From the NCBI GenBank assembly GCA_017453045.1, contig JAFTKX010000027.1, positions 1-64,000 on the forward strand: DNA of 64,000 nt, in the 5' to 3' direction. This DNA comes from Clostridia bacterium. GTDB taxonomy: Bacteria > Bacillota > Clostridia > Christensenellales > Borkfalkiaceae. Positions within the stretch are counted from its first letter, which is position 1. The number at the start of each line of letters is the position of its first letter. The notes under the pieces were generated by a model. The model was not told the DNA's origin. It did not search any database and saw only the letters and a list, made by a program, of their open reading frames with translations. This document shows, piece by piece, positions 1 through 64,000 of the stretch. A program made the position numbers and the translations under genes.

Positions 1-100
1 CAAGGCTCGTAAAATAAAATCGGGTGGGATAGACCTTATCGGTCATCCCAGTCGGTTTTGTTTTACAGAAACACCGCATAACGCTGTATATAAGCCTTTA
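1..100 (+). repeat. Palindromic repeat, copy R1 (cut by window edge)
   Basis: Right part of an imperfect palindrome of the family found again at 103-229, 9946-10128, 41799-41979 and 53046-53832. The apical hairpin is GGGAT-A-GACC, loop TTATC, GGTC-ATCCC. Outside it a TAAAATAAAATCG arm (11-23) can pair with CGGTTTTGTTTTA (53-65), with two G-U-type positions. It ends in the family's GTATATAAGCCTTTA. The left end lies before the window. Confidence 0.75.
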
Positions 101-102
101 AA

Positions 103-229
103 ATAAAGGGTTAGATGCGAGTTAGCCAAGGCTCGTGAACTCGAAAAGACTTGGTAGACCTTGTCGGTCACCAAGGTTTTGAGAGTGAAACAGTTAACGC
201 AGGCTAACGAAGTATATAAACCTTTAAAA
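103..229 (+). repeat. Palindromic repeat, copy R2, next to the rpsU stop codon
   Basis: Begins AAAGGGTTAGATGCGAG and ends CGAAGTATATAAACCTTTAAA. The apical hairpin at 150-175 is CTTGGT-A-GACC, loop TTGTC, GGTC-ACCAAG. A further arm pairs GTTAGCC (121-127) with GGCTAAC (202-208). The right end lies directly against the rpsU stop codon, so in the rpsU transcript the whole element would be 3' UTR. It is tandem with R1. Confidence 0.8.
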
Positions 230-230
230 A

Positions 231-410
231 TTAGTTCTTAGAAGAACGCTTTCTAGCCGCTTCAGCCTTTTTCTTTCTTCTTACGGAAGGCTTTTCATAA
301 TGTTCCTTCTTACGCAAGTCGCCAATAATACCGTCTCTTGAACACTTTCTCTTAAATCTTCTGAGAGCGTTATCTAAAGATTCGCTTTCACCAACTCTAA
401 CAGTAGACAT
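231..410 (-). CDS. rpsU: 30S ribosomal protein S21
   Basis: A 59-residue basic protein starting [19 protein letters not shown] and ending in a Lys/Arg-rich tail ([13 protein letters not shown]), the typical S21 pattern and length. S21 is a small-subunit protein near the 3' end of 16S rRNA that helps initiation. The start has an AGGAGGG site just upstream. It follows prmA-mtaB-HIT, a common Firmicutes order, but has its own consensus promoter at 456-484, so it is probably also transcribed alone. Repeat R2 starts right after its stop codon. Confidence 0.97.
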
Positions 411-455
411 TTTTCAACCCTCCTTTGCCCTTAGGCGTTTCGATAAAGCCTACAC

Positions 456-484
456 ATTATACCAAACGGTAAAAACCGTGTCAA
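456..484 (-). promoter_or_regulatory. rpsU promoter
   Basis: On the minus strand: TTGACA (479-484), 17-bp spacer, TATAAT (456-461), a perfect sigma-A consensus. It lies between the HIT gene and rpsU and predicts a leader of about 40 nt ending in the strong AGGAGGG ribosome site. Confidence 0.85.
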
Positions 485-499
485 GCAATTTTAACCACT

Positions 500-841
500 T
501 TACGCGGGATTCCACTCCATTTTTTGTCCCGACAAGATATGAACGTGAAGGTGGGGTACGGTTTGACCCGCGTCGTCGCCCTGATTTACTACGAGCCTAT
601 AACCGTTTTCAAGGCGTAAAAGGTTGCAAAGGGTGGGAATAGTTTTTAAAATTCTTCCGAGCAAGCAAGCGTCGTCCGCCGTCATATCAGCAAGCAACTT
701 AAAATGTTTTTTAGGTATTGCCAAATAATGATTTTTCGCTTTTGGAGCGATGTCTTTTATAATAATAAAATCGTCGTTTTCAAACACGATTTCAGTTTTA
801 AATTCCTTGCTTACGAATTTACAAAATAAACAGTTTTCCAT
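500..841 (-). CDS. HIT family nucleotide-binding protein (HinT-like)
   Basis: A 113-residue histidine-triad protein. CLFCK lies near the N-terminus and the active-site triad HLHVH near residue 97, followed by ILSG. HIT proteins of this size hydrolyse purine nucleoside phosphoramidates and related AMP conjugates in the cytosol. The gene starts 9 bp after the mtaB stop with a GGAG site, so it belongs to the prmA-mtaB-HIT operon. The physiological substrate cannot be told from sequence. Confidence 0.93.
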   Translation of the reverse strand: MENCLFCKFVSKEFKTEIVFENDDFIIIKDIAPKAKNHYLAIPKKHFKLLADMTADDACLLGRILKTIPTLCNLLRLENGYRLVVNQGDDAGQTVPHLHVHILSGQKMEWNPA

Positions 842-850
842 AAAATCTCC

Positions 851-2083
851 TTAAACTATTTCGCCTTGCGCCCCGTCTTCAAACGCCTTTAAAAGTTTTA
901 CTTTTAAAACGCCCGATTCGTCGTCGCTTTGCAAATAGACTTTTATATAATTTTCGGTGTAACCGACTGTAAAATCCCCCTCTTTATCTTCGGGGATAAC
1001 TTCAAAAACTTTACCCAAATTTTTATTTATAAAATTGTCTTTAAGTTGCTTTTTAAGGGCTAAAATAACGCTCATACGCTCGTCTTTTACGCTATGCGGT
1101 AACTCTTTGAGTTTTGCGCCCACAGTACCTTCTCTTTTAGAATAAGGGAAACAATGAATATCGGCAAATTCAACCCTTTTACAAAGGTCGATACTATCCA
1201 AAAAGTCCTGCTCCGTTTCGGTTGAATATCCTACGATAACGTCGGTAGTTATTGCGCAATCGGGGAAATGTTTCCTTATCAACTCGCACCTACTTAAAAA
1301 TTCTTCACGGGTGTATCGCCTATTCATACTCTTTAAAACTGCGTTCGAGCCCGACTGCAAAGAGAGATGAAAATGCGGAGCAAAATTTTTAAGATTTTTT
1401 AACGCCATTAAAAATTCTTCAGTTATTACGCCAACTTCTAAAGACCCGAGCCTAATACGGCAATCCACCCCCGAAAGTTTGTCTATAAGCCCTTTAAGCC
1501 CTATATTTTGATAATTATAAGCCGACAAATTGATACCCGTTATAACCGCTTCGATAGGGGATAAAGCCCGTATTTCTTCTAAAACTCTTTCAGGGTTTCT
1601 CGACCTTGAACGCCCCCTTAAGTAAGGTATGATACAATAACTGCAAAAGTTATTGCAACCGTCTTGCACCTTTATATAGGCTCTCGTTTTTTCGGGGTTA
1701 GTCGGCAAATATTTTTCGTAATACTCGCTCTCGTCCCAAACGATATTTCCGACCTTTTCCAAGCAGTCGATTATTCTATCTTTAGAATTAGTACCCGTAA
1801 CCAAAGTAACCCCTTCTTTTTTTAAAAAATCTTGGGGAGATTTTTGCGAAGCGCAACCCGTAACTATTATTTTAGCGTTTTGATTAAACTTTTTAACGCG
1901 GGATATCGTTTGCCTTGATTTTTTTTCGGCTTCGGCTGTTACAGCGCAAGTATTTATGATATAAAGGTCTGCAAAACCGAGTTCTTCGCTGACTTCAAAG
2001 CCTAAATTTTTAAGCCCCGTCATAAGCGACGCGCTCTCGCAAGAATTGACCTTGCATCCTAAAGTAAAAACTACCGCTTTCAT
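851..2083 (-). CDS. mtaB: tRNA t6A37 methylthiotransferase MtaB
   Basis: A 410-residue radical-SAM methylthiotransferase. The N-terminal UPF0004 domain has cysteines in LGCKVNS, INTCAVT and VTGCAS; the radical-SAM CxxxCxxC is GCNNFCSYC near residue 150, followed by PYLRGRSRSR. The FTLGCKVN opening and operon position fit MtaB, which converts t6A37 to ms2t6A37, rather than MiaB. I chose ATG at 2083 over a longer start at 2110: it overlaps the prmA stop (ATGA) and begins the conserved MKAVVFTLGC. Translation is probably coupled to prmA. Confidence 0.93.
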   Translation of the reverse strand: MKAVVFTLGCKVNSCESASLMTGLKNLGFEVSEELGFADLYIINTCAVTAEAEKKSRQTISRVKKFNQNAKIIVTGCASQKSPQDFLKKEGVTLVTGTNSKDRIIDCLEKVGNIVWDESEYYEKYLPTNPEKTRAYIKVQDGCNNFCSYCIIPYLRGRSRSRNPERVLEEIRALSPIEAVITGINLSAYNYQNIGLKGLIDKLSGVDCRIRLGSLEVGVITEEFLMALKNLKNFAPHFHLSLQSGSNAVLKSMNRRYTREEFLSRCELIRKHFPDCAITTDVIVGYSTETEQDFLDSIDLCKRVEFADIHCFPYSKREGTVGAKLKELPHSVKDERMSVILALKKQLKDNFINKNLGKVFEVIPEDKEGDFTVGYTENYIKVYLQSDDESGVLKVKLLKAFEDGAQGEIV

Positions 2084-3027
2084 ACTTTTCTCATGGCGAT
2101 TGCCACCCACTCGCCCTTATTCACACGCCTTTCGAGTTTAAACCCGAGCGACGAATACCTGTCTATAACTTCATTTTCGCGCGATTTAATAATTCCGCTC
2201 ATAACCATAACGCCGTTTTGACAAACGTTGCCCGTTATAGTATTTGACAAAATCAACAAGACGTCCGCCGTAATATTTGCAAGTACGAGTTCGCCTTGAA
2301 CGTTTTTGTCGTCTAATAAATTATTAAGCGCGACTTCGCATTTATCGGAAACTCCGTTGAGTTCGCAGTTGTGCGTTGCAGATTTAACGGCTACGTAATC
2401 AATATCCGTCATAACGACTTTTTTCGCGCCGAGTTTAGCGGCGGAAATGCCGAGTATGCCACTACCCGTTCCCACGTCGATTACCGTATTCGCGCTTTGA
2501 ATATAGTCTTGCATAAGTTCTATAACCATTGAAGTCGTTTCGTGTTCGCCCGTGCCGAAAGCCATATTTGAATCAATTAAAACTTCAACTTGGTCGGGAT
2601 TAACCTTGCGTTCTATCCAAGCGGGACAAACTACGACCTTGCCGAGTTCTATCGGACGATAATGCTTACGCCAAATTTCTATCCAGTCGTCGCCGTCAAC
2701 CACTCTTTTGACGATTTCTAAACTGCCGGTTTCGGTAAAGCCCTTACAATTTTCTTTTAAAAGGGCAAGGTCGTTTTCTATTTTTACCAAAGTTTCGTCG
2801 GCAATATCAACGACAACGTACGCCTTTACGAAGGTAACGGTAGAATTAAGTTCTTTAAGCACGGCGTCGTCAAGATAGTCCCAAGTAGATTTTCTGTCGT
2901 TTATAAGTTCAACAACGTCTAACGCGTCGCTTATAGCAACGCCGTACGACGTATACTGCCACAAAATATCGGCGACGAGTTCTTGCGCCTCGGAAGAAGT
3001 TGAAATTGTAAATTCGATAAATTTCAT
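2080..3027 (-). CDS. prmA: Ribosomal protein L11 methyltransferase
   Basis: A 315-residue SAM-dependent methyltransferase. The N-terminal third is the L11-binding region; the Rossmann domain carries DVGTGSGILGISAAKLGA (motif I), VMTDIDYVAV, and ANITADVL (motif IV), all typical of PrmA. It trimethylates ribosomal protein L11. An AAAGGTG site precedes the ATG. It is the first gene of the prmA-mtaB-HIT run and overlaps mtaB by 4 bp. In many Firmicutes prmA follows dnaJ; here GtrA and a terminator lie upstream instead. Confidence 0.96.
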   Translation of the reverse strand: MKFIEFTISTSSEAQELVADILWQYTSYGVAISDALDVVELINDRKSTWDYLDDAVLKELNSTVTFVKAYVVVDIADETLVKIENDLALLKENCKGFTETGSLEIVKRVVDGDDWIEIWRKHYRPIELGKVVVCPAWIERKVNPDQVEVLIDSNMAFGTGEHETTSMVIELMQDYIQSANTVIDVGTGSGILGISAAKLGAKKVVMTDIDYVAVKSATHNCELNGVSDKCEVALNNLLDDKNVQGELVLANITADVLLILSNTITGNVCQNGVMVMSGIIKSRENEVIDRYSSLGFKLERRVNKGEWVAIAMRKV

Positions 3028-3106
3028 TTTATCACCTTTGTTTTTGATAAAACAATTTTAACATAAATAAAAAACCTTTGCAATAAAAAACCGTCGTTAT
3101 CGTTAT

Positions 3107-3147
3107 AAAACTACGGCAAACGCTTTAAACGCGTTCGCCGTAGTTTT
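3107..3147 (-). terminator. Hairpin terminator after the GtrA gene
   Basis: AAAACTACGGC (3107-3117) pairs with GCCGTAGTTTT (3137-3147), with a partly paired loop. Read on the minus strand it overlaps the end of the GtrA gene and is followed by TTTTAT, separating GtrA from prmA. Confidence 0.75.
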
Positions 3148-3616
3148 ATTCTTGAGTTTTATTTTCTTTTTTTACATAACCTTTACCAAACGAAAAAAGG
3201 CTGTGCCCGATAAAAGATACTACCATACAAACGAGCGTTACTAAAATAGTGTAAATAAAGTGCATTGAAATAAACTGTTTTGCTATTAAAGTAAGCCCGA
3301 AATTTACTCCGTACTGTACCAAGCAAACGAGAACGAAACGGAAAAACTCCCACACCGACTTTTCTTTCGACTTAAAAGTGAAAAACTTATTCCAAATATA
3401 ACTGTGCACCGTTCCCACCGCATATCCTATAACGGTAGCGATAAAGTTTTGCAAGTCCGTAACGTTGGCCTGTTCAAAAATCCCGTAGCCCATTGCAAGA
3501 TAGCAAATAAGCGTAGTGCCCGTTCCGACTAAAGTATTCAAGCACCCGACGAACAAAAACCTTATTCTTTTGTCGTTATAAAGTTTTATAATTAAACTTT
3601 TTAGTTTGTTCCACAT
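3146..3616 (-). CDS. GtrA family membrane protein
   Basis: A 156-residue protein with four hydrophobic segments and the GtrA opening RFLFVGCLNTLVGTGTT near residue 19; the central IWNKFFTFKSKE is also typical. GtrA proteins are proposed to help flip or transfer lipid-linked sugars for cell-surface glycans. No Shine-Dalgarno site precedes the ATG. A TTGACC/TATAAT promoter ends only 6 nt before the start codon, so the mRNA is probably leaderless. It is a single-gene unit closed by a hairpin. Confidence 0.9.
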   Translation of the reverse strand: MWNKLKSLIIKLYNDKRIRFLFVGCLNTLVGTGTTLICYLAMGYGIFEQANVTDLQNFIATVIGYAVGTVHSYIWNKFFTFKSKEKSVWEFFRFVLVCLVQYGVNFGLTLIAKQFISMHFIYTILVTLVCMVVSFIGHSLFSFGKGYVKKENKTQE

Positions 3617-3622
3617 ATTTCA

Positions 3623-3651
3623 ATTATATATTTAAAAACTAAAAAGGTCAA
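3623..3651 (-). promoter_or_regulatory. GtrA promoter, predicting a leaderless mRNA
   Basis: On the minus strand: TTGACC (3646-3651), 17-bp spacer, TATAAT (3623-3628). The downstream edge of the -10 box is 6 nt from the ATG at 3616, so the expected first transcribed base is about the A of ATG. Confidence 0.75.
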
Positions 3652-3656
3652 CAAAT

Positions 3657-4361
3657 TTAAGCCGTTACTAAAAAATCGCTTATAGCGCTGTAAATTTCGG
3701 CGTGCCCGTCGCCGTTTGGGTGAATACCGTCTAAACACATAAGGTCGTCAAAAACGTTAGTATCTAAAAATTTCTTTCTTAAATCAATTATTTTACAACC
3801 CTTTTGATATGCGTTTTTGATAATTTCGTTATTGAACATTTCTTGATGGCGGTGAATAGTGTTATAATCGCCTTTGAAAAATTGCAAAATTTTGTCTTTG
3901 TCGGCTTGCTTGCTAATAAAATTATCAAAAAACCGCTTTGAATCTATAGGTACGATTGTACAAACTACGACCTTTACTCCCGCGTTTTTAAGTTTGTCGA
4001 TAGCCGACGAATAAAGAAAAGAAAACTCGTCTATCGGAGTGTTTGGCTGATGACTCGTTTGAGGCGAATTAGACACTTCCCTCCAGTTAAAGTCGGAGTC
4101 GTTTCCGCCTATTTCCAAAACTGCTACGCTATTTTCATTTGGGTTTAAATTTTGTATATATTTATCTATGACGCCCCGTTGCATTATTCTTTTTAAAGAC
4201 TGACCGAAAACAGAACGGTTGTCCACCTTAACCGAATAAGTTTTTTCAAAAAGTTCAACGGCGTTATCTTTTAAAACTTCTATTTTGCCGTTGTCGGTTG
4301 CAACGCCTTTACCTATCGAGTCGCCGAAAATTGTAATTTTTAAATCTTTTAAGTTTTTCAT
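3657..4361 (-). CDS. SGNH/GDSL-family hydrolase
   Basis: A 234-residue protein with the SGNH blocks: IFGDSIGKG near residue 11 (catalytic Ser in GDS), EIGGNDSDF (block III Asn) and DGIHPNGDGH near the C-terminus (Asp and His). These are ester hydrolases acting on lipids or acylated sugars. It has no signal peptide, so it is probably cytosolic. A GGAG site lies upstream of the ATG. It is divergent from the XRE regulator at 4583. A second SGNH enzyme (9286-9924) lies in the same glycan region; the substrate is unknown. Confidence 0.88.
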   Translation of the reverse strand: MKNLKDLKITIFGDSIGKGVATDNGKIEVLKDNAVELFEKTYSVKVDNRSVFGQSLKRIMQRGVIDKYIQNLNPNENSVAVLEIGGNDSDFNWREVSNSPQTSHQPNTPIDEFSFLYSSAIDKLKNAGVKVVVCTIVPIDSKRFFDNFISKQADKDKILQFFKGDYNTIHRHQEMFNNEIIKNAYQKGCKIIDLRKKFLDTNVFDDLMCLDGIHPNGDGHAEIYSAISDFLVTA

Positions 4362-4526
4362 AAAGCGCTCCTTTTTGCGTTATTTACGGTTTTAGTGTAC
4401 CCAAAACGAACGCTTTTTACAACCTACTCCTTATATTTAAAGCCCTACGACTTGGTAACTGGCGGTAGAATTGCAAAAATTTTAATTCTACTCACGGTAG
4501 AATTTATAATTTTTAGGTGAAATAGG

Positions 4527-4555
4527 TTGATTTTAGAGTATTATCGTGTTATAAT
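4527..4555 (+). promoter_or_regulatory. Promoter of the XRE regulator gene
   Basis: TTGATT (4527-4532), 17-bp spacer, TATAAT (4550-4555). It predicts a leader of about 20 nt carrying a GAGG site before the TTG start at 4583. Confidence 0.8.
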
Positions 4556-4582
4556 AAGAAAAAATATTACTGAGGTTTTAAT

Positions 4583-5251
4583 TTGGAAGAATTAAAAGTC
4601 ATATTTGCTCAAAATTTAGCAAATTTAAGAAAGCAAATGAAATTAACCCAAGTTGAATTTGCCGAAAAAATAAATTATTCTGATAAAGCGGTTTCAAAGT
4701 GGGAGCGCGGAGAGTCTATTCCCGACGTTTCGGTACTTAAGGGTATTGCCGATTTTTTTGGCGTTACTATTGATTTTTTAGTAACGAAACACGAGTTAGA
4801 ACCGAAACAAACCCAAACGACAAAATACGAAAAAAAGGTAAAAACACAAAACCGCGCGTTAATTTCGGCAATAACCGTAGTTGCGCTCGCAGTTTGTATG
4901 CTTACCGTGTTCGTTTGCTTACAGTCGGCATTGCCACAAAATATTTTTATTAACTTACAACTTTGTTTCGTTTGTCCGTTGCCGATTTGTTTTTTAGTTT
5001 TGTTTATTTTCAGTTCAATATGGGCTGGAAAAAAGCAATGGAGAATTACTTTTTTATCGGCATTTATTTGGTCGTTACTGTTAACGGTTTTTTGTATTAT
5101 TTATCTTGCGACGAGCAATACTTATCCTCTGCTGTTTTTAGTTGGCGTTCCGTCGCAAATAATAGTTTTGATGAGTTACGGAATTATAAGCATAAAACCC
5201 TTAAAAACCAAGCAACAACCAACCGAAAATTCAGAAAAAGTTAGCGAATAG
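4583..5251 (+). CDS. XRE-family regulator with membrane domain
   Basis: A 222-residue protein. Residues 6-62 form an HTH_3/XRE DNA-binding domain (LANLRKQMKLTQVEFAEKI, then AVSKWERGESIPD). A polar linker follows, then four hydrophobic segments from about residue 90 to 205. This layout is common in Firmicutes regulators thought to sense membrane events. It starts at TTG with GAGG 7 nt upstream. The membrane half has no recognised fold, and the target genes are unknown. DUF1294 lies 19 bp downstream on the same strand and may be cotranscribed. Confidence 0.85.
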   Translation: MEELKVIFAQNLANLRKQMKLTQVEFAEKINYSDKAVSKWERGESIPDVSVLKGIADFFGVTIDFLVTKHELEPKQTQTTKYEKKVKTQNRALISAITVVALAVCMLTVFVCLQSALPQNIFINLQLCFVCPLPICFLVLFIFSSIWAGKKQWRITFLSAFIWSLLLTVFCIIYLATSNTYPLLFLVGVPSQIIVLMSYGIISIKPLKTKQQPTENSEKVSE

Positions 5252-5270
5252 TCGCCTTATAGCCTAATTT

Positions 5271-5546
5271 ATGGAACTTTATCAATTTTATATAATATAT
5301 TTGATAATAATTAGCACGATAACCTTTTTAACGTATTTTATTGATAAGTTAAAGGCTATATCTAACGCGTGGCGCGTACCCGAAAAAACGTTGATTTTGC
5401 TATCGGTAATAGGCGGAGCGTTCGGCGGACTTATAGCAACCTACGCCTTGCGCCACAAGACAAAGCGTTGGCATTTTACGGTAATAAACGTAACTGCAAT
5501 ACTCTTACATTGTTTTGTAACAGTAGTTATTGCTACGAATTTTTAA
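5271..5546 (+). CDS. DUF1294 small membrane protein
   Basis: A 91-residue protein with three hydrophobic segments and the DUF1294 pattern: YFIDKLKA, then RVPEKTLILLSVIGGAFGG, then RHKTKRWHF. The function of the family is unknown. It sits 19 bp after the XRE regulator on the same strand. A second DUF1294 gene occurs at 50251-50598. Confidence 0.88.
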   Translation: MELYQFYIIYLIIISTITFLTYFIDKLKAISNAWRVPEKTLILLSVIGGAFGGLIATYALRHKTKRWHFTVINVTAILLHCFVTVVIATNF

Positions 5547-5588
5547 ACTAAAGCGGTTGTTAAAATAGCGAACACCGCTTAATATTTT

Positions 5589-5670
5589 GCGGACGTGGCG
5601 GAATGGCAGACGCGCAGGTTTCAGACGCCTGTGGGCAACCGTGTGAGTTCAAATCTCATCGTCCGCACCA
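5589..5670 (+). tRNA. tRNA-Leu (CAG)
   Basis: An 82-nt cloverleaf including encoded CCA. The acceptor GCGGACG pairs with CGTCCGC, the anticodon loop TTCAGAC gives CAG, there is a class II variable arm (TGGGCAACCG region), and the T arm has GTTCAAATC. It is followed at once by a strong terminator. Confidence 0.96.
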
Positions 5671-5705
5671 AAAGAAAGGGGCTACTTTTGTAGCCCCTTT
5701 CTTTT
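5671..5705 (+). terminator. tRNA-Leu terminator
   Basis: AAAGAAAGGGGCTAC, loop TTTT, GTAGCCCCTTTCTTTT: a 15-bp stem with a T-rich tail. Its core AGGGGCTAC-TTTT-GTAGCCCCT recurs at 5898-5922. Confidence 0.9.
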
Positions 5706-5951
5706 GGTTTCTTCACGCTGAGACAAAATTTAGCATAAATTTTGAATCACTTGCCAAAGGCAAGCCCACCGAGAGTGCCCTTGGGATAACAAGTTAGGTT
5801 TACGCAGTTTTTAAAATGAGTTTTTACTTGTATTTTATCGTTTAGCCAAAGGGTTTCGGTGGATAGTCCGCGCAAAATTTTCTTATTATTATACTTTAAG
5901 GGGCTACTTTTGTAGCCCCTTATCTATTGTTTATTCACAATGAACTGAATT
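5706..5951. repeat. Intergenic stretch with nested inverted repeats
   Basis: No gene is seen. Successive inverted repeats are CAAAATTTA/TAAATTTTG (5724-5744), CTTGCC/GGCAAG (5750-5764), and a long one pairing CCACCGA..CCCTTGG (5766-5784) with CCAAAGGG..TCGGTGG (5846-5862), enclosing ACAAGT/ACTTGT. A further hairpin (5898-5922) repeats the core of the tRNA-Leu terminator and may end the minus-strand gene at 5952. The overall form suggests a foldable or palindromic mobile element. Confidence 0.6.
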
Positions 5952-7613
5952 TTAATTTACAGTTTCGAGATGGCTTATTAAATAAGCGTTGCCGTTTTGT
6001 TCGTAAACGACTTTAACCTTATCGCCAGCCTTTATAAACGGCAAGTAATCGTTAGTTTCTAAAGCGACTTTAAACACTATATTTTCAAAACCAACTTCGT
6101 CCCCATCTTGTCTTTCAAAAAGAATATAATAATAAGAATTGCCGTCAATAAGCACGTGCTCGATACTCTTTATTACCCTTTCTTCAAGACGGTCTTCTTC
6201 TACGACGTTTATACTCTTTTTATATTCGGACAAGGCTTCTTGCATAGTGTCGGCTGTCGTTACGATTCTATAATCGCTAACGTTGACGTACGCGTAACGC
6301 TTTACAAGACCTTCGTCGTCTTTAAGCATTAAAAAGTACGTTGGAACACCGCTTAAATTTATCATAATCGGGTCGGTTGCGGAATATCTCTTTTCTTGAT
6401 CTTTACCTATTGCCGATTGCGCGGCAGCGTACTCGGTTGCTCCTCCTATTCTATAAAAGAAACTCTCTTTCGTACGCATATTTACCATCATAACGCCTAC
6501 TATCGACTCGTCGCTACCAACCGACGTCATACCCGTTTGAAGATACATATCGCCGTTTGAATAAACGTAGTTTATGCCCGTACTTACGTTTAAAACTTCG
6601 CTTTTTGCAAAAATCGAATTGAAAAAGCCGTTGACGTATTCGCCCCAGTAATTGAGTTGTTCAACAACAAGTTCTTCGGTCAAAACGTGGTTTATCCACT
6701 TTGGAGCGTTTAAATAATCGTAATACTCGCTCTCGCCTGTATCGGGGTTTGTTACGATTATTCCCTTGATATCTCTACCGCTCGTATAACCGATAGTGTT
6801 AGTATACACAGTCTCGACAAAACGCGGTTCGCCCTCGTCGGTAAGTTCTAAATGCGCGTCGTTCGCTCGCCAAGCGGTCATATTACGGAAATAATTTTCC
6901 CTGTTTAAGTCGGTGTGGAAAAACGCCGATTCAACGTACCTTAACGGATGTTTTATAATTTTAACGTCGGCAGGGTCAAGCGCGTTTATCAAAACGTAAC
7001 CGGGCGAAACCTGTCTGTTTACCCAAGGGAAAAAGCCGTTGAATTCGATAGGCGCAATCCAAAACAAGTTGGTTTTATGGAATATCATATAGTATTCGCC
7101 AACGCTAAATTGCGAGCCTAAATTATCTTCGCCGAGTTTTTTATCTCCGAGTTTTTCGGCTAAATATTTATCTACCACGGGAATTTGCATATCTTGATAA
7201 TCTTCGATATCTTCGGTAAACGAGTGATTGTCAACGACGCTTATAAGCCCCCTATATCTACCCGACATAAAAAGCGGAGCGGTTGCAATATCGAAAATAG
7301 TGTTTACCAAAACGAACGCGCCCAAAACGTACACGGGAATTTGCCAAAGACTCTTTTTGCGTTTTTTATCCTTGCCAAAAACCTGGGGTAAAACGATAAG
7401 CGGTATACACCAAACCCCTAAAAGCAAGAATATAAAAGTTCTAAAACCCTCGCTACAAAAGTTAATCGGAACGAGAGCAAAATATACGCCAACGCCCAAA
7501 ATTAACGCCGTAACTACTCCTAAAATTATAAATAATTTCTTTTTAGTCATTTTTAATTTGTCAAAAGAATTTTTTAGTTTAGTAAAAGAATCAAAAATAG
7601 TAGTTTGTTTCAT
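5952..7613 (-). CDS. Large membrane-anchored protein, function unknown
   Basis: A 553-residue protein I do not recognise. After a polar N-terminus come hydrophobic segments near residues 27-48, 58-78 and 92-110 (the last starting at IPVYVLGAFVLV), then a roughly 430-residue, mostly polar, probably extracytoplasmic domain. It ends in a beta-rich stretch (AGDKVKVVYEQNGNAYLI) that could be an OB-like fold, though this is a guess. The domain has NYWGEYV and repeated aromatic strands but no catalytic motif I can name. It has a good AAGGAG site and its own promoter at 7636-7664, and appears to be a single-gene unit. Confidence 0.75.
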   Translation of the reverse strand: MKQTTIFDSFTKLKNSFDKLKMTKKKLFIILGVVTALILGVGVYFALVPINFCSEGFRTFIFLLLGVWCIPLIVLPQVFGKDKKRKKSLWQIPVYVLGAFVLVNTIFDIATAPLFMSGRYRGLISVVDNHSFTEDIEDYQDMQIPVVDKYLAEKLGDKKLGEDNLGSQFSVGEYYMIFHKTNLFWIAPIEFNGFFPWVNRQVSPGYVLINALDPADVKIIKHPLRYVESAFFHTDLNRENYFRNMTAWRANDAHLELTDEGEPRFVETVYTNTIGYTSGRDIKGIIVTNPDTGESEYYDYLNAPKWINHVLTEELVVEQLNYWGEYVNGFFNSIFAKSEVLNVSTGINYVYSNGDMYLQTGMTSVGSDESIVGVMMVNMRTKESFFYRIGGATEYAAAQSAIGKDQEKRYSATDPIMINLSGVPTYFLMLKDDEGLVKRYAYVNVSDYRIVTTADTMQEALSEYKKSINVVEEDRLEERVIKSIEHVLIDGNSYYYILFERQDGDEVGFENIVFKVALETNDYLPFIKAGDKVKVVYEQNGNAYLISHLETVN

Positions 7614-7635
7614 AACTTTCTCCTTATTTTATAAG

Positions 7636-7664
7636 ATTATATCATATATCGGCGTAGAAATCAA
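7636..7664 (-). promoter_or_regulatory. Promoter of the membrane-protein gene at 5952-7613
   Basis: On the minus strand: TTGATT (7659-7664), 17-bp spacer, TATAAT (7636-7641). The start codon is 23 bp further on with AAGGAG between. Confidence 0.78.
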
Positions 7665-7782
7665 CCTATGCTAATAGACGGGACGGCGAATTTACAATCT
7701 AACCCTAAAATAAATACCATCTTTTTGTCTGTTTATGTAATAAACAACAATATAACTAACCGAGCGACTATCTTTACAAATT

Positions 7783-7806
7783 AAAAGGGAGTGGCAATCC
7801 ACTCCC
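7783..7806 (-). terminator. Terminator after the Gfo/Idh/MocA gene at 7859
   Basis: On the minus strand GGGAGTGG, loop ATTG, CCACTCCC followed by TTTT. It lies 52 bp past the stop codon. Confidence 0.85.
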
Positions 7807-7858
7807 CTATGGTAACTCTTTGAATATTTGCCCTACGCTATAACAGATCATTATTCAA

Positions 7859-9088
7859 CTATTTCACTATTTCTACGGGCGTACCGCCGTTAAGCCTTGA
7901 CTGTTCAGCGCCAAAACTCATAAGATGGCTTTCGATAGACACGTCTAAATAGGTTATTCCGTCGGCTTTTTCGCCGTTTAAATCTTTATAAATTCCGTCC
8001 ATCATATAAAAATCACCGCCCATATGTCCGCCTACCGTAGCATTTGAAACGTCGATTTCAATTCTTTCTACTTTTTCGCCGTAAGGTCTTATTTCTAACC
8101 AGTTTTCTTCGATAACGCCTACGAGTTCGGCTTTAGTTCCGTGAACTTTCAAATCTCTGTAAATTTCTTTGCTAAACGCGGTCATCGAGTGACTTGCCGT
8201 TTTACCTTTTGCAAATTGCATAACGGTTACTTGATGGTCAACTACGTCGTTATTCGACTTATAGACGCACTTATCGTATTGAGTATGCTTAAGGTCTAAC
8301 AAAACGTTTTCGTCAGTAAGTTCTTTAGTCGTGAAATAAGACGCAAAACTCCTGCCTTGCTCGGTGTAAATTTTTTGAGCGTTAAAAACGCAGTCTTTAA
8401 CTGGGCAATCGGAACAATACTCGGCGCTGTTTTTTGGCGCGTGTTCATTTCTAAAATAGTATAAGTCGCCAAACGAACTGACTTTTTTACATTCTTCGCC
8501 CATAAGATAGCGAATAATATCCATATCATGACAGCATTTTGCAAGTATCATCGGACTTGACTCTTTTGAATTTTGCCACGGTCCGCGTACGAAACTGTGC
8601 GCTTGATGATAATATCCAACGTTTTCGCTCGCATGGATAGTGATTACTTCGCCGAGTTTTCCGCTGTCTATTATCCTTTTAACAGTCGAATAAAAAGGAG
8701 TGTAACGAAGAACGTGGCAAATTATAACCTTTCTGCCATAAGTTTTGCTTGCATTATAAATATCAATACAATCTTGCTTATTGTTTGCAATCGGTTTTTC
8801 AAGCAATAAGTCGTAACCCTTTTCCATAAGCGCAATAGAATGCTCTTTGTGGTCTTTATCTTGTGTGGCAACGGCGACGATATCCGCCTGTATATCTTCT
8901 TTTAAAAAATCTTTATAATTTGAGAAAACCTTTGCCGACGGATAGTTGTTTTTAGCGTATTCAATTCTATCGGGATTATTTTCGATTATTGCAACAAGGT
9001 TGAATTTTTCAGGATAAGTTTTAGCGTAAGTAGCGTAAATATTTCCCCTTGCTCCAAGCCCGAAAACTACGAGTTTTTTAGATTGCAT
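7859..9088 (-). CDS. Gfo/Idh/MocA family oxidoreductase (Cys-rich type)
   Basis: A 409-residue NAD(P)-dependent dehydrogenase. The Rossmann fold opens with VVFGLGARGNIYA; EKPIANNKQDC (about 95) is the family's EKP motif with its Lys, and CCHDMDI (about 185) lies in the substrate domain. A cysteine group CSDCPVKDC (about 222-230) plus a later Cys in YDKCVY suggests a bound metal or Fe-S centre, seen also in the paralog at 12998-14272. Family members oxidise or epimerise sugars, inositols and glycosides. Its place in the glycosidase region suggests sugar handling; the substrate is unknown. Confidence 0.9.
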   Translation of the reverse strand: MQSKKLVVFGLGARGNIYATYAKTYPEKFNLVAIIENNPDRIEYAKNNYPSAKVFSNYKDFLKEDIQADIVAVATQDKDHKEHSIALMEKGYDLLLEKPIANNKQDCIDIYNASKTYGRKVIICHVLRYTPFYSTVKRIIDSGKLGEVITIHASENVGYYHQAHSFVRGPWQNSKESSPMILAKCCHDMDIIRYLMGEECKKVSSFGDLYYFRNEHAPKNSAEYCSDCPVKDCVFNAQKIYTEQGRSFASYFTTKELTDENVLLDLKHTQYDKCVYKSNNDVVDHQVTVMQFAKGKTASHSMTAFSKEIYRDLKVHGTKAELVGVIEENWLEIRPYGEKVERIEIDVSNATVGGHMGGDFYMMDGIYKDLNGEKADGITYLDVSIESHLMSFGAEQSRLNGGTPVEIVK

Positions 9089-9119
9089 AACGACGCTCCG
9101 AAATTATTTTTATAACAAT

Positions 9120-9148
9120 ATTATACATCAAGCGCGATTGAATTTCAA
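9120..9148 (-). promoter_or_regulatory. Promoter of the Gfo/Idh/MocA gene at 7859-9088
   Basis: On the minus strand: TTGAAA (9143-9148), 17-bp spacer, TATAAT (9120-9125), 31 bp before the ATG. The leader carries CGGAG. Confidence 0.78.
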
Positions 9149-9285
9149 GGTAAAAACTACTCTTTTTATAATCTATTTTAACGCTTTTTTAATTATCTGA
9201 TGGTAAAATAATGATTTAGCGAGCAAACTTTCCGTCCGCTCGCTGTTTTTCTTTAAAAATATTTTTCTTATATTTGACTATCACA

Positions 9286-9924
9286 TTAACCTAACTTTTT
9301 CTCCAAATATTCAATCAAAAGGGTTGCGAGCAACCTATGACCTTCGTCGTTTGGATGAAGCCCGTCTTGATAAATCCCTTCGCTTAAATTGGTCTTTGGA
9401 ACGTAAAACTTATCCGATAAGTCTAAATATTCGAGTTTATACTCGTTTAACACTTCCTTTTCTATATCAATATACTTTGAAAGTGGGGCTATAGGTTGAT
9501 TCTTCGTGCCGTCGCCGTATAAATTGTCTTGATCGTATCTTGGAATAGGCAATATAAAACACACCTTGTTTACGTCGAAATTCTTACTGATATAATCGGC
9601 AAGTTCTCTCATTGCGCCGTAAAAAGTATCTTTTCCAAAACAGTTTTTATCGCCGAGCGGAGCGTCGCCGTGTCCGTAATCGTTAGTTCCACCGAATACG
9701 AAAGTAAAGTCGGCGCTTTTATCCATCTTTACCGCTCTATCGTAAAACCGAAGAAAATCGTGCGGTTCTTTTTTATCCTTTTGGTCGGCAATTCTCGTTC
9801 CGCCTATACCAAAATTTAATTCTTCCGCGCAAAAATGCTTGCATACGATTGTCGCGTATGTGTTTTCTCGACAGGTTGCGCACGAGCCGTTAGTTATACT
9901 ATCTCCCAAAAAATTTATTTTCAT
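9286..9924 (-). CDS. SGNH/GDSL-family hydrolase
   Basis: A 212-residue SGNH enzyme: INFLGDSITNGS near residue 3 (catalytic Ser), FGIGGTRIAD (Gly block), FVFGGTNDYGHG near 80 (Asn), and DGLHPNDEGHRLL near 190 (Asp-His). There is no signal peptide. The family hydrolyses acyl esters, often acetyl groups on sugars, which would suit removal of acetyl decorations from imported oligosaccharides; that role is inferred from context. A MITE-like element (9946-10128) is inserted 13-14 bp upstream of its ribosome site, between the gene and any older promoter. Confidence 0.87.
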   Translation of the reverse strand: MKINFLGDSITNGSCATCRENTYATIVCKHFCAEELNFGIGGTRIADQKDKKEPHDFLRFYDRAVKMDKSADFTFVFGGTNDYGHGDAPLGDKNCFGKDTFYGAMRELADYISKNFDVNKVCFILPIPRYDQDNLYGDGTKNQPIAPLSKYIDIEKEVLNEYKLEYLDLSDKFYVPKTNLSEGIYQDGLHPNDEGHRLLATLLIEYLEKKLG

Positions 9925-9937
9925 TTTTACCGCCTTT

Positions 9938-9945
9938 TTAATAAT
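9938..9945 (+). repeat. Target-site duplication, left (TTAATAAT)
   Basis: TTAATAAT directly abuts the left end of the element at 9946; an identical copy abuts its right end at 10129-10136. Confidence 0.85.
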
Positions 9946-10128
9946 GGCTATGCCATAATATATGACTGATAAAATTTAAAGGGTTAGATACGAGCAAGAC
10001 GGGATTTTTTACGAGATTTTTGCAAGGGAATCACCTTGCTCAAAATCAGAATTGCAAAAAACCGTAAAAAGACTAGTATCGCGAAGCGTATAAGCCTTTA
10101 AATATCAGCCACGAGTTGTGACAGAGCC
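9946..10128 (+). mobile_element. MITE-like palindromic element R3, ISL3-type ends
   Basis: A 183-bp element with no coding capacity. The left end GGCTATGCCATAAT.. and the right end, read inverted, GGCTCTGTCACAACTCG.. are imperfect terminal inverted repeats that both run into CTGAT. Inside are the family's GGGTTAGATACGAG and GCGTATAAGCCTTTAAA, an ATACG/CGTAT pair and a long arm TTTTTGCAA/TTGCAAAAA. A perfect 8-bp duplication flanks it. ISL3-family elements characteristically make 8-bp duplications and have GGCTCT-type ends, so an ISL3 transposase is the likely past mover. Confidence 0.82.
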
Positions 10129-10136
10129 TTAATAAT
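10129..10136 (+). repeat. Target-site duplication, right (TTAATAAT)
   Basis: Identical to 9938-9945 and directly adjacent to the element's right end. The remaining gap to 10345 is AT-rich and holds no gene. Confidence 0.85.
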
Positions 10137-10347
10137 ACAAGTTTAACTTATTATATTCTACCACTTGTCAAGAATAATTCAAAACGTTTTTTCAACGTTA
10201 AAACGTATCTATAAAACAATTTTCAAAAAAGTTATTATAAGTGGCTATATTTTTATAAAATTTAAGGCTTCTCCTTAAGGCTTTATCAAAAGATTTTTGC
10301 ACATCCAACTCAAGTGATGGTTAATTTTTTCTAAAGACTACAAATTA

Positions 10348-10372
10348 AAAAAGCCTTTTGAAAAGGCTTTTT
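10348..10372. terminator. Terminator after the alpha-mannosidase gene
   Basis: AAAAAGCCTTTT/GAAAAGGCTTTTT forms a symmetric stem with T-runs in both directions, 6 bp past the GH38 stop codon. Confidence 0.88.
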
Positions 10373-10377
10373 AGTCG

Positions 10378-12873
10378 TTAAAATTTTACGGTTATAATTT
10401 TCTTTGGAGCAACGGTAAGTTCGCAAACCTTTTCGCCGTTTTCTTTTTCAAGCATATCGGTTAAGGTAACTTGCTTTGAGAATTTAACCTTTTTAGCAGT
10501 TTCGTACGGATTGAAAAATCTTAAAACGCTCTCCCCGTCGGCATTTTTTCTAACGCATGTCGTAACCACGTCGCCCGTAAGAGAAATTTCGCTCGGCTTT
10601 ACGTCTTCGCCTGCGCCTACGCCCGAAAATGCGTAAAGTCTTGGATGATGATAAGAATACGCCCAGTCTATTGCGTTTTCTCTTTCGCACGCGCCATAAA
10701 AACCTACCGAATATTCAGCGGTAATTTCCCTTAAACATTGTGATTCGTAAGTATAAAAATCAAACCAGTCGCCGAGTATTCCAACACCGCGTACGAGCGT
10801 AATTTGAGTGTGTCCGTTATGAGCGCATACTTCGTATTCGTTGTTTCCGCGAAGGGCGATTATTTGACCGCTTCCGTCTTTATCCGTTCTTTCAACGAAC
10901 TCGAAAGTTCTTCTTGGGTGATGTGGCGCAGTCCACCTATCGTGCGTAAGGTTTACTCTTTCGGTCAAATCAAACTGCCCAGACGAGTTGTGCGTCGCAA
11001 CATCTAAATTCCAAGCAAAATCTGCTCTTATTCTATGGTCTTTACAAGCGTTTACAAACTTAACTTTAACGTCTACGTTTTTCTTGCCCGCATATAAAGT
11101 AACTTGAGTGTATATAGTTACCTTTTCGCCGTTTTGTTGATTAAGCGAGTTTTCAACTTTAAAGGTAACCGAATGCGCGTCGGCTTTTTCAAATTCAACT
11201 TTTGCCAAATCTGCCGTAGTATCGTTATGCTCGCCTATCGGCATAAATTCGTATTCGTTACCCCTATCGCCGATTTCACAGTAAACGTTTTGATCTTTTA
11301 CAACCTTTCCAGTAACTTTATCAGTTACGTTAAAAGAGCCGTTTTTGTTAAAATCTACGCGTATAAGTCGATTATCCATAAAATTATCGCCGTATGTTAC
11401 GCCGTTTTCAGCCTGCTTGCCACCCTCTTTAATACAAAGCAAAGTACAAGCGGTTGGGGCAAACTCACCGTAAATTTTATAGATAAATCTATGAACGGTA
11501 AATACTTGTCTAAATCTATCTTCGGGAAGTTCGTAATTTTGCATTACGCCCAAATCTTCAACGACGAGCGAATACGCCTTTCCGTTTTGGTCAACGACTA
11601 AAGGATTTGCAGGGATTTTTTCGCCGTCTTTAAAATCTACTATGCAAGTAACGTAATCTGAAACTGCTTTTGGATAACTGTTAATTACGGCTATCGACCT
11701 TTGACTCTTACAAACTTTTGCAGTTAATCTCCTGCCCGTTATATCAATAAGACTTTGAATCGTGTCGATAGTTTCAGCAAAGCGAACTTCCATTTTTCTA
11801 TGAACTTCGTCAACGCTACAACCGCAAATACTGTCGTGCGGATAATTTTCTAAAAGACATTTCCAAGAGTAATGCAAAATATCGTCGTCGTTTTTAATTC
11901 CGTACGAATCGGCGATAAGACCTAAAGGCTCTGCAACGCTTTCAAGCAAATATCCCGCCTTATAACTCGATTGTTTAAGGTATACGCGCGAACTTGCCGT
12001 TTCTCTTAAAGTTCTAAAACCGTTGCTTTCTTCTTGGTCAATCTCGCCAACCACCGTGTAATATTCGTCTTGACGTGGTTTCAAAGTCTTAAGGAAATCT
12101 TCAAAAGTCGTATGTTCTATTTTAAAACCGAGTTCCTTTGCGTTTTTGATAGCAGTAGAAAGGTCGGCTTGAACGGGCTGGTGGTCGCAACCGTTCATAA
12201 GCAAAATGCCGTCGGTTACGGTACATCTATCCATATTGTTGTGAAGATCGGTAAGCCTTGACTGTAAAGCGTTTTTATCGGTTGGAAGTTCCATACCGTT
12301 TGAATACCACAAGATAAATTGTTCGGTTAAAACCACGCTACCGTCGGGCGCTTGCCAATTAAATTCGGAAAAATATTTTTCCGAAGAACCTATAAGTCTC
12401 GGCGGATCTGAAATGACCGTTCCCCTACCCATAAACACGTTGTCGATACCGCAAGAGCGGAGAATTTGTGGCATTTGACCGATATTTCCAAAAGTATCGG
12501 GGAAATACCCGATTAAAGTAGGTTTGCCGTATTTTGCAGTTTCTCTTAGGCCTACCAAAACGTTTCTTACGTTTGCTTCTCCGCTCAAAAGATAGTCGTC
12601 TTGCAAAATGTAAAACGGACCTACTTTAAGTTTTCCGCTGTCTATCAATTTTTTTATTCTGTCTTTCATATTAGGACGAACTGCAATATAGTCGTCCAAA
12701 AGAATAATTTGTCCGTCTAAATGAAAAGACTTAAATTCTTCGTCGTTTTCTAAAACCGAAATAAGTCTGTCCATAAATTGAACGAGATTAAAATTATGTT
12801 TTGCGTGGCTTAAATACCACTCTCTGTCCCAATGGCTGTGTGAAACTACGTACGCCGTCTTTTGATTTTTCAT
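10378..12873 (-). CDS. GH38 alpha-mannosidase
   Basis: An 831-residue glycoside hydrolase of family 38. SHSHWDREWY (residues 11-20) is the zinc-binding opening; YFPDTFGNIGQMPQ near 125 carries the presumed nucleophile Asp; NGCDHQP near 215 and CGCSVDEVHRKMEVR near 345 match later GH38 blocks, followed by the C-terminal beta domains. There is no signal peptide, so it should act in the cytosol on imported alpha-mannosides. The length is normal for bacterial GH38. Context with GH36, ABC sugar uptake and Gfo/Idh enzymes fits breakdown of a mannose-containing glycan. Confidence 0.95.
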   Translation of the reverse strand: MKNQKTAYVVSHSHWDREWYLSHAKHNFNLVQFMDRLISVLENDEEFKSFHLDGQIILLDDYIAVRPNMKDRIKKLIDSGKLKVGPFYILQDDYLLSGEANVRNVLVGLRETAKYGKPTLIGYFPDTFGNIGQMPQILRSCGIDNVFMGRGTVISDPPRLIGSSEKYFSEFNWQAPDGSVVLTEQFILWYSNGMELPTDKNALQSRLTDLHNNMDRCTVTDGILLMNGCDHQPVQADLSTAIKNAKELGFKIEHTTFEDFLKTLKPRQDEYYTVVGEIDQEESNGFRTLRETASSRVYLKQSSYKAGYLLESVAEPLGLIADSYGIKNDDDILHYSWKCLLENYPHDSICGCSVDEVHRKMEVRFAETIDTIQSLIDITGRRLTAKVCKSQRSIAVINSYPKAVSDYVTCIVDFKDGEKIPANPLVVDQNGKAYSLVVEDLGVMQNYELPEDRFRQVFTVHRFIYKIYGEFAPTACTLLCIKEGGKQAENGVTYGDNFMDNRLIRVDFNKNGSFNVTDKVTGKVVKDQNVYCEIGDRGNEYEFMPIGEHNDTTADLAKVEFEKADAHSVTFKVENSLNQQNGEKVTIYTQVTLYAGKKNVDVKVKFVNACKDHRIRADFAWNLDVATHNSSGQFDLTERVNLTHDRWTAPHHPRRTFEFVERTDKDGSGQIIALRGNNEYEVCAHNGHTQITLVRGVGILGDWFDFYTYESQCLREITAEYSVGFYGACERENAIDWAYSYHHPRLYAFSGVGAGEDVKPSEISLTGDVVTTCVRKNADGESVLRFFNPYETAKKVKFSKQVTLTDMLEKENGEKVCELTVAPKKIITVKF

Positions 12874-12901
12874 CCTTGTTCTCCCTGTTGCAATTTATAT
12901 C

Positions 12902-12930
12902 AAAAGCGATAAGATTTTCTTATCGCTTTT
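12902..12930 (-). terminator. Hairpin between the Gfo/Idh gene and the mannosidase
   Basis: AAAAGCGATAAGA and TCTTATCGCTTTT pair perfectly around a short T loop. It can end transcripts of the gene at 12998, and it also overlaps the expected start point of the promoter at 12931-12959, so it may form at the 5' end of the mannosidase mRNA. Confidence 0.75.
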
Positions 12931-12959
12931 ATTATCTCTTACTAAAAGACCTTTGTCAA
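12931..12959 (-). promoter_or_regulatory. Promoter of the GH38 gene
   Basis: On the minus strand: TTGACA (12954-12959), 17-bp spacer, GATAAT (12931-12936). The ATG is 58 bp beyond, with AGGGAG before it. Confidence 0.7.
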
Positions 12960-12997
12960 CCGTATTTTAAAAATTTTGATGAGCGTGCAGACTATCC

Positions 12998-14272
12998 TTA
13001 CACCTTTGCAGGTCTTTGAGTTTTACGACTTTCTTCAGCGCCGTAAACGAGCAAATGGCTTGCAACCGAATCGTGTAAATGAGTAATTGAAAGCGAAGCG
13101 CGTTCGCCGTTTAAATACCTAACTAAATCGTTCATAATACCGTAGTCGCCACCGCTGTGTCCGCCGTATTTAGCCTTGTTTATAATTTGTGTTGTAAGGT
13201 CGACGATTTCTTCTTTAAAACTTATCGTAGTTTCGTCGTATTTTCTTACGATAAATTTATTTTCTTCAAGTTTACCTTCGATTTCGCCGTCTGTTCCTAC
13301 TATATGTATATATCTGTCGGGCTTACTCGTTCCGCAAGAAAGGGTAAACGCAACGACGGATTTATCTTCAAAATCAACGATAAGATTTTGCCTATCCATA
13401 ACGTCTCCGCCTGCCGAATAAGCGCATCTTCCGTAATCGCTCGTCTTTAAAAATTCCATTTTTTCTTCAAGAGTAATTTGGTCGTAAGGTTTGTCGAGCG
13501 AATCCCAAACCAAAAACGGCATTACGTCTTGTCTTATATAATGCGCGATTGCGCTGTATTTACATTCTTTTTCACGCGGGCAATTATAGCAAAACTCAGT
13601 AGCGTTTTCGGGCTTGTTTTCCTTAACGAAATAACTCCTGTGTCCAAAGCAAGAAACCGATTCAGGCTTTGACGGATTAAGCCAACAAATAAGGTCCATA
13701 TCATGACAGCATTTAGCAAGCAAGATAGGGCTTCCGCACACCTTTTCGCTATTCCATTTACCCCTTACGTAACTCGTAAGGAAATGGGGTACCCAAACGT
13801 GTTCGTTCATTTCCATAGAAACGATTTTACCTATTTCACCTTGGTCAATTAAGGCTTTAATCGACTTATAGAAAGGGCTATAGCGCAAAACGTGACATAC
13901 GAACACCTTGCAATTTTTTTCATTTGCAAGCCTTACTATCTCGTCTAATTCTTCTCTTTTAGAAACGATAGGCTTTTCGATAAGCATATCGTGTCCCGAT
14001 TTTAATATTTCGATTGCCGTATGATAGTGTTGTTGTTCCATCGTAGCGTTTACGACTATATCGACGTCGATATTAGACTTAATAAAATCTGCGTAACGCG
14101 TAAAAGTTTGACCTTCACTAAGCGAATATCTATCCCTTGCAACTTGTAATTTGTACACGTTAGGGTCGATAACCGCCACAATTTCAACTTCGTTTGGTTC
14201 GTCTAAAGAATAATCGGCATAAACTTGTCCTCGGTTGCCGTACCCGACTATTGCTATTTTTATCTTTCTCAT
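12998..14272 (-). CDS. Gfo/Idh/MocA family oxidoreductase (Cys-rich type)
   Basis: A 424-residue paralog of the gene at 7859-9088. The Rossmann start is IAIVGYGNRGQVYA, the EKP motif is LIEKPIVSKRE, and CCHDMDL follows. The same cysteine pattern is present: CYNCPREKEC and a later YGRCAY, implying a bound metal centre. The proteins share HSGGD/HMGGD near the C-terminus. Two related dehydrogenases beside GH38 and GH36 may act in sequence or on different sugars; whether they are true oxidoreductases or NAD-dependent glycosidases (as GH109 is) cannot be told here. Confidence 0.9.
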   Translation of the reverse strand: MRKIKIAIVGYGNRGQVYADYSLDEPNEVEIVAVIDPNVYKLQVARDRYSLSEGQTFTRYADFIKSNIDVDIVVNATMEQQHYHTAIEILKSGHDMLIEKPIVSKREELDEIVRLANEKNCKVFVCHVLRYSPFYKSIKALIDQGEIGKIVSMEMNEHVWVPHFLTSYVRGKWNSEKVCGSPILLAKCCHDMDLICWLNPSKPESVSCFGHRSYFVKENKPENATEFCYNCPREKECKYSAIAHYIRQDVMPFLVWDSLDKPYDQITLEEKMEFLKTSDYGRCAYSAGGDVMDRQNLIVDFEDKSVVAFTLSCGTSKPDRYIHIVGTDGEIEGKLEENKFIVRKYDETTISFKEEIVDLTTQIINKAKYGGHSGGDYGIMNDLVRYLNGERASLSITHLHDSVASHLLVYGAEESRKTQRPAKV

Positions 14273-14296
14273 TTTACGTTTACCCGCTTTTTATCG

Positions 14297-14334
14297 CTTG
14301 CAGGAAAATCAATAAAGATTTCCCTGCAAGCAAA
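14297..14334. repeat. Intercistronic inverted repeat
   Basis: GCTTGCAGGAAAATC pairs with GATTTCCCTGCAAGC across AATAAA. Neither strand has a following T-run, so it is more likely an mRNA-stabilising or attenuating hairpin between the repeat-rich surface protein and the Gfo/Idh gene. Just to the right is a slippage-prone TTAGTTA tandem run (14337-14360). Confidence 0.65.
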
Positions 14335-14368
14335 ATTTAGTTATTAGTTATTAGTTTTTAGTATTATT

Positions 14369-16783
14369 TTACTTTCTCTTTCTTGCAACGAAAACAACTG
14401 AGCAAAGAGTAAGGAGAGCAAATACACCGCTTGCTCCGTTTACGTTTCCGCCACATCCGCTACCGGTATTACTATCTTGTGGATCAGCGCTAACCGTAGG
14501 AACGGCGTCAACAGCAGTATTGAACGCGCTTACTGCAGTATTAATTTCTTCTTCAGTAGTTGCGTTTTCAATCGCTGTTTTTGCATCATTGTAATGACCG
14601 TTGATAACTTCTACGTTTTCGTCGGTGTAAAGAGTAAGGTCTAAAGACGCTTTCTTTTGGTTGATTTGGGCTAAACCTGCTTCTTTAGCGCTTGCTAACG
14701 CTTCTTCAGCGTCAAGTTCAGCGTCCGTCTTTAATGCGTCGATTGCTTCTTTAGCGTTTGCAACGATAGTAGCGATTTCGCTTTCTTCAGTTGCTTCGTC
14801 GATATCTGCGTTTGCTTCAGTTATAATAGTTGCTCTTTCAGTTGCTTGTTCGTCGCGATATAAATCAGCGTCTGCTTTGTAAGCGTCGAGGTCTGCTTTA
14901 GCGTCAGACTTTGCAACTGCAAGTTCTTCAGCGGTAAGTTCAGCGTCGGTCTTTAAAGCGTCGATATCTTCTTTAGCGTCTGCAACGAGCGCGCTGTTTT
15001 CCTCATAAGTTTTGCTTGCGTCGATTGCTTCGATTGCAGTAGCAACGATAGAATCTCTGCTTGCCTTTTGTTCGGCGCGGAATAAGTCTGCGTCTGCCTT
15101 GTAAGAGTTAAGGTCTGATTCTAAAGATGCAACTACTTCTTCTTTAGTAGCGATTTCATCAAGAACTGCTTGCGCGTCAACAACCGCTTGGTTGATTGCA
15201 GTTTCGTCGGCAGCGTTATTAACGCCTTCATGTCCGCCTGCGATAGCGTCGTCGATTGCTTGATGTTGTTCTTCGTAATAATTTGCCTTATCTAAATAGT
15301 TAGAAATTTCTGATTTTGCGTCTGCTTTTGCTTGAGCGAGTTCTTCGTCAGCGTACTGCGCGGCAGTCTTTAATGCGTCGATTGCTTCTTTAGCGTTTGC
15401 AACGATTGTGCTAACTGCATCGCTTGCAGTCGCTTCGTCTAAAAGACCTTGCGCGTTTTCAACGATTACTAATCTTTGCGCTTCTTCTACTTGGCGGAAT
15501 AAACCTGCTTTATAGTTTGCAACTTCTTCTTTTGCAGGATTGATAACGTCTGCTTTTGGAGTTACTTGGTCTATCGCGCTCTTTGCAGCGGTAACTGCGC
15601 CTTCAACGGTTGCAACGTTTTCAGCAGAATCAATAGCCGTCTTTGCAGTAGAAACTGCGGTGTCCATAACGGTAACGTCAGCAGTAAAATAATCAGCGTC
15701 TGCTTTACCTGCTCTATAAGAGTCAATTTCAGCCTTAGCAGTTGCTTTGAACTCGTCGAGTTTAACCCATTCGCCTGCGCTCGTCTTATAGAAAGTTACG
15801 TCAGTTTGAGTTTGATAGAAGATATATACTGGGTTGCCGTAAGTTGCCCAAAGCGGAGCCATAGCACGCGATGGGAAAGTAGTTCCTGCAGGAATAGTAA
15901 TGCTTTGCATATTTTCTTCTGCAACGCGGTTACAGAAAGCAAAATATCCTTGTCCTTTAGTTCCAAGACCAAACAAACCGTATTCTTCAACGCTACCAAC
16001 GGTACCGTTTATTTGTATATTTTTCTCATATCTTGTTGTATTAAAAACAGGATCTTCGTAATTTTGGTTTACTTCAAGAGTATCTCCAGCATAGTCGTCG
16101 CCTTTAAGCGATACTCCAAAATATCCGGCAGAACCGTCGTGTCCTTGAACGTATTTAACGCTTTCTACGTCGGTCTTACCAACAGACATAATACCGTATG
16201 CAACGGTAGACGTTGAAGAAACGAATTCACATCCTGCTCTAAATACGGTTGTAGAAGTGCCTTGTAAATAACCGTAACTTGGAATTAAAGCGCCTTCTAA
16301 AACGGTTATAGGATATGCATGACCTACGCCTGCGGCGCTTGCAGTCGTCATATCTTCTTCGCTCATCCTAAGCGGAATTCTAAGCGTATGCAAAGGCTCG
16401 CCTGCATTTATCCAGTAACTGTTGGCATAACACGCGGAACAGCCCCACTCAGCCAAAGTCTTTTCGCCTAACTTAATTTTGTTAAAGAAATCTAAACTTT
16501 TAAGCACGCCTGCCAAATCAGTACCATACAAATCCGTATTAAATGATTTTTCACCTGCGTCGGTTCTTGCCCAGTCTACTTCGCCTAACGTAATAGTAAT
16601 TTCAAAGTTACCATTACCGTGCCAACCAGCAACTCTACCGAGAAATGCTACGTCTTTAGTAACGTAAGTTGGGGTTTCGGCTTTCGCCGTGTTGTTGCTT
16701 TGCATAGTTGAAAAGCCAAAGCCGATAGTTACGGCAAAGAGCGCCAACAAACATGCAATTAACGTTTTCTTGATTTTCCTCAT
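14369..16783 (-). CDS. Secreted helical-repeat surface protein with GCGG-type tail
   Basis: An 804-residue protein. The signal peptide (1-35) ends at AKAETP. Residues about 36-340 are a beta-rich domain of unknown type with scattered cysteines. From about 345 to 765 are repeated Ala/Asp/Glu-rich helical units of about 70 residues sharing KEAIDALKT and DLDAYKADADLYRDEQ, like FIVAR/albumin-binding three-helix modules. A Ser/Gly linker leads to SGCGGN, a hydrophobic segment and RKRK: a C-terminal sorting-signal layout without LPXTG. It is probably a surface adhesin or glycan-binding protein of the uptake operon. Confidence 0.8.
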   Translation of the reverse strand: MRKIKKTLIACLLALFAVTIGFGFSTMQSNNTAKAETPTYVTKDVAFLGRVAGWHGNGNFEITITLGEVDWARTDAGEKSFNTDLYGTDLAGVLKSLDFFNKIKLGEKTLAEWGCSACYANSYWINAGEPLHTLRIPLRMSEEDMTTASAAGVGHAYPITVLEGALIPSYGYLQGTSTTVFRAGCEFVSSTSTVAYGIMSVGKTDVESVKYVQGHDGSAGYFGVSLKGDDYAGDTLEVNQNYEDPVFNTTRYEKNIQINGTVGSVEEYGLFGLGTKGQGYFAFCNRVAEENMQSITIPAGTTFPSRAMAPLWATYGNPVYIFYQTQTDVTFYKTSAGEWVKLDEFKATAKAEIDSYRAGKADADYFTADVTVMDTAVSTAKTAIDSAENVATVEGAVTAAKSAIDQVTPKADVINPAKEEVANYKAGLFRQVEEAQRLVIVENAQGLLDEATASDAVSTIVANAKEAIDALKTAAQYADEELAQAKADAKSEISNYLDKANYYEEQHQAIDDAIAGGHEGVNNAADETAINQAVVDAQAVLDEIATKEEVVASLESDLNSYKADADLFRAEQKASRDSIVATAIEAIDASKTYEENSALVADAKEDIDALKTDAELTAEELAVAKSDAKADLDAYKADADLYRDEQATERATIITEANADIDEATEESEIATIVANAKEAIDALKTDAELDAEEALASAKEAGLAQINQKKASLDLTLYTDENVEVINGHYNDAKTAIENATTEEEINTAVSAFNTAVDAVPTVSADPQDSNTGSGCGGNVNGASGVFALLTLCSVVFVARKRK

Positions 16784-16849
16784 TTTCTTTTCCTTTTCCT
16801 TATTTTTATTTAGCCTTTCGGCTATAATTCCTAAATGAAAAATTTTTGT

Positions 16850-16878
16850 TTCCTACTGCAAAAAACTTACAGTAGGAA
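16850..16878 (-). terminator. Hairpin after the lipoprotein gene at 16884
   Basis: TTCCTACTG pairs with CAGTAGGAA around an 11-nt loop. On the minus strand it is followed by an A/T-rich tract with five Ts a few bases on. It may only partly separate the two cistrons. Confidence 0.6.
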
Positions 16879-16883
16879 TAGTT

Positions 16884-18536
16884 TTAACTTCTTGGCCAAC
16901 CTTTAGTTTCGTCTAAAAGATGTTCGTTTGTTAAAATTTTATCGTCTTTAAGTTTACCGAAAACCGAACTCATTTCGTCGGTATCGCCAACAAAGAGCGC
17001 GTACGAATATTCAAGCGGAACAAAGTCAACCATCTTACGTTTAAGTTGCGGATTTATATAACCGTAATTCATTGCCGCGTAACTTGGAGTTATTTCTCCG
17101 TCTGCAAAGGTGTAAAATCCACTATGATAAAGCCTGTTACATTCTTCGCTATAGTAGTTGTTTGATTTTCTACCCCTTGACGCGATATAAGTGTCTGCAT
17201 TTGGCATAAATATACCAACGCCGAACTTATTAGCATTTACAAAAGCGCACCAGTCGTTAATCATATACTTTTCGTTAATTCCGTAGAAGTATTCTGCAGA
17301 AGATACGCTAGACTTAAGACTTGCTTTAGGTTGATTTATACCGTTTTGCTCTGCAAGATTAGGATCGAATATAACGCCTTGTTTCGTTTCGCAATAGAAA
17401 TAATTGAGCGGATATGCGAAGTAAGTTGCAGGAGTTTCTTGTCCCATAACCTTAAGTTCGCTTTCTCCGACGAAACAAGAGAAATCGGTGTACACGTTAT
17501 CGACCATCAATGCTCCGCCCTCGTCGAAATAATAGGTAACTTCGATATAGCCGTTAGATTGAATATTAGTATAGAAGAACCACTCTTGCGCCTTCATAAT
17601 TATATAAAGGTAGTTTTCTTTCCAAACGTAATCAATAATTTGCGGAGTATGACCGCCGAAGTCCCCACATTGAATCGGGTTGTACATTACTCTACCGCCA
17701 AGACCTTCGTAATAAGAATCGGTATCTTCGGGATCGTAATCCGGGTTGTAACCGTTTGCTTGGGTAACGTCCGAATAATAAGACGGTTGAACTTCACGAC
17801 CTAAGTCGTAAATATTTATAAGGTTAACGCTGTCGCTTACAACTTTTAAAGCGTCGTAATCGGGGTCTACGTAACGGTCAATAGTGATGTTTCCGTCAAA
17901 ATCCATATACTCGTAAACGTCTTGCCCAAGTTTTTCAAGATAAGTTATACATCCGCCGTAAAATGGCGAAGTTCCCAAAACCGTATCGCCGTTTGAAATA
18001 CGCCATTCTTCTTTAGTTACGATTTTTCTATCCGAAACGCCTAAAGAATTAAAAGTGAACGTACCTTCTTTGGTATCGTCAACGCTTTGGAAAGTAATCG
18101 TACTTATAACCTTATTAAACGCTCCGCGAGCGCCAACTCTAAACGAGTCCAAAAAGGTAGTAAACTGTTTGCTTCCCGCTTTGATAAAGAACTTTTCCGA
18201 GTTCGTCTCGGTAGGTTTATCAGCGTTATAATAATTGATATAACCTACCAAGTTTACGTCGGTTTCAATATCAAACTTAACGTAATCTTTATCGTTTATC
18301 TTCGCATAAACGTCGTATTTTACGCATCCGTCTTCGTGAGAAGTAGTTTCGACGTACTTTTCTAAAGTCTTTTGATTTCCGTCCGTAAAAACGTTTGTAA
18401 ACGCGTAACTGTCAAGCGTGTAATTAGGAGTTTCCACCTTGTCGCTATCGTTATTCCTTTGTTTACAACTAAAGCAAAGCGTCATAAAAATTCCAGCGAG
18501 AATAAAACAGGATATTCTTTTAAAAATATTTTTCAT
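16884..18536 (-). CDS. Secreted lipoprotein, beta-sandwich-like, unknown function
   Basis: A 550-residue protein with an N-terminal signal ending TLCFSC, a weak lipobox. The middle holds YDLGREVQPSYY (about 245), MYNPIQCGDFGGH (about 285) and a run of beta strands. I recall this D-GR-x-x-Q-x-SYY / NP-x-Q-x-GD arrangement from uncharacterised secreted proteins of glycan-degrading bacteria, but cannot name the family. It starts 11 bp after the gene at 18548, with an AAAGGAG site, in the sugar-uptake operon. It could bind or cut the extracellular glycan; no catalytic residues are certain. Confidence 0.72.
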   Translation of the reverse strand: MKNIFKRISCFILAGIFMTLCFSCKQRNNDSDKVETPNYTLDSYAFTNVFTDGNQKTLEKYVETTSHEDGCVKYDVYAKINDKDYVKFDIETDVNLVGYINYYNADKPTETNSEKFFIKAGSKQFTTFLDSFRVGARGAFNKVISTITFQSVDDTKEGTFTFNSLGVSDRKIVTKEEWRISNGDTVLGTSPFYGGCITYLEKLGQDVYEYMDFDGNITIDRYVDPDYDALKVVSDSVNLINIYDLGREVQPSYYSDVTQANGYNPDYDPEDTDSYYEGLGGRVMYNPIQCGDFGGHTPQIIDYVWKENYLYIIMKAQEWFFYTNIQSNGYIEVTYYFDEGGALMVDNVYTDFSCFVGESELKVMGQETPATYFAYPLNYFYCETKQGVIFDPNLAEQNGINQPKASLKSSVSSAEYFYGINEKYMINDWCAFVNANKFGVGIFMPNADTYIASRGRKSNNYYSEECNRLYHSGFYTFADGEITPSYAAMNYGYINPQLKRKMVDFVPLEYSYALFVGDTDEMSSVFGKLKDDKILTNEHLLDETKGWPRS

Positions 18537-18547
18537 AATCTCTCCTT

Positions 18548-21169
18548 TTACGCTTCAACGGTTATTGAAATCGCTCTTATGCTTATTTGTTCGCCGTGGA
18601 ACTCAAACGCAACTTTTGCAAGATATTTGTTAAGATAGGTTGCAAGGTCCGCGCCTTCGATTACTACCGATACAGCCGACCACTCGTAATCGCCCATATT
18701 CGAGTCTATGTCAAGAGCATGTTTTTGCATTACGGGAAGCCCACTACCGTCGCCGGGGTTATAATCGTCTTTATCAAACGATAAATGTAATCCTATCTCG
18801 TCTGTATCAGTTCTATTTTGATAGATAAGCGTTACTACCGTTCTACCCGTAATAAGTACGTTTTTGGTAGTGTGCGGAGTGCTTAAATAGGTTGCCGCTT
18901 GAGAGAAACCTATATAAATTGACGAAGACAAATACGGTTGGTTTACACCCTTTATAAAGGTTGATTTCTTTTCTTTAGAATCGTACTCGTAGAAGTTTTC
19001 AACGCCTTTCCAGTCGTTATTCGCTTCATATACGAGTTTGTACGAACCGTAGAACGGCAAACTCGTTTCGTTTACAGTATAAATAATTTCGTTTAAGACT
19101 ACTGTACCCGTTCCTTCAAAAGTAAGTCTTACGGATTTTACGAAACCGCTTTCGCTTTGCACAAGCGCAACTGCTTCCGTCGTTGCCACTTTACCTTTAA
19201 CGGTTAATTCAAATTCGTACGGGGTTCTGTATTCTCCGTCAACTTTTAATTCGACCTTTACTTTAGTAACGTTAGAGTTGCTCGGTAAATTATATTTAAG
19301 CGCAATATACGCATAACCTTCGTTGGTAGCGTCGTAACTCTTATCAGGAGACGCTACGACAGCGCCACTTTCTAAAACGTTAAATTGTATACCCTTATCT
19401 TTACTCTTGAACTCAACTTCAACTTTTTGATTAGATTCAAATCCGTAACTGTTTTTATCGTTAAAGTTAATACCTACGCTGTCGTACGGAACGAATTCAG
19501 TAAAGTAAACGTCTTCAAATAAAATTAAGTTATCTACGCCTACCGCTTTATAAACGAACTCAACCTTTTCAAACTTTCCTTCCATACCGTATAGCCCGTA
19601 CATATTTACGGTATATACGTTTTTGCTCGGCATTTTTTGAGCAATTTCAATCGTAGCCTTTACGGGAACGCCTTGGTCGTTATAAACGTAAACAATAAGT
19701 TCTTCGGCATACCCAAAGTTTTGTAAGGTTACGTTAAGCGTAGTAAGGTTGCCCATATCAATTACCCTGTTTTCAGGACAAGTAATTGTAAATCCTGCCG
19801 ATTCACCGCCAGTTTTACGGGCTTCTACTTCGTTTTCAGCGAAGAACAATACGCCTTTAGTCGTTTTAAATACTTGAGCGTTTTTAGTTACTTGACTGAC
19901 GTTTGCGTGATCTTTTACAAAAGATACGCCGTTATTTATAGTAATGCTCGAACCCGCGCTTTGAAGTTCAGCGTCGGTTGCGCTTACCATTTTATCTTTT
20001 ATTTCATCCGTATCGTCAACGACGATTTCGTGCGGAACACCTTCGATTGACTTTATAAGCATTTCGTTAGACCAGTCGTCGTCGCCAAAGTTGGTGTATC
20101 CTACTTCTATACGGAGAGCGCCGAGATACGGAGAAGTTCCCCAGATAGAATATCCGTTTTTGTAAACTTCATACAAGTTAAGGTCAACGGTTACCCACTC
20201 GTCGTCTTCGCTCATTTCGCTTTCAATCGCGATAGGATGACTATTCGAGCCAGCCCAGTTAGGCCAACAGAAATTAGCGTTATACCATGCGCCCGTTTCA
20301 GAATAAGTATTCTCGTCGAGCATTGCGGTAAAGTAACAAGTCATTTCGGTTGCAGGGCCTAAATTTTTATAAGTTATTCTTATAATTTGAGATTGCGAAA
20401 TATCAAGGTTTAAACTAAGTTCTACGAATCCGTCGGGAATAATAGGCGTAAAACCAAAATTGACGTAAGTACACTTTTCGCCCGTAGACTCTATGACGTA
20501 TTCTTCAACCCAACCTTCTTCCGTACCCGTTGGATAAGAACCGCAAGCGGCGGTCAAATAATTTGTGAGAGTACCCGAAGAAAGTAAGTTTTCTTCAACG
20601 CTGTCGCTTAAATATATACCTTGACTACGCTTTACGTAAACGTTGGTATTTTTGGTAATAGGCGCGGTAAAATCGAACTGTTGAGTATGCTCTACGTCCG
20701 TAAACGAACCTAAATATTTATAACCCTTTACGAGTTCTGCCGTTTCTTCTAAAAGGTCTCCGTTAAAAACGTTTACCGTAGAGTGCATTTCGCCGTTTAC
20801 GTAATAATTTACGTCGTAGAGTTCAACCCACTTTGCGTATAAGGTCATATTACCGGAAACTCTACCGTTTTTAAAATCCCATTTGCTATCCGCTTTACAA
20901 TCTTTCGTAGTGTACCAGCCGTAAACTTGTAAGTTGGTTGGATTATCGCCCTTAATGAACGCCTTTGGTTGAGATACCCTTCTTCCTATCTTTATTTCTC
21001 TCTCTTGAATCACGTTAGTTTCAAGTTCTGTGTTAACGTCAAATTTAACCACCGCCGTATCCGCTGGCGTTCTATTTACTAATTGAACGATAACGACAGT
21101 ACCTGCAACTGCCAAAACCACCGCTAACACGGCAGAAATGAGTATAATTAGTAATTTCTTTTTACGCAT
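18548..21169 (-). CDS. Large membrane-anchored extracellular protein with InlB-type repeats
   Basis: An 873-residue protein. An N-terminal membrane segment (5-30) is followed by two Listeria/Bacteroides (InlB B) repeats: VYGWYTTKDC..NMTLYAKWV (about 82-112) and VNYYVNGEMHSTV..YLGSFTD (about 117-160). Several beta-sandwich domains resembling carbohydrate-binding modules follow (ISQSQIIRITYKNLGP, and a repeat of that style near 830). The layout suggests a surface glycan-binding protein held outside the membrane. It lies 13 bp after permease 2 and 11 bp before the lipoprotein gene, so it belongs to the uptake operon. No catalytic motif was seen. Confidence 0.75.
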   Translation of the reverse strand: MRKKKLLIILISAVLAVVLAVAGTVVIVQLVNRTPADTAVVKFDVNTELETNVIQEREIKIGRRVSQPKAFIKGDNPTNLQVYGWYTTKDCKADSKWDFKNGRVSGNMTLYAKWVELYDVNYYVNGEMHSTVNVFNGDLLEETAELVKGYKYLGSFTDVEHTQQFDFTAPITKNTNVYVKRSQGIYLSDSVEENLLSSGTLTNYLTAACGSYPTGTEEGWVEEYVIESTGEKCTYVNFGFTPIIPDGFVELSLNLDISQSQIIRITYKNLGPATEMTCYFTAMLDENTYSETGAWYNANFCWPNWAGSNSHPIAIESEMSEDDEWVTVDLNLYEVYKNGYSIWGTSPYLGALRIEVGYTNFGDDDWSNEMLIKSIEGVPHEIVVDDTDEIKDKMVSATDAELQSAGSSITINNGVSFVKDHANVSQVTKNAQVFKTTKGVLFFAENEVEARKTGGESAGFTITCPENRVIDMGNLTTLNVTLQNFGYAEELIVYVYNDQGVPVKATIEIAQKMPSKNVYTVNMYGLYGMEGKFEKVEFVYKAVGVDNLILFEDVYFTEFVPYDSVGINFNDKNSYGFESNQKVEVEFKSKDKGIQFNVLESGAVVASPDKSYDATNEGYAYIALKYNLPSNSNVTKVKVELKVDGEYRTPYEFELTVKGKVATTEAVALVQSESGFVKSVRLTFEGTGTVVLNEIIYTVNETSLPFYGSYKLVYEANNDWKGVENFYEYDSKEKKSTFIKGVNQPYLSSSIYIGFSQAATYLSTPHTTKNVLITGRTVVTLIYQNRTDTDEIGLHLSFDKDDYNPGDGSGLPVMQKHALDIDSNMGDYEWSAVSVVIEGADLATYLNKYLAKVAFEFHGEQISIRAISITVEA

Positions 21170-21182
21170 ATCATTTTTCTCC

Positions 21183-22085
21183 TTACAATTTCAATCCCGC
21201 AGCGAATTCACCGCTCTTGAAATATTTCATAGATATAACGGTCGTTATAATAAGTGGAATTGACGCCAAGAAGTACATTGCGTACATTGCGCCGTATTCA
21301 ATAGCGCCCGTATCAACCGCAGAAAACATTGCGTACGTCAAAGTTAAATTCTTTGACAAGATAAGGCTTGCCCAGAGATATTCGTTATAAATACCCGAGA
21401 AACATCCCACGAAGTAGTATAATATAATAGGAAATGCAAGCGGAACGGTAATTCTCGTTAAAACAACGAAATCGTTTGCCCCGTCTAAACTTGCGCTTTC
21501 GTATATAGATTTGGGTTGCTGACTGAAGAAAGTTTTAAATAAAAACATTCCCGATACTTGCGCGCCACCTATCATCGCTATAAGATAACCTGCGTAATTA
21601 TCTCCAAGCCCAAACGTTTCGCTAACGAGCGGAACGAGAATCGGATATCCAATAATCGACGGAACTAAAAGAACGGAGATAAAAAGTAAGAATACGAAAT
21701 CTTTAAAATAAAAATCCTTAAACGAGAGAATATACGCAAGTATTGCGCCGACTATCGTTTCGCACACCGCGCCGATAAGCGCGACGATAATAGTTCTAAA
21801 ATAAAATTTTCCTATTGCTCCCCAAGCCCTTGAAAAGTTTTCGCTTATCGCTTGACCAAGCGTATTAAAAGCAGGGAACGAAAAGGCGTTAAACTGCACT
21901 TGCTCGTCCGTTTTAAACGTATTCATAACCGTCAAGAAAAGCGGTAAGAACGAAAATACTAAACAAATGATTATAACCGTTAAAATTACTACTTGAACGG
22001 GAGTTTTTTCGTGTGGGAGTAAAAGAGTGCTTCTCCTTGGTTTTACGGTAGGAGTAACCATTTTTACGTTGTTATCTTCCATCAT
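21183..22085 (-). CDS. Carbohydrate ABC transporter permease (MalG/LacG type)
   Basis: A 300-residue inner-membrane protein with six hydrophobic segments. The EAA loop is IYESASLDGANDFVVLTRI then PLAFPI near residue 195, contacting the ATPase. It forms the pore with the permease at 22082-24721, whose stop codon it overlaps by 4 bp (ATGA), so synthesis is probably coupled. There is no ATPase gene in the window; as in many Firmicutes a shared MsmX-like ATPase elsewhere is expected. Confidence 0.93.
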   Translation of the reverse strand: MMEDNNVKMVTPTVKPRRSTLLLPHEKTPVQVVILTVIIICLVFSFLPLFLTVMNTFKTDEQVQFNAFSFPAFNTLGQAISENFSRAWGAIGKFYFRTIIVALIGAVCETIVGAILAYILSFKDFYFKDFVFLLFISVLLVPSIIGYPILVPLVSETFGLGDNYAGYLIAMIGGAQVSGMFLFKTFFSQQPKSIYESASLDGANDFVVLTRITVPLAFPIILYYFVGCFSGIYNEYLWASLILSKNLTLTYAMFSAVDTGAIEYGAMYAMYFLASIPLIITTVISMKYFKSGEFAAGLKL

Positions 22086-24721
22086 AAATCAGCCCCCATC
22101 GCGTCTTTTTTCTGCATTTTAAAGTTCGTTGCTATCGCCGCGAACAAGAAAATGAATATGAGCGTTGCGTACGCGCTCGACATACCGTAGTTACCCGCCG
22201 TCATATATTCGTACATAGATTGTACGGGCGTTGAAACAGCCTTTGACCTTAAAACGTGCGTTCTTGCAAAGTTTTGAACGGAACCTATGAACGTCGTTAT
22301 AAAAATATACTTAATTTGTGGCATTATAAGCGGTATGTCAATAGATAAGAACCGTTTTATAGTTCCTAATCCTTCCAATCTTCCCGCTTCGTGATATTCT
22401 TTTGGAATATTTATCATACCGCCGTAGAAAATCAAGTATCCGCCTATGAACGGGAAACCCATTAAAATAAGCGACCATCTTGAAATGCTTTCATTTAAGA
22501 ACCATTGTACCTTTTCTCCGCCCATGCTCATTATCATTTGGTTTAAAATACCCGTATCGCCGTAGATTCCTTGACGCCAAATAAGCATCGTAGCAATACT
22601 TGGAATAATTCCGGGTATGAACATAAGCGCCCTTATCCAGTTCGACGTAACCTTGTTCCTTATGAGTATGAGTAATATTGCAAATATTACGGGTGGAACG
22701 ATTGATAAAATCAAGTCAAACACAAGGAAGAACAACATATTAAAGACTGACCTTAAAATGTTAGGTTCGTTAAAAATCTTTATGTAGTTTGCAAAGTTAT
22801 TCCATATCCACGCAGGACTTTCTTTAGTATAACTAAAGAACGACATTGAAATCGCGCCGACTGCTTCGTAATAACAGAACGTTATGAGCATTGCTATAAA
22901 CGGTACGAGCGCAAGATATACGAATTTATTCTTTTTGGAATCCTTTGCTATAAACTTAATTTTAAGCAAAGATTTTTCGCTCTTTGACGCAACCGCAAAA
23001 TAAAGAGCAAAAATTCCCGTGATTACCGCTATTGCGATAAAAGCGATAAACACCACTTTTGTAAGCGTTTTCGTTTCAAAACGAGCGGGATTGTAAGTAC
23101 AAGCGACACGCTCCGGAGAGTCGATACCCTTTAAATTTACTTTAGTTATTTGACGAAGACAATGAGTAACCGTATTTTTACTGTCGCCAACCAAATTAAC
23201 CATATCGAAATTACCTTCAAAAGTGTATAAAACTTGATAATTTTGCATATCGTTTATATCCACTATCGAAACGGTTTTTTCGTTTGCAAATTTTAAATAT
23301 AAAGTGTTTGCGTGTTCGTTGTAGTTCATTCCGTTTCCGAAATTACTAAAAGTTTGTCCTTTCTTACAATGCACGCTTTCAATTTTTGTTGAAACCAAAC
23401 TAATTGCGGTATTCGTTTCCGCCTTAAACAAGTCGCTTGCCGTCGCAACGTAAAGATAACCGTCCGACGCGTTCGCGTAATATAACGCCCTGTTCTTTTT
23501 TGAGTAAACCATACCGTAAATGGTACTTTCACCCGCATACAATACTTGATATTTTGCTTTATCTAAATATTCCGACTTGACTTGCAAATGCATTTCGTCT
23601 TTGTCGTATTTTTGTTGCCAAGAAGAAGTCATCGGATATTTAGCGTCGGCAGAAGTTTTTGCGCTTTCCGCAGCCGAATTCTTTTGGTTGTTTATAGTTC
23701 TATCTTTATAGTCGTTATCTTTATAGTACTGTAAAATTTGTTCAACCGTTGCCGAGCGGATTTGTTCTTCGGTTACCGTAAACTCTTTACCGTCTGCAAT
23801 TCGGCTTGCCCTACGTTCGATTAAGTCGGCTACGAGATATTCCTTGTATACCTTGTCGTATTCCGCTTGCCATTTTGCTTCAATTTCAGGGTCTTTTACA
23901 GATTCTTGTTCTGCTTTTGCAAAAAAATCGCTTATGTCGTCAGAGTCGACAAATTCGGTGCTTAAACGAATTATTCCGCCGTCTTTTTTGCACATTAAAA
24001 TATAGTCGTCTTGAACGTAGAAGCCTATTATTCCCGCGCCGATTGCTAACGCTTCGACTTTGTTATAACCGCTATCCGCACCCGTGCCGATATCCCACAA
24101 AAACTTGCGATTTTGCTCGCCTGCGCTTAAATTTTGAAGGTCGTATTTTAAAACGTAACAAAAACCGCCTTCTTCAACGAACATATAAAAGTCGTTCCCT
24201 TGATTATCCGACGCTCCACAATCTCTTTTTTGCACGGTTTCGCCGTTTGCGCCTAAAATAAAGTAATCTTCGGTAAGTTCTAATTGTCCGTTTTGGTTTT
24301 CTTTATATTTGAAAAGGTTTCCGTTACCGTCGTTAACGACGTAAAAATTTTCGCTTTCCGTTTTTAAAGTATGATATTGCCATTGATCGAAAGTGCATCT
24401 GTCAACGTTTTTTTCGCCCTTTCTTTCAAGCATTTCTTTAATTTCGGCGGTAACGTTATTCTCAGAAATTACTTCGTCGGTAGCCGTGTCCAACCCGTAA
24501 ATCCAGTTTTTTGAACTAAGATAATAGGTTTTTTCGTCAAACCCAGCCATAATTTCTTCTATGTATTCTTCGTCTTTAGAAAGCCTTTTTATTTGATTTG
24601 CCCTTGGAGTTAAACAAATAAATAGCGTGGCGAGTAACGCGCTCACTATAAAAATTACAAAAAATACGAGCGCTGTACTTTTTACTCGTTTTCTATCTTG
24701 TTGAGTTATTTTTATGCTCAT
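22082..24721 (-). CDS. Carbohydrate ABC permease fused to a large extracytoplasmic domain
   Basis: An 879-residue protein. Segment 1 (about 15-37) is followed by roughly 525 mostly polar residues, which should lie outside, with WIYGLDTATDE, a charged helical stretch (about 265-375) and strand-rich parts like a beta-propeller. A second segment near 565-585 leads into a normal MalF-type permease of about 290 residues with the EAA loop EYHEAGRLEGLGTIKRF and DIPLIMP. The extra domain may collect substrate or dock the binding protein. It overlaps permease 2 and follows the binding-protein gene after a hairpin. Confidence 0.88.
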   Translation of the reverse strand: MSIKITQQDRKRVKSTALVFFVIFIVSALLATLFICLTPRANQIKRLSKDEEYIEEIMAGFDEKTYYLSSKNWIYGLDTATDEVISENNVTAEIKEMLERKGEKNVDRCTFDQWQYHTLKTESENFYVVNDGNGNLFKYKENQNGQLELTEDYFILGANGETVQKRDCGASDNQGNDFYMFVEEGGFCYVLKYDLQNLSAGEQNRKFLWDIGTGADSGYNKVEALAIGAGIIGFYVQDDYILMCKKDGGIIRLSTEFVDSDDISDFFAKAEQESVKDPEIEAKWQAEYDKVYKEYLVADLIERRASRIADGKEFTVTEEQIRSATVEQILQYYKDNDYKDRTINNQKNSAAESAKTSADAKYPMTSSWQQKYDKDEMHLQVKSEYLDKAKYQVLYAGESTIYGMVYSKKNRALYYANASDGYLYVATASDLFKAETNTAISLVSTKIESVHCKKGQTFSNFGNGMNYNEHANTLYLKFANEKTVSIVDINDMQNYQVLYTFEGNFDMVNLVGDSKNTVTHCLRQITKVNLKGIDSPERVACTYNPARFETKTLTKVVFIAFIAIAVITGIFALYFAVASKSEKSLLKIKFIAKDSKKNKFVYLALVPFIAMLITFCYYEAVGAISMSFFSYTKESPAWIWNNFANYIKIFNEPNILRSVFNMLFFLVFDLILSIVPPVIFAILLILIRNKVTSNWIRALMFIPGIIPSIATMLIWRQGIYGDTGILNQMIMSMGGEKVQWFLNESISRWSLILMGFPFIGGYLIFYGGMINIPKEYHEAGRLEGLGTIKRFLSIDIPLIMPQIKYIFITTFIGSVQNFARTHVLRSKAVSTPVQSMYEYMTAGNYGMSSAYATLIFIFLFAAIATNFKMQKKDAMGADL

Positions 24722-24761
24722 CAGTATACCCCATAAGAGAATTTTCTCTTATAACTTATTT

Positions 24762-24791
24762 CCTTGCCCCACCTAATTAGGCGGAGCAAGG
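24762..24791 (-). repeat. Hairpin between binding protein and permease genes
   Basis: CCTTGC-CC-CCTAA pairs with TTAGG-GG-GCAAGG. There is no strong T-run after it on the minus strand. Its place between the binding-protein and permease genes fits a stabilising or partial-attenuation hairpin that gives more binding protein than permease. A smaller palindrome (ATAAGAGAA/TTCTCTTAT, 24732-24751) follows. Confidence 0.65.
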
Positions 24792-24812
24792 TTTATTTTT
24801 ATACGTTACGTT

Positions 24813-26525
24813 TTATAAGTTGTAATTTGGATTTTCCCAAACGTCGTTAGTCCATTTAGATTTAGTAGCCAAAGTATGAGCGTCTTCTTCAACGGCGGTC
24901 GACCAATAAGACGCAAACGCGGCAACGGTAAGGTCGTTACCCGTTCCACCTATCAAAAGTTTACGCCAGTTTTCACAAATGATCGCTTGAACTCTCATTT
25001 CACCGCAAGTATATCTAACGCCCCAAGATAAGAATACGTTAGCGTCTACGTCGCCCGAGAACTTAATAGTTTTGTTACTTTCGGTAAAGAACGAAATCCA
25101 TTCAGAAGGAATAACTACGAGTTCGTTTTTAACGGTAGAAAGTCCCTTTGGAACTTTGTTCGCGCTTGCTAAACCTTTATAGTATATAGTTTGTCCGTAA
25201 GGAGATAATACGAACTTAACGAAATCTTTACTAAGTTCGGTTTGTGCAGAATCTCCGTCGTGTCTTACGATAGAAATGAAACCGCCGTTACCGCCTATAT
25301 CGCGAGTAATAGTTTCTTCAGGAACGTACTCCGAAACCATAGTGGGATAATCGAAATATCCAACGCTAAAACCACTCTTTTCCGCCTTTTCGTAAGTTAT
25401 TCCAAAGCCTTGATAGTCAAGAATAATTTGAGGTGACGACATACCCTTACTTTGCGTTTCAAACTGATCGCGCAATTGACCGAATTCGGTAGTAGACGGG
25501 TTTTGTATAAGGTGACCTTTCATCTTTGAAAGTTGAGTTACAAAATCAATATAAACTTCGCTCGTAAATCCAACGTAGCCCGGTTCATAAGGATATTCTC
25601 TATCAAAAAGCATACCAAAGATTTTTGAATACTTATGTCCGTAACCTGCAAGGTTTTCGGGTACGGTTGCCGTAGGATCGTAATTTGCCCAAGAAGTTCC
25701 CGCTTCTCCACTTTGGATAAATTCGTAGAATTGACGATAATAGTAATCGCCGTAAACACGTAAAAGCCAAGTAAATTGCAAAGATTCGATACTTGCGTCA
25801 CATAAAGTTATTCCAAGCGGATTAGTATAATTTGCTTGTTCCATATATTCGCAAAGACTGATAAGGTCGTCCCAAGTAATAGGATAATCTTTATCGCCGT
25901 CTTCGTTGCGATAGCCCTTTTCAACTGCCGCTTGGAAAGCAACGTCGTTTATAAACCAACAAGTTTGCATTATTTCGGTATTCATAATAATGCTTTGCTT
26001 TGAAGTGTCGGCTTCTTTAGTTCTATACGCTTCGGGCTTTAAAACGTCTTCCCACTTAACGTCTTTTCCGCAATATGGGTTAACAGCCGCAACGTTTGAA
26101 TACATATCTACGCAACGGGTTGGGGTGTTTCCGTAACCTAAGTTACCTTCTACTATATCCCAGTCCGTATCGGTAGCGGTAAGTTCTTGATTAAGCCTTT
26201 CAGAATATTGAGAACCTGCGTGAGTCGTGTTAATATTAACCGTTACGCCACCGCCTTGTAATCTTTCGTATTCGTCAGCAAGGGCTTGCCAACCCGATTG
26301 AGTTCCTTCAAAGTCAAGACAAACGTCAATATTTCCGGTAAGCGCTCTAATAGAATCGGTGTCGGGCAAATACTTTGCGTCAAAGCCTGCGCCAAGTTCA
26401 GCAACCGTAAGGGGTTTTGCCGTAATCATACCTTTTACGCCCTTTTTCTTACACGATACCACGCCGGAGAGCGAAGCCATACACAAAACTAACGCGCATA
26501 CACTACTTAAAATCTTCTTTTTCAT
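24813..26525 (-). CDS. Extracellular sugar-binding lipoprotein of the ABC importer
   Basis: A 570-residue family-1 solute-binding protein. The signal ends LSGVVSCKKK with a lipobox Cys near residue 26. The mature part begins with an unusually marked DVCLDFEGTQSGWQALADEYE and has ITWDDLISLCEYM and FVKFVLSPYGQTIYY, typical of sugar-binding proteins, though longer than the usual 420-450. It delivers substrate to the two permeases downstream. A GGAGG site precedes the ATG; the promoter is at 26689-26717, divergent from the AraC regulator. Confidence 0.92.
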   Translation of the reverse strand: MKKKILSSVCALVLCMASLSGVVSCKKKGVKGMITAKPLTVAELGAGFDAKYLPDTDSIRALTGNIDVCLDFEGTQSGWQALADEYERLQGGGVTVNINTTHAGSQYSERLNQELTATDTDWDIVEGNLGYGNTPTRCVDMYSNVAAVNPYCGKDVKWEDVLKPEAYRTKEADTSKQSIIMNTEIMQTCWFINDVAFQAAVEKGYRNEDGDKDYPITWDDLISLCEYMEQANYTNPLGITLCDASIESLQFTWLLRVYGDYYYRQFYEFIQSGEAGTSWANYDPTATVPENLAGYGHKYSKIFGMLFDREYPYEPGYVGFTSEVYIDFVTQLSKMKGHLIQNPSTTEFGQLRDQFETQSKGMSSPQIILDYQGFGITYEKAEKSGFSVGYFDYPTMVSEYVPEETITRDIGGNGGFISIVRHDGDSAQTELSKDFVKFVLSPYGQTIYYKGLASANKVPKGLSTVKNELVVIPSEWISFFTESNKTIKFSGDVDANVFLSWGVRYTCGEMRVQAIICENWRKLLIGGTGNDLTVAAFASYWSTAVEEDAHTLATKSKWTNDVWENPNYNL

Positions 26526-26595
26526 TTTTCCTCCTGATTTAACGCTTATTTTTTAACTGTGGCATATCCTTTTTTTCACCGCTTTCCCTATTAAA

Positions 26596-26618
26596 GAATT
26601 TTTCGCCAACGGCGAAAA
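26596..26618. repeat. Leader hairpin before the binding-protein gene
   Basis: TTTTTCGCC and GGCGAAAAA pair across AAC. It lies in the roughly 155-nt leader of the uptake operon. It has no T-run on the minus strand, so it is not a clear terminator. Confidence 0.55.
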
Positions 26619-26659
26619 AAGGCTAGCCTTTGAAATTTAAAAGTCGCGTTTTAATCAAT

Positions 26660-26679
26660 TTATATTTTTAAAAATATAA
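26660..26679. promoter_or_regulatory. 20-bp perfect palindrome at the uptake operon start point
   Basis: TTATATTTTT followed by its exact inverse (AAAAATATAA), a few bases downstream of the expected start site of the binding-protein promoter and about 120 bp from the AraC promoter. It is a candidate operator, though built only of A and T. Confidence 0.45.
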
Positions 26680-26688
26680 CACATTATT

Positions 26689-26717
26689 ATTATAACTCTA
26701 CGGGCAAGTACAGTCAA
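26689..26717 (-). promoter_or_regulatory. Promoter of the sugar-uptake operon
   Basis: On the minus strand: TTGACT (26712-26717), 17-bp spacer, TATAAT (26689-26694). It lies in the 309-bp gap shared with the divergent AraC gene. Confidence 0.82.
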
Positions 26718-26799
26718 TATCAAAATTTATCACGATAGTTACAATTCTTGTCATAAATTAGCCGATAAAACGAAAAAAGCAACAATTTTTAGGTTTGTA

Positions 26800-26828
26800 T
26801 TGACAAATTTTAAGATTTGCGTTAGAAT
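26800..26828 (+). promoter_or_regulatory. AraC-gene promoter, predicting a leaderless mRNA
   Basis: TTGACA (26800-26805), 17-bp spacer, TAGAAT (26823-26828). The ATG at 26835 follows after only 6 nt, with no ribosome site between. Confidence 0.78.
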
Positions 26829-26834
26829 AAAAAC

Positions 26835-27677
26835 ATGATACCAACCATTAAAGATTATCCAAAAGACAAAACGCATTACGAGCATTTTGCAGACGACGCG
26901 TATTATATTTTCTTGCAAAAGCACGCCTTTTTCTTGGACGTTCCGCATTATCACGATTCAATCGAAATACTTTGCGTTACCAAAGGCAAAACTACCGTCC
27001 ATTTAAACGGCGCTACTTACGACTTGTCCGAGGGCGAAATTTTCGTAAGTAATAGTCAAATGGTGCATTACTACGAAAATTATGACGACGATAAAATGGC
27101 TATTATCGTAGTTTTAAGCGAAAAGTACATGCGCACGTTTAAGGAAGTGTATAAAAACGCTTTACTCCCCCATCTTTTAAGGGATAAACAGGCAAACGCG
27201 CAAATCTTTTCTATTATGGAAAGTTGGATAAACAGCCAAAACCGTTCGATACTTATCGACACGGCGTACGCCAACGCGCTATTCGATAAAATTATTTCGC
27301 TTTACGGCGTTATTTCGGTTGACCAAGTAGGCGGTAACAACGACCTCGCGATACAGTTTATAAATTACGTCAACGAACATTACAGCGAAGAAATTTCTCT
27401 TGAAACAGCTGCAAAGCATTTCGGATATTCTAAAGAATACTTTTCAAAGAAATTTAAGCAGACGTTAGATAAAAACTTCTTGTCGTTTTTAAACGCGGTA
27501 AGGCTTCAAAAAGCAATAGAATTGTTGCAGGATAAAACCAACAAAATGAGTTTTATTGAAATTTGTTTGGCGTGCGGTTTTAACAACGCCACTTCGCTCT
27601 ACCGCCATTTAAAAAAGGCAAACTATAAAATTCAACGGCAAGACGTTGACGAAGATGACGAAAAAGACGGTCTATAA
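26835..27677 (+). CDS. AraC-family transcriptional regulator
   Basis: A 280-residue regulator. The N-terminal cupin-type sensor has VPHYHDSIEI near 39 and LSEGEIFVSNSQMVHYY near 64-80. The C-terminal double HTH (about 175-270) has ISLETAAKHFGYSKEYFSKKF and ACGFNNATSLYRHLK. Such proteins bind a sugar and activate nearby uptake genes; the divergent operon (26525 and on) and the alpha-galactosidase are likely targets. No other Met codon suits an earlier start. No Shine-Dalgarno site is present and the -10 box is 6 nt away, so translation is probably from a leaderless transcript. Confidence 0.93.
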   Translation: MIPTIKDYPKDKTHYEHFADDAYYIFLQKHAFFLDVPHYHDSIEILCVTKGKTTVHLNGATYDLSEGEIFVSNSQMVHYYENYDDDKMAIIVVLSEKYMRTFKEVYKNALLPHLLRDKQANAQIFSIMESWINSQNRSILIDTAYANALFDKIISLYGVISVDQVGGNNDLAIQFINYVNEHYSEEISLETAAKHFGYSKEYFSKKFKQTLDKNFLSFLNAVRLQKAIELLQDKTNKMSFIEICLACGFNNATSLYRHLKKANYKIQRQDVDEDDEKDGL

Positions 27678-27720
27678 GTTGATAAATTGAAATTTTACGA
27701 AAATTTAAACAAAAAAACGC

Positions 27721-27763
27721 AAAGCGGAGAATTAGTGTGCGTCCACTAATTCTCCGCTTTTAA
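27721..27763 (+). terminator. Terminator after the AraC gene
   Basis: AAAGCGGAGAATTAGTG pairs with CACTAATTCTCCGCTTT across a 6-nt loop, followed by TTTT. Confidence 0.92.
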
Positions 27764-27823
27764 TTTTGTTATCAATTTACTATTTAATAAACCGTTAAGT
27801 TTGTTTTTAATACGAGAAAAAAA

Positions 27824-27866
27824 TGGCTTTTGCTTGGCAAATTAAATCTTTCCCGAGCAAAAGCCA
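27824..27866 (-). terminator. Terminator after the alpha-galactosidase gene
   Basis: On the minus strand TGGCTTTTGCT and AGCAAAAGCCA pair around a 21-nt loop and are followed by a run of Ts, 9 bp past the GH36 stop. Confidence 0.88.
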
Positions 27867-27874
27867 CATATCTA

Positions 27875-30046
27875 TTACTTTTTCACTTCAGTAAATAAAA
27901 CTGAATATCCATCGCTACGTTTTTTCCTAAATAAGTCGCCTATGCGAATACCAACGTTCATTAAAGTTGAACCGTATAAAACGACTCCGCTTTCTTCGTT
28001 TTTGTACTGTTTGTCGGGATCTAACCCTTTTAACCGCAAAGTAGTGCTTTCTACAAATCCCGTTGCGTTAAGTTCTAAAAACGTTAAATACGCTTTATCC
28101 TTTTGCTTTGACACTTTCATATACGCGCAGAAAGAACCGCTTTCGGGCGAAATTATTCGGTATAAGTCGCCTTTTAAGTTTAAATCTTCAATTTCACGAT
28201 ATTTTTCGGAATAGCCTTTAAACATCTTTTTATCTTCGCTTGAATATTCGCTCAAATCTAACTCGTAACCGTAAGAGCCGAACGACGCGACGTTGTATCT
28301 AAATTCGTAAGTCGATTCCCTACCGCTCGTACAATCGCCCCTTGTAAAATGACAACTTAAGGTTGATACGGGGTAAGCGACGCTCGTTCCGTTTTGAATA
28401 AACACTCTCGCATACGGGTCGGTATTGTCGCTCGTCCAAATTTGCGGAGAATAATATAGCATACCCAAGTCAAATCTTCCGCCCCCACCGCAACAAGTTT
28501 CAAACAGAGCCTTTCCAAGCCTTTGCTTTAAAATAGCAAGTAATTTGTAACTGCCGAGCATTTGACGGTGATAAACTTCGCCTTGCGCCGTTTTAAACGA
28601 ACCTGCTTCGGTTGCGTAGCGATTAAAATCCCATTTTATATAATCTATTTCCGCGCCTTCGAGTTCTTGACTTATTCTGTCTGCAATCAAATTTACAACT
28701 TCGTCTCTCGTAAGGTCTAAAATATATTGATGACGAGAAATTAACGGGGTTTTTGACGTAGTCAAAACGTATTCGGGATGAGTTTTGTAAAGTTCGCTGT
28801 TTTCATTTACCATTTCAGGCTCTAACCAAAGCCCGAATTTTAAGCCCATTGCATGAATTTTATCCGCAAGCCCTTTTATTCCCGACGGAAATCTCTCTTT
28901 GTCCGTACGCCAGTCCCCTAGCCCCTGTTTGTCGTGCGGACGAAACCATCCGTCGTCTAAAACTACGGTATCTATTCCGCAATCTTTTGCAGAAGACGCA
29001 AGTTCTAAAACCTTATCTTCGCTCACCGCGAAATAACTTGCTTCCCAAGAGTTGATAACGATAGGACGAGCCGAATAAACGAACTCTTTTTCAATAATAC
29101 TCTGACGAACGTGATCGTGGAAATTCCTACTCATTTGACCTATTCCGCCGTTTGAATAAGTCATAACGGCTTCGGGAGAACAAAGACTTTCGTTAGGTTT
29201 TAAAGTCCAGTACAGCCCCACGTCGCTTATGCCCAAAAGAACTCTGGTATCGCCTAAAAAACTAACCGACACTTCTTCGGAAAAATTACCGCTATAAACG
29301 AGATTAAATCCGTAAACTTCGCCCATTTCTTCGTCGGCGTTGGGCGAACAAATTGCTATAAATGGATTTTTACAATGCGAAGTCGTACCCGTCAAACTCT
29401 CGTTTTTAAACGTTCCACGTTTAATACGGTTGCGAGATACCATAGCGCGTTCGTAAATATACATACCTTCCAAGGTTATAACGTCGTAATCCATACCGTA
29501 AAAATCCACGCAAGCGCTTGCAAATTTTTGAACGGTTACGTTCGTTTTGCCCGTGTTTTTAATCGTTTGATGACGAGCAATCACGTCTACGTTTTGGAAA
29601 ACGGTATAAAACAAGGTAAATTCCACTTGATTATCGTCGTCGGTAAGAGTTATTTGCAAAGTTTCGGTATCTTCGCTCTCTCTCGAATAAGGCATTCCGT
29701 CGATTTGCTTTCTACCCTTGTAAATTTGATGAGAGCGATAGCGCAAACGGTTGCAATCTACATTTCCGTCGCAGTTGTAAATAACCGACGGCGTGCGAAT
29801 ATCTCCGCTGTTAAACGGCGCGATTTCAAAACCTTGAACGGACGCGTTAAACTCTCTCTTTTCTCTGTGTTCGTGAGCGACGTGTCCGTAAATTTGCCTA
29901 TTCCCGATATGTTTCACGTTGTCGTCGGGAATTTTTTTGCCGTAATATAAATGCTCTAACGAATTAAAGTCGGAAATGCAAAATACGTAAGACGTATTTT
30001 TCGTTTGAAGGTGGAAAATTTGTTCTTTTTGGTTAAATCTTATCAT
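27875..30046 (-). CDS. GH36 alpha-galactosidase
   Basis: A 723-residue retaining alpha-galactosidase. Landmarks are VVLDDGWF, GDWRTDKERFPSG, FGLWLEPEMVN, DYIKWDFNR near 470 (nucleophile Asp in KWD), CGGGGRFD and WTSDNTDP near 540 (acid/base Asp). It has no signal peptide, so it should act on imported raffinose-type sugars or galacto-oligosaccharides. I chose ATG at 30046, 8 nt after AAGGA, over a GTG at 30070 with a crowded ribosome site. The length is normal for the family. It is likely part of the AraC-controlled set. Confidence 0.95.
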   Translation of the reverse strand: MIRFNQKEQIFHLQTKNTSYVFCISDFNSLEHLYYGKKIPDDNVKHIGNRQIYGHVAHEHREKREFNASVQGFEIAPFNSGDIRTPSVIYNCDGNVDCNRLRYRSHQIYKGRKQIDGMPYSRESEDTETLQITLTDDDNQVEFTLFYTVFQNVDVIARHQTIKNTGKTNVTVQKFASACVDFYGMDYDVITLEGMYIYERAMVSRNRIKRGTFKNESLTGTTSHCKNPFIAICSPNADEEMGEVYGFNLVYSGNFSEEVSVSFLGDTRVLLGISDVGLYWTLKPNESLCSPEAVMTYSNGGIGQMSRNFHDHVRQSIIEKEFVYSARPIVINSWEASYFAVSEDKVLELASSAKDCGIDTVVLDDGWFRPHDKQGLGDWRTDKERFPSGIKGLADKIHAMGLKFGLWLEPEMVNENSELYKTHPEYVLTTSKTPLISRHQYILDLTRDEVVNLIADRISQELEGAEIDYIKWDFNRYATEAGSFKTAQGEVYHRQMLGSYKLLAILKQRLGKALFETCCGGGGRFDLGMLYYSPQIWTSDNTDPYARVFIQNGTSVAYPVSTLSCHFTRGDCTSGRESTYEFRYNVASFGSYGYELDLSEYSSEDKKMFKGYSEKYREIEDLNLKGDLYRIISPESGSFCAYMKVSKQKDKAYLTFLELNATGFVESTTLRLKGLDPDKQYKNEESGVVLYGSTLMNVGIRIGDLFRKKRSDGYSVLFTEVKK

Positions 30047-30107
30047 GGTTTTATTCCTTATTGCGTTCACCTTTCGTAAACGCGCCGTACGACACGATTA
30101 TACAATT

Positions 30108-30136
30108 ATCATACTGTTTTTTTATTCGCCCGTCAA
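30108..30136 (-). promoter_or_regulatory. Promoter of the GH36 gene
   Basis: On the minus strand: TTGACG (30131-30136), 17-bp spacer, TATGAT (30108-30113). Confidence 0.68.
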
Positions 30137-30230
30137 GACCTTTTTTTAATTTATACTAATCGTTTTTTTATTTACAGTTATTTTTTTGGATAAAGTTGCA
30201 ATCATTATAGGCTACGCCTATATAAAAACA

Positions 30231-30251
30231 CCCCATACTCGTCGTATGGGG
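30231..30251 (-). terminator. Terminator after the DUF4886 gene
   Basis: On the minus strand CCCCATAC and GTATGGGG enclose a 5-nt loop, followed by TGTTTTTATA. A second small palindrome, TATAGGC/GCCTATA (30207-30223), lies beyond. Confidence 0.85.
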
Positions 30252-30264
30252 CTTAAACTTAATG

Positions 30265-31059
30265 TTATTTTGTAAATTTAGAATTCGTTACCGAATATTT
30301 TTGTTTAAGAGCGTTTGCAACGCTTTCTTTAGCCACTTCAAATTCGCCGTCAGTCATTTCATCAAGTTTAAAAGTCATTTCGTGAGGGTTACAATTTGTC
30401 AGTAGACAAAATAGCGTAAGCCCCGAAATATATCTCCCAAGCCCTAAAGATAAATGAATACCGTCCCTGTTGAAACTATCCCCTAAATAAGACGTTCTCG
30501 CATTTTGAATAGAAGTACCCGCAGGCGACACCGCGTTTATCTTACAATTCGTTTCAATTTTTCTCTGAACTGTGGTAATAATCGACTTATACATAGACTT
30601 TTGGTCGTTTTCATAGAGTTCGAGCGCAGGGTGTCCGTATTGATAAGCCCAAGTCATATTCCATACGAATTTAACGTTTTTATTCGTTGCTTTTTCTTTA
30701 AAAAAGTCGAGCAGTTCGTCTATTTCGTGATTATAAGTAGACTCGTTTCCGCTAAGCGGACTTACCTGTTGGAGCGTAATATAGTCCCAATCGGTATAAC
30801 CTATTCCTTCTTCTAAAGATTTTTGACGGTCAATTCTCCACTCGCCGTTTTTACTGTCATAGTAAAAGAAATCGTAAGTTTTTGAGCCGTTTTTGCTATT
30901 TTGATAATGTAAAGAGAGCGGGCAACCGCCAATCATAAGCGTAGCGATAACAAAATCTTCAAGCCCGTACGCTTTTGCCATACCGTCCATATGCGGAACC
31001 GTATCTTCTGAAAAACTGTTGCCTATCATCAAAACTTTTAAAGTTTTCAACTTGTTCAT
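30265..31059 (-). CDS. DUF4886 (SGNH-like) protein
   Basis: A 264-residue protein opening LKVLMIGNSFSEDTVPHM, the DUF4886 signature related to SGNH hydrolases (Ser in NSF). Further landmarks are LQQVSPLSGNE near 107 and DGIHLSLGLGRYISGL near 205 (Asp-x-x-His). There is no signal peptide. Such genes often sit in polysaccharide-use regions and may deacylate sugars; that role is inferred. It has a GGAG site and its own promoter. Confidence 0.87.
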   Translation of the reverse strand: MNKLKTLKVLMIGNSFSEDTVPHMDGMAKAYGLEDFVIATLMIGGCPLSLHYQNSKNGSKTYDFFYYDSKNGEWRIDRQKSLEEGIGYTDWDYITLQQVSPLSGNESTYNHEIDELLDFFKEKATNKNVKFVWNMTWAYQYGHPALELYENDQKSMYKSIITTVQRKIETNCKINAVSPAGTSIQNARTSYLGDSFNRDGIHLSLGLGRYISGLTLFCLLTNCNPHEMTFKLDEMTDGEFEVAKESVANALKQKYSVTNSKFTK

Positions 31060-31112
31060 ATAACGTAATCTCCTTAAAACTTAATCAAGCATTAACGCTT
31101 TACGCATATAAA

Positions 31113-31141
31113 ATGATAGCAAATATGCCTTTTTTTGTCAA
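31113..31141 (-). promoter_or_regulatory. Promoter of the DUF4886 gene
   Basis: On the minus strand: TTGACA (31136-31141), 17-bp spacer, TATCAT (31113-31118). Confidence 0.75.
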
Positions 31142-31196
31142 TACTAAGTTAATATTTTATAGAGTACAGAATTTATTTTTACAACTATTTCTCTCC

Positions 31197-31225
31197 TTGA
31201 CAAATGATTTTATATAATGTATAAT
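31197..31225 (+). promoter_or_regulatory. Consensus promoter with no gene at its start
   Basis: TTGACA (31197-31202), 17-bp spacer, TATAAT (31220-31225): a perfect consensus. The expected transcript starts near 31232 and meets a structured stretch without a plus-strand ORF for 200 bp. Confidence 0.8.
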
Positions 31226-31231
31226 AAAATC

Positions 31232-31392
31232 AACCAATCGGCGAGGGCTTTCGCCCCCACCTTTCGGTTTTTTTTGTGGTTTTACCGCTGTTTGTTAGCC
31301 TTGCTGACTTTGACGGTTACGGTTGAAATTTTTCCGTCTTTGTCGTAAGTTACTTTTATGTAACTTATCTCGTTGCAAGGCTTTTTTTCTTG
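31232..31392 (+). ncRNA. Candidate structured small RNA or leader
   Basis: Starts at the predicted start point of the promoter above. A GGGC-tttc-GCCC hairpin with T8 (31242-31276) is a possible early terminator. Then AGCCTTGC (31307-31314) pairs with GCAAGGCT (31375-31382), enclosing hairpins GAC-GACGG/CCGTC-GTC and TAAGTTAC/GTAACTTA, and ends in T7. Caution: the minus strand carries an open 38-codon frame without a start codon (31282-31400) that reads like coding sequence, so this could instead be a gene remnant. Confidence 0.45.
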
Positions 31393-31439
31393 TTTAAATC
31401 AAATTTTATTTATTGCTATAATAAGTAAAAAGGAATTTT

Positions 31440-31694
31440 ATGATGATAAAAAGAATAACTTCTTTAAGAACTCTTGAAAACTACGTTATAATAGTTGGTT
31501 TTTCAACTGGTGAATATAAGCAGTTTGATTTAAAACCAATAATTGAAAATCTTGCTCCATTTAAAGCACTTGTGGACGTCAACGGTTTATACGAACAAGC
31601 AAAAATCGACGCGGGGGGATACGGTATAGTTTGGAACGACGACCTTGACCTTTCAGCAATTGCTATTTACAATAAAGGAGTTCTTGTATTTTAA
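31440..31694 (+). CDS. DUF2442 protein
   Basis: An 84-residue protein with the DUF2442 pattern: YVIIVGFSTGEYKQFDLKPII, then FKALVDVNGLYEQAKIDAGGYGIVWNDDLDLS. Members are small and of unknown function, often next to a DUF4160 partner as a presumed toxin-antitoxin pair; no partner is seen here. An AAAAAGGA site lies upstream. The start could be either of two adjacent ATGs (31440 or 31443). Confidence 0.9.
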   Translation: MMIKRITSLRTLENYVIIVGFSTGEYKQFDLKPIIENLAPFKALVDVNGLYEQAKIDAGGYGIVWNDDLDLSAIAIYNKGVLVF

Positions 31695-31767
31695 ATAATT
31701 TAAAATATTTTAACAAAACAATTTTCTTATAAAACCTAATTTTAGGCTCGTTATTAAATTTTAACAT

Positions 31768-31849
31768 GGGTGGAACTGCCGTTTCTCGCAGGCAAGAACT
31801 CTCGGCAGAAAAACGGACAAAATGCCATGCATTTTGCTAGAATCCACCC
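31768..31849. repeat. Branched inverted repeat next to the tRNA cluster
   Basis: GGGTGGA (31768-31774) pairs with TCCACCC (31843-31849), enclosing CTGCCG/CGGCAG (31776-31808) and AAAATG-CATG-CATTTT (about 31818-31835): a three-way-junction shape. No ORF is supported. It could be a processed RNA or a small mobile palindrome. Confidence 0.5.
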
Positions 31850-31858
31850 TATGCCACA

Positions 31859-31898
31859 CACCAAAAAGAGCAATGCTAAATTGCATTGCTCTTTTTGG

Positions 31899-31900
<2 letters not shown>
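31859..31900 (-). terminator. tRNA cluster terminator
   Basis: AAAAAGAGCAATGC and GCATTGCTCTTTTT pair across 6 nt. Read on the minus strand it directly follows tRNA-Tyr and ends in TTTTT. Confidence 0.9.
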
Positions 31901-31983
<83 letters not shown>

Positions 31984-32019
31984 ATATATATTAAATTTCG
32001 TCTGTGCGATTGATTACAG

Positions 32020-32095
32020 TGGAGCTGGCGATTGGAATCGAACCCACAACCTGCTGATTACAAGTCAGCTGCTCTGCCAATTGAGCTACACCAGC
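32020..32095 (-). tRNA. tRNA-Thr (TGT)
   Basis: 76 nt with encoded CCA. The acceptor is GCTGGTG, the D arm TAGCTCAATTGGCAGAGCA, and the anticodon loop CTTGTAA gives TGT. Confidence 0.96.
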
Positions 32096-32109
32096 ATTAC
32101 CATTAAAAA

Positions 32110-32185
32110 TGGTGCCCTAGGGCGGAATCGAACCACCGACAGGCAGATTTTCAGTCTGCTGCTCTACCGACTGAGCTACCAGGGC
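32110..32185 (-). tRNA. tRNA-Phe (GAA)
   Basis: 76 nt with encoded CCA. The acceptor GCCCTGG pairs with CTAGGGC, and the anticodon loop CTGAAAA gives GAA. Confidence 0.96.
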
Positions 32186-32219
32186 ATATTTAAGCCCTTG
32201 ATTACTCAAAGGCTTTTTT

Positions 32220-32296
32220 TGGCGACCTGGAAGGGACTCGAACCCTCGACCTCTAGCGTGACAGGCTAGCGTTCTAACCAACTGAACTACCAGGCC
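32220..32296 (-). tRNA. tRNA-Asp (GTC)
   Basis: 77 nt with encoded CCA. The acceptor GGCCTGG pairs with CCAGGTC, and the anticodon loop CTGTCAC gives GTC. Confidence 0.96.
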
Positions 32297-32314
32297 ATAT
32301 TAAATTTTTACGTT

Positions 32315-32391
32315 TGGTGGGCCTTCTAGGACTCGAACCTAGGACCGGCCGGTTATGAGCCGGCTGCTCTAACCAACTGAGCTAAAGGCCC
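32315..32391 (-). tRNA. tRNA-Met (CAT), elongator type
   Basis: 77 nt with encoded CCA. The acceptor GGGCCTT pairs fully with AAGGCCC, so it lacks the 1-72 mismatch of initiator tRNA. The anticodon loop CTCATAA gives CAT. An Ile2 tRNA (lysidine-modified CAT) is an alternative. Confidence 0.9.
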
Positions 32392-32406
32392 GCGTCTTTA
32401 AAGTAA

Positions 32407-32482
32407 TGGTCGGGGTGAAGAGACTCGAACTCCCGACCCCATGGTCCCAAACCACGTGCGCTACCAACTGCGCTACACCCCG
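32407..32482 (-). tRNA. tRNA-Pro (TGG)
   Basis: 76 nt with encoded CCA. The acceptor CGGGGTG pairs with CACCCCG, and the anticodon loop TTTGGGA gives TGG. It is the first gene of the cluster after the promoter. Confidence 0.96.
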
Positions 32483-32506
32483 TCGACTCACGTTCACCGC
32501 TCGTAT

Positions 32507-32535
32507 ATAATATCATAAACCAAAATATGTGTCAA
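32507..32535 (-). promoter_or_regulatory. tRNA cluster promoter
   Basis: On the minus strand: TTGACA (32530-32535), 17-bp spacer, TATTAT (32507-32512), 24 bp before tRNA-Pro. The AT-rich stretch from here to 32760 holds nothing else I can support. Confidence 0.85.
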
Positions 32536-32760
32536 GCGTTTTTTTGCGAGTTTTTAAAGATTTTTTTACCTTTCTTAAATTACGTAAAATTCCTTAATTT
32601 ATCGTAGTTTTTTATTGACAAATCCAACTTTAAACAAATTGTTTTCAAAAAAATCTGCCTATTGTTTTCATAAATTACGTTAAAAAAAGACGCAAGCGGT
32701 TAACCGTGTCGCTGTTAGGGAATTAAATTGAATAGTTTTCTTCTACCCACGCAAAATAGA

Positions 32761-32789
32761 TTGAATTAAAGTTAATTTTATATTATAAT
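32761..32789 (+). promoter_or_regulatory. GrpB-gene promoter
   Basis: TTGAAT (32761-32766), 17-bp spacer, TATAAT (32784-32789), 37 bp before the ATG; a CGGAG site lies between. Confidence 0.75.
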
Positions 32790-32826
32790 AAAGTCACCGA
32801 TAAATAAAAATTTAGCGGAGTGTATA

Positions 32827-33387
32827 ATGGGAAAGAAATTATTAGAAATGTGTTTAGAAGAACTCTGGTTGTTGTTTCCAATCTTCTTAGAACAACATAA
32901 AGATTGTTGGAAAGAGTGGTACTTTGAAGAAGAATGTCTATTGAAAAGAGCCTTATCTTCAACTGAAAAAATCAGCCATATTGGAAGCACCGCTATTCCT
33001 TCTATTTGGGCAAAACCCATTGTGGATATTCTTGTGGAGATTCCCAAAGAAGGGAATTTGCTTGATTATAAAGCAAAGATAATAAATTGCGGTTATATTT
33101 GTATGTCACAAAGCGAGAACGGCATGTCATTTAATAAGGGGTATACGGAAAATGGATTTGCTGAGCGAGTGTTCCATCTGCACTTAAGATATACTGGCGA
33201 TAACAGTGAATTGTATTTTAGGGATTATCTAATAGAACATTCGGATATAGCAAAACAATATGAAGAATTGAAATTAAGATTATGGAAAGAGTACGAGCAT
33301 AACAGAGATGCTTATACAAATGCCAAAACCGAGTTCGTAAAGGAATATACTAAAAAAGCAAGAATACTGTATGGGAATAAATACTGA
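32827..33387 (+). CDS. GrpB family protein (nucleotidyltransferase-like)
   Basis: A 186-residue protein with the GrpB/UPF0157 core ISHIGSTAIPSIWAKPIVDILVEI near 48 and RVFHLHLRY near 118. The family has a nucleotidyltransferase fold and is sometimes linked to CoaE; its function is unsettled. The base and codon use is poorer in CG dinucleotides than the neighbours (for example the opening codons GGA AAG AAA TTA TTA), suggesting recent acquisition. It stands alone between the tRNA cluster and a hairpin pair. Confidence 0.9.
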   Translation: MGKKLLEMCLEELWLLFPIFLEQHKDCWKEWYFEEECLLKRALSSTEKISHIGSTAIPSIWAKPIVDILVEIPKEGNLLDYKAKIINCGYICMSQSENGMSFNKGYTENGFAERVFHLHLRYTGDNSELYFRDYLIEHSDIAKQYEELKLRLWKEYEHNRDAYTNAKTEFVKEYTKKARILYGNKY

Positions 33388-33491
33388 CAAATTCCAATTT
33401 GTCAAGTTGTTAATCTTTGTGTAAAATTTTTCAAAAGTGTAGCACACTATACTTTCAAAAGAAAGTCGTGTGTTTTGCAATGCAAAAAAGA
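33388..33491. repeat. Small inverted repeats after the GrpB gene
   Basis: TGACAAATT/AATTTGTCA (33386-33403) right at the stop codon could end transcription. ACTTTC/GAAAGT (33450-33465) is a further short palindrome. No gene is seen. Confidence 0.45.
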
Positions 33492-33522
33492 AAAAGGATG
33501 GCAAAATTTTTGCTATCCTTTT
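33492..33522. terminator. Bidirectional terminator
   Basis: AAAAGGATgGCAAAA pairs with TTTTTGCtATCCTTTT, with T-runs on both strands, between the convergent GrpB gene and the gene at 33555. Confidence 0.78.
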
Positions 33523-33554
33523 ATGTTTCTAAAAAATCCCTATGGGGAACGCCC

Positions 33555-34190
33555 TTATTCTTGCGTTTCGTTTTGATTTTCTTCTTTAGATTGCGACTTC
33601 TCGCTTACGATATCCGTTGCGGTTTTGTCCGCAAGATTGTCAAGTTCGTCTAAAATATCGTCCTTACTCGGCGCTGTTACCACTTTTTTAGTTTTAGCAC
33701 ACGCTTTTACTATATACACGACGGCTATTTCTACAAGCGGAATAATAAACACAAGAGAGTAAAGAGCGAAGAACACAATCATAAGCGGATTAAATTCGGG
33801 TGGTAGAGCGGGCTTTGCTCCAAAACTTAAAACGCCGAATATTATTGCCGCTACCCCTGCTAAAATTGCAAAAAATACGTTTTCGCCAAGCCTTTCTTTA
33901 TAAAATTTATCGTCCGACTTATATATTTTTGAATAAAAGTAAGCAATCATAATTCTATAAACGATAAGCACCACCGATAAAACGATACCGAGAATTGACA
34001 AAAAGACGTTAAGTCCAGCCTTTTGTATTCTTGAAAATACTTCGACTATCCATAATCCTTCTTGCACTTCGGGAACGTACTCGTTACCGCTTGCAACCCT
34101 AAAAATTAAAACGACTGTAAAAATTAAAAAGGTAGTCGCTATTACGAGCGAAAGTATTGAACATACTAAACTTAAATATTTTTTCTTCAT
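33555..34190 (-). CDS. Four-helix membrane protein, function unknown
   Basis: A 211-residue protein with hydrophobic segments near 8-30, 62-84, 105-127 and 138-162 and a charged C-terminal tail of about 45 residues rich in Glu, Gln and Lys. I do not recognise the family. It starts 3 bp after the deoB stop and is probably cotranscribed with it. Confidence 0.75.
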   Translation of the reverse strand: MKKKYLSLVCSILSLVIATTFLIFTVVLIFRVASGNEYVPEVQEGLWIVEVFSRIQKAGLNVFLSILGIVLSVVLIVYRIMIAYFYSKIYKSDDKFYKERLGENVFFAILAGVAAIIFGVLSFGAKPALPPEFNPLMIVFFALYSLVFIIPLVEIAVVYIVKACAKTKKVVTAPSKDDILDELDNLADKTATDIVSEKSQSKEENQNETQE

Positions 34191-34193
34191 AAT

Positions 34194-35369
34194 TTAATTC
34201 CTTTGCAATGCTATATCCTTGAAAAAAGACTTGCCGTCAAGCGAGTTTGAAACGCCGAAAATTTCAGCAATCGTTTTAGCGATATCAGAAAAACTTTCTC
34301 TCTCGCCCAAATTCGCGCCTTTTTTTACGTTGCTACCAAAAATTAAAAGCGGAACGTACTCTCTCGAGTGGTCGGTAGACGGAGTTGACGGATCGCATCC
34401 GTGGTCGGCGGTAATCATTATGACGTCGCTTTCTTTTAGATTTTTTATCGCTTTAAAAAGCCAGTCGTCAAATTCGTTTAACGCCGTCGTATATCCCAAA
34501 ACGTCGTTTCTATGCCCGTATTTAGAATCGAAATCAACTAAATTTACAAAGCATAAACCGTCAAAATCCCTTTCTATAAGTTGATTAACAACTTCTAAAC
34601 CGTCGCTATTAGATTTAGTTTTAAAACTTTCGGTAAGACCTTTACCACCAAAGATGTCGTAGATTTTTCCAACGCCCAAAACTGCTTTACCGCTCTTTTT
34701 CATTTCGTCGAGCAAAGTGTCTTTAGGGGGTGTAACCGAAAAATCTTTGCGGTTTGCAGTTCTTATAAAACCGTCTTTTTCATTGCCGACAAACGGTCTT
34801 GCAATAACCCTGCCTACTGCGTGATTACCAACTAAAATTTCCCTTGCTATCTCACAGTATTCATACAACTTTTCAACCGAAACTATTTCTTCGTGGCAAG
34901 CGATTTGAAAAACGCTGTCCGCCGAAGTATAAACGATAATATCGCCCGTTTTTAGATGTTCCGCGCCGTAATCTTTTATAATTTCCGTTCCCGAATACGG
35001 TTTGTTGCAAAGAACTTTTTTACCCGTTCTTTTTTCAAACTCGCTTATAATCTCTTGCGGAAAACCGTTTGGGTAAGTTGGAAATGGCTCGTTTGAAATA
35101 AGCCCCGCAATTTCCCAATGTCCTACGGTGGTGTCCTTGCCCGCAGATTTTTCGGCTAAACGACAAAACGAGCCGATAGGATTTTTAACGCTTGCGCCGA
35201 AATCTACGCCGTCGATATTGTAAAGCCCTAATTTTTCCATCGTTTTAAGGCTTAACTTACCGCTATTAAAACACGCTTTTAAAGTATTGCTATCTTTATC
35301 GCCGAATTTTTCCGCGTCGGGCAAAGCGCCTATTCCAAAACTGTCTAAAACGATTAAAAATACTCGCAT
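34194..35369 (-). CDS. deoB: Phosphopentomutase
   Basis: A 391-residue alkaline-phosphatase-superfamily mutase. The metal-binding opening is VLDSFGIGALPDAEKFGDKDSNTL, and TADHGCDPSTPSTDHSREY near 325 carries the second metal site. It interconverts ribose or deoxyribose 1- and 5-phosphates in nucleoside salvage. The length is normal. A GGAG site precedes the ATG. A palindromic repeat (35401-35476) separates it from the GNAT gene. Confidence 0.96.
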   Translation of the reverse strand: MRVFLIVLDSFGIGALPDAEKFGDKDSNTLKACFNSGKLSLKTMEKLGLYNIDGVDFGASVKNPIGSFCRLAEKSAGKDTTVGHWEIAGLISNEPFPTYPNGFPQEIISEFEKRTGKKVLCNKPYSGTEIIKDYGAEHLKTGDIIVYTSADSVFQIACHEEIVSVEKLYEYCEIAREILVGNHAVGRVIARPFVGNEKDGFIRTANRKDFSVTPPKDTLLDEMKKSGKAVLGVGKIYDIFGGKGLTESFKTKSNSDGLEVVNQLIERDFDGLCFVNLVDFDSKYGHRNDVLGYTTALNEFDDWLFKAIKNLKESDVIMITADHGCDPSTPSTDHSREYVPLLIFGSNVKKGANLGERESFSDIAKTIAEIFGVSNSLDGKSFFKDIALQRN

Positions 35370-35400
35370 TTTTACTCCATATTATAAACTTACTTTTGTA

Positions 35401-35476
35401 CACTTTAAGTTTGAAATACTGCGAAGTTCCAAACCCTTGCAAGCAAGTTTTCAACTTCTTGTATTACAAAAAAGTG
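35401..35476 (+). repeat. Palindromic repeat family P, copy 1
   Basis: CACTTT (35401) and AAAGTG (to 35476) close an imperfect stem (TTTG-AATAC with GTATT-CAAA, and GAAGTT with AACTTC) around CCTTGCAAGCAAG. A related copy in the other orientation lies at 60618-60691. The sequence CTATAAGTCGATTA follows it directly. Confidence 0.72.
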
Positions 35477-35489
35477 CTCTATAAGTCGA

Positions 35490-36191
35490 TTAAACGCACC
35501 AGTATACTAATTTGTCAGACGGATAATAACCCATCTTTTCGTGCATTTTTAAACTCTTTTTGTTTTGAGTTTCTATATTACAATATGCAATTTCGCCTTT
35601 TTCTAAAAGCTTTTTAATAGAATAATCAACTAAATACGCGCCGAGCCCTCGCCTTCTAAACTTTGGCATAATCTCCAAAATACCGATAGAGCCTTCGTCG
35701 TGTCTGCCGATATAACCCGAAATTTCCCCGTCCGTGTACGTCGCGTAAAAATCAAATCTTGTCATTAGCCTTTTTATCTCGTCTTTAGAAAATCCGAGCG
35801 TGTAAGTTTTTGTAACGAAGTCAACGTTTTCTTCAGTCGGTTTTAAAACTTCGACAACCGTATTATCTGGCAAAGTAGTCCCGAAAGACTTTTCGTATAA
35901 AATTTGATAGCACGCTTTTTTCTTTGAAAGATTTTTAAACTTTTCAAGCGTGGCGTCCCCTTCTTCACTTGAAGAACATACCACGCAACTCGCATTATCT
36001 ATAAGCGAAAGGCAATTTTTCAGTCCGTTTTCACTCGTTCCAAAGATAGCGTGTATGCCGTAATAAAAACACAGCACTCCGTCGGTTTCGGCGTATAATA
36101 TCTCGCACCCGTTAGACAAAAGATAGTCCATAAGCGCAAAATGATTTTTGTCAGCGCCAAACCGCGCTCTAATTTGCTCAATTTCAAGCAT
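35490..36191 (-). CDS. GNAT-family N-acetyltransferase
   Basis: A 233-residue protein. The C-terminal half is a GNAT domain: GSIGILEIMPKFRRRGLGAYL (acetyl-CoA loop RRRGLG) and NKKSLKMHEKMGYYP. The first 110 residues form a second, diverged GNAT-like or docking domain. The acceptor substrate is unknown. It starts 1 bp after the ABC exporter stop, in a run asparaginase - ABC - GNAT. Confidence 0.9.
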   Translation of the reverse strand: MLEIEQIRARFGADKNHFALMDYLLSNGCEILYAETDGVLCFYYGIHAIFGTSENGLKNCLSLIDNASCVVCSSSEEGDATLEKFKNLSKKKACYQILYEKSFGTTLPDNTVVEVLKPTEENVDFVTKTYTLGFSKDEIKRLMTRFDFYATYTDGEISGYIGRHDEGSIGILEIMPKFRRRGLGAYLVDYSIKKLLEKGEIAYCNIETQNKKSLKMHEKMGYYPSDKLVYWCV

Positions 36192-36192
36192 A

Positions 36193-37911
36193 TTACAAAT
36201 TCCTAAATTGATAGTTGTAAAGGGTTGCGTAAATGCCGTTCTTTCCCAAAAGTTCGCTATGAGTTCCCCTTTCTTTTACTCCGTCGTGGTCGACTACGAT
36301 AATTTCGTCGGCGTTTTTAACGGTAGAAAGTCTGTGCGCTACGACGATAGTCGTTCTTCCAACGCTAAGTCTTTCAAGCGCCTCTTGAATTTGCATTTCG
36401 GTAACGTTGTCAAGCGCCGAAGTCGCTTCGTCTAAAATAAGTATAGGCGGATTTTTCAAAAACGCCCTTGCGATTGCTATTCTCTGCTTTTGACCGCCCG
36501 AAAGTTTTACTCCGCGCTCGCCTACGTAAGTTTCGTAACCGTCGTCAAGCGAAGTTATAAAATCATGAATATTAGCAAGTTTTGCCGCTTCGTAAATTTG
36601 CTCGTCGGTTGCCGAAAAGTCGCCGTAAGCAATGTTATCCTTTACAGTTCCGCTAAAGATAAAAACGTCTTGCGCGACGATACCGATATTTCTTCTAAGG
36701 TCGAAAAATCTCATATCTTTGGTATTGATACCGTCGATAGTAATTCTACCTTCGTCAATCTCGTAAAATCTTGGAATAAGGTTGCAAAGAGTGGTTTTAC
36801 CACCGCCCGACGGACCTACGAGAGCAACCGTTTCGCCTGCCTTTATATTCAAAGAAAGGTCGTTTAAAATCAAACTTTCTTCGTCGTCTTTTTCCTTTTT
36901 ATATCGGAAACTTACGTTCTCGAAAACTATATTACCATTGAGTTTATCGACTTCTACGGGGGTTTTCGTTTCATTTTCGGGTTTTTCTTCAAGCGTTTGC
37001 ACAAATCTTTCAAAGCCCGTCATACCTTGTTGAATTTGCTCAAATATCGCAACGAAAGTACGGATAGGCGTAATCAAACTTGCTATATATAAAACGTAAG
37101 CGGTAAGCCCGTCGATTTCAATCCAGTTTACGCAATAAAGTATTCCGCCCGCAACGAAAGCAAGCAAATACAAAAAGTCCATTGAAAAACTCATTGCCGT
37201 GTGGAAATTACTCATTGCCTTATATTGCATTGCTCTTGCGCTTTGGAGTCCTTCGTTCGCGTGCTTAAATTTTTCGCTTTCGTGGTCTTCAGCCGTGTAC
37301 GCCTTTGAAACTCTTATGCCCGAAACCGAACTTTCTACCGTAGAGTTTATCTCCGCCGTCTTTTCCCTTGAAAGTCTAAACGACTTCATCATCCCACCGC
37401 GAAGTTTAACGGCGAGCAAAATAATAATAGGTAAAACTACGATAACTACGAGCGATAAAATAGGATGTATGGTAAATACCATAATAAGCGCGCCTATCAT
37501 AGTAACGAGCGATAAAAATATATCTTCAGGTCCATGGTGAGCGAGTTCGGAAATCTCGAAAAGGTCGTTTATAAGCCTACTCATAATAGAGCCCGTTTTA
37601 GTTTCGTCGTAATAAGAAAAAGGGAGTTTTTGAAGATGCGCGAACAAATCTCTACGCATATCGCCTTGAATTCTAACGCCGACTACGTGCCCCCAGTAAG
37701 TGATTATATAGTTTAAAATCGCCTTTAAAACGAAAATACCGAGTAAAACACCGCCCCAAACAAGCACGAAATTAAGTTCTTTTACCGCAGTAATTTGCCC
37801 CGCAACTTTTGGGTAAACCAAATTACACACCGCAACGAGCAAAGCGCAAATCATATCGAGCAAGAACAATTTCCAATGCGGTTTGTAATAACTTGCAAAT
37901 TTTTTTAACAT
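36193..37911 (-). CDS. ABC exporter (fused membrane and ATPase domains)
   Basis: A 572-residue half-transporter. Six membrane segments span residues 1-310. The ATPase has Walker A GPSGGGKTTLC near 360, signature LSGGQKQR near 467 and Walker B ILILDEATSALD. It resembles MsbA/BmrA-like lipid or multidrug exporters and would act as a homodimer, since no partner half gene is adjacent. It lies 2 bp after the asparaginase gene. The cargo is unknown. Confidence 0.93.
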   Translation of the reverse strand: MLKKFASYYKPHWKLFLLDMICALLVAVCNLVYPKVAGQITAVKELNFVLVWGGVLLGIFVLKAILNYIITYWGHVVGVRIQGDMRRDLFAHLQKLPFSYYDETKTGSIMSRLINDLFEISELAHHGPEDIFLSLVTMIGALIMVFTIHPILSLVVIVVLPIIILLAVKLRGGMMKSFRLSREKTAEINSTVESSVSGIRVSKAYTAEDHESEKFKHANEGLQSARAMQYKAMSNFHTAMSFSMDFLYLLAFVAGGILYCVNWIEIDGLTAYVLYIASLITPIRTFVAIFEQIQQGMTGFERFVQTLEEKPENETKTPVEVDKLNGNIVFENVSFRYKKEKDDEESLILNDLSLNIKAGETVALVGPSGGGKTTLCNLIPRFYEIDEGRITIDGINTKDMRFFDLRRNIGIVAQDVFIFSGTVKDNIAYGDFSATDEQIYEAAKLANIHDFITSLDDGYETYVGERGVKLSGGQKQRIAIARAFLKNPPILILDEATSALDNVTEMQIQEALERLSVGRTTIVVAHRLSTVKNADEIIVVDHDGVKERGTHSELLGKNGIYATLYNYQFRNL

Positions 37912-37913
37912 TT

Positions 37914-38915
37914 TTATTCCTCTGTATATAAAATATCTTCCGTAACGTTTTTGTAAAATAATTTTTTAACTTTAGACGGAGTTTTCGTAATGGAAAGTAT
38001 CCACATAAGTTTAGCCACGACTGCTTCGAGCGTCATATCGTAAGACTCTAAAAAACCGTATTTTTCTTTAAGACTTTTTCCAACTTTATAAACGGACATA
38101 TCGCTACCGTCGTTCACGACTTGGGTACACATAACCAAAATTTTACCCTTTTTACGCCATTTTTCAATAATGGGATAAAAACCGTTCTTTTCTGCGTCGG
38201 GAATACCGCCCGTACCGAAACTTTCTACGACAACGGCGTCGAAAAAACTAAAATATAGTTCTAAAACCCTACTGTCCACGCCCGGAATAAGTTTAAATAC
38301 GCCGACAGACGAATTTAACTTATCGTAAAAAATAGGCTTGCCCGTATACTTTTTTTGGCGGTAATTCATAACTTTTCCGTCTTGAATAATCGCCACGAGC
38401 GGATAATTTATACTCGAAAAAGCGTTGTAATTTTTAGAATACATCTTTTTGGCTCTCGCCCCGTTTATAACTTGACCGTTAAAAACGATAGACACACCGC
38501 ACGCCTTTTTAGAAACACAGTATAAAAAACTATCGTATAGGTTGGTTTTCGCGTCAGTAATAACCAAATCAATAGGTTTTTGCGAACCCGTGATAACGAT
38601 AGGTTTGGGGCTTTTGGGTATGAGATAGGAAAGAACGGCGGAAGTGTACGCCATAGTATCCGTACCGTGACATATTACGAACCCGTCGTATTTAAAATAA
38701 TTTTCACGAACGGTTTTTGCCAAAAGTTCCCACTCTACAGGTGTAAAATTCGTCGAATCTATATTCAAAAGTTGAATACAGTCAACGTCGCACAATTCTC
38801 TTATTTGCGGAACGTAAGAAAGCATTTCTTCGCCTTTCATATGCGGAGAAAGACCGTTATCGCCAAGTTTAGACGCGATAGTTCCGCCGGTTGCAATCAT
38901 AAGTATTTTTTTCAT
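37914..38915 (-). CDS. Asparaginase (cytosolic type I-like)
   Basis: A 333-residue L-asparaginase. The catalytic-Thr motif ATGGTIASK (residues 8-16) and CHGTDTMAYTSAVL near 84 are the two family signatures. There is no signal peptide, so it is cytosolic. It hydrolyses asparagine to aspartate and ammonia. No Shine-Dalgarno site is present: a TAGACA/TACAAT promoter ends 6 nt before the ATG, predicting a leaderless mRNA. It heads the run asparaginase - ABC - GNAT. Confidence 0.93.
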   Translation of the reverse strand: MKKILMIATGGTIASKLGDNGLSPHMKGEEMLSYVPQIRELCDVDCIQLLNIDSTNFTPVEWELLAKTVRENYFKYDGFVICHGTDTMAYTSAVLSYLIPKSPKPIVITGSQKPIDLVITDAKTNLYDSFLYCVSKKACGVSIVFNGQVINGARAKKMYSKNYNAFSSINYPLVAIIQDGKVMNYRQKKYTGKPIFYDKLNSSVGVFKLIPGVDSRVLELYFSFFDAVVVESFGTGGIPDAEKNGFYPIIEKWRKKGKILVMCTQVVNDGSDMSVYKVGKSLKEKYGFLESYDMTLEAVVAKLMWILSITKTPSKVKKLFYKNVTEDILYTEE

Positions 38916-38921
38916 ATAAAA

Positions 38922-38950
38922 ATTGTAACATATTCTTTAAAAAATGTCTA
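38922..38950 (-). promoter_or_regulatory. Asparaginase promoter, predicting a leaderless mRNA
   Basis: On the minus strand: TAGACA (38945-38950), 17-bp spacer, TACAAT (38922-38927), then 6 nt to the ATG. Confidence 0.68.
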
Positions 38951-38974
38951 TTTTTTAAAAGGGTTTTCATTTGT

Positions 38975-39003
38975 TTGACAAATTTTCACACAAGGGCTAT
39001 ACT
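38975..39003 (+). promoter_or_regulatory. typA promoter
   Basis: TTGACA (38975-38980), 17-bp spacer, TATACT (38998-39003). It lies back to back with the asparaginase promoter and shows that a longer typA frame upstream is not the real start. Confidence 0.85.
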
Positions 39004-39030
39004 TATTTTCGGACTTTTAGGAGAAAAATT

Positions 39031-40857
39031 ATGGATATTAGACAAAACGTAAGAAATATTGCAATTATTGCCCACGTAGACCACGGCAAAACGACCTTGG
39101 TCGACGGACTTTTAAAGCAAAATAATATTTTCCGCGCTAACGAAACGGTTGGCGATAGGGTTATGGACAGCGGAGATATCGAAAAAGAAAGGGGCATTAC
39201 TATTCTTGCGAAAAACACCGCCGTTATTTATAACGACACTAAAATAAATATTATTGATACACCGGGGCACGCCGATTTCGGTGGCGAAGTAGAACGCATA
39301 CTCTCGATGGTAGACGGCGTAGTTTTACTCGTAGACGCGGTTGAAGGCTGTATGCCCCAAACGAGATACGTTCTTAAAAAGGCTTTGTCACTCAACAAAA
39401 AACCTATCGTTTGCATAAACAAAATTGATAAGGGCGGAGACCTTGATAAGACGATTGACGGTATTATAGACCTATTTATTGAACTTGGCGCAAACGACGA
39501 TCAACTTGATTTTAAAGTAGTGTACGCAAGCGCAAAACAAGGTTGGGCGTCGACTTCGGCAACCGCTCACGGCGACAATATGAATCCACTTCTCGACACT
39601 ATTTTATCAGAAATTCCTGCGCCTGTCGGCGAGATTGACAAACCGCTTCAAGCCATAATTTGTAACGTTGACTACGACGAATACGTTGGCAGAATAGGTA
39701 TAGGAAGAATCGTTCGCGGAAAAATTGCCGACGGACAAGCGGTAACGATAGTTCACACCGATAAAACTACGACAAATGCGAGAGTTGGTAAACTCTATCA
39801 ATTCCAAGGCTTAAAGCGCACGGAAGTAGAAAGTGCGGAAATGGGCGATATAATAGCAATTTCGGGTATTGAAAAAATCAATATCGGCGAAACCGTTTGC
39901 GTACCCGACTGTATTGAACAACTCCCCTTCGTTGCAATCGACGAGCCTACCGTTTCTATGTTCTTTATGGTAAACAACAGCCCGTTTGCAGGCAAAGAAG
40001 GTAAATACGTTACTTCTCGTCACTTAAGAGCAAGGCTTTTTAAAGAAATTGAAACCAACGTTTCTATGCGAGTTGAAGAAACCGACAGCGCCGACACGTT
40101 TAAGGTTTTCGGGCGTGGCGAACTTCACCTTTCGATTTTAATCGAAAATATGCGTAGAGAGGGCTACGAATTCCAAGTTTCTCGCCCAAAGGTAATTTTT
40201 AAGGAAATCAGCGGAAAAACTCACGAGCCTATGGAAGATTTGGTTATCGAAGTTCCAAACGACTACGTAGGCGCGATTATGAATAAACTCGGCGCAAGAA
40301 AGGGCGAACTTATAGAAATGACTGCAGACGATAGGGGTACTACCAAACTTCAATTCAGTATTCCCGCAAGATGTCTTTTCGGTTACCGTAGCGAAATGCT
40401 TACCGACACCAAGGGCTTTGGTATTATGAGCCACGTTTTTGCAGGTTACGAAGAATATAAGGGAGATATTCCGTCGAGAACTCGCGGTAGTTTGGTTGTT
40501 TTTGAAACTGGCGTTACTTCGCAATACGGTCTTTTCAACGCCCAAGAGCGTTGCACGCTTTTCCTTGGAGCAGGCGAAAAAGTTTACGAAGGTCAAGTAG
40601 TTGGCGAAAACAGCCGTGACGAAGATTTAACCGTAAACGTTTGTAAGGTTAAGCATTTAACGAACAACCGCGCGTCAGGTAGCGACGACGCGTTAAAACT
40701 CGTAACTCCTACAATTTTATCACTTGAACAATGCCTTGAATTTATAGCCGACGACGAACTCGTTGAAGTTACGCCTGTATCTATAAGACTTCGTAAGAAA
40801 ATCTTATCGAAAGATTTGCGTATGAAGGAATGGGCAAAAAACCGTAAGGAATCGTAA
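39031..40857 (+). CDS. typA: Translational GTPase TypA/BipA
   Basis: A 608-residue ribosome-associated GTPase. G1 is AHVDHGKTTLVD, switch I RGITILAKNTAV, G3 DTPGHADFGGE and G4 NKIDK, followed by domains II, III, V and the BipA C-terminal domain. It aids ribosome assembly and stress or cold growth. I set the start at MDIRQNVRN (39031), 7 nt after AGGAG; an upstream ATG-like start at 38971 would lie on the promoter's -35 box. A bidirectional terminator follows. Confidence 0.96.
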   Translation: MDIRQNVRNIAIIAHVDHGKTTLVDGLLKQNNIFRANETVGDRVMDSGDIEKERGITILAKNTAVIYNDTKINIIDTPGHADFGGEVERILSMVDGVVLLVDAVEGCMPQTRYVLKKALSLNKKPIVCINKIDKGGDLDKTIDGIIDLFIELGANDDQLDFKVVYASAKQGWASTSATAHGDNMNPLLDTILSEIPAPVGEIDKPLQAIICNVDYDEYVGRIGIGRIVRGKIADGQAVTIVHTDKTTTNARVGKLYQFQGLKRTEVESAEMGDIIAISGIEKINIGETVCVPDCIEQLPFVAIDEPTVSMFFMVNNSPFAGKEGKYVTSRHLRARLFKEIETNVSMRVEETDSADTFKVFGRGELHLSILIENMRREGYEFQVSRPKVIFKEISGKTHEPMEDLVIEVPNDYVGAIMNKLGARKGELIEMTADDRGTTKLQFSIPARCLFGYRSEMLTDTKGFGIMSHVFAGYEEYKGDIPSRTRGSLVVFETGVTSQYGLFNAQERCTLFLGAGEKVYEGQVVGENSRDEDLTVNVCKVKHLTNNRASGSDDALKLVTPTILSLEQCLEFIADDELVEVTPVSIRLRKKILSKDLRMKEWAKNRKES

Positions 40858-40889
40858 TATTAAACGAATACTTATAAAATAAAAAACTA

Positions 40890-40918
40890 CGCCGTTGCAA
40901 AATTGCAACGGCGTTTTT
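40890..40918. terminator. Terminator between typA and the zinc-ribbon gene
   Basis: CGCCGTTGCAA pairs with TTGCAACGGCG, followed by TTTTT on the plus strand and A/T-rich sequence on the minus strand. Confidence 0.85.
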
Positions 40919-40945
40919 AAAGCAAAAAGTAAGCCTATAGATTGA

Positions 40946-41221
40946 TTATTCATACTTTTCACTTTCTTCTTCTGTCAATATTTGTTTAATCATAGATATA
41001 TCTTCGCTAATTCTTTCTAACACTTTTTTTCTAAGCCCGTTTCTAATTCCTTTCATTTTATAATTTTTCGACCACTCTTTGCAACAGTCGCAATTTTTAA
41101 CGATTTCGTCTTTTTTATTACAAAAACCAACGCCCGTTTTGTCATACGAACAAATTCTGCGTGTATAATACGCCCTATAACTACCGCAATTCCAACATTT
41201 TTGAATTTTTTTCTTTTCCAT
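40946..41221 (-). CDS. Small cysteine-rich (zinc-ribbon-like) protein
   Basis: A 91-residue protein with KCWNCGSYRAYYTRRIC, a later GFCNKK and NCDCCKEW: six to seven cysteines in CxxC-like spacing, consistent with one or two zinc sites. The C-terminal third is a charged helix. A GGAG site precedes the ATG. I do not recognise a named family. It is isolated between the typA terminator and a palindrome-rich gap. Confidence 0.75.
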   Translation of the reverse strand: MEKKKIQKCWNCGSYRAYYTRRICSYDKTGVGFCNKKDEIVKNCDCCKEWSKNYKMKGIRNGLRKKVLERISEDISMIKQILTEEESEKYE

Positions 41222-41313
41222 ATAATATCTCCATTTCCTATTGTGTTTTTAAACTTTGCGTAAAAAAAGTGCGCTAACCGAGGTCAACGCACAAAAACAC
41301 AGACTCCGTTAGT

Positions 41314-41470
41314 CGCTCAACTAACTTTACGTGAAATGGGTTTATACACTTACATAAAAGGAATCCGCATTTTATCAAATTCAATAATGTAAGTGTATCG
41401 CAAAAAAGGCATATTTATCCTTAAACAGAAAAATAAACCCACTTTTCACATTTATTAAGTTAGTTGAGCG
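41314..41470. mobile_element. Palindromic MITE-like element
   Basis: Ends CGCTCAACTAACTT and AAGTTAGTTGAGCG are perfect 14-bp inverted repeats. Further pairs are GTGAAA/TTTTCAC, GGGTTTAT/ATAAACCC and TACACTTACAT/ATGTAAGTGTA, making a nearly full-length hairpin with a 30-nt extra stretch in the right arm. There is no ORF. No clear target duplication is visible. Confidence 0.7.
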
Positions 41471-41589
41471 TATTCAGTATATCATATATCAAATTTTTTA
41501 TCAAGCGGTTTTTTAAACAATCACAAATGACTTTTAAAAGTCTATCGTTCTTTAAGTTTTATATTGAGAATTTACGCCACTTTTCTATT

Positions 41590-41686
41590 GTCATTCTGGA
41601 GTGAAGCAAAGCGAAACGATAGAATCTACTTCTTTATATCAAGACTCTATCACTACGCTCCAGAGTGACTGAAAAATAACACTAAA
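41590..41686. repeat. Inverted repeat of the GTCATTCTGGAG type
   Basis: GTCATTCTGGAG and CTCCAGAGTGAC are its near-perfect ends, with GATAGAATC/GACTCTATC inside. I recall similar CATTCTGAG-GAAGC..GAATC intergenic repeats as widespread in Firmicutes genomes. Confidence 0.65.
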
Positions 41687-41755
41687 CGCTGTTCGCCACT
41701 AAAGCCCCCTCCCCATTAGAACTGAGGGTATTTCCATTAAAGCGCCCACCACTTA

Positions 41756-41784
41756 AAAAGCCGAGCATTTTGCTCGGCTTTTTT
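41756..41784. terminator. Strong hairpin terminator in the clpX 3' region
   Basis: AAAAAGCCGAGCA, loop TTT, TGCTCGGCTTTTTT. It points to transcription in the plus direction but has A- and T-runs on both sides. Confidence 0.8.
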
Positions 41785-41798
41785 GTTTTTTTTAAAAC

Positions 41799-41979
41799 GG
41801 CTACATCACAACGTATGACTGATTTTATGAGAAGGGTTAGATGCGAGCAAGACGGTTTTTTGCGAGATTTTTACAATGGAAATTACCTTGTCGGTAATCG
41901 GAATTGCAAAAAGCCGTAAAAAACATTAGTAATGCGACGCATATAGCGTTTAGAATATCAGCGCGAGTTTGACGTAGCC
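41799..41979 (+). mobile_element. MITE-like palindromic element R4, after clpX
   Basis: A 181-bp relative of R3. Left end GGCTACATCACAACG..CTGAT; right end, inverted, GGCTACGTCAAACTCG..CTGAT. The interior has GGGTTAGATGCGAG and CGCATATAGCG, apical ATTACC, loop TTGTC, GGTAAT, and long arms TTTTAC/GTAAAA. The right end is 8 bp from the clpX stop codon. No exact target duplication is seen (flanks AAAAC and AAAAG). Confidence 0.78.
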
Positions 41980-41987
41980 AAAAGAAT

Positions 41988-43229
41988 TTATGCGGATTGC
42001 TTTTTAACAATTTCAGGCTCTTTGCGTCCTAAAACAACGTCTTTGTCTATTATCACCTTTTCGATATCTTTATCGCTTGGGATATAATACATACTGTCAA
42101 GCATAAGGTTTTCAAAAATCGTACGAAGTCCCCTTGCCCCCGTTTTTAGCGAGATAGCGCGCTTTGCCACTTCTAAAACGGCGTCGTCGGTAACGACGAG
42201 TTCAACTTCGTCAAACCCAACGAGTTTTTTATACTGCTTTACGATTGCGTTTTTAGGCTCGGTCATAATTTTTACAAGAGCCGTTTCGTCTAATGCGTGA
42301 AGTCCAACGACGATAGGCATTCTACCGACAAATTCGGGAATAAGCCCGAATTTAGTTAAATCTTGGGGCTGAACGTCGTCTACGTAAGCGTTTTCAACTT
42401 CGCCGTCCTTTTTCAAACTACCGCCAAACCCGAAAGACGAATTATCCTTTCTTCTTCCGACGATTTTATCAAGCCCAACGAACGCCCCACCGCAAATAAA
42501 TAAAATGTTCGTGGTGTCAATTCTAATACAGTCTTGTTGGGGGTGTTTTCTTCCGCCTTGCGGTGGAACTGACGCAATAGTAGATTCTATAATTTTTAAA
42601 AGGGCTTGTTGCACGCCTTCGCCCGAAACGTCGCGAGTTATCGAAACGTTTTCGGTTTTTCTTGCAATCTTGTCTATTTCGTCTATATAAATTATTCCCT
42701 TTTGGGCTTTTTCTACGTTATAATCGGCGTTTTGAATAAGTTTAAGCAAAATGTTTTCAACGTCTTCCCCAACGTAACCCGCTTCGGTAAGCGTAGTTGC
42801 GTCGGCAACAGCAAAGGGAACGTTCAAAATTTTTGCGAGAGTTCTTGCAAGCAAGGTCTTGCCCGACCCCGTAGGACCTAAAAGAAGAATATTACTCTTT
42901 TCAATCTCGGTATCGTCCTTTTCCTTACCGCGCATATTTACTCTTTTATAATGATTGTAAACGGCAACCGACAACACCTTTTTAGCCTTATCTTGACCGA
43001 CGATATATTTATCGAGTTCGGCTTTGATTTCTTGCGGTTTTAAAAGGTTTACGCTTTCCCACTCCGACTTTTCGTTCTCCGCTTCTAAAATCTCGTTACA
43101 AATTTCGATACATTCTTCGCAAATGAACGAGCCGTTTGGCGCAGCGACGACTTTTATAGACTTTTCTCTCGTTTTTCCGCAAAAAAAGCAACGGCAGGTT
43201 TCGGTGTCTTTATCAAAAAAATCAGTCAT
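41988..43229 (-). CDS. clpX: ATP-dependent protease ATPase subunit ClpX
   Basis: A 413-residue AAA+ unfoldase. The N-terminal zinc-binding domain is [19 protein letters not shown]; Walker [12 protein letters not shown] near 113, Walker [13 protein letters not shown], and the pore-loop GYVGEDV region follow. It feeds substrates to ClpP, whose gene ends right at its ATG. The order tig-clpP-clpX is classic. An AAGGAG site precedes the start. Confidence 0.97.
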
Positions 43230-43820
43230 TTAGTCTCCTTTTCTATTATAAAAAATCTTGTCGATAAGTCCGTATTCGCAGGCTTCGTCTGCGCTTAAAT
43301 AATTATCTCTATCGGTGTCTTTTTCAATTTCTTCATAAGACCTACCCGTGTTGCTCGCCAAGATTTTGTTGAGTTTTCTTTTAGTTTTTAAGATGTGTTC
43401 GGCTTGAATTTTAATATCGCTCGCCTGACCTTGCGCTCCGCCAAGCGGTTGATGAATCATAATTTCACTACTTGGCAAAGAATAACGCTTACCTTTCGTT
43501 CCGCTCGAAAGTAAAAACGCGCCCATAGACGCTGCCATACCTATACAAATAGTAACGACGTCGCACGAAATATAGTTCATAGTGTCGTAAATCGCAAGAC
43601 CGGCAGAAACGCTACCGCCCGGACTATTTATATAAATAGTAATGTCTTTTTTGGGGGCTTTCGCTTCTAAATATAAAAGTTGCGCAACTACGGTGTTCGC
43701 CAAAGCGTCGTTAATTTCGCCCGTAATGAAAACTATTCTTTCTTCTAAAAGTTTTGAATAAATATCGTAAGATCTTTCGCCCCTGTCGGTTTGATCAATA
43801 ACCATAGGAATAAGTGCCAT
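43230..43820 (-). CDS. clpP: ATP-dependent Clp protease proteolytic subunit
   Basis: A 196-residue serine peptidase. The catalytic Ser is in [11 protein letters not shown] near 98, His in [11 protein letters not shown] near 122, and Asp in the following helix region; the start is [19 protein letters not shown]. It assembles as a tetradecamer with ClpX. An AAGGAG site precedes the ATG. It is separated from tig by a terminator, so it may have its own promoter or depend on read-through. Confidence 0.97.
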
Positions 43821-43868
43821 TTTTCTCTCCTTTTAACTTGAAAACGCCAAGTCCGTTCGATTTGTGAT

Positions 43869-43897
43869 AAAAAGGGGGCAATTTTTCAATTACCCCC
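43869..43897 (-). terminator. Terminator between tig and clpP
   Basis: On the minus strand GGGGGTAATT and AATTGCCCCC form a stem followed by TTTTT, 13 bp after the tig stop. Confidence 0.88.
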
Positions 43898-43910
43898 GTC
43901 GTTAGTATTA

Positions 43911-45338
43911 TTAGTCTGACTTTTTAGTAGTAGTTTTTTTGGTAGTGGTCTTTTTAGCAGTAGTAGTTTTTTTAGCAGGCTCTTTCTTTTCTTCGCCGTC
44001 GTCCGCTACCTTTTTAGTTGCGGTCTTTTTAGCGGTAGTCTTTTTAGCAGGAGCAACGATTTCGTTGTTTTCCTTTAAGAACTTAAAGAGTTTGTCGATA
44101 ATAACGTTATTTTCAACGTAAGAAAGTTGCTTGTCGTTTACAGACTTTTTATATTCTTCTAAACTCTTACCAACTGAAGTTGCTTGTTCTAAAAGTTTAG
44201 CGTCGATATCTTCGTCGGTTGCTTCAATCTTTTCTTCGGTAAGAATTTTATCTATAACGAGTTGAGTTTTAACGTGTTCTTTTGCAGACTCTTTACATCC
44301 TTCTCTATACGCTTCCAAAGTTTGACCGGTATACTTTAAGTAATCTTCAAACTTAAGACCTTGATACATAAGTCTGTAAGAAGTTTGTTGTACCATATTG
44401 TCAATTTCTCTTTCTACTAAAGAGTTAGGAATTTCAACTTCGCTCGCGTCGGTAATAGCCTTGATAAGACTGTCTTCAATTTCTCTTTCAGCCCTTTGAG
44501 CGTTAGCCTTTTCAAGTCTTTCCTTAATGCTTGCCTTATATGCGTCGATAGTATCGAAATGAGCCTTTTCCTTAACGAATTCGTCGGTAAGAGCAGGGGT
44601 TTGTTTTTCCTTGATTTCGTGAAGGGTTACGGTAAACACAGCGTCTTTACCTTTAAGGTCTTCAGCGCCGTAGTTTTCGGGGAATTTTACGTTGATATCT
44701 TTAGTTTCGCCAATATTCATACCAACAACTTGGTCTTCAAAACCGGGGATAAACATTCCGCTACCTAAAGTAAGGCTTTGTTTTTCAGCCGTACCGCCGT
44801 CAAACTTAACTCCGTCTACCGAACCGCTATAATCGATAATAGTTACGTCGCCGTCTTTTGCAGGTCTACCGTCAACGTTGATTTCAGTAACGTTTTGTTC
44901 TAAAAGTCTGTTGATTTCGGTTTGAATATCGTCTTCCGTTACATTATACTCAACTTTATCAATCTTTATACCTTTGTAAGCGCCGATTGTAACTTCGGGT
45001 TTTACAGGCACTTCAGCAACGAGTTTAAGACCTTTTTCGTCAATTTTGTCTATAGAAACGTCAGGTCTGTCGATAGGTTCGATTTCAGTTTCTTTATCTA
45101 AAATATCAAAATAGTGTTTAGAGAACGCTTCGTTGATTGCGTCTTCAAAGAAAACGCCCTTGCCGTAGAATTGTTCGATAACAGCCTTGGGAACGTGTCC
45201 TTTTCTAAAGCCTTGAATTTGATATTTGTGCTTCGTTTTGTTGTAAGCGACGAGTTGAGCGTCGTCCCACTCTTTTGCATTTAAGGTAATGGTAATTTTT
45301 ACGGTGCTCTTTTCGCCTTTTTCTACTACGTATTTCAT
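43911..45338 (-). CDS. tig: Trigger factor with Lys/Thr-rich C-terminal tail
   Basis: A 475-residue ribosome-bound chaperone and prolyl isomerase. The ribosome-binding loop is GFRKGHVPKAVIEQFYGK near 42; the FKBP domain (about 155-245) has GSGMFIPGFEDQVVGM; the C-terminal helical chaperone domain ends near 430. About 45 extra residues follow, built of KKTT/AKKT repeats with a short acidic break (DDGEE). Normal length is 425-450. The tail could bind RNA or the ribosome; this is inference. An AGGAG site and its own promoter lie upstream. Confidence 0.95.
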   Translation of the reverse strand: MKYVVEKGEKSTVKITITLNAKEWDDAQLVAYNKTKHKYQIQGFRKGHVPKAVIEQFYGKGVFFEDAINEAFSKHYFDILDKETEIEPIDRPDVSIDKIDEKGLKLVAEVPVKPEVTIGAYKGIKIDKVEYNVTEDDIQTEINRLLEQNVTEINVDGRPAKDGDVTIIDYSGSVDGVKFDGGTAEKQSLTLGSGMFIPGFEDQVVGMNIGETKDINVKFPENYGAEDLKGKDAVFTVTLHEIKEKQTPALTDEFVKEKAHFDTIDAYKASIKERLEKANAQRAEREIEDSLIKAITDASEVEIPNSLVEREIDNMVQQTSYRLMYQGLKFEDYLKYTGQTLEAYREGCKESAKEHVKTQLVIDKILTEEKIEATDEDIDAKLLEQATSVGKSLEEYKKSVNDKQLSYVENNVIIDKLFKFLKENNEIVAPAKKTTAKKTATKKVADDGEEKKEPAKKTTTAKKTTTKKTTTKKSD

Positions 45339-45382
45339 AGTTCAACTCCTAAAATAAGTTATATTTTTTACGTTCGATATGT

Positions 45383-45411
45383 ATTTTAGCACATTTTACT
45401 CTCTTTTGCAA
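45383..45411 (-). promoter_or_regulatory. tig promoter
   Basis: On the minus strand: TTGCAA (45406-45411), 17-bp spacer, TAAAAT (45383-45388). Confidence 0.65.
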
Positions 45412-45429
45412 ATTTTTATCGCTATAAAT

Positions 45430-45458
45430 TTTACTTTTATTTAAATTTTATATATAAT
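45430..45458 (+). promoter_or_regulatory. rqcH promoter
   Basis: TTTACT (45430-45435), 17-bp spacer, TATAAT (45453-45458), 39 bp before the ATG. It is back to back with the tig promoter. Confidence 0.65.
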
Positions 45459-45497
45459 ACATATATAACTCAACCTTTTATCAGCAAGGAGCACAAA

Positions 45498-47177
45498 ATG
45501 GCACAAGACGCTTTTTCGCTTTATCACGTTGCGAAAGAACTTAATACTTTACTTAAAGGGGCTAAAATAAATAGGGTTAGCCAACCCGATAATAGCGACG
45601 TGTACCTTTTAACCCACTCGTTTACGGGGAATAGAACTTTAGTTCTATCTTCAAACGCCGAAAGTTCAAGGGTTGCGTTTACGTCGGAAGAAAAACCAAA
45701 CCCCAAGCAAGCGCTCGGCTTTTGTATGCTACTTAGAAAACACCTTTTGGGCGCAATTATCGAAAGCGTTGAACTAATCGGTTACGAGCGAATTATAAAA
45801 ATAACGTTTACGGGCAGAAACGACTTTAAGGAAAAAGTAAAAAAAGAACTCTATTGCGAAATTATGGGCAAATACTCCAACCTAATTTTAACCGAAAACG
45901 GAATTATTTTAGGTTGCCAAAAGAACGCCCCGCTCGACGTGGCGACGACGAGAGTTACTTTATCAGGCGCAAAATACGAACTGCCAAAACCGCAAGATAA
46001 ACTAGAACTTTTTGATAAAAACACGGCTATAAGCCGATTATCGCAATTCGACGGTGGCGATTTGGCAAAGTTTATCTTTGAAAACGTAAAGGGTTTTTCA
46101 TATCCTACGGCGGTTGAAGCAAGTAAAAGATGTCAGGGGTTTTCTTCCACTCTTGACCTTTACCAAAGGCTTTACGACTTTACTTTTAACTGCGAAATAA
46201 AACCAAATATCGCGGGAGATGGCAAACTTTTAGACGTGTACGTTACCGACTATTCTTCAATCGACGGTGAAAAGAGGTACTTTGACACTATTGCCGACGC
46301 TTACGACTATTTTTATACCAAAAAAGATAAGGACAAGGCTTTTTCGTCGAAGAAAAAACAACTGCTCGACAAGGTAAACGGACTTATTAAAAAACTCGGT
46401 AAAAAGTTACAGGGCGAAAGCGAAAAACTTCTCGCTTGCAAAGACGCAGATACTTTAAGAATAAAGGGCGAACTTATAACCGCAAACATTTACCGCTTAA
46501 AAGAAGGTATAGAAAGTTGCGTGCTTGAAAACTATTACGACGACTATAAACCTATTACTATCGCCCTTGACAAAAGGCTTACGCCAAGTAAAAACGCCCA
46601 AAGATATTTTAAAAAGTACGCCAAGGAAAAACGTACGGTTGAAATTTTATTACCGCAAAAAGAACAGACCGAAAAAGAACTCTCTTATCTTTACACCGTG
46701 CAACTGTTTATAAATCAAGCGACGGTAATAGACGAATTTAAAGATTTAGAAGAAGAACTTATTTTAGTGGGGCTTTTGCAAAAACCTAAATTTAAGGTTA
46801 AAAACCCCGAAGAAAGCGTTTGCAGAACTTACGAAATAGACGGATATATTATCAAATGCGGAAAAAATAACGTTCAAAACGACAGACTTACCCAAAGGGC
46901 TTTTAAAGAAGATTTGTGGCTACACACAAAAAATTACCACTCCGCGCACGTTATTATTGAAACCAAAGGGGATAAAATACCCGACAAGGTAATTGAAATA
47001 GGAGCGGAAATTTGCGCCTATTTTAGCGACGCGAAACAAGGAAATAAAGTGCCCGTTGACTACTGCTTTAAAAAGTTTGTAAAAAAACCACCGCAGTCAA
47101 AACCGGGTGGCGTAATTTACACCGATTATAAAACTGCTTACGTAACCCCCAACCCCCACGACGAACTGCTAAAATAA
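45498..47177 (+). CDS. rqcH: Rqc2 homolog RqcH (NFACT protein)
   Basis: A 559-residue NFACT protein. The N-terminal NFACT-N domain starts FSLYHVAKELNTLLKGAKINRVSQPD, the middle is coiled coil (about 280-410), and the C-terminal NFACT-R domain has DLWLHTKNYHSAHVII near 470. RqcH binds stalled 50S subunits and adds C-terminal alanine tails that mark nascent chains for ClpXP-type decay. Older annotation calls it a fibronectin-binding protein. An AAGGAG site precedes the ATG. Its neighbours tig, clpP and clpX share the protein-quality theme. Confidence 0.94.
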   Translation: MAQDAFSLYHVAKELNTLLKGAKINRVSQPDNSDVYLLTHSFTGNRTLVLSSNAESSRVAFTSEEKPNPKQALGFCMLLRKHLLGAIIESVELIGYERIIKITFTGRNDFKEKVKKELYCEIMGKYSNLILTENGIILGCQKNAPLDVATTRVTLSGAKYELPKPQDKLELFDKNTAISRLSQFDGGDLAKFIFENVKGFSYPTAVEASKRCQGFSSTLDLYQRLYDFTFNCEIKPNIAGDGKLLDVYVTDYSSIDGEKRYFDTIADAYDYFYTKKDKDKAFSSKKKQLLDKVNGLIKKLGKKLQGESEKLLACKDADTLRIKGELITANIYRLKEGIESCVLENYYDDYKPITIALDKRLTPSKNAQRYFKKYAKEKRTVEILLPQKEQTEKELSYLYTVQLFINQATVIDEFKDLEEELILVGLLQKPKFKVKNPEESVCRTYEIDGYIIKCGKNNVQNDRLTQRAFKEDLWLHTKNYHSAHVIIETKGDKIPDKVIEIGAEICAYFSDAKQGNKVPVDYCFKKFVKKPPQSKPGGVIYTDYKTAYVTPNPHDELLK

Positions 47178-47194
47178 ATACTACTAAAATAGCA

Positions 47195-47224
47195 AACGCC
47201 TTTCGGCTCTTACCGAAAGGCGTT
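47195..47224. terminator. Bidirectional terminator
   Basis: AACGCCTTTCGG and CCGAAAGGCGTT pair across CTCTTA, between convergent rqcH and the lipoprotein gene; CGTTTT follows. Confidence 0.85.
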
Positions 47225-47246
47225 CGTTTTGTCCTTAATTATTGAT

Positions 47247-47891
47247 TTAGTCGTCTTTTGAATTGAAAGAATCTTGACTGTCTAAAAGCGCGGTTGGAAC
47301 GCCGTATTTAGCGCCCGTTATCGCTCCAAGGTCTGAAAGCGTCCAAAGTTTATCACGCGTAGTACCGTCGTCGTATTCAACTACTACGAGCGCTCTATCT
47401 ACCGTCGCTTTTATAATTTCGCCTTTCATACTGACAAATACTATTTCTCTTATAGTCATATTGCCCTTTAACGAAAGTAAAACGTTGTTGTAGTTTTTGT
47501 CCCACGCTTCTGCGTTTAACTTAATCCAACCCTTCTTTTCTTTATTAGCGTCTTTTACCATCTTTGCGGTAATTGAAATTTCTCCACCGCCAAGCGTAGT
47601 AGAAGTTGAAGTGTTGCTGAAATATTCGTTACGTTCTAAAGACGATTGAGCCGTATATTTTTGAACGGTTACACCAACCAAATTGCCTTCGATTTTTTCA
47701 ACGTTGAGCCAAACTTCCTTTACGTTGACGCTATTTCTCGTTAAAGAAAAACCTACTATTTGTTTTTCAACCGAATCGTAAACGTTTACTTTCCAAGACT
47801 CGCCAACTGCGTTTTTATCTTTACAACCCGTGAAAGATAAAGCCCCGAACATCATTATAACGCATAAAATAATGCTTAAAAACTTTTTCAT
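47247..47891 (-). CDS. Putative lipoprotein, function unknown
   Basis: A 214-residue protein with signal peptide and lipobox LSFTGC (Cys near 23). The mature part is beta-rich with alternating hydrophobic strands ([29 protein letters not shown]). No family was recognised. Its start codon overlaps the nrdR stop (ATGA), so the two are translationally coupled, though no functional link is evident. Confidence 0.8.
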
Positions 47892-48358
47892 TTTTTGTTT
47901 CCCCCATTGTCTTTTTGCAATTTTTCAAGTTCTTTCATAAAGGTGGAAATATCCTTGAAAGAACGGTATACCGACGCAAAGCGAACGTACGCGACTTCGT
48001 CGATTTCTTTAAGCCCTTCCATAACCATTTCGCCGAGTTTTTTGCTCGTTACTTCCTGCTCTAACGAATTGTATATGCTCTTTTGGATGTTTTCAACGAG
48101 TTCGTCGATTTTCCACATAGGCACAGGGCGTTTTTCACACGACTTAATTATTCCGTTTTTAAGTTTGTTAGGATCGAAAGTCTGGCGGTTGCCGTTGGTT
48201 TTGACCACCAAAATAGGCGTTGTTTCAACCGTTTCGTAAGTAGTAAATCTTCTACCGCAATTATTACACTCTCTCCTTCTACGGATTGCCGTTCCGTCTT
48301 CGGACGGGCGTGAGTCAATTACTTTACTGTCCGTATGACCGCAATACATACACTTCAT
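47888..48358 (-). CDS. nrdR: Transcriptional repressor NrdR
   Basis: A 156-residue regulator of ribonucleotide reductase genes. The zinc ribbon is [17 protein letters not shown] (residues 3-36), followed by an ATP-cone ([20 protein letters not shown]). It binds ATP/dATP and NrdR boxes. I set the start at MKCMYCGH (48358), with GAGG upstream, rather than an in-frame codon at 48382. No NrdR box was searched for, as no nrd gene is in the window. Confidence 0.96.
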
Positions 48359-48390
48359 AACTAACCTCGCTTTAAATAGCAAATTTATTA

Positions 48391-50214
48391 CTATTTAATT
48401 TTACCATATTTTTTATTTTTTGCAACCTTATTTGAAGATTTTCCCTTATTTTGCGACGTTTTTTTGTCTTTTGGCAAATCTTTTTTTGTCAAAGCGTACG
48501 CTTCTTTTATAAGTTCGGCGTTTTTTGGCAGTCTATACTGGAGTAACGCCCTTTGCATTGCCTTTTCTTTGGGCGATTTCGGAACGTAAACTTCTTGCAT
48601 TGTGTCCGGGTCTATGCCCGTGTAATACATACAAGTCGCTCTCGTTGACGGCGTTGGGTAAAAGTCTTGAACTTGCTCGGGCATGTAATGAATACTCTTT
48701 AAATACTCGGTAAGTTTAACGGCGTCTTCAACTCTGCTTTCGGGGTGCGAGGATATTAAATAAGGCACTATAAACTGTTTTTTACCTATCGACGCGTTTA
48801 TAGCCTTATACTTGTCCGCAAAGGTTTTATACACCGAAAAAGACGGTTTGTTCATTGCCTTTAAAACTCTGTCGCTCATATGCTCGGGAGCAACCTTTAA
48901 CTGTCCGCTTATATGATGACGGCAAAGAGTTTCTAAAACGTTGCTGTTTTTGTCGTATACTATATAATCGTATCTTATTCCGCTACGGATAAAAACTTTT
49001 TTTACGCCGGGTACGGCTCTCGCTTTTTCTAAAAGGGCTAAAAATCCCGTGTGGTCGACTTTTAAATTTTTACAAGGCGTATAGCCTATGCAATATTTAT
49101 CTTTACAAACGCCGTGTTCTATTTGTTTTTCGCATGCAGGCTCTCTAAAGTTTGCCGACGGACCTGACAAATCGTTCACGTATCCCTTAAAGTCTTTATC
49201 TTTAGTAAGCATAGTAATTTCGTCGATAATCGACTTATCGCTACGCTTTTGTATTCTTCTACCTTGATGATAGTTTATCGAACAGAACGAACAACTACCG
49301 TAACAGCCCCTGTGGCTCGTTACCGAAAATTTAACTTCTTCAATAGATTTTATTCCGCCCTCTTTGTCGTACATAGGATGCCACGTTCTCTCGTAAGGGA
49401 GAGCGTACACCTCGTCCATTTCCTTTTCGGTAAGCGGAAAAGCGGGTTTGTTTTGTAAAACGTATTTACCGTTCGCCTGCTTTTGAATTAACACGTCGGC
49501 GTTAAAAGAGTCGGTATTTCTCTCTTGCTGACGGAACGCCTTTGCGTATTTTACTTTATCTTTTGAAACTTCGTCAAACGACGGAATTATAACCGCGCCC
49601 TTTTGCCTATAACTTTCAACTTCGTCTCCGCTAATTAAAACGCAAGTTCCTCTTACGTCTTTTATTTTATGAAAAGGAATATGCCTTTCAAGCCTGTCTA
49701 AAATATCCCAAGTGGGTTTTTCTCCCATACCGTAAACGAGCATATCCGCTCCGCTATCGGTAAGAATAGACTGCATAACCGTATCCGCCCAGTAATCGTA
49801 ATGTGCAAATCTTCTCAAACTCGCTTCGACACCGCCGATAATTACGGGAACTTCGGGAAATAATCTCTTTAAAGTTTTAGCGTATACGATAACTTGTCTA
49901 TCGTGGCGTTTTCCTTGCTTTGAAAGGGGACTGTAAACGTCGCCTTTTCGCTTGTTTTTAGCAACCGTGTAGTTGTTTACCATAGAATCTACCACTCCAC
50001 CGCTTACCATATACGCGATATTAGGAGTTGGCAAAGCCCGATAATCGTCGTCGGTTATCGGTTGGGGTATTATTCCTATTTTAAAACCGCGACTCTCGAC
50101 TACTCTCGCTATTACGGCGTGTCCGTAGGTCGGATGGTCAACGTACGCGTCCGACGCTATTAGTACGAAATCGAGATAACCTTCGGTTTCTTCCCAACTA
50201 ACTGGTAAAAACAT
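48391..50214 (-). CDS. YgiQ family radical SAM protein
   Basis: A 607-residue protein. The N-terminal part opens [30 protein letters not shown], then the radical-SAM CxxxCxxC in [12 protein letters not shown] near 308 and YGMGEKPTW. The family is widespread, and its reaction is not established. The length is normal. The last 30 residues are Lys-rich and Ser-rich. It is divergent from DUF1294 at 50251. Confidence 0.92.
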
Positions 50215-50250
50215 GGTTTATTTCTCCAAAATAAAGTTAATAATTTATAT

Positions 50251-50598
50251 ATGGTTATTTTCGTTTACGTTTTAGTTTCCGTTTATATGATTGCGATAAA
50301 CGTCTATTCGTTTATGCTCCTTAATTCTCAAAAAAAAGCCGAAGAAGACGGCGAATGCTCGAAAGTTAGAGACGGCAGTCTTTTTATTACCGCTATACTC
50401 GGCGGAGCGCTCGGTATTTACGTTGCTATCTTCGCTTTAAAGTATCGAACGAAAAGTTTATTCTTAATGGTGTTTATGCCCGTGATTATCGTTATAAACG
50501 CTTTTATTTTGATACAAGGTTTTACAAACGGATTTTGGATTTTTAACGTAAAACAAACGGCTGACTTGATAAAATTTTTAACAAATACGAGCCTATAA
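50251..50598 (+). CDS. DUF1294 small membrane protein
   Basis: A 115-residue protein with three hydrophobic segments and the DUF1294 core: DGSLFITAILGGALGIYVAIFALKYRTKS. It is a paralog of 5271-5546. No clear ribosome site precedes the ATG. It ends convergent with tsaD; both stop codons lie inside a CTATAAGTCGATTATTTA segment. Confidence 0.85.
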   Translation: MVIFVYVLVSVYMIAINVYSFMLLNSQKKAEEDGECSKVRDGSLFITAILGGALGIYVAIFALKYRTKSLFLMVFMPVIIVINAFILIQGFTNGFWIFNVKQTADLIKFLTNTSL

Positions 50599-50603
50599 GT
50601 CGA

Positions 50604-51647
50604 TTATTTAAGTTCAACTCTTGCTTTTGCATTAAGGTCAACGTCTGCAAAATTGCCTTTTAAATACTGAATATATCCTTCCGCGCCTATCATAGCGGCG
50701 TTGTCCGTACAAAGCCACTTAGGCGGTAGATGAAGTTCTATTCCGTTTTGACGGCACTTTTCTTCAAGCCCGCGCCTTAAAAAACCGTTGGCAACGACTC
50801 CACCGCCCGCAGTAGCAATTTTAACGCCTTTTTCTTTGCACGCTTGAACTACTTTTTCTATTAAAATATCGACAGCCGCATGCTGAAAAGAACACGCGAC
50901 GTCGGCTTTTGAAAATTCTTCGCCCTTTTGCTCTTTGCCGTGAATATAGTTTATAACAGCCGTTTTAAGTCCGCTATACGAGAAATTATATCCACCTTCG
51001 CCTTTTAGCATTTTGGGGAGTTTTACAACGTTTTCTCCGCTTTCGGCAAGTTTTTCAACGTTAGGTCCACCAGGGTAGGAAAGACCTAAAACCCTTGCAA
51101 CTTTGTCAAAGGCTTCGCCTACGGCGTCGTCTAAAGTAGAGCCTAAAATCTCATATTCGTCGTAACTTTTTATAAAAACGATAGCCGTGTGTCCACCGCT
51201 TGCCAAAAGGCTTACAAACGGTGGCTTTAAATCTTCGTTTTCAAGATAAGACGCTGACAAATGTCCCCTTATATGACTTACGGGAATAAGTGGAATTGAC
51301 AGAGAATAAGCAAGCGTTTTAGCGTAACTTACGCCGACGAGTAACGCGCCGAGTAGTCCCGCGCCGTACGTTACGGCAACAGCGTCTAAATCGGCAAGGG
51401 TAAGACCTGCGCTTTTCACAGCGTCTTCAACGACGAGAGAAATCGCCGTAGTGTGCGCTCTCGACGCAATTTCGGGAACTACCCCGCCGAATTTGACGTG
51501 CTCCGCGCAAGAACTTAATATCTTTGACGAAAGAATTTTTCTTCCGCCTTTTATAACCGCCGCCGCTGTTTCGTCGCAAGACGATTCTATTGCCAAAATA
51601 ACGGCGTCTTTTTTTATTGTAAAATTTTTAATTTTATCGGCGTACAT
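50604..51647 (-). CDS. tsaD: tRNA threonylcarbamoyladenosine transferase TsaD
   Basis: A 347-residue ASKHA-fold enzyme. The opening is ILAIESSCDETAAAVI; the metal histidines are in EIASRAHTTAI and SHIRGHLSAS; GGGVVANGFLR lies near 285. With TsaB/TsaE it makes t6A37 in ANN-decoding tRNAs, the substrate of MtaB found at 851-2083. It starts 2 bp after the prfB stop, so the two are cotranscribed. Confidence 0.97.
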   Translation of the reverse strand: MYADKIKNFTIKKDAVILAIESSCDETAAAVIKGGRKILSSKILSSCAEHVKFGGVVPEIASRAHTTAISLVVEDAVKSAGLTLADLDAVAVTYGAGLLGALLVGVSYAKTLAYSLSIPLIPVSHIRGHLSASYLENEDLKPPFVSLLASGGHTAIVFIKSYDEYEILGSTLDDAVGEAFDKVARVLGLSYPGGPNVEKLAESGENVVKLPKMLKGEGGYNFSYSGLKTAVINYIHGKEQKGEEFSKADVACSFQHAAVDILIEKVVQACKEKGVKIATAGGGVVANGFLRRGLEEKCRQNGIELHLPPKWLCTDNAAMIGAEGYIQYLKGNFADVDLNAKARVELK

Positions 51648-51649
51648 AC

Positions 51650-52748
51650 TTAACTCATTTTAAGGTAGTCTATAATGAATTGGTCTATTGCTCCGTCCAT
51701 AACGGCGTCGACGTTACCCGTTTCACTACCCGTTCTATGATCTTTAACCATAGTGTACGGACAAAAGACGTAACTTCTTATTTGGCTACCCCACTCTATC
51801 TTTTTTATTTCGCCCTTAATTTCGCTCGCTTCCGCCATACGTTCTTCTTCTCTCTTTTCCAAGAGTTTAGAACGGAGCATTCGCATTGCTTGCTCACGGT
51901 TTTGAATTTGGCTACGCTCGTTTTGACAAGCGACGATAATTCCCGTTGGAATATGGGTAATTCTTATTGCCGACTCTGTTTTATTGACGTGCTGTCCGCC
52001 CGCGCCACTCGAACGATAAGTGTCTACTTTTAAATCTTCAGGGCGAATTTCTATATCTCCGTCGTCTTGAATATCAGGCATTACGTCTACCGAAGAAAAT
52101 GACGTTTGACGGCGAGCGTTTGCGTCAAACGGCGAAATTCTAACCAAGCGGTGAATACCTTTTTCAGCCTTTAAATAACCGTAAACGTTTTCGCCTTCGA
52201 CCTTAAAACATACCGACTTAAGCCCCTCGCCTTCGCCGTCGAGCCTATCGTATTCGGTAATTTTAAAGCCGTGCTTTTCAGCGTAACAAATGTACATTCT
52301 GTAAAGCATTTCAGTCCAGTCGCACGCTTCAGTTCCGCCTGCGCCCGCATGGAGAGTTAAAATAGCGTCGCAAGAATCGTACTTACCCCTTAAAAGAGTA
52401 CGAAGTCTGATTTCTTCGATTTCTTTTTCGGCAATAGTCAAATCTCTATCGACTTCTTCAATTATACTTTCGTCGCCTTCTTCTTGGGCGAGTTGAATCA
52501 TAATTTCAGCGTCGGAAACGGCTTGCATAGCCTTGTCGAAAACGTTGAGTTTGTTACGAACAGACTGCGCCTCGCGACTAATTTGCGCTGATTTTTGAAT
52601 ATCCGACCAAACTTCAGGCTTTTCGAGTTCTTCTTCTAATTGTTTTAATTTTACGCGAAGATTGTCGACGTCAAAGAGAGTATCCTGCCTCTTCTAAAGT
52701 CTTGTAAAGTCCCCTTACTTTTTCTTCATAAACGTCGTATCTTACCAT
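51650..52748 (-). CDS. prfB: Peptide chain release factor 2 (programmed +1 frameshift)
   Basis: RF2 encoded in two frames. The first, from ATG at 52748 with AGGAG, reads 25 codons to CTT, then TGA (52671-52673); slipping by one base at CTT gives CTT-GAC and continues to 51650, about 365 residues in total, the normal length. Landmarks are GAGGTEACDW, SGAGGQHVNKTESAIR (the GGQ loop) and RSYVFCPYTMVKDHR. RF2 reads TGA, so low RF2 favours the slip. The internal Shine-Dalgarno-like AGGA lies 6 nt before CTT, farther than the usual 3. Confidence 0.95.
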
Positions 52749-53045
52749 GATAAATCTCCTTAAAATAGAATATTGAAAATTTCACGCTTTTGATTTTTGG
52801 CAATTTTCCTTTATTTTTTACGCGTGGAATTTATAATTAAGGCAAAATTTTTGCCCTTATATAACTTTTTTTAAGCGTAGTCACTCACCGCAACTACGCT
52901 TTTAGTTTATTTAAAACACCTTTCTTTTAACCACCTATATCATAAAAAATATTTGCGAAGTAAAGATTTTTTATGAAAAGGAGTAACCAACTATAAAGTC
53001 TTACCGTTTGCCGTAGCAAATGGTTGACGAAAGGTTGTGTTACGA
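52749..53045. other. Gap upstream of prfB: hairpin, no gene
   Basis: AAGCGTAGT and ACTACGCTT (52873-52901) form a hairpin with TTTT on the plus strand. The rest is AT-rich and holds no supported gene before the tandem array. Confidence 0.5.
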
Positions 53046-53832
53046 CGAAGGCAAGGCTCGTGAGTTAGAAAAGACTTGGTAGACCTTGTTGGGCAACGTA
53101 ACGTTGCATCCGCCCTTTTTGTTTTGCAAAAAGTTTTAGATACGAGTTAGGCTAGGCTCGCTTTAAAGGATAAGACACGATAGACCTTTGTGGTCATCGG
53201 GGTTTAGCCTTTAAAGTAGAAACGACGCATAACGAAGTATATAAGACTTTGTTTTGTAAAAAGTTTTAGATACGAGTTAGGCTAGGCTCACTTTAAAGGA
53301 TAAGACACGATAGACCTTTGTGGTCATCGGGGTTTAGCCTTTAAAGTAGAAACGACGCATAACGAAGTATATAAGACTTTGTTTTGCAAAAAGTTTTAGA
53401 TGCGAGTTAGCCAAGGCTCGTGAGGTTGAAAAGACTTGATAGACCTTGTTGGGCAACGTAACGTTGCATCCGCCCTTTTTGTTTTGTAAAAAGTTTTAGA
53501 TGCGAGTTAGGCTAGGCTCACTTTAAAGGATAAGACACGATAGACCTTTGTGGTCATCGGGGTTTAGCCTTTAAAGTAGAAACGACGCATAACGAAGTAT
53601 ATAAGACTTTGTTTTGTAAAAAGTTTTAGATGCGAGTTAGCCAAGGCTCGCAAGGGTTTTATGGGTGGGATAGAGCAACGTAACGTTGCATCCGCCCTTT
53701 TTGTTTTGTAAAAAGTTTTAGATACGAGTTAGGCTAGGCTCACTTTAAAGGATAAGACACGATAGACCTTTGTGGTCATCGGGGTTTAGCCTTTAAAGTA
53801 GAAACGACGCATAACGAAGTATATAAGACTTT
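53046..53832 (+). repeat. Tandem array of the palindromic repeat family, between secA and prfB
   Basis: Seven units. Starts marked by AAGTTTTAGATRCGAG lie at 53131, 53261, 53391, 53491, 53621 and 53713; a partial first unit begins near 53046. Units are of two kinds in the order B-A-A-B-A-B-A. A units are 130 bp and nearly identical, with CTTTAAAGG/CCTTTAAAG around CGAT-A-GACC, loop TTTGT, GGTC-ATCG. B units (92-100 bp) carry GCAACG-TAA-CGTTGC and ATCCGCCCTTTTT, a terminator-like end in place of the core. The last unit abuts the secA stop codon. Confidence 0.9.
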
Positions 53833-56544
53833 TTAACGGCCACAACAATTCTTAAACTTCTTCCCCGAACCACATGGACAAGGATCGTTTCTACCTACGG
53901 TAGAAGTTTTAATGATTGGACCGCGTGATTCTGAACCTAAACTTCCGCCGGATGCAACTAAATCTTGCGGTTTTTCTTCTACTTTTTCTTTACGCTTAAT
54001 TTCCGATTTCAAAAGGAGAAGGGTTACTTCTTCTTGAATGCTTGCAGTCATTTCTTCAAACATATCAAGACCTTCTTTTTTGTACGCGATAACCGGGTCT
54101 TCGTTTGCGTATCCGCGGAGAGATATACCGCGCTTTAATTTATCCATAGCGTCGATATGGTCAATCCACTTCTTATCGACTACTTGAAGGAAAATAAATC
54201 TTTCAAAATCGCTAAAGTCAAGACGTTCGTTTTCAGGTCTACCTTCGTTGTCGTCTTCCAAAGCCTTAATTTTTGCTTCGTAACACTCGATAACCTTTTC
54301 AATCGTCTTTTCAACGATATAGTCGTAATCCCACTTTTCTAAAATTTCGTCGGTAATAAATTCCGTTTCGGATGGGAGAGCCTTTGCTTCGAGCGCTCTA
54401 TTTAACTTGTCTTTATCCCAAGAACTCGGCTCTTGGTTTTTGTTTACGTTTTCGGCAAATATATCGGTAACGAAATCAGGAATAAGATTTAATACGTCTT
54501 GATGGACGTTATCGCCCCTTAAAACTTTCATACGTTCTTCGTACATAATTTTACGTTGGGTGTTCATAACGTCGTCGTATTGAATTATGTGTTTTCTTAT
54601 ACCGAAGTTCTTGCCTTCGATAGTTCTTTGAGCGTTTTCAATTTGCTTAGAAAGCATTTTAGACTGCAACGCGTCGTCTTCGTTGAGTTTAAACATACTG
54701 TAAATGCCTTGTAATCTTTCCCCGCCGAATCTTCTTGCAAGATCGTCTTCCAAAGAAATGAAGAAAAGCGAAGAACCGGGGTCGCCCTGACGTCCGCTAC
54801 GACCGCGAAGTTGGTTGTCGATACGCCTTGATTCGTGTCTTTCAGTACCGATTATGTGAAGACCGCCGAGAGCGATAACTTCTTCTTTTTCCTTGTCGGT
54901 AACGGCAGAGTGTTCTTTGTAATATTCTTGATATCTCTCTCTAATTTCCTTAACTTCGTCGGAAACGTCTTGAACGTAAGAAGTCGCAACGTCGATAAGG
55001 TCTTCCGAAACGCCTTCGTTTCTTAAATCTTGCTTTGCAAGATATTCAGGGTTACCGCCGAGCAAAATATCCGTACCACGACCAGCCATGTTAGTAGCAA
55101 TAGTAACAGCGCCCTTTTTACCTGCTTGAGCGATAATTTCTGCTTCACGCTTGTGGTTTTTAGCGTTTAAGATGTTGTGTTTAATTTTGTTCTTTATAAG
55201 CCATCTCGAAATTTCTTCGGACTTTTCAACGGTTACCGTACCGACCAAGATAGGCTGACCTTTTTCGTGTCTTTCGATAATTTCTTTAATAATCGCTTTG
55301 AGTTTGCCTGCTTGAGTTGAATAAATAACGTCGGGCAAATCCTTTCTTTGAACGGGTTTGTTAGTAGGAATTTCCAAAACGTCAAGCCCGTAAATCGTTC
55401 TAAATTCTTCTTCTTCGGTCTTTGCAGTACCCGTCATACCCGAAAGTTTAGTGTAAAGACGGAAGTAGTTTTGGAAAGTGATCGTAGCGTGAGTTTTGTT
55501 TTCGTTTCTTACCGTAACGTTTTCCTTTGCTTCAATCGCTTGGTGAAGACCCTCAGAGTATCTTCTACCTATCATAAGACGGCCCGTAAACTCGTCGACG
55601 ATAATAATTTCGCCGTCGCTTACTAAATAATCGGTATCTCTCTTAAAGATAAAGTGGGCTTTAAGAGCCTGTTGAATATGATGGTTAAGGTCGGCGTTCT
55701 CAATATCCGAAAGGTTTTCAATGCCGAAGAATTTTTCAGCCTTGTTCGCGCCGTTTTCGGTAATTTGAACGGTCTTGTCCTTTATGTCGAGAGTGTAATC
55801 TTCGTCGGCTTTTAAAGTCTTGACGAATCTATTACAGTCAAGGTATAACGTAGACGATTTCTCGCCCCTACCCGAAATAATAAGCGGAGTTCTCGCTTCG
55901 TCGATTAAAATCGAGTCAACTTCGTCGACGATTGCAAAATTAAGTCCCCTTTGTACCATATCGACCATTCTCTTTTTAAGATTGTCGCGAAGGTAGTCGA
56001 AACCGAACTCGTTGTTCGTTCCGTAGGTTATATCGCAGTTATAAGCGTCGCGCTTTTGATCGTCGGTAAGTTCGTGAACGTTTACGCCTACCGTAAGACC
56101 TAAAAATCTATAGATTTTTCCCATCCACTCGGCGTCACGCTTTGCAAGGTAGTCGTTTACCGTTACGAGATGCACGCCCTTGCCAGACAAGGCGTTGAGA
56201 TAAGCAGGAAGGGTTGACATAAGAGTTTTACCTTCACCCGTTTTAAGTTCTGCAACTCTACCTTGGTGTACGCAAATACCACCCATAAGTTGAACGAGAT
56301 AATGACGCATATTCAAAACTCTGTACGACGCTTCTCTAACTACGGCAAAGGCTTCGTTTAAAATATCGTCGAGAGTTTCGCCGTTTTTCAAACGGTCTTT
56401 AAATAGTTTGGTCTGATTTTTAAGTTCTTCGTCGGTCATCGCTTCGTATTTTGGAGAAAGAAGCATAATTTTTTCAGCCTGCGCTTTGATACGCTTTAAA
56501 CTGTTTCTCGAATCCATACCAAGGATGAATTTAATAAGTCCCAT
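53833..56544 (-). CDS. secA: Preprotein translocase ATPase SecA
   Basis: A 903-residue motor of Sec export. Walker A is ELKTGEGKTLM near 105, DEVDSILIDEARTPLIISG near 210, and motif VI HESRRIDNQLRGRSGRQGDPGSS, with the C-terminal zinc tail DPCPCGSGKKFKNCCGR. I set the start at MGLIKFILGMD (56544), 8 nt after GGAG, not the earlier in-frame codon at 56568. Its 3' end touches the tandem array, so the array would be the 3' part of its mRNA. Confidence 0.97.
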   Translation of the reverse strand: MGLIKFILGMDSRNSLKRIKAQAEKIMLLSPKYEAMTDEELKNQTKLFKDRLKNGETLDDILNEAFAVVREASYRVLNMRHYLVQLMGGICVHQGRVAELKTGEGKTLMSTLPAYLNALSGKGVHLVTVNDYLAKRDAEWMGKIYRFLGLTVGVNVHELTDDQKRDAYNCDITYGTNNEFGFDYLRDNLKKRMVDMVQRGLNFAIVDEVDSILIDEARTPLIISGRGEKSSTLYLDCNRFVKTLKADEDYTLDIKDKTVQITENGANKAEKFFGIENLSDIENADLNHHIQQALKAHFIFKRDTDYLVSDGEIIIVDEFTGRLMIGRRYSEGLHQAIEAKENVTVRNENKTHATITFQNYFRLYTKLSGMTGTAKTEEEEFRTIYGLDVLEIPTNKPVQRKDLPDVIYSTQAGKLKAIIKEIIERHEKGQPILVGTVTVEKSEEISRWLIKNKIKHNILNAKNHKREAEIIAQAGKKGAVTIATNMAGRGTDILLGGNPEYLAKQDLRNEGVSEDLIDVATSYVQDVSDEVKEIRERYQEYYKEHSAVTDKEKEEVIALGGLHIIGTERHESRRIDNQLRGRSGRQGDPGSSLFFISLEDDLARRFGGERLQGIYSMFKLNEDDALQSKMLSKQIENAQRTIEGKNFGIRKHIIQYDDVMNTQRKIMYEERMKVLRGDNVHQDVLNLIPDFVTDIFAENVNKNQEPSSWDKDKLNRALEAKALPSETEFITDEILEKWDYDYIVEKTIEKVIECYEAKIKALEDDNEGRPENERLDFSDFERFIFLQVVDKKWIDHIDAMDKLKRGISLRGYANEDPVIAYKKEGLDMFEEMTASIQEEVTLLLLKSEIKRKEKVEEKPQDLVASGGSLGSESRGPIIKTSTVGRNDPCPCGSGKKFKNCCGR

Positions 56545-56702
56545 AAAATTTACTCCGTTACTTTTCACTTTTTTGTCGGACGATTACGTTTTTCGCCCAT
56601 TATATTTAACGTTACTATTTTACACCATTTGCAATTTTTTGTATATCGTTTTTTGTGATAATTGTGCAAAATTATACCTTTTTTATAAATTTTTATAAAA
56701 TT

Positions 56703-57470
56703 TTATAAAATGTCTTCGTTTAAACTGTCGCTTTTGCGGTCTTTTTCGTCACTTTCAATCGGTTTTTTGAAATTTACCGACGCAACGGTTAAACAAATAA
56801 CTTCTTCCGCGCCCGCGCTTTTGAGTTTTTCGGCTACGGCGTTTGCAGTAGAGCCAGTAGTTAAAACGTCGTCGATTAAAAGCGCTCTTTTACCCTTTAT
56901 TGCGCCCCTATCCACGACCTTGAAACTACCCTTTAAATTTTGAGTTCTTTCCTTTAGCGTAAGTCCTACTTGACTGTACGTTTCTTTGGTCTTTTCAAGC
57001 GCGTCAACCACGGGAATTTCAACCAACTTTGAAAATTCTTCGGCTAAAACCTTACTTTGATTGTATCCTCTTTGCTTTATTCTTGACTTTGTCATAGGAA
57101 CGTAAACTATACAATCGGCATAGCCGATATATTTTAAAAACACGGGCATTAACTTTTGGGCGAAATACTCTCTTAAATATTTTTCTCCGCCGTATTTGTA
57201 GCGCATGATAAGCGTGCTTATAGGTTGTAAATATTCAAACGCGCTCCTTGCCATATCGACGTTCGTCGGTTTGTTTTTGCAAATATCGCAATACTCGGTA
57301 GGATACGCCGTCGCCCTACCGCAATTACCGCATATAGACTTGTCGTTAAACGGCAAGATACTATTACACCCGTCGCATACCGACGAGTTTGAAAAGTTTT
57401 CGCGCTTACACACTAAACAGGTTAAGTTCCTTGGATAAAATACGTCCCTTATCTTTTGTAAAATACTCAT
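56703..57470 (-). CDS. comF: ComF family protein
   Basis: A 255-residue protein. The N-terminal zinc part has CLVCKREN..SVCDGC..ICGNCGR..YCDICK (eight cysteines). The C-terminal phosphoribosyltransferase-like part has YVPMTKSRIKQRGYNQSKVLAEEF and ALLIDDVLTTGSTANAV near 195. ComF helps bring single-stranded DNA in during competence in naturally transformable species; without other com genes here, competence itself is not shown. No clear ribosome site lies before the ATG. Confidence 0.92.
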   Translation of the reverse strand: MSILQKIRDVFYPRNLTCLVCKRENFSNSSVCDGCNSILPFNDKSICGNCGRATAYPTEYCDICKNKPTNVDMARSAFEYLQPISTLIMRYKYGGEKYLREYFAQKLMPVFLKYIGYADCIVYVPMTKSRIKQRGYNQSKVLAEEFSKLVEIPVVDALEKTKETYSQVGLTLKERTQNLKGSFKVVDRGAIKGKRALLIDDVLTTGSTANAVAEKLKSAGAEEVICLTVASVNFKKPIESDEKDRKSDSLNEDIL

Positions 57471-57484
57471 TGCAAAAATTTGAA

Positions 57485-57516
57485 AGACGAATCGCTTTTT
57501 TACTTTCGATTCGTCT
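57485..57516 (-). terminator. Hairpin after galE
   Basis: AGACGAATCG pairs with CGATTCGTCT around a 12-nt loop; on the minus strand TTTC and TTTTT follow. Confidence 0.75.
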
Positions 57517-57569
57517 CTCCTTTTATAATTTTTTATTTGAAATATTGCTTTTAATCGACTTATAGCCTA

Positions 57570-58586
57570 TTATTCCTTATAACCGTCGGGGTTTTGCATT
57601 TGCCAGTTTAAAGCGTCTTTACACATATCGTCGAGAGTTTTGGTCGCCTTAAAACCTATGAGTTTTTCAGCCAAAGCAGGATCTGCGTAGCAGGTCGCAA
57701 TGTCGCCGGGACGACGTGGAGCAACGGCGTACGGAATTTCTCTACCAAGCGCTTTTGAAAAGGCTTTTATCATTTCTAAAACGCTGTATCCCCTACCCGT
57801 TCCTAAATTCACGATAAAAAGCCCTGATTTAGTCAAGAGTTTATTAACAGCCAAAACGTGCCCTTTTGCAAGGTCTACGACGTGAATATAATCTCTAACG
57901 CCCGAGCCGTCGGGAGTGTCGTAATCGTCGCCGAAAACGTTTACTTTTTCAAGTTTACCTGCGGCAACTTTTGTAATATATGGACAAAGATTGTTTGGAA
58001 TACCGTTAGGATCTTCGCCTATCATTCCGCTCGGATGCGCTCCAACCGGATTAAAATAACGAAGAATTGCTATGTTGAAATCTTTATCTGCCTTTGCTAA
58101 ATCTTTTAAAATATATTCAATGAAAAGTTTAGTGCTTCCGTACGGATTAGTCGTTGAAAGCGGAAAATCTTCGGTAATGGGAACTGTATGCGGATTGCCG
58201 TAAACGGTTGCAGAAGATGAGAACACGAGATTTTTTACGTTAAACTCTCTCATAACGTCTAAAAGAGCGAGCATACCGTAAATGTTGTTCTCGTAATATT
58301 CAAGCGGTTTTGCAACGGATTCGCCCACCGCTTTATATCCCGCAAAATTTATAACGGCGTCAAATTTATGCGCGGAAAAAATCTTTCTCATCGCGTCTTT
58401 GTCGCAAACGTCTTCTTTATAAAAAGCAATTTTTTTATTTACTATTTTTTCAACCCTTCTTACCGCTTCGGTCTTGCTGTTTGAAAGATTGTCTACCACT
58501 ACCACGTCGTAGCCCGCTTCGATAAGTTCAATGCAGGTATGACTGCCTATATAACCTGCTCCACCCGTTACGAGTATAGTTTTCAT
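57570..58586 (-). CDS. galE: UDP-glucose 4-epimerase
   Basis: A 338-residue short-chain dehydrogenase. The NAD-binding site is GGAGYIGSHT (residues 7-16); the catalytic YxxxK is in NPYGSTK near 150, preceded by SSSATVYG. It interconverts UDP-glucose and UDP-galactose, linking galactose from the GH36 enzyme to central metabolism or supplying cell-surface galactose. The gene stands alone with AAAGGAG and its own hairpin terminator. Confidence 0.96.
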   Translation of the reverse strand: MKTILVTGGAGYIGSHTCIELIEAGYDVVVVDNLSNSKTEAVRRVEKIVNKKIAFYKEDVCDKDAMRKIFSAHKFDAVINFAGYKAVGESVAKPLEYYENNIYGMLALLDVMREFNVKNLVFSSSATVYGNPHTVPITEDFPLSTTNPYGSTKLFIEYILKDLAKADKDFNIAILRYFNPVGAHPSGMIGEDPNGIPNNLCPYITKVAAGKLEKVNVFGDDYDTPDGSGVRDYIHVVDLAKGHVLAVNKLLTKSGLFIVNLGTGRGYSVLEMIKAFSKALGREIPYAVAPRRPGDIATCYADPALAEKLIGFKATKTLDDMCKDALNWQMQNPDGYKE

Positions 58587-58630
58587 AAATTATCTCCTTT
58601 TTGTTAATTTATCGACCTATAGAGCGACTT

Positions 58631-60214
58631 TTATTGCTTATTCATCGTTTCAGACAAGTAGGTGTTGTAGTCTACCGGTCTATCGTAAACCTTTCCGCCG
58701 TCGAGTTCAATTATACGGTTGCAAACGGTGTTCATAAGTTCTCTATCGTGGCTTGTCATAAGCAAACAACCCTTAAAGTTTACGAGTCCGTCGTTTAAAG
58801 AAGTAATAGATTCAAGGTCTAAATGGTTGGTCGGCTCGTCGAGTATCATAAAGTTACCCGCTTCGAGCATCATTTTGGCAAGCATACATCTTACCTTTTC
58901 TCCACCCGAAATAACCGACGCTTTTTTAAGGGCTTCTTCGCCCGAGAAAAGCATTCTACCAAGCCAACCGCGAACGAATTCTTCGTAGTGGTCGTAAGAA
59001 AAACGAGAGAGCCAGTCGACGAGCGACAAGTCGCAACCGACGAAAAACTCGTCGTTATTTTGCGGAAGATAAGTCGTCGTAATAGTCTTACCCCACTTGT
59101 AATAACCGCTATCCGCCGTTTCTTTGCCAGTTAAAATTTCGTAAAGCATAGTTATCGCCTTACTGTTTTTACCTACTATTCCTATCTTTTCTTCTTTTCC
59201 AACCGTAAAGGAAAGATTTTCAAAATATCCTTCTTTGGTAAGATTTTCTACAAACAAAATATCGTTGCCGATTTCTCTATCGTACTTAAAGTTGATATAC
59301 GGATATTTTCTCGAAGAAATTTTAATATCGTTGATAGTAAGACTTTCAAGTTCCTTCTTTCTCGAAGTAGCCTGTTTAGATTTTGACGCGTTAGCCGAGA
59401 AACGCGCGATAAATTCTTTAAGTTCTTTCGCCCTTTGTTCTGCCTTTTTGTTCTGCTCTTTTTGTTGACGGGCAAGAAGTTGGCTAGTTCTGTACCAAAA
59501 GTCGTAGTTACCAAAATAAAGGTTGATTTTTCCAAAGTCAACGTCGCAAATATAGGTGCAAACTTTGTTTAAGAAATATCTGTTATGAGATACTATTATT
59601 ATAGTATTCTCATAGTCCATTAAAAAGTCTTCGAGCCACTCGGTTGTTTTAATATCAAGGTTATTAGTCGGCTCGTCTAATAAAAGAACGTCGGGATTTC
59701 CAAAAAGGGCTTGAGCAAGCAAAATCTTAACCTTTTCCTTACCGTCGAGTTCGCCCATCGTCATATAATAGTGGTCGGACGGAATATCGAGCGCCTGTAA
59801 AAGTTTTTCAGCGTCGCTCTCCGCGTCCCATCCGCCGAGTTCAGCAAATTCACTCTCGAGTTCCGCCGCCTTTAACCCGTCTTCGTCGGTAAAATCTTCT
59901 TTAGCGTAAAGGGCGTCTTTTTCGTCCATTACGTCAACTAAATGCTTGTGTCCGAGCATTACGGTACGAATAACCGTTTCGTCGTCAAAAGCGTTTTGGT
60001 CTTGACGAAGAACGGACATTCTTTCGTTTTTGTCTAAAATTACGTCGCCCTTTTGGGGTTCGATTTCACCCGATAAAATCTTTAAAAAGGTAGATTTGCC
60101 CGCGCCGTTCGCGCCGATTATACCGTAGCAATTACCTTTAGTGAATTTCAAATTTACGTCTTCAAAAAGTTTTCTACTGCCAAATTGAAGGCTAACACCG
60201 TTTACTTGTAACAT
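58631..60214 (-). CDS. ABC-F family ATPase with one degenerate ATP site
   Basis: A 527-residue cytosolic protein of two ABC domains joined by a charged linker (about 235-300), like YkpA/YbiT-type ABC-F proteins that act on the ribosome. Domain 1 has a good Walker A (GANGAGKST, 34-42) and LLLDEPTNNLD but a poor signature (GELDGKEK). Domain 2 lacks the GK[ST] of Walker A (GIVGKNSKAIT near 350) yet has a good signature (ISGGEKVR) and ILDEPTNHLD. The poor elements belong to the same composite site. There is no sign of a resistance-type extension. Confidence 0.92.
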   Translation of the reverse strand: MLQVNGVSLQFGSRKLFEDVNLKFTKGNCYGIIGANGAGKSTFLKILSGEIEPQKGDVILDKNERMSVLRQDQNAFDDETVIRTVMLGHKHLVDVMDEKDALYAKEDFTDEDGLKAAELESEFAELGGWDAESDAEKLLQALDIPSDHYYMTMGELDGKEKVKILLAQALFGNPDVLLLDEPTNNLDIKTTEWLEDFLMDYENTIIIVSHNRYFLNKVCTYICDVDFGKINLYFGNYDFWYRTSQLLARQQKEQNKKAEQRAKELKEFIARFSANASKSKQATSRKKELESLTINDIKISSRKYPYINFKYDREIGNDILFVENLTKEGYFENLSFTVGKEEKIGIVGKNSKAITMLYEILTGKETADSGYYKWGKTITTTYLPQNNDEFFVGCDLSLVDWLSRFSYDHYEEFVRGWLGRMLFSGEEALKKASVISGGEKVRCMLAKMMLEAGNFMILDEPTNHLDLESITSLNDGLVNFKGCLLMTSHDRELMNTVCNRIIELDGGKVYDRPVDYNTYLSETMNKQ

Positions 60215-60302
60215 TATACCTGCCTATATAAATTTTATCTGATTTTCGCTTTTTATTTGCGATTTTATATATTTTTGCTTATCTCTTTTTTCACACAAAG
60301 AA

Positions 60303-60328
60303 CGGCGACGGCAAAACAACCGTCGCCG
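60303..60328 (-). terminator. Hairpin after the DUF4177-like gene
   Basis: CGGCGACGG and CCGTCGCCG pair across an 8-nt loop, 20 bp past the stop codon. The T-run is short (TTC TTT). Confidence 0.65.
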
Positions 60329-60348
60329 AGCATTCACTCTCTAAAATA

Positions 60349-60591
60349 TTAGATACCGTCTTCGTCTTTAATCAATTCTCTTGCGAAAACGAGTGCGTTG
60401 TAAGGGAGTTCTTTACCCTTAAATCTCTTTTTTGTAGTAGCAACTACGATAGGCATAGCGGTAACAAGTTCCCAACCGCCAACCAATTCTTGAGCAATAA
60501 CGCCTGCCAAAGCGCCGATTTGGGTATTTACGCCAATTTCATCTTTAGCAACGATTTTTCCTTGACATGGAACAACTTTATATTCCTTCAT
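60349..60591 (-). CDS. Small DUF4177-like protein
   Basis: An 80-residue protein starting MKEYKVVPCQGK with VGGWELVTAMPIVV near 42, the beta-alpha pattern of DUF4177-like proteins. Function unknown. I set the start at 60591, where GAGG precedes the ATG; the longer in-frame extension to 60816 would run through a palindromic repeat and the TATAAT box at 60775-60780. The leader of about 180 nt contains repeat P copy 2. Confidence 0.8.
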   Translation of the reverse strand: MKEYKVVPCQGKIVAKDEIGVNTQIGALAGVIAQELVGGWELVTAMPIVVATTKKRFKGKELPYNALVFARELIKDEDGI

Positions 60592-60617
60592 ATCACACCT
60601 CGATTTTAGGATAAACC

Positions 60618-60691
60618 CACTTTTTTCATAATATAAGAAGTTAACGCTTTGCTTGCAAGGAGCGATAACGTCGCCATATTTCAAACGAAAG
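60618..60691 (-). repeat. Palindromic repeat family P, copy 2
   Basis: Related to 35401-35476 but in the other orientation. CACTTTTTTC..AATAT and ATATT..GAAAG close a stem, with AAGTTAaCGCT/AGCGaTAACGT inside and CTTGCAAG near the tip. Stem bases differ from copy 1 on both arms while pairing is kept. Confidence 0.7.
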
Positions 60692-60915
60692 CATAAAAAC
60701 GGCGGTTTTAAAGCAAAACGCCAATTTTGCAAGGATTTTGCAAACAGCAAAAGATTTAACTCCCTATTGTTCACATTATAACACATATTTTTTACTTTGA
60801 AAAGAGAAAAAGGCAAAAATTTGCTACTTTTTTAATATATTTATTAAAAATATCGCTACTTAGGGCAGAATATTTATTAAATTGCCAAAATTTTATAAAA
60901 TAGTCGCCCTTAAAA

Positions 60916-60944
60916 TTGACATACCGAATAAAAAGTAGTAAAAT
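60916..60944 (+). promoter_or_regulatory. Promoter before the tRNA-Arg region
   Basis: TTGACA (60916-60921), 17-bp spacer, TAAAAT (60939-60944). The transcript would run through the degenerate tRNA copy and tRNA-Arg. Confidence 0.75.
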
Positions 60945-60999
60945 GTTTAGGCGAGTTAAAATTTTGAGATTTTAACAAGTCAAATTGCAAATTAAATAC

Positions 61000-61073
61000 G
61001 CTTCCGTAGTTAAATGGATATAATAAACCCCTCCTAAGCAGTAGGTCTATCCGTTTAGATAGATGTGAAGCCT
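61000..61073 (+). pseudogene. Degenerate partial copy of tRNA-Arg
   Basis: GCTTCCGTAGTTAAATGGATATAA and CCCCTCCTAAG match the 5' half and anticodon loop of the intact gene at 61179. The anticodon stem no longer pairs, and the 3' half is replaced by unrelated sequence (TCTATC/GATAGA hairpin). It ends near TGAAGCC. This looks like a scar of integration into the tRNA. Confidence 0.72.
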
Positions 61074-61178
61074 AGCGAGATAGACTGAAACATTGTGTCA
61101 AATTTCGGTGTCATAGTGTAAAATAGAATTTTGTACACCCTTTGTACACCCGAATGAAAAATCGCCAAAATTGAATAT
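61074..61178 (+). other. Junction sequence between tRNA-Arg copies
   Basis: Contains TTTGTACACCC twice in a row (61132-61154), a close inverse of the tRNA 3' end GGGTGTACCA. Such arrays next to tRNA genes are often integrase attachment remnants. No ORF is seen. Confidence 0.5.
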
Positions 61179-61253
61179 GCATCCTTAGTTAAATGGATAT
61201 AACAGCCCCCTCCTAAGGGGCCGTTGTGGGTTCGATTCCCGCAGGGTGTACCA
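61179..61253 (+). tRNA. tRNA-Arg (CCT)
   Basis: 75 nt with encoded CCA. The acceptor GCATCCT pairs with AGGGTGT (G-U pairs), the anticodon stem is GCCCC/GGGGC with loop CTCCTAA giving CCT, and the T loop is GGTTCGATTCC. A common integration target for mobile elements. Confidence 0.95.
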
Positions 61254-61288
61254 AAGCGGTCTGTGATAACTTTTATAGACCGCTTTTT
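61253..61288 (+). terminator. tRNA-Arg terminator
   Basis: AAAGCGGTCT pairs with AGACCGCTTT around a 14-nt loop, followed by TTT. Confidence 0.85.
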
Positions 61289-61302
61289 GAAAAAGGAGAA
61301 CT

Positions 61303-62064
61303 ATGGATATAGATATTCAAAAATTTAGAGAAGGTAATTGGTTTGTCAAGTTCTTTTCTCGCCTAGAATATGCCCAAATGTTTTATGACTTTGGAAGAAT
61401 GCAACTGTGTCCACTAAAATATTTCATAGAACTAGAAAAGCAGGGACGCGGTGACAAAAACGAAGGGATAATAATAAGCAAAACGGATATTGTAGGAAAA
61501 GGTATTCTCTACCAACAAAAAACACCTAATACGTCTTATGAACAAATAGCATCTTTTGATGAGTTACGTGCAAATCGCGAAAGCTTGGTGTTTTGCATAA
61601 CCGATCTTCCTAAAAGTTCTTATGTTGGAGAATCTTTTAGCACAGACTTAAAAATCTTTGAAGATTTTGGAGATGATGTAAAAGAGATTTATGCTGTGTT
61701 TGTAGATAAAGACATATTTGAATCTCGGCTGATAGAATATTGTAAAAAACATAACATTTCTTTAGCGTATGGTCACATTGAGTATAACGATAATACATTT
61801 ACTCCACAAGAAATCTTGCAAATATTAGGCAACGATCCTTGTAAACATTATTTCAGAAAATCCACTACATTTTGTCATCAACATGAGTACCGCTATGTTG
61901 TTAGAAATGCCACGAAAAATTTTATTGCGCAAACTCAAGCAATCAAAACGCCATGCGGATACACAATTGACGTAGGGGGATTCAACGATAACGCATTCGT
62001 TGCCAAAATCACACACACTCAAGTATATTGTCTGGGTGGGTATCCCACTTTGCGAAACTCATAG
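61303..62064 (+). CDS. Hypothetical protein downstream of tRNA-Arg
   Basis: A 253-residue soluble protein with an AAAGGAG site. It opens with NWFVKFFSRLEYAQMFYDFG and GRGDKNEG near 48, and has KSTTFCHQHEYRYVVR near 200. These spots recall short hypothetical proteins (DUF2971-like in style) carried near mobile elements and defence genes, but I cannot name a family. Codon use lacks the frequent CG-containing codons of the neighbours. Its position right after a tRNA with an integration-like scar suggests transfer. Confidence 0.7.
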   Translation: MDIDIQKFREGNWFVKFFSRLEYAQMFYDFGRMQLCPLKYFIELEKQGRGDKNEGIIISKTDIVGKGILYQQKTPNTSYEQIASFDELRANRESLVFCITDLPKSSYVGESFSTDLKIFEDFGDDVKEIYAVFVDKDIFESRLIEYCKKHNISLAYGHIEYNDNTFTPQEILQILGNDPCKHYFRKSTTFCHQHEYRYVVRNATKNFIAQTQAIKTPCGYTIDVGGFNDNAFVAKITHTQVYCLGGYPTLRNS

Positions 62065-62149
62065 TAGGGTGTAAAATCACGGTAGTGATGGCAATTTTAC
62101 CCCTACGCTTATCCTGTTCCCTAAAATAATTTTTAAGGAGAAATTGATA

Positions 62150-64000
62150 TTGAAGAAAAACACTTTAATTGCGATTTTAATATGTTTGCTTATAATAGTT
62201 TCGTTAGCTTTGATAATCGTATTGTGTAACTCAAACGAGCCTACGGATACTACCAACAACCCCACTACCTCAAATAAGCCAACTCAAGATGTTCCTAAAG
62301 GTAGCATTGGATTGGAATATGAATTCAACGAAGAAGAAAATACTTATACTGTTGTTGGAATAGGAGATTGCAAAGATGTTATAATTTCCATACCAAGTAA
62401 ACACGAAGAAAAAAGTGTTACAAGAATTGGTACATATGCGTTTGAAAATTGCAATTCAATAACAGAAGTAATCTTTCCGTCGAGCATAATTGAAATAAAA
62501 GATTACGCATTTAAAGGGTGTGATTCTTTAACTAAAATCAGTTTGAATAATGGGTTGCAGACAATTGGAAAAGGTTCGTTTTATGAATGCTTGAAACTGC
62601 CAAATATAATTGTTCCAAATACCGTTGTATATATAGGGGAATCGTCTTTCTATAGATGTTTAAACCTTGATGAAATCAGTTTAAGCAATGAAATGTTAAC
62701 CATTTCTAAAAACACATTCAATGGCTGTGTCAAATTAAAGAAACTACAACTCCCTGAAAAAGTTGAAATTATTGAAGAACGAGCGTTTTATAATTGTACA
62801 AGCATAGAAAGCGTTTTGATTCCCAATATGGTACATACGATTTCAGAAGAAAGTTTTGCTTTAAATAGTAGTTTAAAATCCGTGTCTTTAGGAAAGTCTG
62901 TAAAACATATAGCCTACAATGCTTTTTGGAATGATGACGAACTTTCGTCAATTATTGTGAGTGAAGAAAATCTATATTACAGTGATGATGGTAATAATCT
63001 ATACAACAAAGATAAGTCGGTTTTATTTAAATATGTTAAACCGAAACAAACAACAATTTCTTTGCCGAGCACCGTAACAACAATTAACGATTATGCTTTT
63101 TCAGGATATGATTATTTAACGGATATAACAATTAGTGATTCAGTTACCTACATTGGTGAATGCGCGTTTTATGGTTGCGGAAATTTGTCAAATGTTGTAC
63201 TCGGAATTAAAGTTAACTATATAGGGAAAAAAGTTTTTTACGGTTGTGGAAATTTGCAAGCCGTTACATTTGCAAATACTTCAAATTGGGAAAAAAGCAT
63301 TGATAAAGCGTCGGCGTATGTAATTGATGTAACCTCTCCTACGCAAAATGCAATATTATTTTTGTCTGATTTTAGGGATTACATTTTGTTTATACCGCAG
63401 GAACCAACTCTTGACCAAAAATGTGCGTCTGGTCAGCACCTTTTTAGCAAAACAAAACTGTGTGAAAATTGCAAAAGTAATGTGGAAGATTTAGCTGTGG
63501 TAAGTTATGACTTATCTTTAAATGCTGATAAGGCTGTTATGGGTTATATTGTTGATGTCGAAGATAAGGGTTATTATTTGTATGTCATTGGTTCAGGAGA
63601 AACCAAGAATTTTGGCTTTCGAGCAACGCCATTCCATGAAGATGATTACAATGATGAAGTAATAAAAGTGTTTATTTCAGACCAAGTCACAACTATTGCG
63701 GATTATCTGTTTTTTGAATTTACATCTCTAACAGAAATAGATATTCCTTCAACGGTTACTTACATAGGTCAATCAGCTTTTTGTTATTGTTATGCTTTAA
63801 ATGAGGTTAGCCTATCTAACAATATCACATATATCGGAGAAAAAGCTTTCTGTCAGACGAGGATAAGTAGTATTAGGCTTCCGCAAGAATTAATTTATTT
63901 GGGGGCGCAAGCTTTCTCACATTGTCAAAATTTAAGTCAAGTGGAAATATTCGATAAAGTATTGACTATTGGAATTGATGTTTTTAAGGAAACAAGTTAT
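62150..64000 (+). CDS. BspA-type leucine-rich-repeat surface protein (cut by window end)
   Basis: Open for 617 codons to the window edge. It starts at TTG (62150), 9 nt after AAGGAG, giving MKKNTLIAILICLLIIVSLAL, a signal or anchor segment ending IVLCNSN (possible lipoprotein Cys). LRR_5/BspA repeats of about 23 residues follow: TRIGTYAFENCNSITEV, EIKDYAFKGCDSLTKI, YIGESSFYRCLNLDEI and more. A break near residues 420-500 holds CENCKSN and a unique domain before repeats resume. Such proteins bind host or microbial surfaces. Codon use differs from the housekeeping genes. Confidence 0.88.
   Translation, partial: MKKNTLIAILICLLIIVSLALIIVLCNSNEPTDTTNNPTTSNKPTQDVPKGSIGLEYEFNEEENTYTVVGIGDCKDVIISIPSKHEEKSVTRIGTYAFENCNSITEVIFPSSIIEIKDYAFKGCDSLTKISLNNGLQTIGKGSFYECLKLPNIIVPNTVVYIGESSFYRCLNLDEISLSNEMLTISKNTFNGCVKLKKLQLPEKVEIIEERAFYNCTSIESVLIPNMVHTISEESFALNSSLKSVSLGKSVKHIAYNAFWNDDELSSIIVSEENLYYSDDGNNLYNKDKSVLFKYVKPKQTTISLPSTVTTINDYAFSGYDYLTDITISDSVTYIGECAFYGCGNLSNVVLGIKVNYIGKKVFYGCGNLQAVTFANTSNWEKSIDKASAYVIDVTSPTQNAILFLSDFRDYILFIPQEPTLDQKCASGQHLFSKTKLCENCKSNVEDLAVVSYDLSLNADKAVMGYIVDVEDKGYYLYVIGSGETKNFGFRATPFHEDDYNDEVIKVFISDQVTTIADYLFFEFTSLTEIDIPSTVTYIGQSAFCYCYALNEVSLSNNITYIGEKAFCQTRISSIRLPQELIYLGAQAFSHCQNLSQVEIFDKVLTIGIDVFKETSY

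Follow-up and report, generated by a model that had tools for sequence, protein, structure and literature searches.

A conserved sugar-import operon encoding three undescribed surface proteins, among them a probable founder of a new family of enzymes or binders, in a herbivore-gut Clostridia bacterium

Results

Organization of the locus

The window, i.e. the whole stretch of 64,000 nucleotides that was analysed, derives from an uncultured herbivore-gut Clostridia bacterium and carries a sugar-import operon with three undescribed surface proteins. Six minus-strand genes at positions 14369-26525 encode, in coordinate order, proteins of 804, 550, 873, 300, 879, and 570 aa, separated from the 804-aa gene to the binding-protein gene by gaps of 100, 11, 13, -4, and 91 bp. 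Gene sizes and short gaps thus bear out the original prediction of one near-contiguous run. The predicted binding protein, two permeases, and InlB repeats each have a Pfam match, and no ATPase is found among the six genes, as had been stated. A promoter-like site (TTGACT-N17-TATAAT, 11/12 in the consensus scan) lies upstream of the operon at 26689-26717 on the minus strand. An Rfam scan of the window returned tRNAs only, with no known riboswitch at the operon.

On the plus strand, divergent from the run, is a gene for a 280-aa AraC-family regulator (26835-27677; PF12833, E 3.1e-14; PF02311, E 3e-11), the position of which is conserved in relatives. Beyond it lies a minus-strand gene for a GH36 alpha-galactosidase-like protein (27875-30070; PF02065, E 1.4e-113), adjacent to the run in only one of the relatives read (G006). 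At the other end, the unit was originally placed to stop at 14369. Relatives extend the conserved gene order further, into genes for a 424-aa Gfo/Idh/MocA oxidoreductase (12998-14272, minus strand; PF01408, E 5.6e-20; same position in relatives) and, beside it, an 831-aa GH38 glycosidase (10378-12873, minus strand; PF01074, E 3.9e-30), and no minus-strand terminator-like site was seen in the gaps between the binding-protein and MocA genes. The catalytic, middle, and C-terminal GH38 domains (PF01074, PF09261, PF07748) all score above cut-off, and orthologues occur in G001, G006, G008, and G010. GH38 may be transcribed separately from the run, because a promoter-like site of its own (TTGACA-N17-GATAAT, 12959-12931) lies ahead of it together with a hairpin, both within the minus-strand interval 12902-12959 between the MocA and GH38 genes.

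The importer and a candidate ATPase

The importer is of the CUT1 type, comprising a solute-binding protein plus two BPD_transp_1 permeases, all encoded on the minus strand. The binding protein (570 aa, 24813-26525; SBP_bac_1, PF01547, E 2.4e-7) is a lipoprotein with an N-terminal hydrophobic segment and the lipobox GVVSC. The MalG-like permease has 300 aa (21183-22085; PF00528, E 7.2e-12). The MalF-like permease (879 aa, 22082-24721; PF00528, E 6.6e-7) also shows similarity, below cut-offs, to the MalF/UgpA/GlcT NCBIfam families. By hydropathy it has an extracytoplasmic insert of ~507 aa between membrane helices 1 and 2 (23078-24598), to which no Pfam family was assigned; the MalF-like permeases of most relatives have comparable inserts of ~330-540 aa.

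Importers of this type without their own ATPase are normal where a multitask ATPase is present (PMC7658222). The genome has a single above-cut-off match to a UgpC/MsmX-type ATPase (G000:C52; 476 bits against 432), a solitary gene with unrelated genes around it and no permease gene beside it. The lack of an ATPase in the operon is therefore ordinary, since the only ATPase of this type in the genome is encoded elsewhere, as with known multitask ATPases. A shared G000:C52 protein would power these permeases, a pairing that we infer; the genome holds 23 BPD_transp_1 matches, about eight of which look like CUT1 pairs. Another ATPase, G000:C50, first flagged by PF08402, was rejected as PotA-like because two permease genes come after it.

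The 873-aa and 804-aa surface proteins

The 873-aa protein (18548-21169, minus strand) is membrane-anchored, with a hydrophobic N-terminal segment at residues 1-34, and is a candidate glycan binder. InlB/Listeria-Bacteroides repeats occupy residues ~38-188 (20606-21058; PF09479, E 3.4e-7, two stretches), and profile matches to Internalin B reached E 7e-6. In the AF2 model (pLDDT 71.5), three beta-sandwiches follow. Residues ~205-381 (20027-20557) match xanthanase 6fhj (Z 12.5 over 154 residues, using model residues 147-381). The second sandwich (residues ~411-561; 19487-19939) resembles CBM86 6sgf (Z 14.1), CBM11 (Z 12.8), and CBM29 (Z 11.7), and the third (residues ~564-700; 19070-19480) resembles CBM17 1j83 (Z 11.2) and CBM6 (Z 10.4). 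DSSP of the model shows a fourth beta-rich stretch at residues ~726-872 (18554-18994). The model thus has at least three jelly-roll domains with a predicted fold like that of carbohydrate-binding modules. The fold is held in common with these five CBM families at Z 10-14, but a Pfam-level sequence match to known CBM families is lacking, Flg_new alone scoring above cut-off. SGBP-B 7kwb was among the Foldseek matches.

The 804-aa protein (14369-16783, minus strand), originally described as a helical-repeat surface protein, starts with a signal peptide, is helical in its second half, and is anchored in the membrane at its C-terminus. Two head domains of ~145 aa (residues 45-187 and 195-341; 15761-16651) are followed by a helical-repeat region (residues ~350-775; 14459-15736; internal repeat E 6e-22; DUF1542 at E 0.02, below cut-off) and by SGCGG, a membrane helix, and an RKRK tail (helix and tail at 14378-14443). 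The same type of tail occurs on 12 other protein entries among those listed. The head domains are repeated in larger orthologues and are fused elsewhere to domains of the 550-aa protein's family, in proteins of 1,148-2,054 aa. Weak V-ATPase_G and PlsX labels were rejected as compositional, and a PDB sequence search yielded nothing beyond coiled-coil hits to V-ATPase subunit G, taken as due to chance.

The 550-aa lipoprotein

The 550-aa protein (16884-18536, minus strand), a candidate surface glycan-cleaving enzyme, matches the predicted beta-sandwich lipoprotein in its N-terminal lipobox LCFSC and beta-rich model. It has no Pfam or NCBIfam match and belongs to a family, here called LP550, of more than 300 relatives; in the large homologues Pfam scans likewise assign no family to the LP550 domain. 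The super-sandwich domain (residues ~168-547; 16896-18035) is best matched by the GH174 endo-1,3-fucanases 8jd7 (Z 22.3, rmsd 3.5 over 268 residues) and 9k1g (Z 20.9, rmsd 3.1 over 256 residues), in a model whose pLDDT averages 70 and whose loops at residues 256-285 and 457-488, near the YNPxQxGD motif, are of low confidence. Mutarotase-like sandwiches come next at Z about 15-16 (GalM, Z 15.6). Despite the likeness of fold, sequence similarity to GH174 is not detectable: PDB searches with profiles of 12 and 82 LP550 sequences found nothing, the latter returning no GH174 chain up to E 10. The super-sandwich fold also occurs in non-catalytic domains and in mutarotases.

In 82 diverse homologues, aligned with columns 25% identical on average, R247, Y254, Y285, N286, Q289, Y335, and E367 are invariant and D292, D302, E332, and D351 nearly so, a polar pattern that would be expected of an active site. 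The catalytic residues of the GH174 enzyme Fun174A are listed as D119, E120, and E218, and the substrates of the known GH174 members reviewed are sulfated fucans, for the most part of sea cucumber origin (PMC11943901).

Conservation in relatives

The order AraC, then binding protein, MalF, MalG, 873, 550, 804, MocA, and GH38, is kept gene for gene in three same-genus relatives (G006/L078, G008/L079, and G001/L080), and in G010 it is split between two contigs and includes an additional ORF. The core of permeases, 873-type, and 550-type genes recurs in gut genomes of Clostridia and Bacilli, Tyzzerella included. This conservation of gene order between genomes and classes is well beyond chance. 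LP550 distances correlate with those of MalG (r 0.81, n 17) and of the 873-type protein (r 0.89, n 15), with permutation p 0.0001, as shared genome ancestry would also give. The divergence of LP550 is similar to that of the binding protein and GH38, whereas the 873-aa and 804-aa proteins diverge faster. Here and in relatives the cluster is linked to GH38, GH36, GH42, GH2, and GH106-like genes. Since the conserved run includes GH38, and the model of the 550-aa protein resembles a glycoside hydrolase most, the statement that the operon has no hydrolase inside is doubtful.

Discussion

The operon was originally likened to a Sus-like system for glycan capture and import. Capture and import are supported by the CUT1-type importer, the divergent AraC gene, the CBM-like domains of the 873-aa protein, the glycosidase-like fold of the 550-aa protein, and the linkage to GH genes. 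"Sus-like" holds as analogy only. Surface capture is coupled to import in both systems, but Bacteroidetes use a TonB-dependent SusC with SusD, whereas import here is by an ABC transporter across a single membrane, and Pfam and NCBIfam scans found no SusC or SusD family among the cluster proteins. The published term for such an arrangement is Gram-positive polysaccharide-utilisation locus (gpPUL), defined as a carbohydrate transport system, a transcriptional regulator, and at least one polysaccharide-degrading enzyme (PMC5320581). Here the binding protein and two permeases form the transport system and AraC is the regulator; GH38 and GH36 are glycosidases, and the 550-aa protein is a candidate for the degrading enzyme.

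On balance, reading the locus as a gpPUL is somewhat favoured. The membrane-anchored 873-aa protein, with InlB spacers and CBM-like sandwiches, and the wall-spanning 804-aa stalk would hold a polysaccharide at the cell surface, where the 550-aa lipoprotein would cut it, probably endo-wise, with its mutarotase-like super-sandwich closest to GH174. Import would proceed through the MalF/MalG-like permeases, which would receive oligosaccharides from the binding protein and be powered by the single UgpC/MsmX-type ATPase, shared and encoded at another locus. In the cytoplasm, the MocA oxidoreductase and GH38 would process the sugar, and the AraC-type regulator would sense a product and control the operon. 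That the surface proteins are instead adhesins for host or particle attachment, merely beside a sugar transporter, is very improbable: adhesins often carry InlB repeats and DUF1542-like helical repeats, yet the surface proteins here keep a strict place in transporter operons of several genera and classes, LP550 co-diverges with MalG, the 873-aa protein has CBM-like folds, and GH genes are linked. Pfam and NCBIfam likewise gave no supporting match for a role in sporulation or phage defence.

Because one surface protein has a predicted fold most like that of a polysaccharide-cutting enzyme, the locus is proposed to serve glycan use and to encode what is probably a new family of enzymes or binders. 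The 550-aa protein is probably a surface enzyme. LP550 could also be viewed as a non-catalytic surface glycan binder, a functional counterpart of SusE/SusF, in an operon purely for capture and import, with polymer cutting left entirely to other microbes or to enzymes from other loci. The protein falls in no recognised catalytic family, super-sandwich domains are often accessory, one locus (L094) has four tandem divergent LP550 copies like multi-binder arrays, and the closer clusters nearly always pair LP550 with a CBM-like 873-type protein. Against this, many polar residues are strictly kept in distant homologues, an enzyme is clearly ahead of the other fold matches, and LP550 also occurs outside transporter clusters, in secreted proteins, and in one homologue with a dockerin; a binder is thus rather unlikely, if a serious alternative. 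Conditioning of surface oligosaccharides for the transporter by a mutarotase- or epimerase-like protein that leaves chains uncut is improbable. Structures of galactose mutarotase do rank high in the fold search (Z about 15), but GH174 is ahead by about 6 Z units, and an extracellular mutarotase would be unusual. The enzyme reading in its fullest form is offered tentatively: LP550 would found a family of hydrolases or lyases, new to science, that cleave glycans at the cell surface by means of a mutarotase-like super-sandwich and are widespread in herbivore-gut Clostridia and Bacilli, and, built into operons for ABC transporters beside a dedicated anchor protein studded with CBMs, would make up a standard capture-cut-import module of single-membrane bacteria.

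As for substrate, the presence of GH38 and GH36 is no more than a hint of alpha-mannose and alpha-galactose. Nothing specific was found in support of the galactomannan and raffinose originally named, and no beta-mannanase was seen in the cluster.

The gpPULs of Roseburia and Eubacterium rectale likewise combine an ABC sugar importer, an AraC regulator, and a glycosidase gene without SusC/SusD, but their CBMs are attached to recognised glycoside hydrolases (PMC5320581), whereas the transporter operon here itself includes a candidate new enzyme and two large surface proteins not described before. CUT1 importers served by MsmX or another multitask ATPase (PMC7658222) share the binding protein, two permeases, and a UgpC-type gene elsewhere; the MalF-like subunit here differs in its ~510-aa insert. 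A literature search, with most subscription papers outside its scope, found neither a description of this gene set nor a paper on an AraC::MocA fusion.

Since the more than 300 LP550 relatives in gut genomes carry no family name, they are overlooked when fibre use by these uncultured bacteria is annotated at present. Were LP550 an enzyme, many clusters now read as "transporter without hydrolase" would be complete systems for degradation. Its conserved pairing with an anchor protein of CBM-like fold also suggests one specific way in which Gram-positive bacteria of the gut might retain polymer near an ABC importer.

Organization and extent of the locus

The locus is probably a Gram-positive type of PUL in which an undescribed surface family is central. 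On the minus strand, from 26525 to 14369, ORFs of 570, 879, 300, 873, 550 and 804 aa follow one another across short gaps, and Pfam names the solute-binding lipoprotein (SBP), both permeases (MalF-like and MalG-like) and InlB-type repeats among the products; the six-gene architecture and sizes of the original prediction are borne out. Its comparison to Sus-like systems stands as a functional likeness in the proposed capture and import of glycan, not beyond function. The window is contig C16 of an assembly (1.62 Mb, 71 contigs, completeness 91%) whose nearest named relatives are MAGs of uncultured Clostridia from the guts of goats, sheep and roe deer.

Gene order was compared using 80 relatives and the DNA around their clusters. 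Three genomes of the same genus (G001, G006 and G008) share an identical order, i.e. divergent AraC regulator, SBP, MalF, MalG, 873, 550, 804, Gfo/Idh/MocA oxidoreductase (MocA) and GH38; in G010 the cluster falls on two contigs with one additional 543-aa ORF. Since this order runs on to MocA (12998-14272) and GH38 (10378-12873), the left edge first drawn at 14369 interrupts a conserved unit and is not secure. No terminator-like site was found on the minus strand in the intergenic gaps from SBP to the MocA gene. A hairpin and a strong promoter-like site lie upstream of GH38, which may therefore form a separate transcript. GH36 (27875-30070), past the AraC regulator (26835-27677), adjoins the cluster in G006 only among the relatives read.

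In the MalF-like permease (22082-24721), the first and second membrane helices are separated by an extracytoplasmic insert of ~510 aa that matches no Pfam family and recurs in most relatives at ~330-540 aa.

The lack of an ATPase in the operon is ordinary. The sole UgpC-type ATPase over the curated cut-off in the genome (G000:C52:134299-135465; 476 bits vs 432) neighbours, among genes scanned, a carbamoyltransferase, a DegV protein, a Spo0A C-terminal domain protein, an M18 peptidase and a class II tRNA synthetase. This matches the known multitask arrangement of MsmX, likewise with a UgpC-type gene apart from the permeases (PMC7658222). The genome has 23 BPD_transp_1 matches, about eight resembling CUT1 pairs by position and size.

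Surface proteins

The 550-aa protein matched no family in Pfam and NCBIfam scans. Residues 168-547 of its model (pLDDT 70.3, pTM 0.77) are nearest both solved GH174 endo-1,3-fucanases (Z 22.3 and 20.9), followed by an entry at Z 17.4 and the galactose-mutarotase group at ~15-16. Despite this fold likeness the protein is not assigned to GH174, as no sequence relation was found with an 82-sequence profile. A scan of named genomes gave 308 stretches encoding 550-type relatives; in 82 of these, aligned at a mean identity of 25%, R247, Y254, Y285, N286, P287, Q289, Y335, E367 and P369 are invariant and D292, D302, E332, D351, W319 and W429 nearly so. One homologue bears a dockerin type I domain (L145:2726-4957), further homologues occur in secreted proteins distant from transporters, and the 550-aa protein changes at about the rate of GH38 and SBP, slower than the 873- and 804-aa proteins. 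Together, fold, conserved residues, these homologues and rate of change somewhat favour a candidate enzyme. The original view that the operon holds no hydrolase is accordingly insecure, given the GH174-like model and GH38 in the conserved order. The dockerin-bearing homologue also points to cellulosome-like complexes.

The 873-aa protein has an N-terminal membrane anchor, InlB repeats (Internalin B is matched by profile search at E 7e-6) and a series of beta-sandwich domains. In its model (pLDDT 71.5, pTM 0.43), residues 411-561 resemble CBM86 (Z 14.1), CBM11 (12.8) and CBM29 (11.7), residues 564-700 CBM17 (11.2) and CBM6 (10.4), and residues 147-381 a xanthanase domain (12.5). We infer from the CBM-like folds that it would be a multivalent glycan binder.

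The 804-aa protein begins with a signal peptide, followed by two head domains of ~145 aa each and helical repeats that weakly resemble DUF1542, and it ends in a membrane anchor. Repetition of these parts lengthens orthologues to as much as 1,952 aa. Its head domains and the 550-type domain co-occur within single proteins of 1,148-2,054 aa, which ties the two functionally. The tail (14378-14450), GCG(S/G/A), membrane helix and KKK/RKRK, is also found on 12 other listed protein entries from related genomes, and is possibly an unnamed surface-anchoring signal.

Distribution and putative substrates

The core MalF-MalG-(MocA or AraC::MocA)-873-550 is present in Bacilli (L086, L088), Tyzzerella (L108) and other Clostridia (L097, L098, L099, L102, L105, L113); L106 has all core genes in a different order and L094 the right-hand portion. 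Four tandem, divergent 550-type genes in L094 (6413-13450) suggest diversified specificity. The distance matrix for 550-type proteins is correlated with that for MalG (r 0.81, n 17) and with that for 873-type proteins (r 0.89, n 15; permutation p 0.0001 for each), shared genome ancestry contributing to both. In six related clusters AraC regulator and MocA oxidoreductase are fused in one frame (703-716 aa; L097:3679-5829, L094:348-2459, L099:4944-7091, L056:13456-15570, also L098 and L102; Pfam-confirmed in two). By this fusion, for which a literature search found no paper, MocA may sense or report substrate to AraC in a Gal80-like manner.

GH38, of which the genome has three, GH36 and two SGNH esterases near the cluster point tentatively to substrates with alpha-mannose or alpha-galactose and to acetylated glycans. 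Relatives instead have GH42, GH2 mannosidase-like and GH106-like genes as neighbours, and the core is therefore probably an all-purpose chassis that has been adapted to differing glycans. A DUF4886 protein (30265-31059) and the two SGNH/GDSL esterases (9286-9924 and 3657-4361) lie close by and possibly deacetylate the cluster's glycan. A 553-aa protein (5952-7613), which has hydrophobic segments at its N-terminus and matches no Pfam family, adjoins a second MocA oxidoreductase (7859-9088), a pair kept in G006.
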